Shown: in pieces, positions 1 to 40,300 of the stretch
Layout: the number at the start of each line of letters is the position of its first letter
How positions within the stretch are numbered: the stretch's first letter is position 1
Virus record (IMG/VR): IMGVR_UViG_3300036846_000513
Location: 1-40,300 of that record
DNA from: a virus
Reading direction: 5' to 3' (one strand)
Length of the DNA: 40,300 nucleotides
Made by a program: the position numbers and the translations under genes
The notes under the pieces: model-generated
What the model saw: the letters and a program-made list of their open reading frames with translations, nothing else
Database searches by the model: none
What the model was told of the DNA's origin: nothing

Positions 1-30
1 CACGTCAGGGCATGTCAAAACACGTCAAAA
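1..30. promoter_or_regulatory. Three helically phased 10-bp boxes in att region
   Basis: Three direct repeats follow each other with exact 10-bp period: CACGTCAGGG, CATGTCAAAA, CACGTCAAAA. Read on the minus strand they are TTTTGACGTG, TTTTGACATG and CCCTGACGTG. The identical array lies at 39602-39631 beside the integrase gene, and very similar arrays lie in the early control region at 32454-32473 and 32557-32596. One-turn spacing suits cooperative binding on one DNA face, as for Xis/Cox proteins or integrase arm sites. The binding protein is not known. Confidence 0.65.
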
Positions 31-91
31 ACCGCCGATTTTTCCTGCGCTGGGAAGTGGATAGCGTTGATTTTGCTGGGGAAATTAGACC

Positions 92-109
92 GTGTTACCC
101 GAAAAACAC
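92..109. other. Candidate integrase core site (att core), left copy
   Basis: The 18-bp stretch GTGTTACCCGAAAAACAC has 5-bp inverted arms, GTGTT and AACAC, around an 8-bp centre. This is the layout of a tyrosine-recombinase core with two inverted binding sites and a strand-exchange overlap. It lies in a block (91-152) identical to the right copy (core there 39693-39710), between the integrase end of one unit and the left arm of the next. The call is positional; the bacterial attB is not visible. Confidence 0.35.
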
Positions 110-256
110 ACATACTAACCTAAGTGACCGCTTCGGTTCGTAATGTAGCTTCGCGCTAGATCCCCGGCCCCAAGGACGCTCGCAGAACGTCGGAACAAGG
201 TAGGCTGATTCTGAGTTGGCCCCGCGCCGCCCGGCTCCAATGATTAGGGCCGAAAG

Positions 257-276
257 AGTGTTTAACGTGAAACACT
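257..276. promoter_or_regulatory. parS-like palindrome, left copy
   Basis: AGTGTTTAACGTGAAACACT has perfect 7-bp inverted arms around AACGTG. Its inner 16 bases (259-274) differ at one position from the chromosomal ParB-binding site TGTTTCACGTGAAACA. The site and its flanks are identical in the right repeat although nearby bases differ. It could recruit host ParB. Binding is an inference from sequence alone. Confidence 0.6.
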
Positions 277-300
277 TAGCGCCAGGCGGATGGTCACAAT

Positions 301-522
301 TCACCACCGCTCAAGGGTTTCGGCTTCCGTAAAACGGACCAGCCGCACCGGCTTGCCTGACACGTCGCCATGGCGTCGGGCGATATGGGCCAGCCGACAA
401 ACCACGTCCTTGTTCATCGAGACGAGCGGAACCGCCGCCATGCCCATCCCTGGAAGGATGGCGCACACCGGCCCTTCCTTCCCGTCCTCTTCCTTCACCA
501 CCCACGCGAACAGATCAGCCAT
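301..522 (-). CDS. Conserved 73-aa protein of the terminal repeat
   Basis: A small soluble protein, start ADLFAWVVKEEDGKEG, end GKPVRLVRFTEAETLERW, with no membrane segment or recognised domain. A second copy at 39913-40134 differs at only a few residues (for example F5Y and T65A) while many third-codon bases differ, which indicates selection on the protein. It is the leftmost gene of the prophage, downstream of and on the same strand as the ejection-protein genes, and is divergent from the HTH gene at 568. Function unknown. Confidence 0.7.
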   Translation of the reverse strand: MADLFAWVVKEEDGKEGPVCAILPGMGMAAVPLVSMNKDVVCRLAHIARRHGDVSGKPVRLVRFTEAETLERW

Positions 523-567
523 GGTGCGTCTTGTACCGCAGCCGTACGCGCCGGTAAAACCGCCGCC

Positions 568-792
568 ATGGAAATCCTGCTTACAACCGCTGAGCTTTCC
601 GCCCAGATCAAGTGTGCGGAAATCACCATCCGCAAATGGCGCATGTCAGGCAAAGGGCCGCCCTATATCCGTTGCGGCGCCAACGTCCGGTATCGGCTTT
701 CCGACGTTGAGACATGGCTAAAAGCCCGAACCATCATCAGCACCAGCGAGGCCGATGTGAAACAGGCCCGCGATTGGATTCAGGTTGGCTGA
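568..792 (+). CDS. HTH_17 / excisionase-like DNA-binding protein
   Basis: A 74-aa protein starting MEILLTTAELSAQ. Residues 5-50 fit the MerR-like winged helix of the HTH_17/Xis group: a TTAELS first helix, TIRKWRMSGKGPPYIR as recognition helix and wing, then RYRLSDVETWLKAR. The start at 568 was chosen because the domain begins there; the reading frame opens earlier but that part overlaps the divergent 73-aa gene. The gene is absent from the right repeat, so it is a recent gain or loss. It may serve as excisionase or regulator. Confidence 0.7.
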   Translation: MEILLTTAELSAQIKCAEITIRKWRMSGKGPPYIRCGANVRYRLSDVETWLKARTIISTSEADVKQARDWIQVG

Positions 793-879
793 AAATCCAA
801 GCCGTACAGCGCCAGGAGCCATTTGAGCCCCTTGGGTAGCGGGCGGGTCGCGCAAGGCCCCCAGGCGGCTTCCTGAGGG

Positions 880-3690
880 CTACTGTGTGGCCGTGTAATT
901 GTAGCCGCTACCCACCCGCCCTAGTTGGGCTGGATTCAACTTCAACTGATCCAGCAGCCCCGGCGCCGCAGGCGGGGGCGGCGCCCACTGACCTTGACCC
1001 TGGAGGAAGGCCAGGGCCTCAGGATCATCCGTCTTCATGCGCAGGATATCCCCGAGCCGGTTACGCATGGCCAGCGACGTTCCCGCCGTCCCTGGATAGG
1101 CGGTCAAGCCGCGCATCAAGTCTATGGCGCCGCCCTTCCAATCGCCGGTCGCCGCCTTGAGCCCGGCTTTCCCAACATCGGCGGGAGTCAGGCCACCCGC
1201 CGCCGCATCGGTTTCAGCGCCCGCCGCCAGCAGGGGCGCGGACTGTGAACCGGTCCCCGGCGCCATCTGTGCGCCGGTTTTGGCCAGATCGGCGCGACTG
1301 GCCATGTTCTGAATGAACGAGTCCACGTCCTCATTCGGAAACGCGGTTTGCAGCTTGGTCTTGATATCAGGCGTCAGGAACGAGCGGCCCGACAGCTTGC
1401 CCCGCCCCCACTTGTTGCGGATATCGTTGACGAGTTGGATTTGGCCCGCCAGTTGGTCGCCGCCCTCCCTGAACGAACTCCAAATGTTTTGGAACCGTTG
1501 GGGCGTGTAATTGCCGAACAGCTTGCCCGCGATCCTCAGTTGCGCGTTCCTCATGCCCAGGTTGTCACTGGACGCGGCCATCGCGGCGCCCAGTTCCGGA
1601 TAGACGCCTTCCGGCCCGGTCAGGGCCTCGTTCAGGCTACTGAGCCAGCCCAGCGGTTCTTCGTTTTGCTGATAGTAATTCGGGTCAGGGCGCCCGGTTT
1701 CGTCCCGCCTAATCATCTTGCCCACCCGACGCCGCACGCGATCCAGGGTCGCCCCAGTCGGGACGAGTTGCGTCGTCGGCTCGAATTCGGGCGCAGGCCC
1801 AGTCCCGTAATCCTCTTCGGTTGGCGGGGTCGGCTCATTGGCGTTGCGGGCGTTGCTCTCTTCCAACTGTTGCCGCAGTTGGGCGAACATATCGTCAGGC
1901 GGCGCTTCTCGGGCGAACAGGCGCTTACCGGTCTGAAGTTGCGGGCTCCGGGTCGCAATCGTGTCGTTCTTCAGGTCTTCAAGGAAGTGATCGAGCGATG
2001 CGGGCGCCCCGTTCGGGTAGTAGCCAGCACCAACCGCCGCATCCATCGCCTTTTCGTCCGACAGCAGGCCGTTAGGGTGCGCCACCTTGCCGTGGAAGGG
2101 CAGACTCACCGCCAGATCGGGCGGGATCGAGTTGATCCCGTCGCCGTTCATGCCGCCGCGCTTGGCGATGAATTGCGACATGCTGAGCCCGCGCCCAGGC
2201 GACTTGTACTTGATCGGCTTGGCCATCGCGGTAGACAAGTCCACGCCGCCGATGGCGTTGTCGGTTTCCGGGTTCGTGTACTCGCCGCCAGGGGGCACTT
2301 CGACCTCGGCGTATTGCGGCGCTTCAGCCGCCTTCCCGGTACTCCGCGCGATCCGCTCCGATTCAGCCAGTTGCCTTGAGCCGAACTCTCCGGAGAACAG
2401 TCCGTGCAGACGTGGACTCCAGATACCGCCTTCCCCGACATCGCGGGCGTGTTGCCAGAGCGGATCGGCCTTCGCCTCGCTCGCCGCGACCATATCGTCA
2501 ACGTTTGCCTGAGCCGTTTTCGGGTCGAGGCCCAGATGCTGATGCACGTCGTTCAGGATATCGTCAGCGCTTCCTTCGTGCCGTTGCTGCAATTGCTCCC
2601 TGAGCGCCACGCCCGTATCGCCTTCCCGCCGCCCGACTGACGACAGCAGGTTGACCGAGCCCGGCCCGCCCGCTTCAGCGACGGTTTGGCCCATGCCCGC
2701 ATACTTGCCGGTCCTGCCCGCATAGGTTTCCGGCGTCAGGCCGCCTTGCGCCAGGACTTGCCGCGCCTTCGCCTGAGCCAGCGCGTCGGCCTTGGCCGCA
2801 TCCTGAGCTTTCGCCCAGTTCGGCGCCGCCATCCGGGCGAACCCGCTGGCCACGTCCTTGGCCACCGGCGCCGCCATCGACACAAGCGGCGAGCCGACGC
2901 CATGCAACACGCCGCCCGTTATCCCGCCCGTAATGGCGTCATGCCAAGCGTTCGCCGCCCGATCCTGTAGGCTATCCCCTTCCATGCCGCCCAGGACCGC
3001 GCCGGTTCCGGCACCGGAAGCCATCGCCTTCCCAGTCCCGCCGCCCCAGCGCATCGCCGTATCCAGCATGGGCGAGGCTTCCCGCGCCCCCTTGAGCGCC
3101 TGAGCCGTCTTGGCCATCCGGGTTCCGACGACTGGCGCCTTCGCCACACCGCGCCCGAGCACGCCCAGGCCCAGGTTGGCGCCTTCGCCGAGCATTTCCA
3201 GGCCCTTGGCCTCAGGCCCGGCCAGCAGGCCGACCGTCATCGCCGTCGCCGATGATCCACGGTTCTGAGCGAACTGACGCCCGATATCCTCTTGCGTCGC
3301 GTCGCGGGCCGCATCGTAGATCGCATCATTGCTGATCGTCGGTTGGCCTTTTGCGCGTCGCGCCGCGTTCGCCAGTTCGTTGTCCCGCGCCTTGGACGCC
3401 GGATAGACTAGGCTTGTGATCGGCCCGGCCATGCCCGCCGCCCAGCCCGTAAGCCCGCTCGCTCGCCCGCCAGGGCTGAGCGGACCCTGTGAATTGGCCA
3501 CCCGCTCACGCGCCAGGGTTTGCTCATAAGCCCGTTGATCGGCGGCTGAGCGCGATTTGTTTTGCGAGGCGCCGGGCGGCCCAGTGACCCGCATCCACTG
3601 GACTTTGGCGTTGGTCAGGGCCTCGCCCTCGCTGGCGCCTTGGCCAGTGACGACCGTCCCGTCCGGAGTCCTGAAACGATAGAGCGCCAT
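880..3690 (-). CDS. Large internal virion / DNA-ejection protein
   Basis: A 936-aa Ala/Gly-rich protein, the last and largest gene of the virion operon. The N-terminus (ALYRFRTPDGTVVTG) is a short conserved-looking head. Residues about 150-290 hold several glycine-rich hydrophobic stretches that could enter membranes, for example ATAMTVGLLAGPEAKG and GAGTGAVLGGMEGD. The remainder is helical and low in complexity. Size, place after two other ejection-type genes and this make-up match the P22 gp16 / T7 gp16 role of moving into the cell ahead of the DNA. No lytic transglycosylase motif was recognised. It starts 3 bases after the preceding stop. Confidence 0.7.
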   Translation of the reverse strand: MALYRFRTPDGTVVTGQGASEGEALTNAKVQWMRVTGPPGASQNKSRSAADQRAYEQTLARERVANSQGPLSPGGRASGLTGWAAGMAGPITSLVYPASKARDNELANAARRAKGQPTISNDAIYDAARDATQEDIGRQFAQNRGSSATAMTVGLLAGPEAKGLEMLGEGANLGLGVLGRGVAKAPVVGTRMAKTAQALKGAREASPMLDTAMRWGGGTGKAMASGAGTGAVLGGMEGDSLQDRAANAWHDAITGGITGGVLHGVGSPLVSMAAPVAKDVASGFARMAAPNWAKAQDAAKADALAQAKARQVLAQGGLTPETYAGRTGKYAGMGQTVAEAGGPGSVNLLSSVGRREGDTGVALREQLQQRHEGSADDILNDVHQHLGLDPKTAQANVDDMVAASEAKADPLWQHARDVGEGGIWSPRLHGLFSGEFGSRQLAESERIARSTGKAAEAPQYAEVEVPPGGEYTNPETDNAIGGVDLSTAMAKPIKYKSPGRGLSMSQFIAKRGGMNGDGINSIPPDLAVSLPFHGKVAHPNGLLSDEKAMDAAVGAGYYPNGAPASLDHFLEDLKNDTIATRSPQLQTGKRLFAREAPPDDMFAQLRQQLEESNARNANEPTPPTEEDYGTGPAPEFEPTTQLVPTGATLDRVRRRVGKMIRRDETGRPDPNYYQQNEEPLGWLSSLNEALTGPEGVYPELGAAMAASSDNLGMRNAQLRIAGKLFGNYTPQRFQNIWSSFREGGDQLAGQIQLVNDIRNKWGRGKLSGRSFLTPDIKTKLQTAFPNEDVDSFIQNMASRADLAKTGAQMAPGTGSQSAPLLAAGAETDAAAGGLTPADVGKAGLKAATGDWKGGAIDLMRGLTAYPGTAGTSLAMRNRLGDILRMKTDDPEALAFLQGQGQWAPPPPAAPGLLDQLKLNPAQLGRVGSGYNYTATQ

Positions 3691-3693
3691 CGG

Positions 3694-4623
3694 TCAGCTT
3701 CCCGGTACTTGTCCCAGTGAACTCCAATCGTTCGGGTTCACCGGATCGGCAGTCGGCGCCATCCACGGCGCACTTTGACCCGGCGCCATGGGCGCCGTAG
3801 GCGTCGCCCAGCCTGATGCCCCAGGCGCCGCTTGGCCCCGGTTCGCCGCGCTGATCGCCTTCACCGCGCCGTTCAGTTGCGCCCGGTTCGGCTTTTGTGA
3901 CGGTACGCCTGGCGGCGGTGCAGACGGGGGCGCGGCTGAACCGTCGTCCGTCGCCACCTGTGACGCCGCCGCTTGCCGCCGTTGCCGCTGATTCTGGATT
4001 TGCGCCGTGCTGATGTATTTCCCGCTGGAGTCGAAATGCTGATCGTCAAAGTCGTTCCAGGCGTCGGGCGCCCCGTTCAGCGAGTTGTTATGGGATTTGG
4101 CCCAGGCGTTGTAAAAAGCCAGCTTCGCCTTCGTATAGGCGTACCGGTTGTTATAGTTTTCGACCAGCTTGGCGTTTTGGTCATAGGTTGAACCCGCCGA
4201 GGGCGCCGTTCCCTTCAACCATGCCAGTTCCCGTTGCGTCATCTGTTTGATCGCAGCCGGTTTGTTGGCCGCCGCCAGTCGCGTGTTGATGTCGTTCATT
4301 TCCCCGAAGTTGGCCGCGCCGTTCCAGCCGCCCATCCCTTCAGCGCCCTGGACGAGACCGGTTCCCGTAAACCAATTCGTCGGGGTCTGCGCGTTCAGGA
4401 CCCGGAACTTGTTGGCGTCCTTGTTGGCGTTCATCGCCGTTTCGTAGTTCGCCCGGATAGCGTCCATGGCGTCTAGATCGCGCGGGTTCATGTCCGGCAT
4501 GGTTCCGGATTTCACGCCGCTCATATCCACGTCATAGCCGAGGTTTTCATAGTACCGGCGCACGTCATCCGGCGACGGAGCGGTAATGGAGTTTGATTTC
4601 GGTTTGGCGGGTCCAGCAGCCAT
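3694..4623 (-). CDS. Internal virion protein (ejection protein candidate)
   Basis: A 309-aa protein beginning MAAGPAKPKSNSITAPSP. The start at 4623 is set by a TGATG junction with the upstream gene; longer in-frame forms would lie wholly inside that gene. Residues about 15-200 look helical (DVRRYYENLGYDVDMSG, KQMTQRELAWLKGTAPS, RYAYTKAKLAFYNAWA), and the last 100 are Pro/Ala-rich and probably disordered. It sits between two other putative ejection proteins, as in P22-type operons. No enzymatic motif seen. Confidence 0.65.
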   Translation of the reverse strand: MAAGPAKPKSNSITAPSPDDVRRYYENLGYDVDMSGVKSGTMPDMNPRDLDAMDAIRANYETAMNANKDANKFRVLNAQTPTNWFTGTGLVQGAEGMGGWNGAANFGEMNDINTRLAAANKPAAIKQMTQRELAWLKGTAPSAGSTYDQNAKLVENYNNRYAYTKAKLAFYNAWAKSHNNSLNGAPDAWNDFDDQHFDSSGKYISTAQIQNQRQRRQAAASQVATDDGSAAPPSAPPPGVPSQKPNRAQLNGAVKAISAANRGQAAPGASGWATPTAPMAPGQSAPWMAPTADPVNPNDWSSLGQVPGS

Positions 4624-5642
4624 CAGTAGGGCCCTTGCGGCTTTGGTTGACGAGGCGTGACCTTGATCCCGAAGTGAGCCGCCCAATCCTGCATCGCTTG
4701 GTCAGCTTTCGGCGGCGCCCTGGACGCCCGTCCGACAGGCGGGGCCCCCAGACGCTTCGCCCGCGCTTCACGCTCAAGAGCGTCCTCATAGGCTTGGTTC
4801 GGAACCCAGTCCTCCGGGTTGTCCGCATCGCCGCCCGGCTTCAGGATCAGCCTTCCCGGCGCCTTCGGCGTTGGATCGGGCGGACTCACCTCTTCCTGAT
4901 AGGCGCCGCTCCGCAGGTTGCCCACGCCCACGTCGCCCCGGCGTCCAGTGACGAATTGGTACTTCGGCCCCATCTGTTCATACAGTTTGGCCATGTCGCC
5001 CACGTCGAAGGCGCCGCCGACAAGCTGGGCGTACTTCGCCGGGTTGAATTGCCCATTGGCGTCAAACGCCTGCGAGAACGCTTGAGCTTGCCGTTGGGCG
5101 ATTTGCTGCTTCAGGGCGACAGCCCGTTGGTTGATGACCTTTTCCTGTTGCTTCTCAAGGTATGCCTGCGCGCCCGGCGTATCCCCCTGCATGATTTGGC
5201 CAACCGCCATCAGCCGGTCGGCGAAGGTCCGCCCGGTTTCCGGATTGGTCGCCGTCAGCCGCGACAGTAGCCCGCGCAGACCGCCTTGCGGCGCGGGCGC
5301 CTCATCCGGCCCGCCGCCCGTCAGCAGCCCTTGCGATCCGTCGTCCACTGGCGGCGGTTGCGGTCCCTGATTGAAGGTGAAGCCCGGCGTCGGATTCAGC
5401 GCGTTCGCCGTTGGCGCTATATTCGGCATTTGCGCCGCCAGCGGCGCCGGGGGCGGACTCGGCGGCGGACCCATATCCACAGATTGTGTCGGCCCGCCAG
5501 GCGGCGGGCCTTGAGGCGGCGGCGCATATCCATTCCCCAGACCCGCGAACATATTGATCCCGCCAACCGGAGGCGGAACGTCCGGCGCGTAACCGGCTGG
5601 AGCCAGGAACTTTGACAGGTCGAGATTATCGAACAGGCCCAT
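4623..5642 (-). CDS. Internal virion protein (ejection protein candidate)
   Basis: A 339-aa protein starting MGLFDNLDLSKFLAPAGYAP. The first 130 residues are very rich in Pro and Gly, with many PPP runs, and are probably disordered. Residues about 140-220 form a helical, Gln-rich part (LEKQQEKVINQRAVALKQQ). This is typical of virion proteins that must unfold to pass through portal and tail. It overlaps the next gene by one base. Assigned by position and composition only. Confidence 0.6.
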   Translation of the reverse strand: MGLFDNLDLSKFLAPAGYAPDVPPPVGGINMFAGLGNGYAPPPQGPPPGGPTQSVDMGPPPSPPPAPLAAQMPNIAPTANALNPTPGFTFNQGPQPPPVDDGSQGLLTGGGPDEAPAPQGGLRGLLSRLTATNPETGRTFADRLMAVGQIMQGDTPGAQAYLEKQQEKVINQRAVALKQQIAQRQAQAFSQAFDANGQFNPAKYAQLVGGAFDVGDMAKLYEQMGPKYQFVTGRRGDVGVGNLRSGAYQEEVSPPDPTPKAPGRLILKPGGDADNPEDWVPNQAYEDALEREARAKRLGAPPVGRASRAPPKADQAMQDWAAHFGIKVTPRQPKPQGPY

Positions 5643-5651
5643 CGTTCAGCC

Positions 5652-6620
5652 TCAATAGAATTCCGGCATCATCTGACTACCCCCGCCGCCACCGCCACCG
5701 CCGAACATGCTCGACAGGCCGCCCCCGCCGCCCTGGCCACCGAACAGGGACGACGCTATCGACAGCCCTTGGCCAATCGAGGCGAGCAGGCCCGGATTAG
5801 AGACCGTCGTGGCCGTGGAATTCTCCGATCCGGTCCCTTGTGTCGATTGGCCGGTAAAGAGCGCCGGGTTGAGCCCTTGGAGCAGGCTTTCGAGCTGCGC
5901 CTGATATTGCAGCGGGTATTGCCGTTGCTGATTTTGTAACTCCGTCGCCTGCCCGCCGAGCGTGTCTTGAAGCTCGACATTCCGGCCTTGCGTTTGCGCT
6001 TCCTGCGTCCCGAGGTTCGTCAGCAGGCCGCCCTTTTGCAGCGCGGCGTTCTGATTGGCCAGCATCGCCGCTTGCCGGTTCGCAGCGTCCTGAGCCGACA
6101 TGCCCGCCGCCTGCCCGTACATTTGATTCAGCAGGCCACCTTGCGTCGAGGCCCGGCCCATCGCCAGTTGGCCTTCCGTGTTGGCTTCCTGAACGCCATA
6201 GCGCGAGCCGCCGAAGGCCCCGCCCGCCGCCGCCTGAGCCGCCTGAGCGGCGCGGGTTTGCCCAGCCTGATAATCGTATTGCTGGAGCACTGGGTTGATG
6301 ACGCTGGACTCATACGGGTTGTAGTAGCTCGACAGGTTGTCCAGCACGCTTTGGCCCTGGACATTGGGAACATTGTTCAGCGTGTCCCCCGCCTGCCCGT
6401 AGGCGGCAGGCATCCCCAGGTTCATCCCCGATTGGATCGCTTGTTGTTGTTCCGCCGACATTTGCGGCGTGTAGGCCGCCGGACCTTGGCCCGTCAGGGC
6501 GCTTACCTGCCCGGCCATGTTTTGCGCCGGTTGGGAAATCCAGTCAGGGACGTTTGGCGTGGACGTGCTCTGTTGCGCCTGTGTCCCGCTAGTCGTGGTG
6601 GTGGATTTCTTGCTCGACAT
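5652..6620 (-). CDS. Internal virion protein, gp7-like
   Basis: A 322-aa Gln/Ala/Gly-rich protein. It begins with a Ser/Thr-rich tail (SSKKSTTTTSGTQAQQ) followed by TPNVPDWISQPAQN, a start often seen in phage DNA-transfer proteins of this group. The middle is a long Ala/Gln helix (AAQAAAGGAFGGSRYG, NRQAAMLANQNAALQ). The C-terminus ends in a hydrophobic glycine stretch with poly-Gly runs. It joins the upstream gene by TGATG. Probably the first of the ejection proteins. Confidence 0.65.
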   Translation of the reverse strand: MSSKKSTTTTSGTQAQQSTSTPNVPDWISQPAQNMAGQVSALTGQGPAAYTPQMSAEQQQAIQSGMNLGMPAAYGQAGDTLNNVPNVQGQSVLDNLSSYYNPYESSVINPVLQQYDYQAGQTRAAQAAQAAAGGAFGGSRYGVQEANTEGQLAMGRASTQGGLLNQMYGQAAGMSAQDAANRQAAMLANQNAALQKGGLLTNLGTQEAQTQGRNVELQDTLGGQATELQNQQRQYPLQYQAQLESLLQGLNPALFTGQSTQGTGSENSTATTVSNPGLLASIGQGLSIASSLFGGQGGGGGLSSMFGGGGGGGGSQMMPEFY

Positions 6621-7048
6621 CAGAGCGCCTTACGCATCGTCACGGAAAACAGGCTGTAGCCCAATGGCGCCAGCAGCCGTTTCCAGGCTTCGCGCCCCTC
6701 GATCAGGGTTTCCGTGCAACCCATCATCCGCGCCAGGGACTCGATCCCCGGCGCCATCCGCAGCAGTTCCGCCGCATCGCCGGTCGCCCAGAGCACTTGG
6801 AACACCTTGGCGCCGCCAGGGTAGACCTCGATTTGTGCGACCATTGCCGCGGCGGCCCCTGGGAAGAAGAAGGCGCGGCGGCTGGCCACCCGCTGTTCCA
6901 GTTCCTCGATTGTCCAGAAGTCGTGATCGGTCATCGCCGCCGCGAAGCCGTCACGGTACTTCGACCATTGAGACAGGAGCGGATCGACCGTCGTGTTCAG
7001 GTCGATCAGATCGTCATCGGGCGTCAGTTCAAATGCTTCACCGTCCAT
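6620..7048 (-). CDS. GNAT-like small virion-operon protein
   Basis: A 142-aa protein whose middle and end recall the acyltransferase-like (GNAT) fold of T7 gp13-type internal virion proteins: MVAQIEVYPGGAKVFQVLWA as central strands, then CTETLIEGREAWKRLLAPLGY, resembling the 'GRxGW...LxxxGY' end of such proteins. The N-terminus is acidic (DGEAFELTPDDDLIDLN). It lies between the tail hub gene and the ejection genes, where T7- and P22-like phages often carry such a gene. Acetyl-CoA binding is not evident; enzymatic activity is uncertain. Confidence 0.55.
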   Translation of the reverse strand: MDGEAFELTPDDDLIDLNTTVDPLLSQWSKYRDGFAAAMTDHDFWTIEELEQRVASRRAFFFPGAAAAMVAQIEVYPGGAKVFQVLWATGDAAELLRMAPGIESLARMMGCTETLIEGREAWKRLLAPLGYSLFSVTMRKAL

Positions 7049-7083
7049 GCCTCAAGCCCCGGTGAGGCCGTGCGCGGCAGGGG

Positions 7084-8592
7084 TCAACGCCCGCCGATGC
7101 TTTGAACGTCAAACTCCGGCTTGCCCCCACGGACGTAAGCGGGCGACGACGAGAAATCGAACCGCAGTTGAGCGATCCGGCCCGAGGCCCGGAACGACTT
7201 TTTCTCCATGCCCGGCGTCAGCACATAGGGGCCGTGCCTCCTGATCGTCGTGGACTGGGGATTGTTGCGCAGGTTCAAGGTCATGCTCACCGCGCCGACC
7301 TGATTTTTGAAGTCAGGCCACACCCCGTTGACCATGATCCCGCCCGCCGCCTCGCTCAGGTAGAAGTCGGCGCTTTGCAGAAACCCGGTGATCGGGCCGC
7401 CATCCGCCGAATTACCTTTTTCGTGCAGATACACATGCCCGTTCGGCGTGATCCCGATTGGATAGGATATCGGCCCGGAATCGATGAACGCCGTGCGCGC
7501 CAGCAGATCACTGTTCCAGCCATCCGGCGCGACCACCATATGCCGGGAACACTCAAACCCGTCGCGCGAGTCCGGGTAAAACCAGCCCATTTCCTGAAAC
7601 GTGGAGACCGCGCTGGCGACGATCTTGTCTTGCTGGCCAGCCGTCACGTTGTTCAGCATGTTGGAGCGGATCGGGCAGATGATTTGCGTCGGCTCGCCGC
7701 CCAGGCTGTAGCTCCAAAACGTCAGATCAGGCGCCATCCACATGGCGTTGAGATTCTTGACCACTGGGGCGCCGGGGGAAATGGCCCCGCAGTTGTTGCC
7801 GATATGCTCGAATTTCCAAGTTTGGCCGGGGTTGCCGAGGAAGGTCCCGAGGTAGAGCCCGACCGCCGTCCACACCAGAACATAGTCACCCATGGTCCGC
7901 GCCGTGACGATCCGGCCAAAGGCTTCGAGGATATATTCGCCCGCATTGTTGGACGCGAGAGTCGTCCAGTCCGTATTGTCCTCAATATCGGACCAGCGGA
8001 TGCACAGCGGGTTGAAAACGCCCGACACTTCCTCATTACAGCCGAAGGCGATGACTTGGCGTTGCGGGACAACGCACATATAGGTCACGCTCGCGGGCGC
8101 ATTCGGGACCGCCGTCAGAATATGCCCTGACACCCCATCCCATTGGTAAATCCCCCGCAGGCGCGGGTTGGCCATCAACTGATCGCCCCAGGTCGCGAGG
8201 CTCCACGTCATCGGGAAATAATCGGTCGCGCTTTCGACGCCGTAGGTCCCGACGTTCCAGGCGCCGGTTCCGTACCCTCGCCCGCCAGTCCCGTCGATTT
8301 GGCCGGGGACGAACCCCGAAGGCGTCACGTTGTAGATCAGGCTATCCCGCCAAACCTCCACGCCGTTGTGCTCGCCGAAAGCGACGGCCAGAACGTCCGT
8401 GAAGTCGGTCCAGGCTAAGGCCGAGCGACACACCCCCATGAGCGTCTGAAGCGTCAGCGATTCCCAGCCGCCCTTGGTCTGCCAGGAGCCGTTGTAGAAA
8501 CGGACCATCGAGCCGTCCGCCCAGTTCCCCAGCGAGTTGAACGGCGTGTCGTCGCTTTTCAGTCCTTGTTGCGGCTGGAACGGGATGTTCAT
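7084..8592 (-). CDS. P22 gp10-like tail hub / packaged-DNA stabilisation protein
   Basis: A 502-aa protein starting MNIPFQPQQGLKSDDTPF. The opening with SLGNWADGSMVRFYNGSWQT and many following beta strands match the P22 gp10 group, which plugs the portal-gp4 channel after packaging and forms the tail hub. A strand-rich middle (CVVPQRQVIAFGCNEE, IRWSDIEDNTDWTTLASN) supports a beta-propeller-like fold. Its ATG overlaps the stop of the tail-fibre gene by 4 bases. Not membrane-bound. Confidence 0.75.
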   Translation of the reverse strand: MNIPFQPQQGLKSDDTPFNSLGNWADGSMVRFYNGSWQTKGGWESLTLQTLMGVCRSALAWTDFTDVLAVAFGEHNGVEVWRDSLIYNVTPSGFVPGQIDGTGGRGYGTGAWNVGTYGVESATDYFPMTWSLATWGDQLMANPRLRGIYQWDGVSGHILTAVPNAPASVTYMCVVPQRQVIAFGCNEEVSGVFNPLCIRWSDIEDNTDWTTLASNNAGEYILEAFGRIVTARTMGDYVLVWTAVGLYLGTFLGNPGQTWKFEHIGNNCGAISPGAPVVKNLNAMWMAPDLTFWSYSLGGEPTQIICPIRSNMLNNVTAGQQDKIVASAVSTFQEMGWFYPDSRDGFECSRHMVVAPDGWNSDLLARTAFIDSGPISYPIGITPNGHVYLHEKGNSADGGPITGFLQSADFYLSEAAGGIMVNGVWPDFKNQVGAVSMTLNLRNNPQSTTIRRHGPYVLTPGMEKKSFRASGRIAQLRFDFSSSPAYVRGGKPEFDVQSIGGR

Positions 8593-10235
8593 AGCTCAGC
8601 GTCCGCCGCCCAACAGCCATCGAGGAAGTAAGCTCCCTGTGCAACGACCGTAGCACCAAACAACGCCCGGAACCCGAAAACGGAGTTAAACGGGAAAGCT
8701 ACTGAAGTCGTGGCTTTCCAGCTAGTGTCTAGGAAGTTCCAAAGTCCCGGCGTTCCTGCAGCCGCAGCCCCGTAATACGTCGTAACGGCGGCAAGAGCCC
8801 TTTTAGTTGTTTGGTAGTTAACAGCCGTTTGTATCTGGCTTGCGGAAAGCGCCATCGCCACTACACCCGGATTAGCGACTCCGTTAGCCGGAGCCGTCCC
8901 GTCCGGAAAATTATTCTCATAGTACCGCTGGCAAAGCGTCTTTTCGAACGCGTAGGGCCGACGCTCAAACGTCGAAACCTGTGACCCAACTTCAAGCTGA
9001 ACGCCCGCGATATACAAATTCGCGTTCGCGATTCCGAGAAGAGACGCCGCGCCGTTCGCCGTTACATAGTTGCCAGCCGCCCATGCCCCCGGCGGCCCGC
9101 TCACCGTTGCCCCAGCGCCTAAGCTAAAGGAAAGAATAAGCCCGGCTGTATTATCAGTCGCCCAGGTTCCAACCGTGTCGCCAGGAATAGTAATAACGGT
9201 TTTGGCCCAAGCGTTCGCAGTCGTAACAGTAAACGTGAACGGATAGGAACGATTGGCCACGCCATTACGTATGCAACCGCCATAAGTCCCGGCAACCGAC
9301 GCCGTTGCTTGGAATGAAAGCGTTATCGGAGAGGCCCCGGCATGACCAAAACCGAAATCCGCGATATATATGCCTTCGATAGTCTGATTTAAGATAAAAT
9401 AATCAACCGCGCCGACAGCCGCCGTCGCCGTGACTTGCGCACCAAGACATCCAATTAAAGGACCGGGCGGCGAAAACCCATTAAAATTCCGACCAGTCCA
9501 AATTTTACTCGCCTGAGTAACGCCCAATTGCCAGCGATCTATAATGTAGCTTGTTGCAGTCGGGATTAAATTCGCGCCCGCGTGACGCTGATCTATCCGG
9601 AAATCCCCATTGATGATGCGGTTACGGTACGGCTCGATATCCACGTCATAATTCGCGTCGGGAACCTTGCCGCTTACCGTCTTGACGACAGCGCCCGACC
9701 AAAAGGCGATGCTCCCGTCATTCGACAGCACTTGCCCAGCATGGCCGGTAACGGACGGCATATTGATAACCGACCCGGCAATCTGCGCGTCCGTATAGGC
9801 TTTTTGCGCCGCATCCCCGGCGTCTACGTAGCCCTTGACCGTCAGGCCACCGACCAACACCGGATAAAAGGTTGTCCCGTCCGTGTGGACCGGCCCGGCG
9901 TCACCCGGATTGAAGTTCAGCGTGGCGCCACCAGCCGAGAGCCCGACAATGCCGCTAGAGCCATTGTGGACGAAGTAGGCTTTCGGCACCGAGGGCGCCG
10001 TCAGCACCCCGCCAGAGCCGCCCGTCACGTCGATGAACGACATGCGCGCTTCGTCGGTCGCGCCGAGGTTCACGGTCAGGGTATGAGCGCCACTCAGGCT
10101 TATCCCGAGCCGTCCATTCATCGCATCATCGACAAGCTGGAACACACCGTTGTTGAGGATCACGCCCCAGGTGTTGTTGTTCTCGCCGGTCGCCTGAAGG
10201 GTGAACCGAGCTGATGCGGTATAGGACGACGGCAT
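8589..10235 (-). CDS. Tail fibre / receptor-binding protein
   Basis: A 548-aa protein starting MPSSYTASARFTLQATGENN, placed by the 63-aa gene's stop just upstream. Residues 1-180 form a conserved phage-attachment and shaft region (NTWGVILNNGVFQLVDDAMN). After a junction near residue 215 comes NRIINGDFRIDQRHAGANL, common in phage tail proteins as the start of a C-terminal carbohydrate-binding-like domain. The DNA for that part (about 8600-9590) is clearly poorer in G+C than its surroundings: 25 and 27 G/C in the 60-base lines at 9361 and 9481. This suggests an exchanged receptor-binding domain. Confidence 0.75.
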   Translation of the reverse strand: MPSSYTASARFTLQATGENNNTWGVILNNGVFQLVDDAMNGRLGISLSGAHTLTVNLGATDEARMSFIDVTGGSGGVLTAPSVPKAYFVHNGSSGIVGLSAGGATLNFNPGDAGPVHTDGTTFYPVLVGGLTVKGYVDAGDAAQKAYTDAQIAGSVINMPSVTGHAGQVLSNDGSIAFWSGAVVKTVSGKVPDANYDVDIEPYRNRIINGDFRIDQRHAGANLIPTATSYIIDRWQLGVTQASKIWTGRNFNGFSPPGPLIGCLGAQVTATAAVGAVDYFILNQTIEGIYIADFGFGHAGASPITLSFQATASVAGTYGGCIRNGVANRSYPFTFTVTTANAWAKTVITIPGDTVGTWATDNTAGLILSFSLGAGATVSGPPGAWAAGNYVTANGAASLLGIANANLYIAGVQLEVGSQVSTFERRPYAFEKTLCQRYYENNFPDGTAPANGVANPGVVAMALSASQIQTAVNYQTTKRALAAVTTYYGAAAAGTPGLWNFLDTSWKATTSVAFPFNSVFGFRALFGATVVAQGAYFLDGCWAADAEL

Positions 10236-10236
10236 T

Positions 10237-10428
10237 TCAGCCCTTCCGCTTGGCCCCGCCGTGGAAGTTCTTTTGGCCCGGCGCAGCGCGCGCCTTGCGG
10301 GCGAGGTTGCCAATCACGCCACCAGGGACGCCCTGAGCCTTCAGTTGCGCCGCCCGGCCCCCGAACCCCAGCTTGTTGCTCTTGCCGCCGAACGATCCGG
10401 ATTTGCGAACAGGAGTCCCCTTTTTCAT
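10237..10428 (-). CDS. Small basic virion-operon protein
   Basis: A 63-aa, very basic, glycine-rich protein (KKGTPVRKSGSFGGKSNKLG) with no membrane segment. It overlaps the upstream gene by ATGA and is followed at once by the tail-fibre gene, so it belongs to the virion operon. It could bind DNA inside the capsid or act in head-tail joining; nothing in the sequence decides this. Confidence 0.6.
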   Translation of the reverse strand: MKKGTPVRKSGSFGGKSNKLGFGGRAAQLKAQGVPGGVIGNLARKARAAPGQKNFHGGAKRKG

Positions 10429-10670
10429 CGCGTGTTCCTCCCTCGCGGGGCGCCCGGCATCCGCATCATCTTCGGACGCTTGATTTGTGACGGCGCGCCT
10501 GGCCCACCGCCAACGGACGGCATGGCGCCGAGCGGCGGCTTGACGCTCATGGCCATCGGCATCGGGTTGATGGGCGTCTGGATCGCCCCCAGCAGCCCTT
10601 GACCCTGAGCCGGTTTGGAGGCCACCGCGCCCGGCGTCCTGAATTTCGGAAAGTTCGGTTTGCGTGCCAT
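10425..10670 (-). CDS. Small Pro/Met-rich virion-operon protein
   Basis: An 81-aa basic protein starting MARKPNFPKFRTPGAVASK, then low-complexity Pro/Met/Gly sequence. The start at 10670 is fixed by a TAATG junction with the upstream stop; a longer reading would cover the whole upstream gene. It overlaps the next gene by 4 bases. Translationally coupled, probably structural or assembly-related. No known domain. Confidence 0.55.
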   Translation of the reverse strand: MARKPNFPKFRTPGAVASKPAQGQGLLGAIQTPINPMPMAMSVKPPLGAMPSVGGGPGAPSQIKRPKMMRMPGAPRGRNTR

Positions 10671-10930
10671 TACACCGGTCCTGACGTGACGATTTTCAAC
10701 CAAGAGCCCCCCATGGAAATGGCCAGTTCGTTCATGTCGCTCACGATCACCACAGCGAACGGGAAGTCGCTCGCAGGCGGCAGGGCGGCTTTTTTGCAAG
10801 CCCAAATCTGCATCGGCGCGCGCTGTTGCAGCGGCATGAAGAAATCGAGGAAGTGAAGCACCATACGTTGCGCCCACATCGGCGCCGCAGGCTCCACCAG
10901 GGCCGAAATTGCGGGTACGGTCGTCACCAT
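10670..10930 (-). CDS. Hypothetical virion-operon protein
   Basis: An 86-aa protein starting MVTTVPAISALVEPAAPMWA. It is mixed alpha/beta (AQRMVLHFLDFFMPLQQ, FPFAVVIVSDMNELAISMGG). The start overlaps the end of the adaptor gene by 7 bases. It recalls small proteins between the gp4-like adaptor and tail genes in related podoviruses, but the family was not recognised. Confidence 0.55.
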   Translation of the reverse strand: MVTTVPAISALVEPAAPMWAQRMVLHFLDFFMPLQQRAPMQIWACKKAALPPASDFPFAVVIVSDMNELAISMGGSWLKIVTSGPV

Positions 10931-11562
10931 CCGGGTTCTACCGTTTCCACCGACTGACGCCGGTTCGATTGGCTCCGGAGCCGGGTATAGGCTTCGTCTT
11001 CCTGAGCCATGGCGTTGGCTATGCGCGGGTCCTGAGCCGTGGCCGACAGATAATCCCGGTAAAGCCGGATTTTCGTCCGCGACACGATCAGGTCCGCGCC
11101 CTCGTTCGTCCAACGGTTGCTGGAACTATCGTTGGTGAAATCCAGCGGCGGCTGGACCTGTACGATTTGCTCCATGAGCAGGGGATAGGCCACGTTCGGA
11201 TTCGGGTAGACGATGATTTGATCGACCAGCGTGGCCCATTCAGTCGGCTGGCCCGCCACAGGCGTCGAATAGGCCGCCAGCACCCAATCCAATTGCCGTT
11301 CCGTCATCTTGTAACGGACGCCACCGATCACCGCCCGGATTGTGTCTATACGCAAGACAGTCGGGTCAATCGGGACGTACTGGGAACCGGGCGTGCAGAA
11401 GACTGTCGTCAGGGACTCGTTGAACCACCACCGTTCCCACTCATAGTGATTGATCGACTTGGTGATACAGGTCTTGAGCGCGTTGGCCAGATTGTCGGCC
11501 AGATCGTCGCGGATGGTTTCGTCAACAATCCGGGCTTTCAGGTCCCCGAGCGTATCAGCCAT
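10924..11562 (-). CDS. P22 gp4-like head-tail adaptor
   Basis: A 212-aa protein starting MADTLGDLKARIVDETIRDD. The N-terminal helices (LADNLANALKTCITKSINHY), the beta part beginning ERWWFNESLTTVFCTPGSQY, and a long C-terminal helix with SRTKIRLYRDYLSATAQDP are the pattern of P22 gp4-type adaptors, which form a ring under the portal and receive the tail hub. P22 gp4 also has peptidoglycan-hydrolase activity; that activity cannot be read here. It lies between the coat block and the tail genes. Confidence 0.75.
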   Translation of the reverse strand: MADTLGDLKARIVDETIRDDLADNLANALKTCITKSINHYEWERWWFNESLTTVFCTPGSQYVPIDPTVLRIDTIRAVIGGVRYKMTERQLDWVLAAYSTPVAGQPTEWATLVDQIIVYPNPNVAYPLLMEQIVQVQPPLDFTNDSSSNRWTNEGADLIVSRTKIRLYRDYLSATAQDPRIANAMAQEDEAYTRLRSQSNRRQSVETVEPGW

Positions 11563-11580
11563 CGGCGCACCGCCTGACGC

Positions 11581-11958
11581 TCAGCCGATCCCGGCAATGT
11601 AATCCAGCGCCACCACCGCCGAGCCGGTTGTGGGCGCGGCGCCGGTTGAGGCCAGGGTCAGATAAATCGGCGTATCCGCCGCCAGCGGCCCTTGCGCGCC
11701 GATAGGGGCCACCGTGTCTGTCCGCGCGACGGTCTTCAGGTCCGTCGCGGCCAGGAGCTGCGCGCCGCCCGGCGCATTGCCGACCGCGACCGTGTTCGTG
11801 GTGGAGTTGGCCGCCGTGGTCACACTCAAATGGGTTGTCAGTAGCAGCGCGCCCGCAGGCAGCACGCCGAGCACGACCGATGCGGGCGAAGCGAACGTGA
11901 TAAGCGCCGAAATCTGATGGACGACTTGAAGTTGGGTCTTCCGACCACCGGTTGCCAT
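11581..11958 (-). CDS. Putative capsid-associated (decoration-like) protein
   Basis: A 125-aa, Ala/Thr/Val-rich, beta-strand-rich protein (ASVVLGVLPAGALLLTTHLS, TPIYLTLASTGAAPTTGS) directly downstream of the coat gene with a 9-base gap. Its size, all-beta make-up and place suggest a decoration or head-fibre base protein, but it could also be a head completion factor. No recognised family. Confidence 0.55.
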   Translation of the reverse strand: MATGGRKTQLQVVHQISALITFASPASVVLGVLPAGALLLTTHLSVTTAANSTTNTVAVGNAPGGAQLLAATDLKTVARTDTVAPIGAQGPLAADTPIYLTLASTGAAPTTGSAVVALDYIAGIG

Positions 11959-11967
11959 CGGACCCTC

Positions 11968-13038
11968 CTAGTTGGTGAAAGTACCGGCGACAATCACGCC
12001 GAAGTCTTGTGCGTTAAACCGAAGTTTCTTCAGGCCATGGATCACCCCGGCTTCGACGCCAAGTTGATTTCCATAGTCGAATAACTCCTCGTTCCAGTCG
12101 AAGGACTTGAACGATTGACCTTCGCCAAAGCCAATGGCGCACGCTTGCGCACCCAGAAGCACCGCGCGCCGCGCCGTTGCCACCGACACGCCGGTTGTGC
12201 TGTTCACGCCATTGGTGACGCGGGTTGATTCATGGAGAACCGCGCCGTTATACATGCCGAGCGCGCCGGTCATGATCGGATTACGTTCCGAGCCGTCACC
12301 GGTCATGGCCGCCTTCTGGATATCGAGCCAGGAACCGGCGCCAGCCGATGAACGAAGCTGTGTGACTTGCCGGGTATGCATGACCACGACGTAGCGGTCT
12401 TCCCCGTCCACATTCACCGGACGGACCACCGGCCCGACCCCGGTCGTGGAGCCGAGTTTCGCGGCCTCAACCAGCTTGTCGATAATCGCGAGGTTCATTT
12501 CATCGCCCGCCGCCAGGGCCTCATCAGCCACCTTGGCATTCGGGCGATAAACATGGTTCACATCAGGCGCTATCACAGCATTCATGCCGGTATAACGCAC
12601 ATCGATTTGCGGAGTGAACCCACACACAGAATTAAAGAAAGACGTGTCGAGCCTGCCAGCCCACCAATCCTTCAAGCCGAGCATGGCTTCTTCACGAATA
12701 GACCATGGAATTCTTTGTTCGGTCATCTTACCGCCCGAACGAACACCGTGGCGCAACTGATCGACTAGCAGGTTATCCGTGTAGGTGGTCAGCGGTTCCT
12801 CGTTACCCTCAAGGGTCGCGTCGCCCTGCACGCCATCGCCGTTCAACTGCATCCGCAGCGTGACCGTCACCCGGTCCCCGGCGCCTTTCGAGGTTTCCCC
12901 AAACACCTGAATAATGGCGTCCGACGAGTCGCCGATGAACTTCTGAATCCAGGTTGCCTTAAGGGCCTCGCGAGCGAGTTGTGAGCGCCAAAGTTTGACG
13001 GCTTCAGGCGCATTCACGCCATAATTAGTTGTGGCCAT
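11968..13038 (-). CDS. Major capsid (coat) protein, N4gp56 family
   Basis: A 356-aa protein of normal coat length. The opening ATTNYGVNAPEAVKLWRSQL, the block KFIGDSSDAIIQVFGETSKG with GDRVTVTLRMQLNGDGVQGD, and DNLLVDQLRHGVRSGGKMTE are the hallmarks of the N4 gp56 / P22-like coat family with the HK97 fold. It would assemble on portal and scaffold. It is preceded by about 170 bases without a gene and by a minus-strand terminator at 13209-13250, so it may have its own promoter, which would suit its high copy number. Confidence 0.9.
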   Translation of the reverse strand: MATTNYGVNAPEAVKLWRSQLAREALKATWIQKFIGDSSDAIIQVFGETSKGAGDRVTVTLRMQLNGDGVQGDATLEGNEEPLTTYTDNLLVDQLRHGVRSGGKMTEQRIPWSIREEAMLGLKDWWAGRLDTSFFNSVCGFTPQIDVRYTGMNAVIAPDVNHVYRPNAKVADEALAAGDEMNLAIIDKLVEAAKLGSTTGVGPVVRPVNVDGEDRYVVVMHTRQVTQLRSSAGAGSWLDIQKAAMTGDGSERNPIMTGALGMYNGAVLHESTRVTNGVNSTTGVSVATARRAVLLGAQACAIGFGEGQSFKSFDWNEELFDYGNQLGVEAGVIHGLKKLRFNAQDFGVIVAGTFTN

Positions 13039-13208
13039 TGTCGGGCCTCATCAGGGATGAAGGTGTTTGCTTCACCGCGCCTGACGTGGCGGTCCCCGGT
13101 ACTAGGCTTTTCCGCCCCTAGCGGCTGCACCGGCCTTTTGACGCAGGCCACGCGAGAGCCGCACCCCTGGGGGCGTGCGCTCAGCCTGTCAACTGAGGGT
13201 CAAGGCGG

Positions 13209-13250
13209 AAAAAAGACAGCCCGCCAGGCGGGGATGCCGGGGGCGGGCTG
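13209..13250 (-). terminator. Rho-independent terminator upstream of the coat gene
   Basis: On the minus strand a 9-bp perfect stem, CAGCCCGCC with GGCGGGCTG, encloses a 16-base loop and is followed two bases later by TTTTTT. It stands downstream of the GH16 and membrane genes and upstream of the coat gene, and would limit read-through from the portal-scaffold transcript. The 13039-13208 stretch may then hold a coat promoter; no clear -35/-10 pair was seen. Confidence 0.7.
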
Positions 13251-13359
13251 CAAGTTGGTTTGGGCCTATCACAACCCGAGGCGAGACATACGCCGATCAG
13301 GCGCCCCAGACCAGCCATTCCGATGTAGGATACAGTTTGCCCCAAACAGAAGGCCCGAA

Positions 13360-13548
13360 ATGACGCCGCCACATTCACCCCCTCCGCTCGCTTGGCGGGT
13401 CAAGGATTTCTGTCGTGCGGTCCACATCAGCAAGGCGACGTTTTACAACTACATGGCGGCTGGCCGAATACGGACCATCCGAATTGCGGGCGTCCGGTTG
13501 ATCCCGGCGGACGCCGTTGCGGAGTTCTTGAAAGGCGACCCGTCGTGA
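13360..13548 (+). CDS. HTH_17 DNA-binding protein (moron)
   Basis: A 62-aa protein, start MTPPHSPPPLAWRVKDFC. Residues 12-60 are an HTH_17/AlpA-like winged helix: VKDFCRAVHISKATFYNYM, then GRIRTIRIAGVRLIPADA. It is the only plus-strand gene inside the minus-strand virion block, flanked by non-coding DNA upstream (13039-13359) and convergent with the membrane gene that ends at 13577. That is the usual setting of a moron. The longer in-frame reading from 13057 has no protein-like N-terminus. Target unknown. Confidence 0.6.
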   Translation: MTPPHSPPPLAWRVKDFCRAVHISKATFYNYMAAGRIRTIRIAGVRLIPADAVAEFLKGDPS

Positions 13549-13576
13549 AACCGCCCGCCGCAAGCTTGAAGCGGCC

Positions 13577-13756
13577 CTAGCGCAGATGCAGCGCCGGGAG
13601 GCCGACGTACTGCAACAGGATCAGGATGGCGATCAGCGCCACCACCACGACCACCACCATGCGGATCGGGGGCGGCAGGCTGAGTTGCTGAAGCGCCCAC
13701 CAGACGATGGCGATAATCAGGACCAGAACGAGCAGGCTTATCAGCAGGCTAATCAT
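13577..13756 (-). CDS. Small two-TM membrane protein (holin candidate)
   Basis: A 59-aa protein with two hydrophobic segments, LISLLVLVLIIAIVWWALQQ (about residues 4-23) and IRMVVVVVVALIAILILLQY (about 31-50), joined by a short Pro-rich turn. It resembles small two-TM proteins of the Thivi_2564 type. The ATG overlaps the GH16 stop by ATGA, so the two are translationally coupled. It could be a holin or could help export the hydrolase; no other holin was recognised. The last 20 residues lack a charged tail. Confidence 0.6.
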   Translation of the reverse strand: MISLLISLLVLVLIIAIVWWALQQLSLPPPIRMVVVVVVALIAILILLQYVGLPALHLR

Positions 13757-14811
13757 GGCTTCCCCTTCTGCATCCCGCCGATCCCACGGCTGAAACCGAC
13801 CTGATCGGGCGACGACACGCCAAGCATGTCCAACCGGCCCGGCAGGATGCAGGCCAGGGTGATGTTGCTCGCCTGACGCACCCACACATAGCTCGCGGCG
13901 CCATCGAAAATCGTCTGATAGAAGTCATAGGCGAAGTTGAACCGCACCCGGTCCCCAGGCTTGTAGGTGTTTTGCAGATCGACCGCGCTCCAGGGGTTGT
14001 CCAAGACGTATTCGACCCCAGGCGGCGGGATGACCTCACCCCCACCGCCGCCGTTCGGCTGATAGGGGTTGGAGTCGTAGACCTTGACCCAATCGACCCC
14101 TAGCGACGCCGGGAACGGCGTCGTGTCGTCAGGCGCCCCGGCCCAGCCGCCGCCGAGCGCCAGATTCAGAATCCAGTACATCGGCTTGTGCATGTCAGGC
14201 GGGGTCGCACAGGTGAACACCGTCTCACCGTCAAAGGTGAACGCCATGTCGTTCATCTGCCAATCGACGCCGTAATTGTGGAAATCCGCCGAGCCATCGG
14301 GGATCGGGAACGGGCCGCCTTGCGTCCAATGCCAGCCGCCCGAGTTGGAGTGTGTGCCGCAATAGCGGGTCAAGGGCTCGCGCCCTAGCCATTCGACCGT
14401 ATCGATTTCAGGGGGCCAGGACCCGTCAGTCGGCAGCAGCCAGAACGCTGGCCACATGCCGTTGCCGGGCGGCATCTTCATGCGGGCCTCAAAGAACCCG
14501 TAGATGCGCCAGAACGACGGCCAACTGTTCAGCATCCCCGACGTGAAGGTGTAGGTGTTGCCCCAGCCGTCGTCAGTCGGCGGGCAGGGCTCACAGGTCA
14601 GGCTCAGGATCGAATCCGCCACCGTCCAGGGCGTTTGCGGCAACGGCCCGTCCTTGTTGACGTAGAGTTGCCACTCGCCGTTGGAGGGCAGTGAGCAACC
14701 CGGAGCGCCAGCATCCACATACCACCAGCGAGACAGGTATTTCGACCAATCCAGAGCGTCGAAATCATCTTCAAAAACCGGCTTCACGTCCGTCTTCAAA
14801 GCTCTCATCAC
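13753..14811 (-). CDS. GH16-family glycoside hydrolase
   Basis: A 352-aa protein. Residues 10-246 match a GH16 beta-glucanase/agarase-like jelly roll: an FEDDFDALDWSKYLSRWW start, the catalytic motif PEIDTVEW (E135, D137, E140), FHNYGVDW (177-184) and the closing GVDWVKVYDS. After a Gly/Pro linker (about 250-266) comes an extra C-terminal domain of some 85 residues with no recognised family. There is no signal peptide. The position in the virion operon between scaffold and coat suggests a virion-borne or released depolymerase acting on host polysaccharide. Substrate unknown. Confidence 0.85.
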   Translation of the reverse strand: MMRALKTDVKPVFEDDFDALDWSKYLSRWWYVDAGAPGCSLPSNGEWQLYVNKDGPLPQTPWTVADSILSLTCEPCPPTDDGWGNTYTFTSGMLNSWPSFWRIYGFFEARMKMPPGNGMWPAFWLLPTDGSWPPEIDTVEWLGREPLTRYCGTHSNSGGWHWTQGGPFPIPDGSADFHNYGVDWQMNDMAFTFDGETVFTCATPPDMHKPMYWILNLALGGGWAGAPDDTTPFPASLGVDWVKVYDSNPYQPNGGGGGEVIPPPGVEYVLDNPWSAVDLQNTYKPGDRVRFNFAYDFYQTIFDGAASYVWVRQASNITLACILPGRLDMLGVSSPDQVGFSRGIGGMQKGKP

Positions 14812-14825
14812 CGTCTCCCGCAGGG

Positions 14826-15698
14826 TCAGCCTCGATGCGTCTTGTCCCTGGCCAGCTCGCGCGCCCGCAGCTTGGCGTAAGCCTTTTCCCGCGCCGCGCC
14901 GTCGAGTTTGGCCACGTCGCCCATGGTCATGACGCTTCCGCCTTGCCGGGCGACCGCCCGAACCCCGGTATTGGCCGCTGACGCCAGCTTATCGAGGTTG
15001 GCGTTGGCCGCTTTCGTCCCAGGGCGAAAGCCGCGGCGGCCCGCCAGGGCGTAAACTCGCTCAGCCGGGTCCTGACCGCTCTCCATGGCGAAACGGACCA
15101 CCCCGAACAGGTCATCGGCCAGTTTTTGCTCAAGGTGGCGCCCCGAATAGCCCGCTTCGCGCAGTTCATCGACGCGCGACTGACGGTAATGCTTCGCCGC
15201 CTCGTAATAATCAGGGTGTTCGGTCGCGAAATCCTCTTCGGATTCCGTCATCGAAGACCGCAGCTTGCTCACTTCGCGTTCAAAGGCCGCTTGTTGCTGA
15301 TTTTGCTGGCCAGCCGACATTTCGCGCTGGCGATAGATGCGCAGAGCCCGCTTCACCGCCGCGATATCGCCCACCGGATCATCTTCGTTGTCCGGAAGCG
15401 ACCCGATCAGGGCCAGCAGCTCGTCTTCCGTGGCCTCGCCGCCGAAACGGCGCTCCAGTTGGGCCAGCCGCCCCTCTAGTTCCTGAGCCCGCGCCTCGGC
15501 GGCCCGGCGCCGCGACTTCTCGCGCGCCGCTTGCCCGGCATGGTTATGCGCCCGTTTCTCCCAGTCGGTTGACGGCTTGGTCTCGCCCTCTTCCTCGCCT
15601 TCGCCGCCCTGGTCTTCACCCGTTTCGAGCCCGGTATCTTCGACGCCTTCGTCAAAGCCTTCGTCGGCGCCTTCAGCCGCTTCGCGTTCGCCGCTCAT
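14826..15698 (-). CDS. Scaffolding protein
   Basis: A 290-aa highly charged helical protein. The first 45 residues are extremely acidic (EGADEGFDEGVEDTGLETGE), followed by a coiled coil rich in Arg/Glu/Ala (ARAQELEGRLAQLERRFGG), a Gln-rich helix and a basic C-terminus (AYAKLRARELARDKTHRG) of the kind that binds coat. Order portal-scaffold-coat is conserved in P22-like phages. The start overlaps the preceding small gene by 4 bases. Confidence 0.8.
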   Translation of the reverse strand: MSGEREAAEGADEGFDEGVEDTGLETGEDQGGEGEEEGETKPSTDWEKRAHNHAGQAAREKSRRRAAEARAQELEGRLAQLERRFGGEATEDELLALIGSLPDNEDDPVGDIAAVKRALRIYRQREMSAGQQNQQQAAFEREVSKLRSSMTESEEDFATEHPDYYEAAKHYRQSRVDELREAGYSGRHLEQKLADDLFGVVRFAMESGQDPAERVYALAGRRGFRPGTKAANANLDKLASAANTGVRAVARQGGSVMTMGDVAKLDGAAREKAYAKLRARELARDKTHRG

Positions 15699-15913
15699 GG
15701 ACGACTCCCTTTCGTCGGACTAAGGCGCTTCAGGGCGTCAATCGCGCCCTGGATCACCTTGATACGGCCTTGCACGGACTCCTTGGCCTGACGGGCGCCC
15801 AGGGCGTCCTTCGACTCGTCCGCATAGACCTCCAATTGCCGGTCCAACTGACGCTCGTAGTTGCTGAGCCAGTTGATTTCCCGCTCCAGTACGATGATCG
15901 CTTCCTCAGACAC
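15695..15913 (-). CDS. Small coiled-coil protein between portal and scaffold
   Basis: A 72-aa helical protein starting with GTG at 15913, inside the portal stop (CGTGTCTGA). Residues 1-62 form one long amphipathic helix (EEAIIVLEREINWLSNYERQ, KESVQGRIKVIQGAIDALKR). The reading frame opens far upstream, but that part is arginine-rich shadow sequence of the portal gene. Overlaps of 8 bases with portal and 4 with scaffold argue for coupled translation. Role unknown, possibly head assembly. Confidence 0.6.
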   Translation of the reverse strand: MSEEAIIVLEREINWLSNYERQLDRQLEVYADESKDALGARQAKESVQGRIKVIQGAIDALKRLSPTKGSRP

Positions 15914-18137
15914 GGCCCGCGCCTCCGGGTTGTGACGATCCGCCTGGCGTGACCTGTCCAACAGGCGCGGCAGGCGCCTGAGGCGGCCCAGGGCGAATCC
16001 CCGCCCCTCCGGACGGCAGGCGGGGAGCGCCGCGCGGAGGAGCGCCCGGCGCCGCAAGCCCGGCAGGAGAAGCAGACGGGCCGGGGGCGCCAGGACCCGG
16101 CGCAGGCGGGCCGGGTGGAGTCGTGTCGCGCATGAACCCGAGGCCCAGGCCGACGTGCGCCGTGTGGGCGTCCGTGACCTGTTTGAACGCCTTGGCCTGA
16201 TGCGCCTGAGCCGACGCCTTTTTCTCAGCCGTGTCGGCGTTCTTGTTGTCCAATTCCGCTTGTTGGCTGGCCACGACAGCCGGGTTCGGCTGAGACATGA
16301 CCTGGACCTGTTGCGTGATCGCTTGGGCCAGGGTTTGCGCCACCGAGGCCGGGATATCGAGGTACTGGACAAGATCGGCCAGCACGGTCGGCGAAATGAG
16401 TTGCGCCTGTAGAAGTTGCTGCACCAGGGGCATCAGGATAGCGGCGACGCGCGCCTTGGTGTTGGGCGCCGCCGGCGCCTCGTCCACAACCACGTCGTAT
16501 TCTTCGCCAGCCTGATTCATGGCGAGCGGGACGTACTGTTGCTCGCCGTCGAGCACGATCCGGACCATGAAGTCGTCAGGCAGATAGAGCCGCATCATCG
16601 ACAGCAGCAGCTTGCCTTGATTGCGCTGATAGCGGCGCTTGGCGTCGAAGAACGATGACAGGATTCCATAGGCCGCCTGCTTCCGCTGAAGCTCCAGAAC
16701 GCCCGCCTGTTCACGGCTGGCCAGTCCCAGAATCTCTTCGTTCACCCCGGTACAGGCCGTCACCATGTCCTTGGCGAACGACATCAACTGGAACAGGGCG
16801 GGTTGGACCTGAGGCGGCGTCTTGGGCGCCATCTTCGACCCATGTTGGCCGCTGAGCGCGCCTGACTTGACCCAGGTCACTTTGGCCGTGTTCGCCCAGG
16901 TCTTTTCAAACTGGCGAACGTCGGCGACCGCATCCTCTTCCAGCATCATGCCGCCGTTGGCATTGGTCCGGACGATATGCAGCACTTCAGAGAACAGCTT
17001 GTTGACGAACTTGTTCGGCTCCACCATCGGCTTGACCAAGCCGTAGTAAGTCCCCTTGTTGCGGTCCCTCTTGGCCGTAATCGCCTGATACCTGAACGCC
17101 TGTTCAGGCATGACTTCCTTGAACAAGACGGACCCCTGGCCAGTGAAGGCCCGGTAATAGACCTTGGTTGTGCTTTTCACTGAACGCAGATTGGGATTCA
17201 GTCCCTTGGCCTTGTTGAAATCGGCCTTGGACATGGGCGTCAGCTTGGTGATGGTCGGATCAGTCGGATGCGGCATCGGCGCGACGTGGACCTCTTGCCG
17301 CTCCCACCACTGCCATTCAGACACGATCACTTCCGGGTCTTCGGACGTGCCCAACATGCCGTGGGTGTAGCGCTGGCGCGGATTGACCACCGTCAGCCGC
17401 TTGCCGGTCGCGTCCGACCCGTCCATTTCGCCAATGTCTAAGTCAGGCTGGCCAATCTCTTCCTTGAAGTCGTCAAACTCGTCCTCGCTCATGGGGATTT
17501 CGCGCTTCAGGTAGCGCGCATCCTCGAAACAGCGCTTCCGCGACGCCGGATCGGCTTTCATCTGAAGCGGGTCCACTCGCTCCTTCAGGATCGTCGCCGT
17601 CTCGCTCTCGACCTCGACCCGCGTTTCGGTCCAGCCAATGCCGCACGTCAGGGCATCCAGAAAAGCATCTGTGTCCTCTTGGTCGCCGTTACACTGATCG
17701 ACAATGTAATTGGCGCCCTGAGTCAGCACGTCGGCAATGCCGGTACTCTGAACAGACGTGTTCCGGGGATAGTATTGGACCTGTTGCCGGTCCTGAATCT
17801 CGGCGCCGTTGACCGCATCAATGGCCGGTTCGGTCAGGTTGAAGGTAACAGGGATTTTCTGCCCTTCCTTCATCCGCTCGCGTTCTTCTTCCTCCCACTG
17901 GGTTCCAGCGCGGAAATCGAACCAAGCCTTCGCTTCCTGAATCCATTCCGACCAATGGGCCAGCAGCAGCACGTCCCACCGGTCGAACATGACCAACAGG
18001 TCTTCGTCGTCCGGAAGCGATGGGGCCTTGCCCTGAGACGCCACCGGGTTCTCGGCGGGCGTCATCGAGCCGTCGAACTGCGGGCCAGTCGGGCGCGGAT
18101 CACCGATCATTGGGCGCCCCGCCTGGCCGTTCGTCAT
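15906..18137 (-). CDS. Portal protein, P22-like
   Basis: A 743-aa protein, the size of P22 portal (gp1). The core contains DVLLLAHWSEWIQEAKAWFD, EPAIDAVNGAEIQDRQQVQY, a DALTCGIGWTETRVEVE wing strand, and MVTACTGVNEEILGLASREQ, all typical of P22-type portals. The end is a Gln/Ala helix then a Pro/Gly-rich tail. It forms the dodecameric ring for packaging and ejection. The start at 18137 overlaps the upstream gene by 38 bases; ATG at 18110 is an alternative with an 11-base overlap. Confidence 0.85.
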   Translation of the reverse strand: MTNGQAGRPMIGDPRPTGPQFDGSMTPAENPVASQGKAPSLPDDEDLLVMFDRWDVLLLAHWSEWIQEAKAWFDFRAGTQWEEEERERMKEGQKIPVTFNLTEPAIDAVNGAEIQDRQQVQYYPRNTSVQSTGIADVLTQGANYIVDQCNGDQEDTDAFLDALTCGIGWTETRVEVESETATILKERVDPLQMKADPASRKRCFEDARYLKREIPMSEDEFDDFKEEIGQPDLDIGEMDGSDATGKRLTVVNPRQRYTHGMLGTSEDPEVIVSEWQWWERQEVHVAPMPHPTDPTITKLTPMSKADFNKAKGLNPNLRSVKSTTKVYYRAFTGQGSVLFKEVMPEQAFRYQAITAKRDRNKGTYYGLVKPMVEPNKFVNKLFSEVLHIVRTNANGGMMLEEDAVADVRQFEKTWANTAKVTWVKSGALSGQHGSKMAPKTPPQVQPALFQLMSFAKDMVTACTGVNEEILGLASREQAGVLELQRKQAAYGILSSFFDAKRRYQRNQGKLLLSMMRLYLPDDFMVRIVLDGEQQYVPLAMNQAGEEYDVVVDEAPAAPNTKARVAAILMPLVQQLLQAQLISPTVLADLVQYLDIPASVAQTLAQAITQQVQVMSQPNPAVVASQQAELDNKNADTAEKKASAQAHQAKAFKQVTDAHTAHVGLGLGFMRDTTPPGPPAPGPGAPGPSASPAGLAAPGAPPRGAPRLPSGGAGIRPGPPQAPAAPVGQVTPGGSSQPGGAGRV

Positions 18138-18498
18138 AAACGACGTTGCCGTCCTGATCGGCTAACTGATGGTCATTGATCCACGACGGCGCCGAGGGCA
18201 GCGCGTACCGGCTCTCGCTCGAAAAGCTTTCGTGGTACGGCGTCTTGTAGGTATCCGGGTAATGCACCCGCTGATCGTTCGGGTTGACCGCAGTCTGATC
18301 GACCCCGTTGCTGGCCACGTCCTTCCAATACCCGCGCATGTCGTAATCCGGCGCCGCCTCATCCGGATCGAACGGAACCCGGTTCGCCGCCAGCCATGTC
18401 CGGAACAGCCCCTCGCTCGTCCCCTTCAACGGCGTCGTCCAGGGGCCAGGGGTCGCGTGCGGCAAGTTCCGGTCAAGCACGGTATTCAGGTCGGTCAT
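18100..18498 (-). CDS. Conserved phage protein upstream of portal
   Basis: A 132-aa protein. The middle, VPFDPDEAAPDYDMRGYWKD followed by VNPNDQRVHYPDTYKTPYHE and SFSSESRYALPSAPSW, is a motif met in many phage proteins encoded near terminase or portal. No catalytic residues can be named. Its ATG overlaps the upstream gene's stop by ATGA. It is probably part of head assembly or packaging; function unknown. Confidence 0.65.
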   Translation of the reverse strand: MTDLNTVLDRNLPHATPGPWTTPLKGTSEGLFRTWLAANRVPFDPDEAAPDYDMRGYWKDVASNGVDQTAVNPNDQRVHYPDTYKTPYHESFSSESRYALPSAPSWINDHQLADQDGNVVYDERPGGAPNDR

Positions 18499-18839
18499 TG
18501 CATCCGCACCCCCAGGGCCTCGCGCGCGGCGCCTAGGGCCGCATCGCGGATCAGATGCAGGTTGGCCCGCTCATCCGGAAACACCGTCTCCAGCCAGGAC
18601 ACCGGAGCCATCGCACAGCAGTCTTCCAGCCGCTCCGGATCGATCAGGCTGGCCAGGGGCTTGACCCGCCCCTCCTTCAGGGCGTCGAACACCAGCGGCC
18701 CGTTGATCGCCAGCCAAACCTCGCCCTCGTCCACATCGACCACCAGCTTGCGCTCATGCACCGGAACACTGTCGAACGTCATCGCCCCAGGCCCAGACAT
18801 GACGGTCGCCGTCATGATCACGAAGGGATGGCCGCTCAT
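18495..18839 (-). CDS. Hypothetical protein upstream of portal
   Basis: A 114-aa protein starting MSGHPFVIMTATVMSGPGAM. It is mixed alpha/beta (KLVVDVDEGEVWLAINGPLV, SLIDPERLEDCCAMAPVSW). A TTG five codons upstream (18854) is an alternative start; ATG at 18839 is preferred. It overlaps the next gene by 4 bases and opens the operon that runs on to portal. Family not recognised. Confidence 0.55.
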   Translation of the reverse strand: MSGHPFVIMTATVMSGPGAMTFDSVPVHERKLVVDVDEGEVWLAINGPLVFDALKEGRVKPLASLIDPERLEDCCAMAPVSWLETVFPDERANLHLIRDAALGAAREALGVRMQ

Positions 18840-18947
18840 GTCCGTACGTCCCAATCCAGCGTCGTGGCGTGGGGGCGACCGCGGAGTTGACAGGTCAAGG
18901 TCTCGCGCATGGGCGAATGGTCTGCGGCGCGCGTGGGGTCATTCAGG

Positions 18948-19370
18948 TTAAGTCCCCCCGGAGCCCCCCGGCCCTCGGGTCCTGGGGGGGACCCCCGGCG
19001 AACGGGATTCGCCGAACGCCGTTCGTTGAACGTCGTTCTCATCGCTAACCTCTTGAATCTCTTTATCTTTTGCCGGTATCCCCGCCGCCGTGCTGACACG
19101 GCTGACAACCCCTGTCAGGGGTTCGCTAGCCGTGACCCCTAGCGCGTCCTGGGGCGTGTCTTCGAATGCGGCCAAGCACTGGACCCGCAGCGCCTTCGTT
19201 CGCTCACCTACGATCACGAAAGACCAGGGGCGCCCGAGGCTATCCGTTAGGACTTGATCGCCCTGACGACTCCAGACGCGCCGCGCCTGGGACGCGATAG
19301 AACTCAGCTCCGCTGGCCTCAGGTCCAACAGAGTCGGCTTATCCGCCGACGCGGTTTGTGCTCTAGTCAT
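18948..19370 (-). CDS. Hypothetical protein, weakly supported
   Basis: A 140-aa reading frame from ATG at 19370 (MTRAQTASADKPTLLDLRPA). The first 85 residues look protein-like (LSSIASQARRVWSRQGDQVL, RPWSFVIVGERTKALRVQCL). The last 50 are Arg/Gly/Pro-rich, and their DNA is packed with palindromes (18997-19038 and 19099-19132). Either the 3' part doubles as a control region or the true gene is shorter. No Shine-Dalgarno sequence is evident. Confidence 0.4.
   Translation of the reverse strand: MTRAQTASADKPTLLDLRPAELSSIASQARRVWSRQGDQVLTDSLGRPWSFVIVGERTKALRVQCLAAFEDTPQDALGVTASEPLTGVVSRVSTAAGIPAKDKEIQEVSDENDVQRTAFGESRSPGVPPRTRGPGGSGGT
18997..19038. promoter_or_regulatory. Array of three palindromes upstream of the portal operon
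   Basis: Three inverted repeats stand head to tail: GGCGAACGGGATTCGCC (18997-19013), GAACGCCGTTC (19014-19024) and, 3 bases on, GAACGTCGTTC (19028-19038). The last two share the palindrome GAACGNCGTTC. They lie about 160 bases upstream of the first gene of the portal operon, so an operator or activator array for late transcription is possible. They also fall in the doubtful 3' part of a reading frame. Confidence 0.45.
19099..19132. promoter_or_regulatory. Nested palindrome / hairpin
   Basis: AACCCCTGTCAGGGGTT (19107-19123) is a perfect 8-bp-arm palindrome with a single central base, nested in a further CGGCT/AGCCG pair at 19099 and 19128. No T-run follows on either strand, so it is not a standard terminator; an operator or RNA hairpin fits better. 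It lies inside the weakly supported 140-aa reading frame. Confidence 0.45.
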
Positions 19371-19769
19371 AGCGCCGCCGTCAGGCCGTGCGCGGCATTC
19401 GTCAAGCGCCACGGCCTTTAGGGTGAAATTCTAGGGTTAGAGCGGCGGAAATCGCCAAAAGCCATTAGAATTCAAGGCCATGCACCTCCTACCCTGGGAG
19501 GCTGATTTCCAAGAACATCGTTATCTGGCGAATGTGACAAGCGACCAGGCGCGCGCATTTTCGAGTCCGCGACGCCGACAGTTCGCGCGCCGGAAACACT
19601 CGCCCCAGTGTGTGTTGTGGAGCGTCCCCAGAGACCACCCGCCGCCCTACACCCTCGCCTATACGCGCGGCGAAAAAAGCCGACGCGGACCCGCAGAAAG
19701 CATTTTGCGCTTACTGGATTTTCCCGTATGTAGGAGTCTCACTACCCACAACAAACAAGGCCCTATCAC
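19371..19769. other. Divergent intergenic region between virion and cassette modules
   Basis: About 400 bases separate the minus-strand gene starting at 19370 from the plus-strand cassette starting at 19770. Open frames here lack protein-like sequence. A weak plus-strand promoter could use TTGCGC near 19706 with TATGTA 16 bases on, and a GAGTC (a GANTC methylation site) lies at about 19732. The 3' end carries the CCTATCAC sequence that recurs before cassette start codons. No firm promoter call is possible. Confidence 0.4.
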
Positions 19770-19973
19770 ATGCGCAAGCCCTTCACTGACGAACTCCCCC
19801 ACGCCCGCCCCGTCGTCTGGGAAATCCCCTCTTTCGACGGTCGCACAATGTCCTATGGCGTCAGCGTCCGCTTTCAGGGCCGCACGACCGAAGTAACCGC
19901 CTTCGCCACCCCGGACGAAGCCTGGGAACGTGGAGTCGACGCCCTCTGCAACCTGATCGAAGGGCGCTTCTAA
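19770..19973 (+). CDS. Small cassette protein 1 (67 aa)
   Basis: A 67-aa soluble protein (MRKPFTDELPHARPVVWEIP) with strands MSYGVSVRFQGRTTEVTAFA followed by a helix DEAWERGVDALCNLIEGRF. The start follows CCCTATCAC rather than a good Shine-Dalgarno sequence. First gene of a plus-strand run of tiny genes lying between the two minus-strand blocks. It overlaps the next reading frame by TAATG. Function unknown. Confidence 0.65.
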   Translation: MRKPFTDELPHARPVVWEIPSFDGRTMSYGVSVRFQGRTTEVTAFATPDEAWERGVDALCNLIEGRF

Positions 19974-20065
19974 TGACCAAGCACCCGAGCACCGTCGAAT
20001 TCCTGATTATGGGCGCCTGTCTTATGGCGTTCGCCTTTGTCTGGGGATCGATCATGCCGGGCTAA
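19973..20065 (+). CDS. 30-aa single-span membrane peptide
   Basis: A very short frame coupled to the previous gene by TAATG: residues MTKHPSTVEF then a hydrophobic stretch LIMGACLMAFAFVWGSIM ending PG. The one-base coupling and the clear transmembrane segment support a real small membrane protein. The first hairpin element begins 10 bases after its stop. Role unknown. Confidence 0.5.
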   Translation: MTKHPSTVEFLIMGACLMAFAFVWGSIMPG

Positions 20066-20074
20066 CGCGGCGCC

Positions 20075-20157
20075 ATCGCGGAGAACCCGCCCAAGGCCCG
20101 AGCCGGAGACGGTGGCGGGCCTTAAGGCGTCAGAGGGCGCCAACGCCCCGACAACAA
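20075..20157 (+). repeat. Two-hairpin intergenic element, copy 1
   Basis: An 83-bp block identical to copy 2 at 21089-21171. Hairpin 1 (20093-20123) pairs GGCCCG with CGGGCC and CCG with CGG around a GAGA (GNRA) tetraloop. Hairpin 2 (20135-20148) pairs GGGCG with CGCCC around CCAA. On the minus strand the first loop would read TCTC, so the plus-strand RNA is the likely active form. There is no T-run, so it is not a terminator. The block ends about 17 bases before the next ATG. Confidence 0.8.
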
Positions 20158-20173
20158 GGAACGGCCTATCACC

Positions 20174-20365
20174 ATGCGAACACTCGCCATCATCGCCGAA
20201 GCGCAGCGCCAGCACGCGGGCGCCTTTTTCAAGTCCGAGGCCGACGCCTGGGACATGGCCGCGCGCATCGCGGACGAATGCACCACCTACCAGCCCCAGC
20301 AGCTCGCGGGCCGATGGGTCCTGAATGCCTACGACGAAACCGGCTTTTGGCTTGGCCGCCTCTAG
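20174..20365 (+). CDS. Small cassette protein (63 aa)
   Basis: A 63-aa protein (MRTLAIIAEAQRQHAGAFFK) with two helices (SEADAWDMAARIADECTTYQ) and a C-terminal strand pair (RWVLNAYDETGFWLGRL). It directly follows hairpin element copy 1; the start codon is preceded by GGCCTATCACC, with AAGGA some 12 bases off. No known family. The aromatic C-terminus and size resemble small phage modulators in general, which is no basis for a function. Confidence 0.6.
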   Translation: MRTLAIIAEAQRQHAGAFFKSEADAWDMAARIADECTTYQPQQLAGRWVLNAYDETGFWLGRL

Positions 20366-20393
20366 CCCTCGCCCAGATCAGGAACCCGCACCC

Positions 20394-20792
20394 ATGAACA
20401 CCGCCCAGGTTATCGCCGCCATGATCGACGCCGCCGCGCCGGTCATTTCCGCTTACTGGACCGACATAGCCCACGACGCCCGGTACATCGCCGACGCTCC
20501 CGCAGGCTCAACCTTCCTTTGGGCGCCGTACGAGCACGGAACCCGCCTCGTTACGGTGGAGCGCGCCGGAAAGCCGAACCTTGCCGCCGCCGAAGCCTTT
20601 GACGCCATGCAGGGCGCCCAGGCGATCAGCAAACGCGACGCCGACGCCCTGAAATGGTTTGCCCTCACCGTTTACGCAGGCGGCGATTGGACCTTTGCGA
20701 AAATCCCCGCCTACGACGCCCAAGCCGCCGTTATGGGCGCCGCCGCCGCCGCGCGGCAGACGCCCGAGCGCGTCAACGTTTTGAACCTGTAG
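20394..20792 (+). CDS. Cassette protein (132 aa)
   Basis: A 132-aa protein starting MNTAQVIAAMIDAAAPVISA. The ATG at 20394 was chosen because sequence upstream of it is not protein-like; it comes 28 bases after the previous stop. It is alpha/beta with DIAHDARYIADAPAGSTFLW, EHGTRLVTVERAGKPNLAAA and WFALTVYAGGDWTFAKIPAY. The opening MN-AQ is shared with the next gene (MNKAQCLRAARAQ). Soluble, family unknown. Confidence 0.6.
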   Translation: MNTAQVIAAMIDAAAPVISAYWTDIAHDARYIADAPAGSTFLWAPYEHGTRLVTVERAGKPNLAAAEAFDAMQGAQAISKRDADALKWFALTVYAGGDWTFAKIPAYDAQAAVMGAAAAARQTPERVNVLNL

Positions 20793-20803
20793 GAGCGGCG
20801 CCC

Positions 20804-21079
20804 ATGAACAAGGCCCAATGCCTCCGCGCCGCCCGCGCCCAGTTCGCCCGCCACGGATGGCGCACTTACGCCGAAGCCCTGGACGTTGTGATTATGGGCG
20901 GCTTTGAGCGCGCATGGCGCCAAGGCGTCAACGCGGCGACCTTTCACGCCATGACACGCCAATTCCTCACCGGGCAGGACTTCATTTGGGCCGCAGAAGC
21001 GACCGGCGCCGAGCGCGCGCAATGGGTCGCCTACGCCTTGCGCCGCTTGGCCGACGAAGACCCGCAGCGCCCCAGCTAA
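20804..21079 (+). CDS. Cassette protein (91 aa)
   Basis: A 91-aa helical protein (MNKAQCLRAARAQFARHGWR) with EALDVVIMGGFERAWRQGVN and GAERAQWVAYALRRLADEDP. AGGAGCGGCGCCC upstream gives a Shine-Dalgarno sequence, unlike the genes that follow a hairpin element directly. It ends 9 bases before hairpin element copy 2. Function unknown. Confidence 0.6.
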   Translation: MNKAQCLRAARAQFARHGWRTYAEALDVVIMGGFERAWRQGVNAATFHAMTRQFLTGQDFIWAAEATGAERAQWVAYALRRLADEDPQRPS

Positions 21080-21088
21080 ACGCCCCAG

Positions 21089-21171
21089 ATCGCGGAGAAC
21101 CCGCCCAAGGCCCGAGCCGGAGACGGTGGCGGGCCTTAAGGCGTCAGAGGGCGCCAACGCCCCGACAACAA
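21089..21171 (+). repeat. Two-hairpin intergenic element, copy 2
   Basis: Identical over 83 bases to copy 1, 1014 bases away, although the genes on either side are unrelated. It has the same GAGA-capped hairpin and the same CCAA-capped second hairpin, and is followed by AGCCTATCAC and the ATG at 21186. Perfect identity points to recent duplication or strong constraint. Confidence 0.8.
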
Positions 21172-21185
21172 AGAAAGCCTATCAC

Positions 21186-21779
21186 ATGACCTACACCACC
21201 GAAGGCCGAGAGCTTGGCCTATATGGCGTCAACGGCGGCAGCCTGTACCGGCAGAACGCAACACCCGTCATCGAGAACCTTGCGCGCAAGATCGCAGCCG
21301 GAACCTATCACCCCGCACTCGCAGTCCAGGCTTTCCGCTTTTGGGCCGAAAGCGCCGCGCGCGCCTATGTCCGCGAATTCAGCGCCAACGAGCCGGGCGA
21401 ATGGTGCGCCATGTTCCCGCCCATGGCCCGCCTGGAGGCCGCCCGCTACGCCTTGGCGCACTACAGCGAACAGATCGAAGACCGCGCCCAGGACTTGAAG
21501 GCCCAGGCCGAGAACCGGCGCCGCTGGACCTTGAGCGCCATCCGCGCCGCCAACGCCGACTCCGGACGGTTTTTCTTCTCCCGCGACACCATGCGATTTT
21601 TTGGCGACACCATGAAAAGTTGGACCGTGGACTATAACGGCCCGCGCATCTTCGTTGTGCGCGTCAAGCCGAGCCGCGACCTTGACGGGCGCCTGATGAA
21701 AGACGCGGGCGAACGCCGCGAATTCGACCCGACGACGGGCGAAATCGGCTCCCCCATCCGCGCCCAGGTGGAGGTTTAA
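21186..21779 (+). CDS. Largest cassette protein (197 aa)
   Basis: A 197-aa protein starting MTYTTEGRELGLYGVNGGSL. Residues 25-120 are helical (ENLARKIAAGTYHPALAVQA, ARLEAARYALAHYSEQIEDR). Residues 120-197 are strand-rich with many aromatic residues: SGRFFFSRDTMRFFGDTMKS, WTVDYNGPRIFVVRVKPSRD. The N-terminal helical part recalls phage proteins that handle fixed 'row/column' helices, but no family was recognised. It follows hairpin copy 2 and has CCTATCAC before the ATG. Confidence 0.65.
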   Translation: MTYTTEGRELGLYGVNGGSLYRQNATPVIENLARKIAAGTYHPALAVQAFRFWAESAARAYVREFSANEPGEWCAMFPPMARLEAARYALAHYSEQIEDRAQDLKAQAENRRRWTLSAIRAANADSGRFFFSRDTMRFFGDTMKSWTVDYNGPRIFVVRVKPSRDLDGRLMKDAGERREFDPTTGEIGSPIRAQVEV

Positions 21780-21782
21780 GCC

Positions 21783-22064
21783 ATGGCCCATTGGCAAGCT
21801 TCCAGCGGGCGCCCGCTTTACCTGAGGCTCAGCCGAGCCGACGCCGACAGCGGACACCATCAAGGACCCTGTGACGACGACGTTGCAGCCCTAGCCCGCA
21901 GGCCGAACGTGCGCCGCCAACTCGCGGCGATGGACCCCGCAACCCTCGCCGCCGAACTCCGCGAATACGGCGCCTGGGATGACGACGAACTGTCCGAACA
22001 CGACGCCAACCTAGAGCGCATCCTTTGGCTTGCGTGCGGCGACATCAGCGAAGGGAACTTCTAA
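21783..22064 (+). CDS. Cassette protein (93 aa)
   Basis: A 93-aa acidic protein (MAHWQASSGRPLYLRLSRAD). Its N-terminus has several His and Asp residues (DADSGHHQGPCDDDVAALAR), followed by a helical part (PATLAAELREYGAWDDDELS, ANLERILWLACGDISEGNF). The start lies 3 bases after the preceding stop. The layout suggests a small helical regulator; nothing decisive is seen. Confidence 0.6.
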   Translation: MAHWQASSGRPLYLRLSRADADSGHHQGPCDDDVAALARRPNVRRQLAAMDPATLAAELREYGAWDDDELSEHDANLERILWLACGDISEGNF

Positions 22065-22065
22065 C

Positions 22066-22323
22066 GTGTGGACCGTGACGCTTTACAATCAGCACGCCAT
22101 GGCCAGCGCCGCCGCCAAGGGCCGCACCACGCGGCAAGCATTTGAACGCGCCTTGCACAACGCCGGAGGCGCTTTCCTCTATTGTGGCGCCCGCGAATTT
22201 GGGCGCCCGCACGACTGGGAATCCGCCTTCCAGCACGTCCGCGCCGCAATTAGCCATCAGCGCACGACCCGCGTTAGCCTCGCCAGTCCGACCGGATTCA
22301 CCGTCGAGATTGAACGAGGCTAA
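22066..22323 (+). CDS. Cassette protein (85 aa), GTG start
   Basis: An 85-aa protein from GTG at 22066, one base after the preceding stop, reading WTVTLYNQHAMASAAAKGRT. An internal ATG at 22099 is the alternative, but the upstream residues form a sensible first strand. A helix (TRQAFERALHNAGGAFLYCG) and a C-terminal strand (TRVSLASPTGFTVEIERG) follow. It ends 10 bases before hairpin copy 3. Function unknown. Confidence 0.55.
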   Translation: MWTVTLYNQHAMASAAAKGRTTRQAFERALHNAGGAFLYCGAREFGRPHDWESAFQHVRAAISHQRTTRVSLASPTGFTVEIERG

Positions 22324-22333
22324 CGCCCAGCAG

Positions 22334-22411
22334 ATCGCGGAGAACCCGCCCAAGGCCCGAGCCGGAGACGGTGGCGGGCCTTAAGGCGTTGCGGGGCGCC
22401 TAAGACCCCGC
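22334..22411 (+). repeat. Two-hairpin intergenic element, copy 3
   Basis: The first 55 bases are identical to copies 1 and 2, including the GAGA-capped hairpin. The second hairpin differs in sequence but is rebuilt: GCGGGG (22391-22396) pairs with CCCCGC (22406-22411) around a 9-base loop. Changes on both arms that keep pairing support a real structure. CCTATCAC follows. Confidence 0.75.
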
Positions 22412-22431
22412 GCCTATCACACGGAACCCCA

Positions 22432-22653
22432 ATGGCCCTTCCCACCCCCGCGACGCCCGTTGCGAAGTCGCTGCACACCCTCACTGTGATTCAACAGGTC
22501 GCGCGCCTGATCTATGCCCAAGGCGGAATCAGCCTGGAGGGCGCCACGGACTCGGCCTTGCTTCACCTTGGCTTGTACGGACGCCCGGACCCCTATGGCC
22601 TCCGCGCTCGCGCCCTGGAGCTGATGCAGCGCGACCACGGCGGCGCCCAATGA
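22432..22653 (+). CDS. Cassette protein (73 aa)
   Basis: A 73-aa helical protein (MALPTPATPVAKSLHTLTVI) with QQVARLIYAQGGISLEGATD and a basic end (GLRARALELMQRDHGGAQ). It lies after hairpin copy 3; here CCTATCAC is followed by ACGGAACCCCA before the ATG. It overlaps the next gene by ATGA. No known family. Confidence 0.6.
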   Translation: MALPTPATPVAKSLHTLTVIQQVARLIYAQGGISLEGATDSALLHLGLYGRPDPYGLRARALELMQRDHGGAQ

Positions 22654-22877
22654 GCCCCGCCCGCTACGTCATCGACGCCCGCCACCCGAACGCCCAGCGC
22701 CACGACCTCGCGGGCGAGCTTGTGAAGGTCACAACCGACCGCGACGGGACTCGCTACGTTTCCAGCGCCCGTTTGGGTTGCTCGAAAAACTACGACGTGC
22801 AGACCGACGAGGCCGCCATTCGGCGCCTACTCGCCGAACACGCCTTGACCCTTACCGCCATCGCCCAGGAGCCCTAG
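22650..22877 (+). CDS. Cassette protein (75 aa)
   Basis: A 75-aa protein (MSPARYVIDARHPNAQRHDL) with strands ELVKVTTDRDGTRYVSSARL and a final helix (EAAIRRLLAEHALTLTAIAQ). It is coupled to the previous gene by ATGA and stops 4 bases before the next start. The compact strand-strand-helix pattern suggests a small globular protein. Function unknown. Confidence 0.6.
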   Translation: MSPARYVIDARHPNAQRHDLAGELVKVTTDRDGTRYVSSARLGCSKNYDVQTDEAAIRRLLAEHALTLTAIAQEP

Positions 22878-22881
22878 ACCC

Positions 22882-23115
22882 ATGCCCCGCACCCTCACGC
22901 CCGACGAACTGGAATCCGAGCGCGTCATGTTCCGCGACTCCATGCTCGCCGCCCTCGATAAGTACACCACCGCCATGTTGGAAAGCCTGGAAGCGCGCGC
23001 CTTCAGCCGCACCCCCGGCGCCGCAGATCAGGACTTGCCCGAACTCTTCCGCGTTTTCGACGCCCAGTTTGACCGCATCCTGAAACGCGCAGGCGTCACC
23101 ATCGCCCAGGAGTAG
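22882..23115 (+). CDS. Cassette protein (77 aa)
   Basis: A 77-aa helical protein (MPRTLTPDELESERVMFRDS). Most of it is two or three amphipathic helices (LAALDKYTTAMLESLEARAF, LPELFRVFDAQFDRILKRAG). It ends with VTIAQE, close to the TAIAQEP end of the gene before it, which may reflect a duplicated 3' end. Hairpin copy 4 follows. No known domain. Confidence 0.6.
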   Translation: MPRTLTPDELESERVMFRDSMLAALDKYTTAMLESLEARAFSRTPGAADQDLPELFRVFDAQFDRILKRAGVTIAQE

Positions 23116-23126
23116 ACGCCCGCCAG

Positions 23127-23204
23127 ATCGCGCCAGGAGCGCCCAGGAAGCCCGCGCCGGAAACGGTGGCGGGCCTAAGGCGTTGCGGGGCGCCAGCACG
23201 CCCC
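23127..23204 (+). repeat. Two-hairpin intergenic element, copy 4 (diverged)
   Basis: This copy has many differences, yet both hairpins survive. Hairpin 1 pairs GCCCGC (23150-23155) with GCGGGC (23169-23174) and CCG with CGG, with loop GAAA, still a GNRA loop. Hairpin 2 pairs GGGGCG (23187-23192) with CGCCCC (23199-23204). The outer stem has changed at several pairs without losing pairing. No gene starts directly after it. Confidence 0.75.
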
Positions 23205-23553
23205 AGCAGCCGCACAGGAGACGCCGACGCACCCAAGCCCATGCCACTCGATCCGAGCGCCCCAGGCGCCCGCCTCAGAGCCGCCCAGGCGGCGCCCTGG
23301 ACCCATTGTGGCGAGAGCCGCGGCGGGCCTTGGCGCGCGCCTGGACGGCCTGAGGACGCCGCCGCCTGGACCCCGCGACTGTCAAAAAATGACAGGCGGC
23401 CTGGCGCTTCGCCGCAAAAACTCAATTCCGGTTTCCAAAATCCATTTTTACGGCAAAATCTGTGGGGATTTTTCCTGATTTCCCGCCGCTCAAAAAACCC
23501 CTAGCCCCCGATTTTTCGAGAGCTTCCCGAACCACCAAGGAGTCCACATAGCC
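23205..23553. other. Gene-free stretch at the end of the small-gene cassette
   Basis: No convincing gene. It contains a fifth GAGA-capped hairpin (GTGGC 23308-23312, GCCGC 23317-23321), a hairpin at 23373-23399, and then an A/T-rich part (23400-23520) that could hold a promoter for the membrane gene at 23554. An open frame from 23241 to 23504 has no good ribosome site and a low-complexity start, so it is not called. Confidence 0.4.
23373..23399. other. Hairpin with poly-A loop
   Basis: CTGTCA (23379-23384) and TGACAG (23390-23395) pair perfectly around AAAAA, extended by CCGC/GCGG across a 2-base bulge. No T-run follows on either strand, so it is not a classical terminator. It could be an operator or an RNA processing or binding site. 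Confidence 0.5.
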
Positions 23554-23748
23554 ATGTTCACCATCGCAGGCGGCATCTTGTTGGCCGTCGCCATCCTTTT
23601 GCTAATCGGCGTCGCTCTCGCCATCGCCATCGCCGCTGTTGTCAGCGTCAGGAACGACTTGAAAAACGCCGCCTGGACCCGAGAAAAATGGGACCGCGAA
23701 AAACAATGGCTGGAGGCCCAGGCCGCTCGCAAAGGACCGTGGGGATGA
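23554..23748 (+). CDS. Small single-span membrane protein
   Basis: A 64-aa protein with a long hydrophobic N-terminal segment (IAGGILLAVAILLLIGVALA and on to residue 32) and a charged cytoplasmic-type tail (RNDLKNAAWTREKWDREKQW). AAGGAG lies 12 bases before the ATG. It overlaps the next gene by ATGA. The design would suit a holin-like or spanin-like role, but it is not near a lysis enzyme. Function unknown. Confidence 0.65.
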   Translation: MFTIAGGILLAVAILLLIGVALAIAIAAVVSVRNDLKNAAWTREKWDREKQWLEAQAARKGPWG

Positions 23749-24077
23749 CTGCGGCCAAGCCCAAGGCCGCGCGCATGACGGCGGCTGAACTGATCGCGGC
23801 CCGCCAAGCTCTCGGCCTCACCGCCGCCGCCTTGGGGCGCACCTTGTTGCTGGAAACCCGCGATCCAGGCGAAGCCGTCCGCCGTTGGGAAACCGGCGTC
23901 ACACCGGTTCCAGGCCCCGTCACCATCGCCGTGCGCTTGCTTGTCCTGATGCAGTCCAAACCCGCCAACCGGGCCACGCCGCCCCAGGAAAAGCCGCCTG
24001 AGGCCCTTGCACCCATCGCCGGAGCCACATCGACCTGGGGACGACAGGCGCGATTGAAGACCCGCAGGCGCGGCTAG
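23745..24077 (+). CDS. XRE-like helix-turn-helix protein
   Basis: A 110-aa protein starting MTAAKPKAARMTAAELIAAR. Residues 11-65 hold an XRE/HTH domain of the type AARQALGLTAAALGRTLLLE, then EAVRRWETGVTPVPGPVTIA and a closing hydrophobic helix, with the usual W-E-x-G core. The rest is a disordered basic tail (GRQARLKTRRRG). It is coupled to the membrane gene and convergent with terL 5 bases away, without a visible terminator. Probable transcription regulator. Confidence 0.7.
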   Translation: MTAAKPKAARMTAAELIAARQALGLTAAALGRTLLLETRDPGEAVRRWETGVTPVPGPVTIAVRLLVLMQSKPANRATPPQEKPPEALAPIAGATSTWGRQARLKTRRRG

Positions 24078-24082
24078 TCGCC

Positions 24083-25663
24083 CTAATCGCCCCACAGCGA
24101 CTCCATCAGCCTTTCCCAGGGGCGGCGCCGGTAACGGTCGCCGCTCTCGCTTTTCGTGGCGACCGGCGCCGCGAACGTCAGCGCCACCGCATCCCAGCCG
24201 TCAGGCGACCGGAGCCCGCGCTTGCGGATATCTTCCTTGCTCTCAAGGACCAGGAATTGCCGGGCGTCGTACTTGTAGCCAGGGCAGACAGCATCCGTGT
24301 GTAAAGCGTCGTCATCGGGAATATCCGCGCCGCCCACGTCCTGAAGCCAGTCCTTCGACTCCATCCACATTTCGGCGCGTCTATTGCGCGGACCCGGTAC
24401 AACCTCGCCCCGCGCCCCGTAACGCACCGCTTGATGCGGGGCGCTACCGAAATTCACCCCCTCGCACACCTTGGTATAGGGCTCGCCCCAGTCGTGCAGC
24501 AGATCGACCACGCCAGCCCCGGCGCCGCCCACGTCGATGAACACCTTGGCCGGGTTCTCATGATCGACAATCGAGCGGACCCAGTTAGCGCCCTGGACCG
24601 TATCGAGCTTATGCCGCCGCTCAACCTTGTGGACCTTGCGCCCCTGACGCCATGCAATCGCGAAACCGTCATCCCCGAACCGCGCCGGATCGACTCCGAC
24701 GATCAGACTGCCCAGAGCCTCGCATTGCGCTTTGCGCGCCGTCAGCACCAGCGCACTAGGGATAAAAGCGTCATGCCCCGTCGTCTGGAACGCTTCAGCC
24801 GCAGACGCCGGGTATTCCTGACGAAAGAGGTTCGGGTCCTTCAGTTCCTGAAGCTTCGCCCGCCGCCACACCAGTTGCGGAATCGTCAGGCCATACAGCC
24901 GCGCGTACTCTTCCTCTTCCTCGTTCGCCTCCCAACCTAATGGAGGCGTGCGCTGATAGTCCTGACTCCAGTACCAGGGCACAAAAATTCCCTGATAGTC
25001 CCCAGCCCCGGCCTCGCATTGCTGCCAACGCTCATGGAATTCGCCGCCGATCCCATTGGCCGTGCTCTCGAATACAATCTCCGTCCCCGGCAGATCAGGA
25101 ACAGTCTGGAGCACCCCGGCCATGTGCTCTTTCGCATTGGGCCAGTGCGCCACCTCCGAACCATGGAAAAGGGTGATCGTCTTCGACCGGCCTACGGCCT
25201 TGGACCCCGCCGTACCGACCGAATAACCACTGTCCAACTTGGAGAAATACAGTTCCTTGGCGTTCGCCGCCCCAGTCGTCACCTGAACATCAGGCGGACA
25301 GAACCGATGGAACCGCTCAACCATACTGAACAGGTTGGCCGTCGCATCCTGTTCATGCGTCAGGATATAGACCGTCGTCCCTTTGACCCAGGTCGCACGA
25401 TGGTAAAACCGCGCGCCGATATAAGTCGAAAGTCCTTCCTGACGGGCCTTCAAAATTAGAGCGCGGACTTTTCCTGTTTCGCGCCGCTGTTCTTCCAGTT
25501 TGGCGTGAACGTAATCTTGCACGCCATTGAAAACGAGCGGCCTAAGCTCGCCGCTCTTGGTCCGGATTTTCAGGCATTTGCTGGCGTAATACGGCAGATC
25601 ATGATGGAACCGCCGAAACCGCTCGCGCCGCTCAGGATCGACCGGGACCAGCGACATGGACAT
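24083..25663 (-). CDS. terL: Terminase large subunit
   Basis: A 526-aa packaging motor. The ATPase domain has a Walker A-like loop KARQEGLST (about 72-80), a Walker B-like strand TITLFHGSEVA (about 162-172) and a coupling motif FESTANG (about 198-204). The C-terminal nuclease begins with GVDPARFGDDGFAI (D325). In the usual Walker A the residue before S/T is Lys; here it is Leu, with the basic residue earlier, as in many terminases. It starts 4 bases after TerS. Confidence 0.88.
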   Translation of the reverse strand: MSMSLVPVDPERRERFRRFHHDLPYYASKCLKIRTKSGELRPLVFNGVQDYVHAKLEEQRRETGKVRALILKARQEGLSTYIGARFYHRATWVKGTTVYILTHEQDATANLFSMVERFHRFCPPDVQVTTGAANAKELYFSKLDSGYSVGTAGSKAVGRSKTITLFHGSEVAHWPNAKEHMAGVLQTVPDLPGTEIVFESTANGIGGEFHERWQQCEAGAGDYQGIFVPWYWSQDYQRTPPLGWEANEEEEEYARLYGLTIPQLVWRRAKLQELKDPNLFRQEYPASAAEAFQTTGHDAFIPSALVLTARKAQCEALGSLIVGVDPARFGDDGFAIAWRQGRKVHKVERRHKLDTVQGANWVRSIVDHENPAKVFIDVGGAGAGVVDLLHDWGEPYTKVCEGVNFGSAPHQAVRYGARGEVVPGPRNRRAEMWMESKDWLQDVGGADIPDDDALHTDAVCPGYKYDARQFLVLESKEDIRKRGLRSPDGWDAVALTFAAPVATKSESGDRYRRRPWERLMESLWGD

Positions 25664-25667
25664 GGCG

Positions 25668-26138
25668 TCAGTCCAATTGGTCTAGGTAATCCTCATGCCG
25701 CTGGAACCCCGTCCGCGCATTCAGGTCCAACTTGTTACCGAACATCGCCGGGCACACATGCGCCGCCAGCCATTTGCGGTTTTCACAGCGGATTTGCGAC
25801 CGCTGGACGTATTCGCGATCCATGACCGCGACCTCTTTCCCCGCGTTATTGGTGATAATCTTGGTATCCCCGGAATCGTCATCCCCGATTTCAAGGATTT
25901 CATACGCCAGCATTTCGCCTTGCTGTTGCCGCGCCAGTTCATACGCCTTATGGAATTCAGCGTGGTCATGCCGCCATTGGTAGATCGTTTGCCACGAAGG
26001 CCAATGCGGGTTGGCCCGGCACAACTTCGCCACGCTCACCGACGCTTCCGACATCACCGCGCAGATTTCGTCAGCCAGTTCCGGCGTGTACTGGACCGGC
26101 GCCTTAGGCCGCCGCTCGATCACCGTCAGCTTACCCAC
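25668..26138 (-). CDS. terS: Terminase small subunit
   Basis: A 156-aa protein. An N-terminal helix-turn-helix (YTPELADEICAVMSEASVSV with the turn SWQTIYQWRHDHAEFHKAYE) is followed by an oligomerisation helix (YELARQQQGEMLAYEILEIG) and the C-terminal MDREYVQRSQIRCENRKWLA, all typical of phage TerS. It recognises phage DNA and feeds it to TerL, encoded just downstream. Confidence 0.85.
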   Translation of the reverse strand: MGKLTVIERRPKAPVQYTPELADEICAVMSEASVSVAKLCRANPHWPSWQTIYQWRHDHAEFHKAYELARQQQGEMLAYEILEIGDDDSGDTKIITNNAGKEVAVMDREYVQRSQIRCENRKWLAAHVCPAMFGNKLDLNARTGFQRHEDYLDQLD

Positions 26139-26147
26139 GGCGGCGCC

Positions 26148-26348
26148 TCACTCGTCGTCATACGGATCGGACGGACAGGGCGCGGAAGTCTTGTCGTCGC
26201 CGCCTGTGAACGCCGGGCCACCCTTGGACAGGGACGTTGTGCGCGGCTTGTTGTTGAGCAGATCAGAACGCTTCGGCTTTGGCGAACTGCCGCTATCCGA
26301 AGCAACGATGGAATCCCGAGACGCCGGGCGAGTGTGCGAAGCAGCCAT
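26148..26348 (-). CDS. Small Ser-rich hypothetical protein
   Basis: A 66-aa polar, probably disordered protein (MAASHTRPASRDSIVASDSG) ending in an acidic tail (CPSDPYDDE). AAGGAACCGGTC before the ATG gives a good Shine-Dalgarno sequence. It lies between gcrA-like and terS genes on the same strand. No domain seen. Confidence 0.5.
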   Translation of the reverse strand: MAASHTRPASRDSIVASDSGSSPKPKRSDLLNNKPRTTSLSKGGPAFTGGDDKTSAPCPSDPYDDE

Positions 26349-26398
26349 GACCGGTTCCTTTGCCGATCAAGCCCCCCTTGGGGCGTGCGCGCCGCGCG

Positions 26399-26854
26399 TC
26401 AAGCCTTACCGCGAAACAACACCACGTTGCCCGGATCGACAGGGGGCCAGGGCTTGCCGTGCAGCAGCGCCAGATGACCCAGGCAATAGGCTTCGCCGTG
26501 CTCCGCTGGCAGACAACACGACAGGGTTTCCCCGCCACGACCCGCCACCGGCCAAGCGCATTCGTCATCCGCCCGTTGCGTCCAGGGCCGGGGCGTGGAC
26601 CCCCGAAGCGGTAGCGGCGCGGGAGGCTCAGGCCGCGCCGGAACCGGGGCGCCCAGCACCGACATACCGTCGCCGTAGAACGTCGCCTGAAGCGCGTCAG
26701 GCGACCGTGACGGCAGGCCCAGCCTGGACCGCTTGCGCCGTACCGCCGCCGCCGTCACCCCGCCCACCAGGGCCGCTATCGCCGTGGACGCGGCGCCCCG
26801 TCCCCATTCAACCGCCAGGATGGCGGCTTTTTCGTCAGACCACACCGCAGTCAT
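26399..26854 (-). CDS. GcrA-family cell-cycle regulator homologue
   Basis: A 151-aa protein starting MTAVWSDEKAAILAVEWGRG. Residues 1-50 match the GcrA N-terminal HTH (W-S/T-D-E-K, then ALVGGVTAAAVRRKRSRLGL). The C-terminal part, CAWPVAGRG followed by SCCLPAEHGEAYCLGHLALL, matches the GcrA 'CxWPxG...C...YCxxH' end (C99, C113/114, C124, H127). GcrA in Caulobacter works with sigma-70 at GANTC-methylated promoters. GGAGGA before the ATG; coupled to the upstream gene by ATGA. Confidence 0.85.
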   Translation of the reverse strand: MTAVWSDEKAAILAVEWGRGAASTAIAALVGGVTAAAVRRKRSRLGLPSRSPDALQATFYGDGMSVLGAPVPARPEPPAPLPLRGSTPRPWTQRADDECAWPVAGRGGETLSCCLPAEHGEAYCLGHLALLHGKPWPPVDPGNVVLFRGKA

Positions 26855-27495
26855 GCTAAATCCTCCTCCCAACTTACGGGCCGATTTGAGCTTTCGGATT
26901 GTGTCTGTTGACCAGGCGGCGGGTCCCCGAACGGGATCGGATCACCGTCCGCAACCCACTGGCCGTTACTACGCGGCACGTCGCGGGCCTTGAACTTCGC
27001 GCCCTGCCAAGTCGCCTTGGCCAGTTGCAGCGCCCCCGGAATCGAGTCGATCAGCGCCCCGATTTCCCGCGCCGTGTAGACCGACACTTGCCGCCCTTCG
27101 GCGATCACCTTGCCCGCCCCCTCGTCGTTCTCGACCAGGGCCGCCACCGACCCATCCGCCAGCGGGACTTCCCACACCCACGGCGCTATCGGCCTATGCC
27201 CCTCGCTTTCCGCCCAGGCGTTCAGCGCCCACCAGCCCCGTTGCATGGCTTCGGCCTTGGCTTGCGCCGCCATCAACCCGTCCGCCGTCAGCACCGGCGC
27301 CCCCCAGGCCGCTTCGATCACCACGCGCCACGTCGCCTCTTGTCGCCGGAACTTGGCCAGCAGATCGGTGTTGCCGAGGGCCGCCAGCCGTTCCAGCCGC
27401 CCACACCCCCACTTCGCCTCACACTCCCGCTTGGCCGCCTCAACCGCCTCGCCGAACGCGCCGAGCCGGGCCGCATCCTCAGGGCTTACCGCCAT
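26851..27495 (-). CDS. Hypothetical protein (214 aa)
   Basis: A 214-aa protein starting MAVSPEDAARLGAFGEAVEA. Helical N-terminus (RLERLAALGNTDLLAKFRRQ, AMQRGWWALNAWAESEGHRP), then WEVPLADGSVAALVENDEGA and VYTAREIGALIDSIPGALQL. Similar proteins, with a 'W...V.L.DG...A.V...' strand followed by a 'Y...E....' helix, occur beside gcrA-like genes in alphaproteobacterial phages. Function unknown. The start at 27495 overlaps the upstream gene by 17 bases. Confidence 0.65.
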   Translation of the reverse strand: MAVSPEDAARLGAFGEAVEAAKRECEAKWGCGRLERLAALGNTDLLAKFRRQEATWRVVIEAAWGAPVLTADGLMAAQAKAEAMQRGWWALNAWAESEGHRPIAPWVWEVPLADGSVAALVENDEGAGKVIAEGRQVSVYTAREIGALIDSIPGALQLAKATWQGAKFKARDVPRSNGQWVADGDPIPFGDPPPGQQTQSESSNRPVSWEEDLA

Positions 27496-27811
27496 CGCTC
27501 GCTCTCCGTTGCCACTTGCGCAAACCCCGTTCCCAAGGCCGGGGGGCCTCGGGGGGCTCGCCTCGCTCGATTGCGGCCAAGGCCGCGCGCTTCTCCGTGA
27601 TTTCACGCCGCCACCCCTGCCACCGCGCCATGTCGCGCGGCTCCGGTTCGGTGATGAAGGCCATGCTGTTGGCGAGCCGTCGCTCTAGCCGGGCGATGCT
27701 CTTGCCCAGGTTATATTTCCAGTACGAGTCCTCGCCGACCTTGGTCCGCCATGCGGCCAAACCCTTTCGCCGGGCATCGGCCCGAGCGCCGCTCTGCCGG
27801 TTCTTGGTCAT
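27479..27811 (-). CDS. Basic hypothetical protein (110 aa)
   Basis: A 110-aa very basic protein (MTKNRQSGARADARRKGLAA) with a central coiled-coil-like helix (YNLGKSIARLERRLANSMAF) and a second helix (WQGWRREITEKRAALAAIER). It could bind nucleic acid. First gene downstream of the iteron-like region on this strand. Family not recognised. Confidence 0.55.
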   Translation of the reverse strand: MTKNRQSGARADARRKGLAAWRTKVGEDSYWKYNLGKSIARLERRLANSMAFITEPEPRDMARWQGWRREITEKRAALAAIERGEPPEAPRPWERGLRKWQRRASDGGKP

Positions 27812-27829
27812 CGGCCCGCGCCGCCGCGA

Positions 27830-28039
27830 CTAAGGCGTTCGGCGAGGGCGCAGGGCGAAGCCCCAGCCCGAAGCCCGAAGCCGAACGACCTTAGCAGGCG
27901 GGCCGCCCAAGACTCCCCTTTCCCCCCTTTCCCTGTAAGGGGAAGGGGAAAGGTACGGCTGAGCGCGCGCGTGAGACAAAGGCGTTCCTTTTGCACCAAC
28001 GCCTTTGTCAACGCCTTCGGATAACTCACTGAATTGCAT
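27830..28039 (-). CDS. Doubtful small frame across the repeat region
   Basis: A 69-aa frame starts with ATG and a strong AAGGAG seven bases upstream. The first 20 residues (MQFSELSEGVDKGVGAKGTP) are built from the AACGCCTTCG repeats read backwards, and the rest (YLSPSPYRERGERG) is the type of false peptide that arises from palindromic intergenic repeats. Possibly translated, but more likely a by-product of repeats. Confidence 0.25.
   Translation of the reverse strand: MQFSELSEGVDKGVGAKGTPLSHARAQPYLSPSPYRERGERGVLGGPPAKVVRLRASGWGFALRPRRTP
27917..27953. repeat. REP-like C/T-rich palindrome
   Basis: A 37-bp imperfect inverted repeat: CCTTTCCCC at the left pairs with GGGGAAAGG at the right, and the inner CCTTTCCCT with AGGGGAAGG, around TGTA. 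Such CCTTTCCCC/GGGGAAAGG units are common chromosomal palindromic repeats in GC-rich proteobacteria. It could act as transcript end or as a target for mobile DNA. Confidence 0.6.
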
Positions 28040-28133
28040 CGGATTTCTCCTTCAACGCCTTCGTTACGTTTTGTGCGCCTTCGCCCCAACGCCTTCGGGC
28101 AACGCCTTCAGCGCCTTCGGCCACCGCCTTCTT
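27975..28133. repeat. Iteron-like repeats, candidate replication origin
   Basis: Direct repeats of CAACGCCTTCG occur at 28009, 28053, 28087 and 28100, with degenerate copies near 28073, 28111 and 28122. In addition a perfect 12-bp inverted repeat lies at 27975-27986 and 27998-28009 (GACAAAGGCGTT / AACGCCTTTGTC). They stand just downstream of the primase-helicase stop, where many phages and plasmids keep the origin used by the neighbouring initiator. No A/T-rich unwinding region is obvious. Confidence 0.5.
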
Positions 28134-28137
28134 GATT

Positions 28138-30231
28138 TCATTGACTATTTTCCGCCCTCCAGCCGCGCTTGTTGCTGTTCTTGCTCAGGTAGATCAGGCC
28201 CTCTTCGATGGTCTCGCGGATCGCTTGCAGGGCCACCGCCCGACTGACGTTGCAGCCGTCTTGGAGCTGCGCCGTAAGCAAGCTGTGCAACGCCCGCTCA
28301 TGGGTTCTGCGCTCCATGTACGGGCGCCCCGAAGCCCAGGCGAATTCCACCTTTTCTTGGATTGTCCGGACGAGGTTCAGGTCGCGGACCTGACGCTTTT
28401 CAGCGTCGCCTATCGTTTCGAATACGCCGTTGGCCCACACGATCCTGAGCGCCGTGGACTCGCCTGAGCTTGCGTAATTGGCCTTGCCGCGCGTCAGCGT
28501 CCGTTCGTCGGCGCCGCCGTCGTCAGGCTTGCCCAGGTACAGCCTAGAGCGGACCCCGTTTTCCCAGGCCAGGGTTCCTGCGACGCCGTAGCCTTCCTTT
28601 TGGCCCATCATGCTCGGATGACCCAGCAGCAGGATTGTCAGGTCATAGCCGCGCGCTTGTTGGCCCAGGATCAGTCCGCCCAGGACCGTCTTCAGGAAGG
28701 CGTTGACCTTGGCCGGGTCGCACTCGTCCCCGACGTACACGTCCCTGATCGTATCGAGGATCAGCAGGCCCGGATTCAGCGTCTCAAGCTTTGTTTTAAG
28801 CCGCTCATGGAAGGCGCCGAAGATCGGCGTGTCCTGCCGATAGCTCAGGATGGCGTTGTCCAGGCCGTAGCGCGGCCACAGATGCGCCCCGGCGTAGGGG
28901 TTGCCCAGGACGTGACCGCTGGCCAGCTTGATCGCGTCATGCCGCCTGTGAAGCTCGTCGGCCCGATCCTCACAGAATATGGCCAGGACCGCGGCGCACG
29001 GTTCGACGTTGAGCCCCAGCCAGCGTTCCCCAGTGACCAGGGCGTAAGTCAGTTGTTGCGCCAGGAGCGTCTTGCCGAGGCCGCCCATGCCATAGAGGCT
29101 GTTGACCTCGTTCAGCGCGATCCAGTCTTGGATCAGCCACCGCCGCTCAGGCGCTTGGCCATGGAAATCCCCAGCGTCCAGGGGTTCGCTAGTGTCAGGT
29201 TCGGCCAGTGTCTCAGGCAGGTTGGAGTCCGGGCCGCTCTCATCCCCGCCGAAAGGGTCCGGACGCTCAACCTTGGCCGCTTCGGCGACCTTGCCGTCCC
29301 ATTGCCCCATCCCGTAGGCCCACTTCCTCAGGAACTCCGAAAATCCCCGCCCCTCGCGTTCCAACAGCTCCTCGTTCGACTCCCCGCGCAGGCCCGACAG
29401 GCGGCTTCGCGTGGTCCGCGCGTATTGCTCCCATATCCGCCCTAGCTCGGCGTCCTGCTCGCCCTGGGAAGGCCGCAGCGGGGATTCCCGGCGAAGGTCC
29501 ACAATCGCCGCCCAGACCGTGCGCAAAATCTTGTCCTCGCGCCCGTCAACGTCCCGCCCCCAGGCATCCAAGGCCCGTTCAGGGGAAGCCGTATGCTCTT
29601 GTGACGCCCCGCCAGGTGAGCCGCCGTATTGCAGCCGCAGGGCCTCAATTTCCGCGCACAGCCAGTCAGGCGCCGTCATCGGGTCCTCCATCCACGGCGC
29701 GTGACTGTGCAGCCAGTTGTACGAATGGCCCGAGGCGTGCAGGCTCGGCGGGCAGATGATGAACCCGCCCTGCCCGCGCAGATCGACGCACAGCTTGGTC
29801 TTGAAGGTCGGCGGGACCCAGCCAGGGGGCGAGCGGAACAGGATTTGCCGCCCGCCGCCCCCAGTCGCCTGCTTCCACGACCGCATGTGTTCGCCGCCCG
29901 TATGCTCCCGCAGCAGGCGTTCCCACCAGTTGAAGGCGCCCGTCCCCGGCTTGGCGTCCAGATCAATGGCGAACAGGCCACCCGAGGCCGCGCCCAGGAT
30001 CAGGCCCATGTTGCGTCGGGCGCGGTGTTGCCCGGTTTCAGGATGAAACCACCGGTCAAACACGTCGTCGGACACCAGCGCGTCCTGATATTTCTTCCAG
30101 TCGCCGAACGGGCGCTTCCAGTCTTCGACCTCGCCCGGCATGTGCGCAGGCGTCACCTGCAACCCGAGTCCGCGATACATGCTCGCCCACTCGAAGGTTG
30201 TTGCGGCGCCTTTGCCAAAGGGGGCGCTCAT
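28138..30231 (-). CDS. Primase-polymerase / replicative helicase (RepA-like)
   Basis: A 697-aa two-domain replication protein. Residues 15-200 are a Prim-Pol domain: GLILGAASGGLFAIDLDAKP with metal-binding D90 and D92, GGGGRQILFRSPPG, and DLRGQGGFIICPPSLHASGH. Residues 365-590 are a RecA-like ATPase (AAA_25/RepA type) with Walker A GMGGLGKT (381-388), CEDR (420-423) and Walker B LLILDT (489-494). The C-terminus has a winged-helix-like part. It would start and drive phage replication; the iteron-like repeats lie directly after its stop. Confidence 0.85.
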   Translation of the reverse strand: MSAPFGKGAATTFEWASMYRGLGLQVTPAHMPGEVEDWKRPFGDWKKYQDALVSDDVFDRWFHPETGQHRARRNMGLILGAASGGLFAIDLDAKPGTGAFNWWERLLREHTGGEHMRSWKQATGGGGRQILFRSPPGWVPPTFKTKLCVDLRGQGGFIICPPSLHASGHSYNWLHSHAPWMEDPMTAPDWLCAEIEALRLQYGGSPGGASQEHTASPERALDAWGRDVDGREDKILRTVWAAIVDLRRESPLRPSQGEQDAELGRIWEQYARTTRSRLSGLRGESNEELLEREGRGFSEFLRKWAYGMGQWDGKVAEAAKVERPDPFGGDESGPDSNLPETLAEPDTSEPLDAGDFHGQAPERRWLIQDWIALNEVNSLYGMGGLGKTLLAQQLTYALVTGERWLGLNVEPCAAVLAIFCEDRADELHRRHDAIKLASGHVLGNPYAGAHLWPRYGLDNAILSYRQDTPIFGAFHERLKTKLETLNPGLLILDTIRDVYVGDECDPAKVNAFLKTVLGGLILGQQARGYDLTILLLGHPSMMGQKEGYGVAGTLAWENGVRSRLYLGKPDDGGADERTLTRGKANYASSGESTALRIVWANGVFETIGDAEKRQVRDLNLVRTIQEKVEFAWASGRPYMERRTHERALHSLLTAQLQDGCNVSRAVALQAIRETIEEGLIYLSKNSNKRGWRAENSQ

Positions 30232-30250
30232 CCTAAATCCGCTCCCCTCG

Positions 30251-30284
30251 AAAAAAGGCGCCAGGGCTTTTCATCCCCGGCGCC
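30251..30284 (-). terminator. Rho-independent terminator before the primase gene
   Basis: On the minus strand GGCGCCGGG pairs with CCCTGGCGCC (one bulged T) around a 9-base loop and is followed directly by TTTTTT. It lies between the SSB-like gene and the primase-helicase gene, which share a strand, so it may lower expression of the second relative to the first. Confidence 0.75.
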
Positions 30285-30297
30285 AGTCACCTACACG

Positions 30298-30972
30298 CTA
30301 GAAGTCGTCTTCAATCGACGCCGGAGCCAACACCTGTTCCGGCGCTTTCCCCTCGCCATCGTTCGCCGCCTTCGGCTCAGCCTTGGCGACGCCGGGCGGC
30401 AGCAGATCGGCGGGCCGAGCGGCCCAGCCGACAATCTTCCACACAGGCTGATAGTTCTGACTGGACACCGGTTTGCCATCGGCGCCCTTGCCCGTCGTCA
30501 CCACCGGATTCGTCTTGTCCAGTTGCACCACCGGCAGCTTGCCCGGATTGGCTGAAGCATCCTTCAGGTACGAGTCATGCAGATCGTCCATGCCCTGGAT
30601 CGAAACCTGAGCATTGGCCGCCATTTCGCGGATATCGCCACCGGCCTGTTTCCCGAGCTTCATGTGGATTCGGAACCCAGGGCGGTGTTTGTCCGATGGC
30701 TTGGGCGGCAATGCTTTACCGCCGTTGGTTTTCGGATAGGGCAGCACGTCGATTTCCGGCGCCCCATTCGTCGGGAAGTACAGCCAGCCTAGTTCGATGT
30801 TCTCCAAGTCCATGACCGCCTGAAAGACAGGCGTGATTTCGACGGTGTTGGATTCCCAACTCCCGTCAGATTGAGTCCTGTCCACCCGGAATAACCGGCC
30901 CGCCCGAGCGTCATATTTGACAATGGGCGTCCGATCCTCTCCGGAGCTTCGTTGAGGTAGGTTCAGAGCCAT
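30298..30972 (-). CDS. Putative single-stranded-DNA-binding protein
   Basis: A 224-aa protein starting MALNLPQRSSGEDRTPIVKY. The core is rich in strands and aromatic residues (DARAGRLFRVDRTQSDGSWE, NIELGWLYFPTNGAPEIDVL, HRPGFRIHMKLGKQAGGDIR). The last 40 residues are disordered and end ASIEDDF, an acidic tail with terminal Phe like that of T7 gp2.5 and bacterial SSB. It is encoded between resolvase and primase-helicase. GAGGAC precedes the ATG. The SSB role is inferred from tail and context. Confidence 0.55.
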   Translation of the reverse strand: MALNLPQRSSGEDRTPIVKYDARAGRLFRVDRTQSDGSWESNTVEITPVFQAVMDLENIELGWLYFPTNGAPEIDVLPYPKTNGGKALPPKPSDKHRPGFRIHMKLGKQAGGDIREMAANAQVSIQGMDDLHDSYLKDASANPGKLPVVQLDKTNPVVTTGKGADGKPVSSQNYQPVWKIVGWAARPADLLPPGVAKAEPKAANDGEGKAPEQVLAPASIEDDF

Positions 30973-31036
30973 AGCGACACGTCCTCACATCCACACGTTG
31001 CCGCCGTGCAAGGGGCGGCGGCGCCCCTCACACACC

Positions 31037-31297
31037 CTAAAAATCCCAGCGGTCCCGTAGGATTTGACTGATATCCTCAGTCTCCAGTTCGGCGTACCGC
31101 TTCTCGATCAGTTCACTGATCGGCTCGTGCCACTTTTCGGGAATGTTCAGTTCGTTTTCAGTGATCCACGCTTCGACCAGCGCCAGTTGCGCCGGGAACA
31201 TGGCCCCGTCGATCCGGTCCTGTACCTCTTCCCAAATGTTCGTTTTCTTCGCCGCATAGGCGGTTGGGGGCGTAAGAGCTTGTTTCAGGACGCCCAT
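31037..31297 (-). CDS. Acidic hypothetical protein (86 aa)
   Basis: An 86-aa protein (MGVLKQALTPPTAYAAKKTN) that is mostly helical and acidic (DGAMFPAQLALVEAWITENE, PISELIEKRYAELETEDISQ), ending RDRWDF. In the replication operon, 3 bases after the stop of the 65-aa gene. It might be a replication accessory factor. No known family. Confidence 0.6.
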   Translation of the reverse strand: MGVLKQALTPPTAYAAKKTNIWEEVQDRIDGAMFPAQLALVEAWITENELNIPEKWHEPISELIEKRYAELETEDISQILRDRWDF

Positions 31298-31300
31298 GAC

Positions 31301-31498
31301 CTAATCCCCTGCTATGGCGTCTTTCAGAAATTCCACGATATCGCGCATCAACACGATTTCCCGGTTGGCGTCCTCTTCCTTCATGCCCTTGCGCTCAACC
31401 AAGCGTGGGTAGGTGGCGCGACGCATGGCCAATTCGCGCTCAGCACACTTCAGCATCGCCGCCAGCCGCACAGGTCCAGGCTCGGGAAGGTTAGGCAT
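31301..31498 (-). CDS. Small helical hypothetical protein (65 aa)
   Basis: A 65-aa helical protein (MPNLPEPGPVRLAAMLKCAE) with RRATYPRLVERKGMKEEDAN and a C-terminal helix (REIVLMRDIVEFLKDAIAGD). Similar small helical proteins are common beside phage replication genes. It overlaps the resolvase gene by 8 bases, so the two are co-translated. Function unknown. Confidence 0.6.
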   Translation of the reverse strand: MPNLPEPGPVRLAAMLKCAERELAMRRATYPRLVERKGMKEEDANREIVLMRDIVEFLKDAIAGD

Positions 31499-32003
31499 GG
31501 GCCGCCTCCGTCGTGCCGTGGTCGGCCAGGAACTTGCGCCGCCCGTAGACGGCGATCAGCGCCGCTTCGGCGCGGCCATGGTGTTTCTTGAGTGGCCAGC
31601 GCCATTCTTGCGTCGGCCAGATCGCGGACGCCGCTTTACGGCTCTCGTCCTTGTCCCCAGTGACGCCCATGCCCCGCTTCCACATGGCCGCGCCGACACT
31701 GCGCAGGGGAATAAAATTGGCGTAGACGATGCCGCATAACTCGCCGTAGCCGCGCCCGAAGGTGAAGCTGGACGACACCCCTTCACCGGGCCGCGCGCTC
31801 ACCCGCTCGATCCATACTTCGGTCAGGTTCGGCGACCACTGATCGACCTGAGCCGCCAGCTTGTAGCCGTCTATCTCGCGACCGTTCTTCAGGGTCAGGG
31901 TCGGCGTGTCGTAGACGTTGACCAGATCGCCGGTATGCAGATCGACCAGGGCGAGCGCGCCATCCAAGCCAGGGTCTATTCCGCAGATCAGGTTGCGGAT
32001 CAT
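31491..32003 (-). CDS. RuvC-like Holliday junction resolvase
   Basis: A 170-aa RNase H-fold nuclease starting MIRNLICGIDPGLDGALALV. The acidic residues are visible: D10 in GIDPG, E66 in VWIERVSA, and the C-terminal KKHHGRAEAALIA with H141 and E146. The DKDESRKAA segment is typical of the RuvC group in phages. It resolves branched replication or recombination DNA before packaging. Start at 32003 chosen because it overlaps the small upstream gene by TAATG; a GTG start ten codons earlier would lie within that gene. Confidence 0.8.
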   Translation of the reverse strand: MIRNLICGIDPGLDGALALVDLHTGDLVNVYDTPTLTLKNGREIDGYKLAAQVDQWSPNLTEVWIERVSARPGEGVSSSFTFGRGYGELCGIVYANFIPLRSVGAAMWKRGMGVTGDKDESRKAASAIWPTQEWRWPLKKHHGRAEAALIAVYGRRKFLADHGTTEAAHA

Positions 32004-32140
32004 TACAGCCACCCCGAAATCAGGACTCCGCACGCCACGCCGCCGAAGAAGGCCGCGATTGCGACTGCTGCATCAGGCCACCAGCGGCGGCGGGCGTAGA
32101 CAAGACTCCATGGCGGGCGTCCCTGATGCTTCATGGTCAT
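32003..32140 (-). CDS. 45-aa single-span membrane protein
   Basis: A short frame, MTMKHQGRPPWSLVYARRRW followed by one hydrophobic span (DAAVAIAAFFGGVACGVLIS) and GWL. It is tied to both neighbours: its ATG overlaps the Cro-like gene's stop by ATGA and its TAA overlaps the resolvase ATG by one base. This packing supports a real gene. Basic N-terminus inside, helix in the membrane. Function unknown. Confidence 0.6.
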   Translation of the reverse strand: MTMKHQGRPPWSLVYARRRWWPDAAVAIAAFFGGVACGVLISGWL

Positions 32141-32361
32141 GCCACCGGCCTTAAACGGCGTAGCTTTCGACAGGCCGCCCAAGTCGCAAGTTCATCCAGC
32201 GTGCAGAGCCCTTGATCGGCCAAGGCCCGCCAGTGCTCGCCGGGAATGCTATTGCGGAGCACCCACGACTTCACTGTTTCAGCTTTGCCAGTCCAGTGAA
32301 GTCGCTCATGCACAGCTTGATGACCTCCGGCGTCCTTGATGATTTGGGCGTGGCTACGCAT
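32137..32361 (-). CDS. Cro-like regulator
   Basis: A 74-aa protein, first gene of the leftward early operon. The sequence HAQIIKDAGGHQAVHERLHW followed by ETVKSWVLRNSIPGEHWRAL fits the short Cro/CI-type HTH group with a 'GG..AV...L....TV..W..R..IP..W..L' pattern. The divergent control region upstream holds repeated candidate operators (32369, 32437). It is the natural candidate for the Cro or repressor function. No CI-type protease domain was found elsewhere. Confidence 0.7.
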   Translation of the reverse strand: MRSHAQIIKDAGGHQAVHERLHWTGKAETVKSWVLRNSIPGEHWRALADQGLCTLDELATWAACRKLRRLRPVA

Positions 32362-32368
32362 AGCCGTG

Positions 32369-32383
32369 CAAAATCCACCCAGG
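32369..32383 (-). promoter_or_regulatory. Candidate operator box 1
   Basis: CAAAATCCACCCAGG, 8 bases before the Cro-like start codon, matches CAGAATGCACCCAGG at 32437-32451 in 13 of 15 bases. A weaker third copy is CACTATGCACCGGG at 32494. Placement suggests autorepression by the Cro-like protein. Confidence 0.45.
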
Positions 32384-32436
32384 GACCGTGTTCAGCAAGT
32401 GAAAAACGTTAATTTTTTCGACGCCTCGTGCAGTTA

Positions 32437-32451
32437 CAGAATGCACCCAGG
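32437..32451 (-). promoter_or_regulatory. Candidate operator box 2
   Basis: CAGAATGCACCCAGG, the second copy of the box at 32369, in the same orientation 68 bases away, directly beside the phased GACGTG pair at 32454. The side-by-side layout would let two regulators compete. Confidence 0.45.
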
Positions 32452-32453
32452 TA

Positions 32454-32473
32454 TTTTGACGTATTCTGACGTG
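32454..32473. promoter_or_regulatory. Phased GACGTG pair
   Basis: TTTTGACGTA and TTCTGACGTG stand in tandem with a 10-bp period. Their reverse complements match the att-region boxes CACGTCAAAA and CACGTCAGGG nearly base for base. A shared binding protein for att and early control is the simplest reading. Confidence 0.6.
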
Positions 32474-32556
32474 CGCCGGCGTTCGCCGTTGTTCACTATG
32501 CACCGGGTTTCGCCTTGACCCGTACTGTGACAATGCTGCACGTCTCGCAAAAACGT

Positions 32557-32596
32557 TACCGGCGTGCCCTGACGTGCGCCGACGTGCGCGGACGAC
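32557..32596. promoter_or_regulatory. Phased GACGTG array
   Basis: Four 10-bp units in register: TTACCGGCGTG ends at 32566, then CCCTGACGTG, CGCCGACGTG and CGCGGACGAC. CCCTGACGTG is the exact reverse complement of the first att box (CACGTCAGGG). Outer units are degenerate. Confidence 0.6.
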
Positions 32597-32717
32597 CGGC
32601 AACCCATTGATTTTCCATGGGCATTTCGCACCGCAACAGTTGCTACATCGGGTAAAACCCTAATAGCAATGTACCTTGGACGGACTACACCAATAGTTCC
32701 GGATCGGGAGAAAGGTC

Positions 32718-33056
32718 ATGGACCGACCGTTTTACGTCGTCTGGAGGAAGCAGGCGCAACCGCCGAAGCTTCAGCACGCGACCACCACCGGAGCGGAGAA
32801 TGAGGCCGCCCGCCTGGCGCTGTGTCATCCAGGCGAAGAGTTCTTCGTCTTGGCGCCTATCACGTCCTTTTTCCGGCCCGCTCCCGATCCGGAACCACCG
32901 CCCCCCGGCTCAAAGGCGCGCTGGGGTTCGATAACCCGAGGCCGCAGAGGCGGGTACGCCCGCGCCGCTGTCCTCACGCCCGAGCGGCGCCGAGAAATCG
33001 CCAGGACCGCCGCTGAAGCCCGCTGGCGCTCCACGTTCAGGGACGAATGTCCATGA
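32718..33056 (+). CDS. First rightward early gene, basic hypothetical protein
   Basis: A 112-aa protein starting MDRPFYVVWRKQAQPPKLQH. The N-terminal half is a small alpha/beta unit (AARLALCHPGEEFFVLAPIT), then a Pro-rich linker. The end RAAVLTPERRREIARTAAEA is a short basic helix motif common at the C-terminus of small phage and plasmid proteins. GGGAGAAAGGTC precedes the ATG. As first gene of the early operon it may act on the host; function unknown. Confidence 0.65.
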   Translation: MDRPFYVVWRKQAQPPKLQHATTTGAENEAARLALCHPGEEFFVLAPITSFFRPAPDPEPPPPGSKARWGSITRGRRGGYARAAVLTPERRREIARTAAEARWRSTFRDECP

Positions 33057-33262
33057 CCGCCCTATGTCCCGCCCGCATGGCCGCCCGCATACAGGCGCTT
33101 GAGACCGCCCTGGAGCCGTTCGCCAAGCTCGCCCAGGCCCACGGCAAGGGCGCCGCCCAATCGGCCTCAGACGAGCTTTGGGGCGTGCCCGCCCAGGCGT
33201 GCCGTTGGGCCGATCATGTCCTCTACGCGCGCACCCTGTACGACCCAGGAGAAAGCTCATGA
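33053..33262 (+). CDS. Early hypothetical protein (69 aa)
   Basis: A 69-aa helical protein (MTALCPARMAARIQALETAL) with EPFAKLAQAHGKGAAQSASD and ACRWADHVLYARTLYDPGES. The ATG at 33053 overlaps the upstream stop by ATGA; an ATG two codons earlier is possible. It recalls short phage proteins with a leading helix and 'W....L' end, but no family is certain. Confidence 0.6.
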   Translation: MTALCPARMAARIQALETALEPFAKLAQAHGKGAAQSASDELWGVPAQACRWADHVLYARTLYDPGESS

Positions 33263-33537
33263 GCCTTACCCCCGAGGAAGCCATTGTCAGGGCCATGAAC
33301 GCCGCTGCTGAACGCATGATGCATTTCTTCGTTGGATCGAACCCCAACGTTTCCGCCTACCGCGCAAGGCACATAGCCGAGGCCGCTTTTTTGTACGGTC
33401 ACGAATTTGGCGTCAGGCAGACGATCCAGGCCCTGGACGCCGTAGCCGCCGACAATCCGGAAACCCTTGCCGCCTTTCGCCGAGGCTTGCACGCCTCCGG
33501 CGCCGACGACGAACAGGGCCTCTGGCGTGGCCTATGA
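33259..33537 (+). CDS. Early hypothetical protein (92 aa)
   Basis: A 92-aa helical protein starting MSLTPEEAIVRAMNAAAERM, with AYRARHIAEAAFLYGHEFGV and RQTIQALDAVAADNPETLAA. AGGAGAAAGCTC gives a strong ribosome site, and the ATG overlaps the previous stop by 4 bases. No catalytic motif. Probably co-translated with its neighbours. Confidence 0.6.
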   Translation: MSLTPEEAIVRAMNAAAERMMHFFVGSNPNVSAYRARHIAEAAFLYGHEFGVRQTIQALDAVAADNPETLAAFRRGLHASGADDEQGLWRGL

Positions 33538-33767
33538 CGAGCGCGCCCGTCACCGATGTTTGCGACGAGATTCACGGCATGGCCGACGCCCGCACCAGCG
33601 CGTCGCAACACGCCCTTACTGTTTGCGCTCACGGCAAATGGATCGAGGTGGACAAGACCACCATGTCCCCCGTCTGCCTGACGCCGGATCAGGCCCGTTA
33701 CTTCGCCACCAAGCTACGCCGTTGCGCCGCCATCGTGGAGCAGCGGCGGGCAAGCGGCCAGTCGTAG
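33534..33767 (+). CDS. Early hypothetical protein (77 aa)
   Basis: A 77-aa protein (MTSAPVTDVCDEIHGMADAR) with HALTVCAHGKWIEVDKTTMS and a C-terminal helix CLTPDQARYFATKLRRCAAI. The 'W.E....TT..C.LTP.QAR..A..L...A' layout is frequent in small phage proteins whose function is not known. Coupled by ATGA to the previous gene. Confidence 0.6.
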   Translation: MTSAPVTDVCDEIHGMADARTSASQHALTVCAHGKWIEVDKTTMSPVCLTPDQARYFATKLRRCAAIVEQRRASGQS

Positions 33768-33776
33768 AGGCGCCCA

Positions 33777-34142
33777 ATGGACAAGGTGATTCAAGCTATC
33801 GAAAAACAACTGGAAGCCGAACTGAAGGGCGTTCTTGCCGACCGTACTCCCAAGCAGCGGCAGGCGAAGAAAGAATGGCGAGAGGCCCACCCACCCAACG
33901 AGCGGTTTGCCTGTTACCCGATCACTGACCTGTTGAACGCTCCGCCCGAGGCGCTGGCGCCGGGTGAATGGGAATGCAAACACGCGATCCGAGCCCTTGC
34001 AAAAGTCCTATTCGCTGTAGGCGGGCGTAAAGAAATGAAAGCCGTTTGTGACCGGCTTTGCGACCGCGATCCGGCCCACTTCCAGGCCCGCGCCAGCATC
34101 ATTGACAAAGGCTTTGACGGCATTGGCGGCTGGACCGCTTAG
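33777..34142 (+). CDS. Early hypothetical protein (121 aa)
   Basis: A 121-aa protein starting MDKVIQAIEKQLEAELKGVL. A charged helical N-terminus (RTPKQRQAKKEWREAHPPNE) leads to a helical core (ECKHAIRALAKVLFAVGGRK, EMKAVCDRLCDRDPAHFQAR). It has several Cys residues but no clear zinc pattern. The methyltransferase gene follows after 12 bases. Function unknown. Confidence 0.55.
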   Translation: MDKVIQAIEKQLEAELKGVLADRTPKQRQAKKEWREAHPPNERFACYPITDLLNAPPEALAPGEWECKHAIRALAKVLFAVGGRKEMKAVCDRLCDRDPAHFQARASIIDKGFDGIGGWTA

Positions 34143-34154
34143 GGAGGCGCTGTT

Positions 34155-35366
34155 GTGGATTTATGTTCCTACGACCTCACCGCCATTTCCGTCTGTACCG
34201 GATCGGGGGCCTTGGACCTTGCCCTTGAACTCGCAATTCCGGCGTTTCGTCCGATCCTGTATGTGGAAGGGGAAGCGTTCGCCGCCGCGACTTTGGTTCA
34301 GGCGATTGAAGCGGGATATTTGGCTCCGGCGCCTCTATGGGCAGATTTGCGAGCCCTCCGAGGCCGACGCTTTCGCGGATCAGTGGATTTCGTATTGGGC
34401 GGAATACCGTGCCAGCCGCACAGTGAGGCTGGACCCGCCCGAGGCGCCACCGACGCCCGCGACTTATGGCCTGAAACCCGCCGCCTCATCGTCCAGACCG
34501 GCGCCTGGGGCGTCTTCCTCGAAAACGTCGGCGGCATCCTCCACACCGGGGGCGCCTACCGAATTTTTCGAGGATTACGGCGCTTGGGTTTCAAGGTTGA
34601 GGGCGGACTATTCACGGCGGCAGAGGTTGGTGGAACACATGAGCGAGAGCGCTTTTTCATTCTCGCCGTCCATGACGCATTGGCCGACCCCCACGGAGCG
34701 GGATCACCGGAGCGTTTACGCCAGCAGCGACAGCTTCGCCCGCAACAAGCGGCCCCTGAGCGAGGTAGCGGGTTTATGGGCGACGCCGCTGGCGTCGGAC
34801 GCGGCCAAGGGCGCCCCCAATCAGCGCTTTGGCCGGGGCAATCTCCCCCTATCCGGGCAAGCGGCCCAGTGGGCGACGCCGACCGTGGCGGATACCGAGG
34901 GCGGGCGTTTGAGCCGATCCGGGCCGCGCGCTGGCGAATTGTTGATCCGAGGGCAGGCCCTTGCGCTCCATTCCCGCCAGGACCCGGAGACATCGACGGA
35001 TGGACCGCCGCTCTCGCGGCGTGGCCTCACCTTGAACCCGTTGTTCGTGGAAGGGCTCATGAACTGGCCACCCGGTTGGACCGGGCTCGCCAGTGGGGGC
35101 CTTTTGCCAGGGCCAACCGCCTGGACCGGTTGCGTCTACTCGGCGCAGGCGTGGTTCCGCTGGAGGCGGCTTATGCGTTCCGCGCTCTTGCGGCTTCCCT
35201 TGCCCGAACCTCTCCCGCAGCAGTTGAGCTTGTTCGGATGATGGCAGATCAGAGCGTCCCCTATGTCGGCTCGGCAACACAAACGACCAACAAACGCCAC
35301 AATACGAAATACACCCTACAGGCGAGTAAAAATGAGTCCTGTGGTCACATTATCCCAAGGGAATGA
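34155..35366 (+). CDS. C5-cytosine DNA methyltransferase (Dcm-like)
   Basis: A 403-aa protein from GTG at 34155, with GGGAGG 7 bases upstream. It shows motif I (SVCTGSGALDLALEL), motif IV with the catalytic Cys (GGIPCQPHS, C86), motif VI (FLENVGG), motif VIII (THERERFFIL) and motif X (LLGAGVVPLEAAYAFRALA). In motif X the usual GN is GA. Residues 180-290 form the variable target-recognition part. The last 45 residues beyond motif X look accidental. It would methylate phage DNA against restriction. The gene overlaps a second frame (34261-35241). Confidence 0.85.
   Translation: MDLCSYDLTAISVCTGSGALDLALELAIPAFRPILYVEGEAFAAATLVQAIEAGYLAPAPLWADLRALRGRRFRGSVDFVLGGIPCQPHSEAGPARGATDARDLWPETRRLIVQTGAWGVFLENVGGILHTGGAYRIFRGLRRLGFKVEGGLFTAAEVGGTHERERFFILAVHDALADPHGAGSPERLRQQRQLRPQQAAPERGSGFMGDAAGVGRGQGRPQSALWPGQSPPIRASGPVGDADRGGYRGRAFEPIRAARWRIVDPRAGPCAPFPPGPGDIDGWTAALAAWPHLEPVVRGRAHELATRLDRARQWGPFARANRLDRLRLLGAGVVPLEAAYAFRALAASLARTSPAAVELVRMMADQSVPYVGSATQTTNKRHNTKYTLQASKNESCGHIIPRE
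34261..35241 (+). CDS. Second protein in an alternative frame of the methyltransferase gene
   Basis: An open frame, shifted relative to the methyltransferase, runs to 35241. Its second half reads like a recurrent phage protein: TEFFEDYGAWVSRLRADYSR, HWPTPTERD, WATPLASDAAKG, WATPTVADTEGG, LTLNPLFVEGLMNWPPGWTG and the end MRSALLRLPLPEPLPQQLSL. I have met this WPTP / LNPxFVEWLMGWP pattern next to phage dcm genes. Start uncertain: ATG at 34261 (326 aa) or at 34639 (200 aa). Both frames are sensible at 35030-35100. Function unknown. Confidence 0.55.
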   Translation: MWKGKRSPPRLWFRRLKRDIWLRRLYGQICEPSEADAFADQWISYWAEYRASRTVRLDPPEAPPTPATYGLKPAASSSRPAPGASSSKTSAASSTPGAPTEFFEDYGAWVSRLRADYSRRQRLVEHMSESAFSFSPSMTHWPTPTERDHRSVYASSDSFARNKRPLSEVAGLWATPLASDAAKGAPNQRFGRGNLPLSGQAAQWATPTVADTEGGRLSRSGPRAGELLIRGQALALHSRQDPETSTDGPPLSRRGLTLNPLFVEGLMNWPPGWTGLASGGLLPGPTAWTGCVYSAQAWFRWRRLMRSALLRLPLPEPLPQQLSLFG

Positions 35367-35378
35367 AGGGGGGCAGCT

Positions 35379-36023
35379 ATGAGGCCCGACCTACCAAATG
35401 CACCGCCCGGCATTCAGGTTCTCCCCTGTGACGCGCGCGGCTATCCGATTCCGTGGTTCGTCCACGTCGAGGATGACGGGACGCCCGACTTCCGCATCAT
35501 CGGATACAACAAGATCGGCATCGCGGTGCGCAACAACCTCTGCTGGTTATGCGGGCGCAAACTCCGACGCATGAACGCCTTCGTCATTGGCCCCATGTGC
35601 GCCGTGAACCGGGTCAGTTCCGAACCGCCATCCCACCCCGAATGCGCCGTGTTCGCGGCCAAGGCGTGCCCGTTTCTCACCCGCCCCTTAGCCAAGCGCA
35701 ACGAGCGCGGCCTGGACCCCGACAAGGTTCACCACGCCGCAGGCGTTCCAATCAGCCGCAACCCCGGCGTCACCCTCATTTGGTGGACGCTGAAATACAC
35801 CCCATTCCGCGCGGGCGATGGCGTCCTCTTCACCATCGGCGCCCCCGAGCGCGCCCAATGGTTCGCCTACGGGCGCGCGGCGACCAGGGACGAAGTTCTG
35901 GACAGCATCAGCACCGGCCTTCCCGCTCTTGAAGAAATGGCCCGCGCCGAAGGGCAAGCCGCGATCAGCGACCTTGCCGAGCGGTGTTTCCAGACCATGC
36001 AACTACTCCCCGCAGCAGCCTGA
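35379..36023 (+). CDS. Cys-rich hypothetical protein (214 aa)
   Basis: A 214-aa protein starting MRPDLPNAPPGIQVLPCDAR. Residues 10-60 include a strand block (GYPIPWFVHVEDDGTPDFRI). A probable zinc site is CWLCGRKL (C55, C58) with later C75, C90 and C98 in FVIGPMCAVNRVSSEPPSHP and ECAVFAAKACPFL. The C-terminus is alpha/beta (ERAQWFAYGRAATRDEVLDS). The family occurs in alphaproteobacterial phages; function unknown. It lies 12 bases after the methyltransferase stop. Confidence 0.65.
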   Translation: MRPDLPNAPPGIQVLPCDARGYPIPWFVHVEDDGTPDFRIIGYNKIGIAVRNNLCWLCGRKLRRMNAFVIGPMCAVNRVSSEPPSHPECAVFAAKACPFLTRPLAKRNERGLDPDKVHHAAGVPISRNPGVTLIWWTLKYTPFRAGDGVLFTIGAPERAQWFAYGRAATRDEVLDSISTGLPALEEMARAEGQAAISDLAERCFQTMQLLPAAA

Positions 36024-36035
36024 ACAGGAGACAGA

Positions 36036-36458
36036 ATGGGCGCCCCCCAAGCCAATCACGAACCCTTTCTAGCCAAGGTCGCCCAGCGCGACGCCGACCG
36101 AGCGGCCAGGATGAACCCCTCACCCCCGACACCGGCGCCCAAGCCGATCCATTCCAGCAAAGCGCAATGGGCGAAACCGCTTCCGCACACCCACGCAAAT
36201 TTCATCCCGGCGCAGTCATGGCTTGCCTACAACTGGATCGACAAGGACCCCGACCTAGATATGGTCAAGTACGCTATTGAAGAAAGCGGGATGACCCTTG
36301 AACAGATCGAGCAAGCTACCGAGGCCCACTCTCACAAGGTGAGTCGCTATACGCTTTTGAATTGGTACTTCGGCGAGACTCGCCGTCCGCAGAACGCGAC
36401 GATTAGCACGGTCATGGCCGTTCTCGGCTGGGACCGACCCTGGACACGAAAAGCGTAG
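36036..36458 (+). CDS. Helix-turn-helix protein
   Basis: A 140-aa protein starting MGAPQANHEPFLAKVAQRDA. The first 70 residues are polar and Pro-rich. Residues 75-135 hold an XRE-like HTH: MVKYAIEESGMTLEQIEQAT, then SRYTLLNWYFGETRRPQNAT and VMAVLGWDRPW. AGGAGACAGA precedes the ATG. It could regulate early or late genes. Confidence 0.7.
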   Translation: MGAPQANHEPFLAKVAQRDADRAARMNPSPPTPAPKPIHSSKAQWAKPLPHTHANFIPAQSWLAYNWIDKDPDLDMVKYAIEESGMTLEQIEQATEAHSHKVSRYTLLNWYFGETRRPQNATISTVMAVLGWDRPWTRKA

Positions 36459-36478
36459 AACCCACGGAGACACGACCC

Positions 36479-37522
36479 TTGAGCAAGCCTGAGCCCGCCC
36501 CAGGCATCGACCCGATCACAATGGCCCGCTTCCTTGTCATGCCGGGCTTGAATGACCTGATCGACGCCTTCTCCCGCATCCCCGAGGGGCCGATGCGCGT
36601 CAGCGTGATCCACATGGCGAAGACGTTGGCCGATCAATACAGCAGCGCCCCCGCTGAGTACCGGGCCGCCGATCCGCTCGCGCTTGCCGCTTCCACCGCC
36701 CCGCCTGGTGGCCTGACACAATTGCCAGAACCCAAGGTCCCCAAGATTCCCAAGGCCCTGGACGGTCCCGAGGCTGACGTGATCCGGCGCCGCAAGAAGG
36801 GCCAGCACCCGCAGCAGATCGCGGAGGAAACCGGCATCTATCGGGCCGAAGTCGCCAAGATCATCGCCGAAGCGAAGAAGGCGGGCGTGAAGTTCCAGAA
36901 CATTCGCGGCGCCCATGGCCGCCCGCTAGAGCACAAGGAATGGCACACCAGCCTAAGCACCATGACCGGCCAGGGCCTATCGCGTGTCCAGGCCGCCGCC
37001 TTGGCGCGTGGCATCAGCCCGGAAGAGTATCTGAAGCGGAAGATGCTCGCCGTGGACATGGCCATGAAGGGCGCCCACTACCCGGCTATCGAGACCGCGA
37101 CCCATACCGACTCCAAGACCATCAGCTTGTGGCTCAGCAACGCCAGGGCGGCGGGATTGAAGGTTCCCTATGTGGAACACGCGGAACGGCCCCAGGAGGC
37201 TCCGTCAGAGCCCGTCGCGGCCAAGTCCAACATCATCCGCCCGAGCCGGTTCTATGGCCCCTGGAGCGCCGTCCAGCACCGGCACAAGACCATGATCGCC
37301 AAGGCCGCTGAACGCCGGTCCATAACGCCCGAGGCATATCTGGACCTACAGGAGAGCGTCGTACGCCAGCGAATGCAGGGCGTGGCGCCGCTGGAAATCG
37401 CCAAGGCCACAGGCGAGAGCGAAGTGTTCATCAAGGACACCCTCGCCCACGCCAAGAAAGAACTCGGCGCCAAGTTTCCACCCTGCCCGAAAGGCTGGAG
37501 CGCGAAACGAGCGACGGCATAG
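36479..37522 (+). CDS. Multi-HTH protein with internal repeats, TTG start
   Basis: A 347-aa protein starting with TTG at 36479 (GGAGA 8 bases upstream). After an N-terminal part (residues 1-95) come three HTH-like units: VIRRRKKGQHPQQIAEETGI (about 100-145), YLKRKMLAVDMAMKGAHYPA (about 183-232) and YLDLQESVVRQRMQGVAPLE (about 285-335). Units two and three share a preceding 'aA.ARGISPEEYLK/ERRSITPEAYLD' segment, so they are a duplication of about 105 residues. Such a protein can bind several DNA half-sites. Target unknown. Confidence 0.65.
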   Translation: MSKPEPAPGIDPITMARFLVMPGLNDLIDAFSRIPEGPMRVSVIHMAKTLADQYSSAPAEYRAADPLALAASTAPPGGLTQLPEPKVPKIPKALDGPEADVIRRRKKGQHPQQIAEETGIYRAEVAKIIAEAKKAGVKFQNIRGAHGRPLEHKEWHTSLSTMTGQGLSRVQAAALARGISPEEYLKRKMLAVDMAMKGAHYPAIETATHTDSKTISLWLSNARAAGLKVPYVEHAERPQEAPSEPVAAKSNIIRPSRFYGPWSAVQHRHKTMIAKAAERRSITPEAYLDLQESVVRQRMQGVAPLEIAKATGESEVFIKDTLAHAKKELGAKFPPCPKGWSAKRATA

Positions 37523-37531
37523 GAGGATGAT

Positions 37532-37882
37532 ATGGCAGCACAGGCCACCGTAAGGCGTGCCGTCATCGACGGCGAACAGCGCGTGATCGTGGAGACTCCG
37601 GACTGGAAAGACACGTTCACCGAGCCGGAAGGCCGCGAAATCTATCAGCAGCTAAGCCAGATTTTTGCGCATCCGGAGCCGAGCGACATCGGCGAATTCA
37701 TGCCCTGGACGGGCGAGTCCTATGTCCACCAGCTTGCCGCCATGTTCACCCGCACGGCTCGCGAATTGGACACCCATTTGCCCGCGACCATCGAGGCCCT
37801 GGAGGCGACCCAGCAGGACGCTTCCAGCCTTCGCGCCCTTCACCGGAACCTCCGGCCTTTTTTACCGAGGGAGCTTAGCTGA
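37532..37882 (+). CDS. Hypothetical protein (116 aa)
   Basis: A 116-aa protein (MAAQATVRRAVIDGEQRVIV) with strands at the start and helices after (REIYQQLSQIFAHPEPSDIG, YVHQLAAMFTRTARELDTHL, LRALHRNLRPFLPRELS). AGGAGG lies 5 bases before the ATG, the best ribosome site of this operon. It is coupled to the excisionase-like gene by TGATG. Function unknown. Confidence 0.6.
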   Translation: MAAQATVRRAVIDGEQRVIVETPDWKDTFTEPEGREIYQQLSQIFAHPEPSDIGEFMPWTGESYVHQLAAMFTRTARELDTHLPATIEALEATQQDASSLRALHRNLRPFLPRELS

Positions 37883-38181
37883 TGGCTTGGACAAGTGAGG
37901 TTACTGGCGATTCCCGCTTTATCGGGCCGGGGGGGCTCATAAGCACCATGACACATGAAGATGACGAAGAAATCTCAGTGGCCGAGGCGTGCCACTTACT
38001 GAAGATCAGCAAATCCAAATTCTATGATCTTGTCAGGCATGGGGAGTTGCCGGTCCACAGGACTATCGGCGGGCGCCGTGGCGCCTGGAAAAAGGACGTG
38101 CTGGCCGCCCGCGACCGGGCGGCCCAGCAGCCCACACAACCAATCAGGCGGCCTTCGCCAAAGCGTCGGCCTGAGGTTTAG
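37882..38181 (+). CDS. AlpA/excisionase-like DNA-binding protein
   Basis: A 99-aa protein. Residues 30-75 form an HTH_17 winged helix: EISVAEACHLLKISKSKFYD, then LVRHGELPVHRTIGGRRGAW and a helix KKDVLAARDRA. The start at 37882 is supported by TGATG; an internal ATG at 37948 (MTHEDDEE) would give the domain alone. It is the last early gene and converges with the integrase gene, overlapping its 3' end by 38 bases. That is the classic place for Xis. It is my best candidate for binding the phased GACGTG boxes. Confidence 0.75.
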   Translation: MAWTSEVTGDSRFIGPGGLISTMTHEDDEEISVAEACHLLKISKSKFYDLVRHGELPVHRTIGGRRGAWKKDVLAARDRAAQQPTQPIRRPSPKRRPEV

Positions 38182-39487
38182 AAACGAATGCCGCCCAGGC
38201 GTTCAGAACCGTACGCCGGGCGGCGACATTGCTTTCGTGCAGGTAGGCCCGGCGCGCGGAATCCCCGACAACGTGAGCAAGGCAAAGCTCCAAAGTCTCA
38301 TCGTCATAGAGCCGCAGGCCCGTCGCCGGGTTGGTCTGCATTTCCGCCCAGGTCCGGAACGTCCCGCGCAGGCCATGAACAGACGCCGACCGCGCGCTCC
38401 CGTCGATCCGCTGGAGTTTCTTCGTATAGGCCCGCCGCAGGGTTTGGCGCAGAACGCTACAGTCCATTTCCTTGCCGCCCAGCGACGACGGGAAGATCAG
38501 CCCGGAAGCCGGAGCCGCCGTCAGATCGCCGCCCGGAACCATCGTTTGCAGGATTTCCAGGTGGCGCGTGCTGAGCGGAACGACGTGTTCGCCCACGCCC
38601 TTGATCTTCATTTTCCAGGCCGGAACCGTCCACGTCAGCCGCTTCAGATCGATTTCGCACCAATCAGCGCTCAGCACCGTTCCCGCCCGCGCCGCCGACA
38701 GCAGCAGCCATTCCAGGGCCAGGGCGTGCGGCGCCGCCCGGTCCTCGCCCCAGGTCCGCACCCGCGCCACAACAGCGCCGATTTCGCGCCAGGGGATTGT
38801 TGCGTGCGACACCTTGCGGATTTCCAGCTTGCGGATCAGCGAGCGCGCCCGACCCTTGAAGACAGCCGGGTTGACCGCATCCTCCGGCAGGTAGCCGCGC
38901 CCCGGCGCCGCGCACCACTCAAACAGGCGCACCAACTGACCTTCGACCTTGCGGCTCATTTCGCCGCCCGGCGCCCGCTCGCGGATGGCCTCAAGACAGC
39001 GCACCACATCGGTACGGGTCACGTCACGCGGGACCATGGCGCCCAGGCCAGCCGTCAGTTCCGGCTTCAGCCGGTCGATCCAGTTCCGATGATACTTGAC
39101 CGAGGGCGGCCCAATCACCGTCACCGCTTCCTTGGCCAGTTCAAAGACGGTTCGCTTGTCGGCCTTTTGAGCCGCCGCCATCAGGGCGGCTTTCGCGTCG
39201 GCCCTGACCGCCTTCGGGTCAACGTTGGCCTCTAGCATTTCCTCGCACTCAGCGCGTTTGGCGCGCGCCGCCTTCAGCCCCAGCTTGTGCGCCGAGCCCA
39301 AGGCCAGTTCCTTGTTCACGCCGCCGAAGCGGTAACGGTAGAGCCAGGACCGTTGCGTGCCGCCGCCGATGATGAGGTACAGGCCATCGCCGTCGTGGAC
39401 CTTGCCCGTCGATTTCGCGCCGGACTTGGTTTGGATTTGCGGCTTCGGGCCGAGGTACGCTGTGAAGGTTTTGGGTTCGATAGGCAT
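38144..39487 (-). CDS. int: Tyrosine integrase, P4 type
   Basis: A 447-aa integrase starting MPIEPKTFTAYLGPKPQIQT. Residues 1-95 are the DUF4102-type arm-binding domain (GDGLYLIIGGGTQRSWLYRY), 115-215 the core-binding SAM-like domain, and 225-430 the catalytic domain with R267 in SAARAGTVLSADW, H371 and R374 in HGLRGTFRTW, H405 in LAHVVGD and the nucleophile Y415 in RRAYLHES. Overlaps the excisionase-like gene tail to tail. ATG at 39511 is an alternative start. The likely attP lies just upstream. Confidence 0.9.
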   Translation of the reverse strand: MPIEPKTFTAYLGPKPQIQTKSGAKSTGKVHDGDGLYLIIGGGTQRSWLYRYRFGGVNKELALGSAHKLGLKAARAKRAECEEMLEANVDPKAVRADAKAALMAAAQKADKRTVFELAKEAVTVIGPPSVKYHRNWIDRLKPELTAGLGAMVPRDVTRTDVVRCLEAIRERAPGGEMSRKVEGQLVRLFEWCAAPGRGYLPEDAVNPAVFKGRARSLIRKLEIRKVSHATIPWREIGAVVARVRTWGEDRAAPHALALEWLLLSAARAGTVLSADWCEIDLKRLTWTVPAWKMKIKGVGEHVVPLSTRHLEILQTMVPGGDLTAAPASGLIFPSSLGGKEMDCSVLRQTLRRAYTKKLQRIDGSARSASVHGLRGTFRTWAEMQTNPATGLRLYDDETLELCLAHVVGDSARRAYLHESNVAARRTVLNAWAAFVSKPQADALAKAA

Positions 39488-39601
39488 GAGGTTTTGACCC
39501 CTAAATTGCACCCCCTAACGGGGCGCGGTTGAAGACCTTTTTGATTAGAGGGACTTACCGCCTGAGGTGCAATATGCCTTTTCAAATCAAGCAGTTCCGG
39601 G
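39488..39601. other. Integrase upstream region
   Basis: A 114-bp gene-free gap between the integrase start and the right repeat. It should hold the int promoter and perhaps integrase arm sites, but no clear element was seen. An open plus-strand frame from 39529 into the repeat has no family resemblance and is not called. This gap has no counterpart at the left edge because the window begins at the repeat. Confidence 0.4.
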
Positions 39602-39631
39602 CACGTCAGGGCATGTCAAAACACGTCAAAA
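39602..39631. promoter_or_regulatory. Three phased 10-bp boxes, right copy
   Basis: Identical to 1-30. Here the boxes lie 115-144 bases upstream of the integrase start, the place expected of integrase arm or excisionase sites. Confidence 0.65.
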
Positions 39632-39692
39632 ACCGCCGATTTTTCCTGCGCTGGGAAGTGGATAGCGTTGATTTTGCTGGGGAAATTAGATC

Positions 39693-39710
39693 GTGTTACC
39701 CGAAAAACAC
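39693..39710. other. Candidate integrase core site, right copy
   Basis: Same 18-bp inverted-arm sequence as at 92-109, between the integrase side of this prophage and the left arm of the next. If this is the hybrid junction of two prophages, strand exchange took place in or near it. Confidence 0.35.
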
Positions 39711-39868
39711 ACATACTAACCTAAGTGACCGCTTCGGTTCGTAATGTAGCTTCACGCTAGATCCCGGCCCCAAGGACGCCCGCATAACGCCGTTCAAAAC
39801 GCCGGAACAAGGTAGGCTGATTCTGAGTTGGCCCCGCGCCACCCGGCCCCAATGATTAGGGCCGAAAG

Positions 39869-39888
39869 AGTGTTTAACGTGAAACACT
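39869..39888. promoter_or_regulatory. parS-like palindrome, right copy
   Basis: Same 20-bp palindrome as at 257-276, with identical flanks although bases on either side have diverged. This supports constraint on the site. Confidence 0.6.
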
Positions 39889-39912
39889 TAGCGCCAGGCA
39901 GCGCGTCACAAT

Positions 39913-40134
39913 TCACCACCGCTCAAGGGTTTCGACTTCCGCAAAACGGACCAGCCGCACCGGCTTGCCTGACACGTCGCCGTGACGTCGGGCGATATGG
40001 GCCAGCCGACAAACCACGTCCTTGTTCATCGAAACGAGCGGAACCGCCGCCATCCCCATGCCTGGAAGAATGGCGCACACCGGCCCTTCCTTCCCGTCCT
40101 CTTCCTTCACTACCCAGGCGTACAGATCGCTCAT
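39913..40134 (-). CDS. Second copy of the conserved 73-aa repeat protein
   Basis: A paralogue of the 301-522 gene, differing in a handful of residues (SDLYAWVVKEEDGKEG at the start, RFAEVETLERW at the end). No HTH gene stands opposite it here. It belongs to the left end of the second prophage. Function unknown. Confidence 0.7.
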   Translation of the reverse strand: MSDLYAWVVKEEDGKEGPVCAILPGMGMAAVPLVSMNKDVVCRLAHIARRHGDVSGKPVRLVRFAEVETLERW

Positions 40135-40268
40135 GGGGCAATCTGTAACCTCGCCACAGGGCGGAATCCAGCGAGGCTCGAAAATCCAGGCCGTACAGCG
40201 CCAGGAGTCGTTTGGGCCACTTGGGTAGCGAACGGGGCGCGCGAGGCCCCCGGACGGCTTCCTGAGGG

Positions 40269-40300
40269 CTACTGTGTGGCCGTGTAATTGTAGCCGCTAC
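40269..40300 (-). CDS. Partial ejection-protein gene of the next prophage (C-terminus only)
   Basis: The last 32 bases of the window encode GSGYNYTATQ and a stop, identical to the end of the 936-aa protein at 880-3690. The gene runs off the window. This is direct evidence that another copy of the virion module follows. Confidence 0.8.
   Translation of the reverse strand, partial: SGYNYTATQ

Follow-up and report, generated by a model that had tools for sequence, protein, structure and literature searches.

The IMG/VR virus record IMGVR_UViG_3300036846_000513 raises the question of what the repeated, hairpin-forming spacers between its small genes are, and what they do for the operon that carries them. 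This record is one contig of 40.3 kb, and the whole of it (positions 1 to 40,300) is referred to as the window. From inspection of the translations, the contig looks like a phage with a P22-like portal gene and terminase genes, and between these, on the opposite strand, about a dozen small genes form an operon. In the alphaproteobacterial genomes sampled, the best terminase relatives reached only 37–55% identity. Within the operon, the only matches were to phrog_18883 and phrog_14450 and, weakly, to phrog_4655, DUF7447, and DUF6894; nearly all of its genes are of unassigned function. With genes called solely from open reading frames (ORFs) and codon-position GC, the layout of the region was:

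15906–18137, minus strand: P22-like portal gene (inspection of translation)
19770–24077, plus strand: small-gene operon of about a dozen genes, opposite to and between the portal and terminase genes
24083–25663 and 25668–26138, minus strand: terminase genes (inspection of translations)
19770–20065, plus strand: first operon module, with ORFs 19770–19973 and ~19973–20065 (ORF list and raw sequence)
20174–21079, plus strand: module between copies 1 and 2, with ORFs 20174–20365, 20394–20792 (phrog_18883), and 20804–21079 and gaps of at most 28 nt
21186–22323, plus strand: module between copies 2 and 3, with three ORFs and gaps of at most 3 nt
21186–21779, plus strand: ORF with the weak phrog_4655 and DUF7447 matches
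21783–22064, plus strand: ORF matching phrog_14450
22066–22323, plus strand: last ORF before copy 3
22432–23115, plus strand: module between copies 3 and 4, with ORFs 22432–22653, 22650–22877, and 22882–23115, which overlap or are at most 4 nt apart

Within modules, start and stop codons overlapped or were at most 28 nt apart, and the element filled the spacers between modules. The original prediction had placed four copies of a two-hairpin element among these genes. With a covariance model built from five sequences (R1), four copies spanning 20071–23204 of the plus strand scored 59–69 bits, compared with 15 bits for the best unrelated site of the window. All four also matched a rebuilt model (R2), and their helices were assigned as follows:

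20071–20149, plus strand: copy 1 (R1 and R2 matches, fold, and parse); upstream stop TAA at 20063–20065, next start at 20174
20078–20081/20087–20090, plus strand: copy 1, P1
20094–20100/20116–20122, plus strand: copy 1, P2
20102–20105/20110–20113, plus strand: copy 1, P3, with the loop GAGA at 20106–20109
20088–20091/20126–20129, plus strand: copy 1, competing helix P0
20135–20139/20144–20148, plus strand: copy 1, 3′ hairpin P4
21085–21163, plus strand: copy 2 (R1 and R2 matches); upstream stop TAA at 21077–21079, next start at 21186
22330–22411, plus strand: copy 3 (R1 and R2 matches); upstream stop at 22321–22323, next start at 22432; P1, P2, P3, and P0 unchanged
22391–22396/22406–22411, plus strand: copy 3, P4 rebuilt as GCGGGG/CCCCGC
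23123–23204, plus strand: copy 4 (R1 and R2 matches and parse); upstream stop TAG at 23113–23115
23130–23133/23139–23142, plus strand: copy 4, P1 (GCGC/GCGC)
23148–23154/23170–23176, plus strand: copy 4, P2, with the loop GAAA of the main hairpin at 23160–23163
23140–23143/23179–23182, plus strand: copy 4, P0
23187–23192/23199–23204, plus strand: copy 4, P4 (GGGGCG/CGCCCC)

The original prediction had overlooked two helices, the 5′ hairpin P1 (GCGG/CCGC) and the outer helix P0 that competes with it. Copies 1 and 2 did prove to have the same sequence across 83 bases. The loop of the main hairpin was GNRA in all four copies, as stated (GAGA, GAGA, GAGA, and GAAA), and P4, the second hairpin of that description, indeed had different but again paired sequence in copies 3 and 4. 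Folding z-scores relative to shuffled sequences were −2.8 to −3.7 for copies 1–3; copy 4 alone reached only −1.3, which was not significant, and the minus strand was not significant either. The statement that copy 4 had kept its first hairpin through paired changes had to be given up: relative to copies 1–3, its main hairpin differed by an unpaired A-to-C change, by one G-C pair that became an A.C mismatch, and by the loop change, with no compensatory pair in the window. Because the window alone showed paired replacement in P4 only, the argument from covariation, although sound in its idea, needed proof elsewhere, and the true compensatory changes of the main hairpin came from homologues.

These homologues were numerous. 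When R1 was run over 79 terminase relatives, it matched many divergent copies, essentially all antisense to terminase and in the same operon, and a pattern scan placed the element in further viral contigs, in some cases between unrelated flanks. R2 found copies outside its training set, among them four in contig L269, two each in L281 and L268, and a third copy in L147. In GC-rich DNA, an R2 score under about 30 bits represents chance, and the model E-values are rough. The covariance model gave 41 copies, distributed over 18 viral contigs; the phage group of the window accounts for 16 of these contigs and unrelated phages for two, although L134 and L269, with an overlap of 123 identical nt, may come from a single phage. 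When the apical core was sought with different outer stems, the scans returned, beyond known members, coding or chance matches only. A BLAST search with the 59-nt element among named phages and plasmids yielded nothing convincing (best E 0.3). There was no match in Rfam 15 at the gathering threshold; two weak, chance-level matches were both on the minus strand, with E up to 5. The element is an RNA family absent from Rfam and previously uncatalogued.

Covariation was quantified in an alignment of 30 copies (A3). P1, P2, and P3 together were paired in 96.4% of cells compared with 80.4% in shuffled alignments (0 of 500 shuffles), double-sided changes were present in 10 of the 15 pairs, and pairing was 30–43% in a control in which the partners were slid by 1–3 columns. 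RNAalifold, unaided, recovered the same helices. This covariation shows that the sense transcript folds into P1 and a longer hairpin made of P2, an internal loop, and P3. The predicted structured RNA module thus received strong support and passed the refutation test proposed with it, the covariance search having given 37 copies beyond the window with paired changes.

The element is about 65–80 nt long. P1 is a 4-bp 5′ hairpin (GCGN/NCGC) whose last pair varies (C-G, G-C, or A-U), P2 has 7 bp, and P3 mostly has 4 bp. Among the 39 automatically parsed copies (copy 1 of L139 and copy 2 of L268 were not parsed), the internal loop between P2 and P3 consisted of an A (28 of 39) facing GG (35 of 39), and the R-U pair closing P3 was G-U in 24 and A-U in 12. 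The constant features were this A/GG internal loop, the R-U pair, the short P1, and a 3′ GGCG. The preferred G-U pair of P3 would read A.C on the complementary strand, which marks the plus-strand RNA as the form under selection. The GNRA loop of the original prediction was typical (26 of 39) but dispensable, since GACA, UAGC, UUCGC (UUCG-like), AAAAA, and further loops occurred; a GNRA-specific function was rejected because of this variation. Lack of conservation likewise led to the rejection of a boxA-like string (GCGCTCTA) seen in some of the P1 loops. P4, a third hairpin, was unrelated in sequence among copies, present in most and missing in some.

The conserved GGCG behind P2 can pair with CGCC, which is also the 3′ strand of P1, to give the outer helix P0. 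In a contiguous-helix test with the flanks of L139 copy 1, L268 copy 2, and two L281 copies set by hand, P0 had at least three contiguous pairs in 41 of 41 copies and at least four in 35. The copies' own flanks paired better than shuffled flanks, and 31 of 2000 shuffles, uncorrected for relatedness, reached the same pairing. Formation of P0 is probable rather than proven because its strands barely vary and the shuffle test ignores relatedness. The P2/P3 stem measures about 11–12 bp and reaches about 18–20 bp only if P0 forms, in competition with P1. If P0 forms, those copies that have GA on both sides could join it to P2 through tandem G.A.

All copies were in sense orientation and, in the phage group, confined to this operon. 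Where an upstream ORF was detected, its stop codon ended 6–14 nt before the model start; P1 therefore starts roughly 12–17 nt behind the stop codon, a position that, judging from general ribosome dimensions, would be just outside a terminating ribosome. The next start codon was 20–42 nt behind the element in most copies. Element-free junctions in the window were at most 28 nt, which indicates that the element has its own space. The copies in the window recurred every 0.8–1.2 kb.

Such an arrangement might constitute a translation or attenuation switch, in which a ribosome at the upstream stop codon, or a protein, would select P1 or P0 and so set the next module. The proximity of P1 to the stop codon fits this, as do the CGC bases that P1 and P0 use in common in most copies. 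In L005, where the three competing strands read GGGG, CCCC, and GGGG, all three appear to have changed together, and the predicted folds differed, with P1 in the window copies and P0 in L131 and L138. However, L281 copy 1 has separate P1 and P0 strands and could form the two helices side by side, another hairpin takes the place of P1 in L269 copies 2 and 3, and the predicted fold of copy 1 leaves the RBS region largely unpaired rather than sequestered. We regard a switch of this kind as doubtful.

The predicted absence of a T-run held throughout: none of the 41 copies had a run of at least four Ts, and no element was among the terminator-like sites of the window. No sigma-70-like promoter was found in 18000–27000, in a scan limited to this promoter type. 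Together, these two results make terminators and sigma-70-type PeSL-like promoter motifs unlikely. Like an intrinsic terminator, the element has a GC-rich hairpin (P2/P3), but it lacks a U-tract behind the stem. The argument for terminators that lack a U-tract and separate independently transcribed modules came from L112, L126, and L115 (Bradyrhizobium, Pseudomonas), where nearly the same core hairpin (CCCGCGCCGG-NNA-CGGTGGCGGG) is followed by a T-run at presumed intrinsic terminators. Those terminators end T-rich and have no P1, P0, or P4, and the likeness of their core hairpin is probably convergent. With the start codon so close behind most copies as well, termination is the least credible function considered here. 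The PeSLs of T4 are repeated stem-loop motifs between small genes that are tied to modular shuffling, and the element, too, is a stem-loop that recurs between small accessory genes and goes with the exchange of modules. PeSLs of T4-type phages are composite promoter-terminator motifs according to the title of a study cited in PMC5931544 (Comeau, Arbiol and Krisch 2014), whereas the element has neither a sigma-70-like promoter nor a terminator signature and has a conserved multi-helix RNA structure.

The main rival explanation is antitermination or anti-polarity of the Put type, in which the nascent RNA would bind RNA polymerase and cause terminator read-through or Rho resistance along the GC-rich operon. 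HK022 put RNA is about 70 nt long, consists of two stem-loops, and acts without a phage protein (PMC9378689). The element, at ~65–80 nt, is likewise phage-encoded and a candidate cis-acting RNA, and its P1 and P2/P3 hairpins, within about 65–70 nt and with conserved internal loops, match the gross anatomy of put. Its occurrence in unrelated phages would also fit a polymerase-level reader. In HK022, putL and putR follow early promoters, and a single put acts across at least 10 kb (PMC9378689), so repeats would be redundant; in contrast, the copies studied here are repeated at the short spacing given above, intercistronic, and close behind stop codons, and the leader of the first module carries none (no R2 match upstream in the window). 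A Put-like role is thus unlikely, even as the leading alternative.

The two unrelated phages were L005, in which the element lies in a recombination-gene region with a C5 methyltransferase, and L007, a contig with an AAA ATPase gene. Both carry the ~65-nt unit without its neighboring genes, which argues for a host-common reader and not for one phage protein. The same finding weighs against a binding site for a phage RNA-binding protein, an operator-like hairpin with an unpaired 5′-side A through which modules would be co-regulated, and no RNA-binding protein common to the carriers was identified. The strongly conserved A/GG loop and the P3 fixed at 4 bp in most copies would suit such a site, which we nevertheless consider quite improbable. 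Element-free relatives (L142 and L145) had a different T-less hairpin (GGCGCGGC-GAAA-GCCGCGCC) in comparable spacers, and the more distant L149 and L151 had other large spacer hairpins, as if function rather than sequence were kept. The search of phage and alphaproteobacterial genomes proposed with the original prediction gave copies in phage contigs, but no convincing match in 385 sampled alphaproteobacterial genomes. No convincing copy was found in 369 sampled genomes of the class of a Pseudomonas genome either. REP/BIME elements are dispersed through host chromosomes, a pattern not seen for this element in the genomes sampled.

The suggestion, one of several in the original prediction, that the repeats act as a recombination seam for cassettes was supported by two lines of comparison, alignment ends and cassette gain or loss. 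Between related clusters, the left ends of alignments fell in or at elements 76 times compared with 22 expected (0 of 2000 random shifts); such alignments extended into the downstream gene, and right ends were not enriched. The ORF at 22432–22653 belongs to a family (MALPT...SLHTLTV) that in relatives recurs behind an element, and of the 59 alignments of at least 80 nt whose start falls in an element in both phages, 33 came from this gene; the alignment counts are therefore not independent. At one site, resolved to about 10 nt, an element-plus-gene cassette was absent from L131 and L132 and present in L268 and L138. A homologue of the window gene 20174–20365, which follows copy 1, precedes an element in L135, and a homologue of 22650–22877 likewise ends at an L135 element. 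L131 and L132 have the flank and the gene behind an element in common and differ in the element interior and upstream. These comparisons show that cassettes of element and downstream gene have been gained or lost, the element being inherited with the gene downstream.

The clustering of alignment ends and the sharply resolved cassette site could also indicate a primarily DNA-level recombination element, with the hairpins as substrate for a recombinase or as single-strand DNA substrate. Against this, the G-U preference marks RNA, and ordinary homology of the repeats explains the breakpoints. Integron attC core motifs (RYYYAAC/GTTRRRY) were absent from 40 of the 41 copies, and the exception was one half-match in a loop. 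A DNA-level function is accordingly very unlikely; that recombination at the elements is a consequence, with no dedicated enzyme needed, is well supported.

The observations as a whole fit a signal that has to adopt its structure on mRNA under translation, at the borders of modules. The reading we favor, if only tentatively, is that the element signals mRNA processing or stability between cistrons and serves at the same time as a recombination seam. RNase III substrates measure about two helical turns, and RNase III sites lie between the early T7 genes, likewise as intercistronic stem-loops without a T-run. The hairpins of the Rhodobacter puf operon also resemble the element in being stem-loops between cistrons of one operon without a T-run. 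Compared with the puf and T7 hairpins, the element stands apart as a dispersed family that covaries and keeps one architecture at many junctions in several phages. In puf, the intercistronic hairpin region determines mRNA stability segment by segment (Klug et al. 1987, cited in PMC6238624). Processing or stability is preferred because the P0-P2-P3 stem would be RNase III-sized and because of the puf precedent. The element would act in cis, as RNA punctuation in a polycistronic operon made up of small accessory genes of the phage. Its extended P0-P2-P3 stem, which would span about two helical turns and has conserved internal loops, would be read by host RNases, with RNase III or RNase E type machinery as candidate readers. 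The long mRNA would be cut, or shielded from decay, at module borders, so that every module would have stable ends and a level of its own. In the DNA, the conserved repeats would provide the homology at which modules are exchanged, gained, and lost. Two points count against processing or stability: the conserved A/GG loop and the GGCG tail are more than a generic stability hairpin needs, and support for the full P0 helix is modest.

A further, unlikely form of the idea is bistable punctuation, in which the CGC strand would pick either P1, within reach of the ribosome that finishes the upstream gene, or P0, which would lengthen P2/P3 to two turns, at each border. If so, translation of one module would decide the cutting, protection, or expression of the next, and the switch would be repeated along the operon and travel with modules swapped between phages. 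The element is a compact RNA with two competing helices and can be probed directly, and its covariance model is a searchable marker for cassette borders. Tiny unassigned genes fill the accessory regions of phages and are exchanged rapidly; a conserved border RNA would help to explain their expression from a single transcript as well as the sites of their recombination.

In the viral contig L269, which carries four copies of the element, both the copy at 10746-10821 and that at 11647-11722 had another hairpin (TCCCTGAGCAAAGCGAGGGGA) in place of P1, the short 5′ hairpin; the main hairpin (P2/P3) and the GGCGT tail were retained in the two copies. A near-identical core hairpin was also observed at presumed intrinsic terminators in Bradyrhizobium and Pseudomonas genome sequences (L112, L126, and L115), and the likeness between these terminators and the element is probably a convergence on a stable stem-loop.

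Other hairpins were found in the spacers of element-free relatives. Different large hairpins occupied the minus-strand spacers of L149 (11530-17600) and L151 (11557-18800), and two of those in L149 were preceded by a repeated sequence, GACAGAATGTCGCACC. The L149 and L151 hairpins possibly represent a second RNA family located at module borders and unrelated to the element. A further spacer sequence, TAGACGCCAAMGGCGCGGCGAAAGCCGCGCC, was common to the small-gene clusters of L142 and L145, where it was placed a short distance 3′ of a stop codon.

L149, within 11530-17600, minus strand: GACAGAATGTCGCACC hairpins, a small hairpin plus a long stem with CCTAG/CTAGG.
L142 and L145, spacers: TAGACGCCAAMGGCGCGGCGAAAGCCGCGCC, an 8-bp hairpin with a GAAA loop and without a T-run.

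Genes related at the nucleotide level to the window gene at 21783-22064 (phrog_14450) were present in Limnohabitans phage DC33 and Burkholderia phage Paku (L010 and L011), each within a series of small unknown genes.

Positions 1-911 and 39602-40300 of the window formed a mutual repeat (families D1, D2, and D4) with 91-98% identity and an indel, and thus do not constitute an exact end repeat. Given this imperfect repetition of its ends, the record may be a fusion of two strain variants, whether of a genome with circular permutation or of a tandem prophage.

At 18948-24083 of the window, the small-gene operon is flanked by terminase and portal genes and is antisense to both. A comparable arrangement, with small antisense ORFs downstream of terminase, was observed in the element-free relatives L142, L145, L146, L149, and L151. 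Given the antisense position of the window operon, late transcription running from terminase towards portal would traverse approximately 4.5 kb of the operon in reverse.
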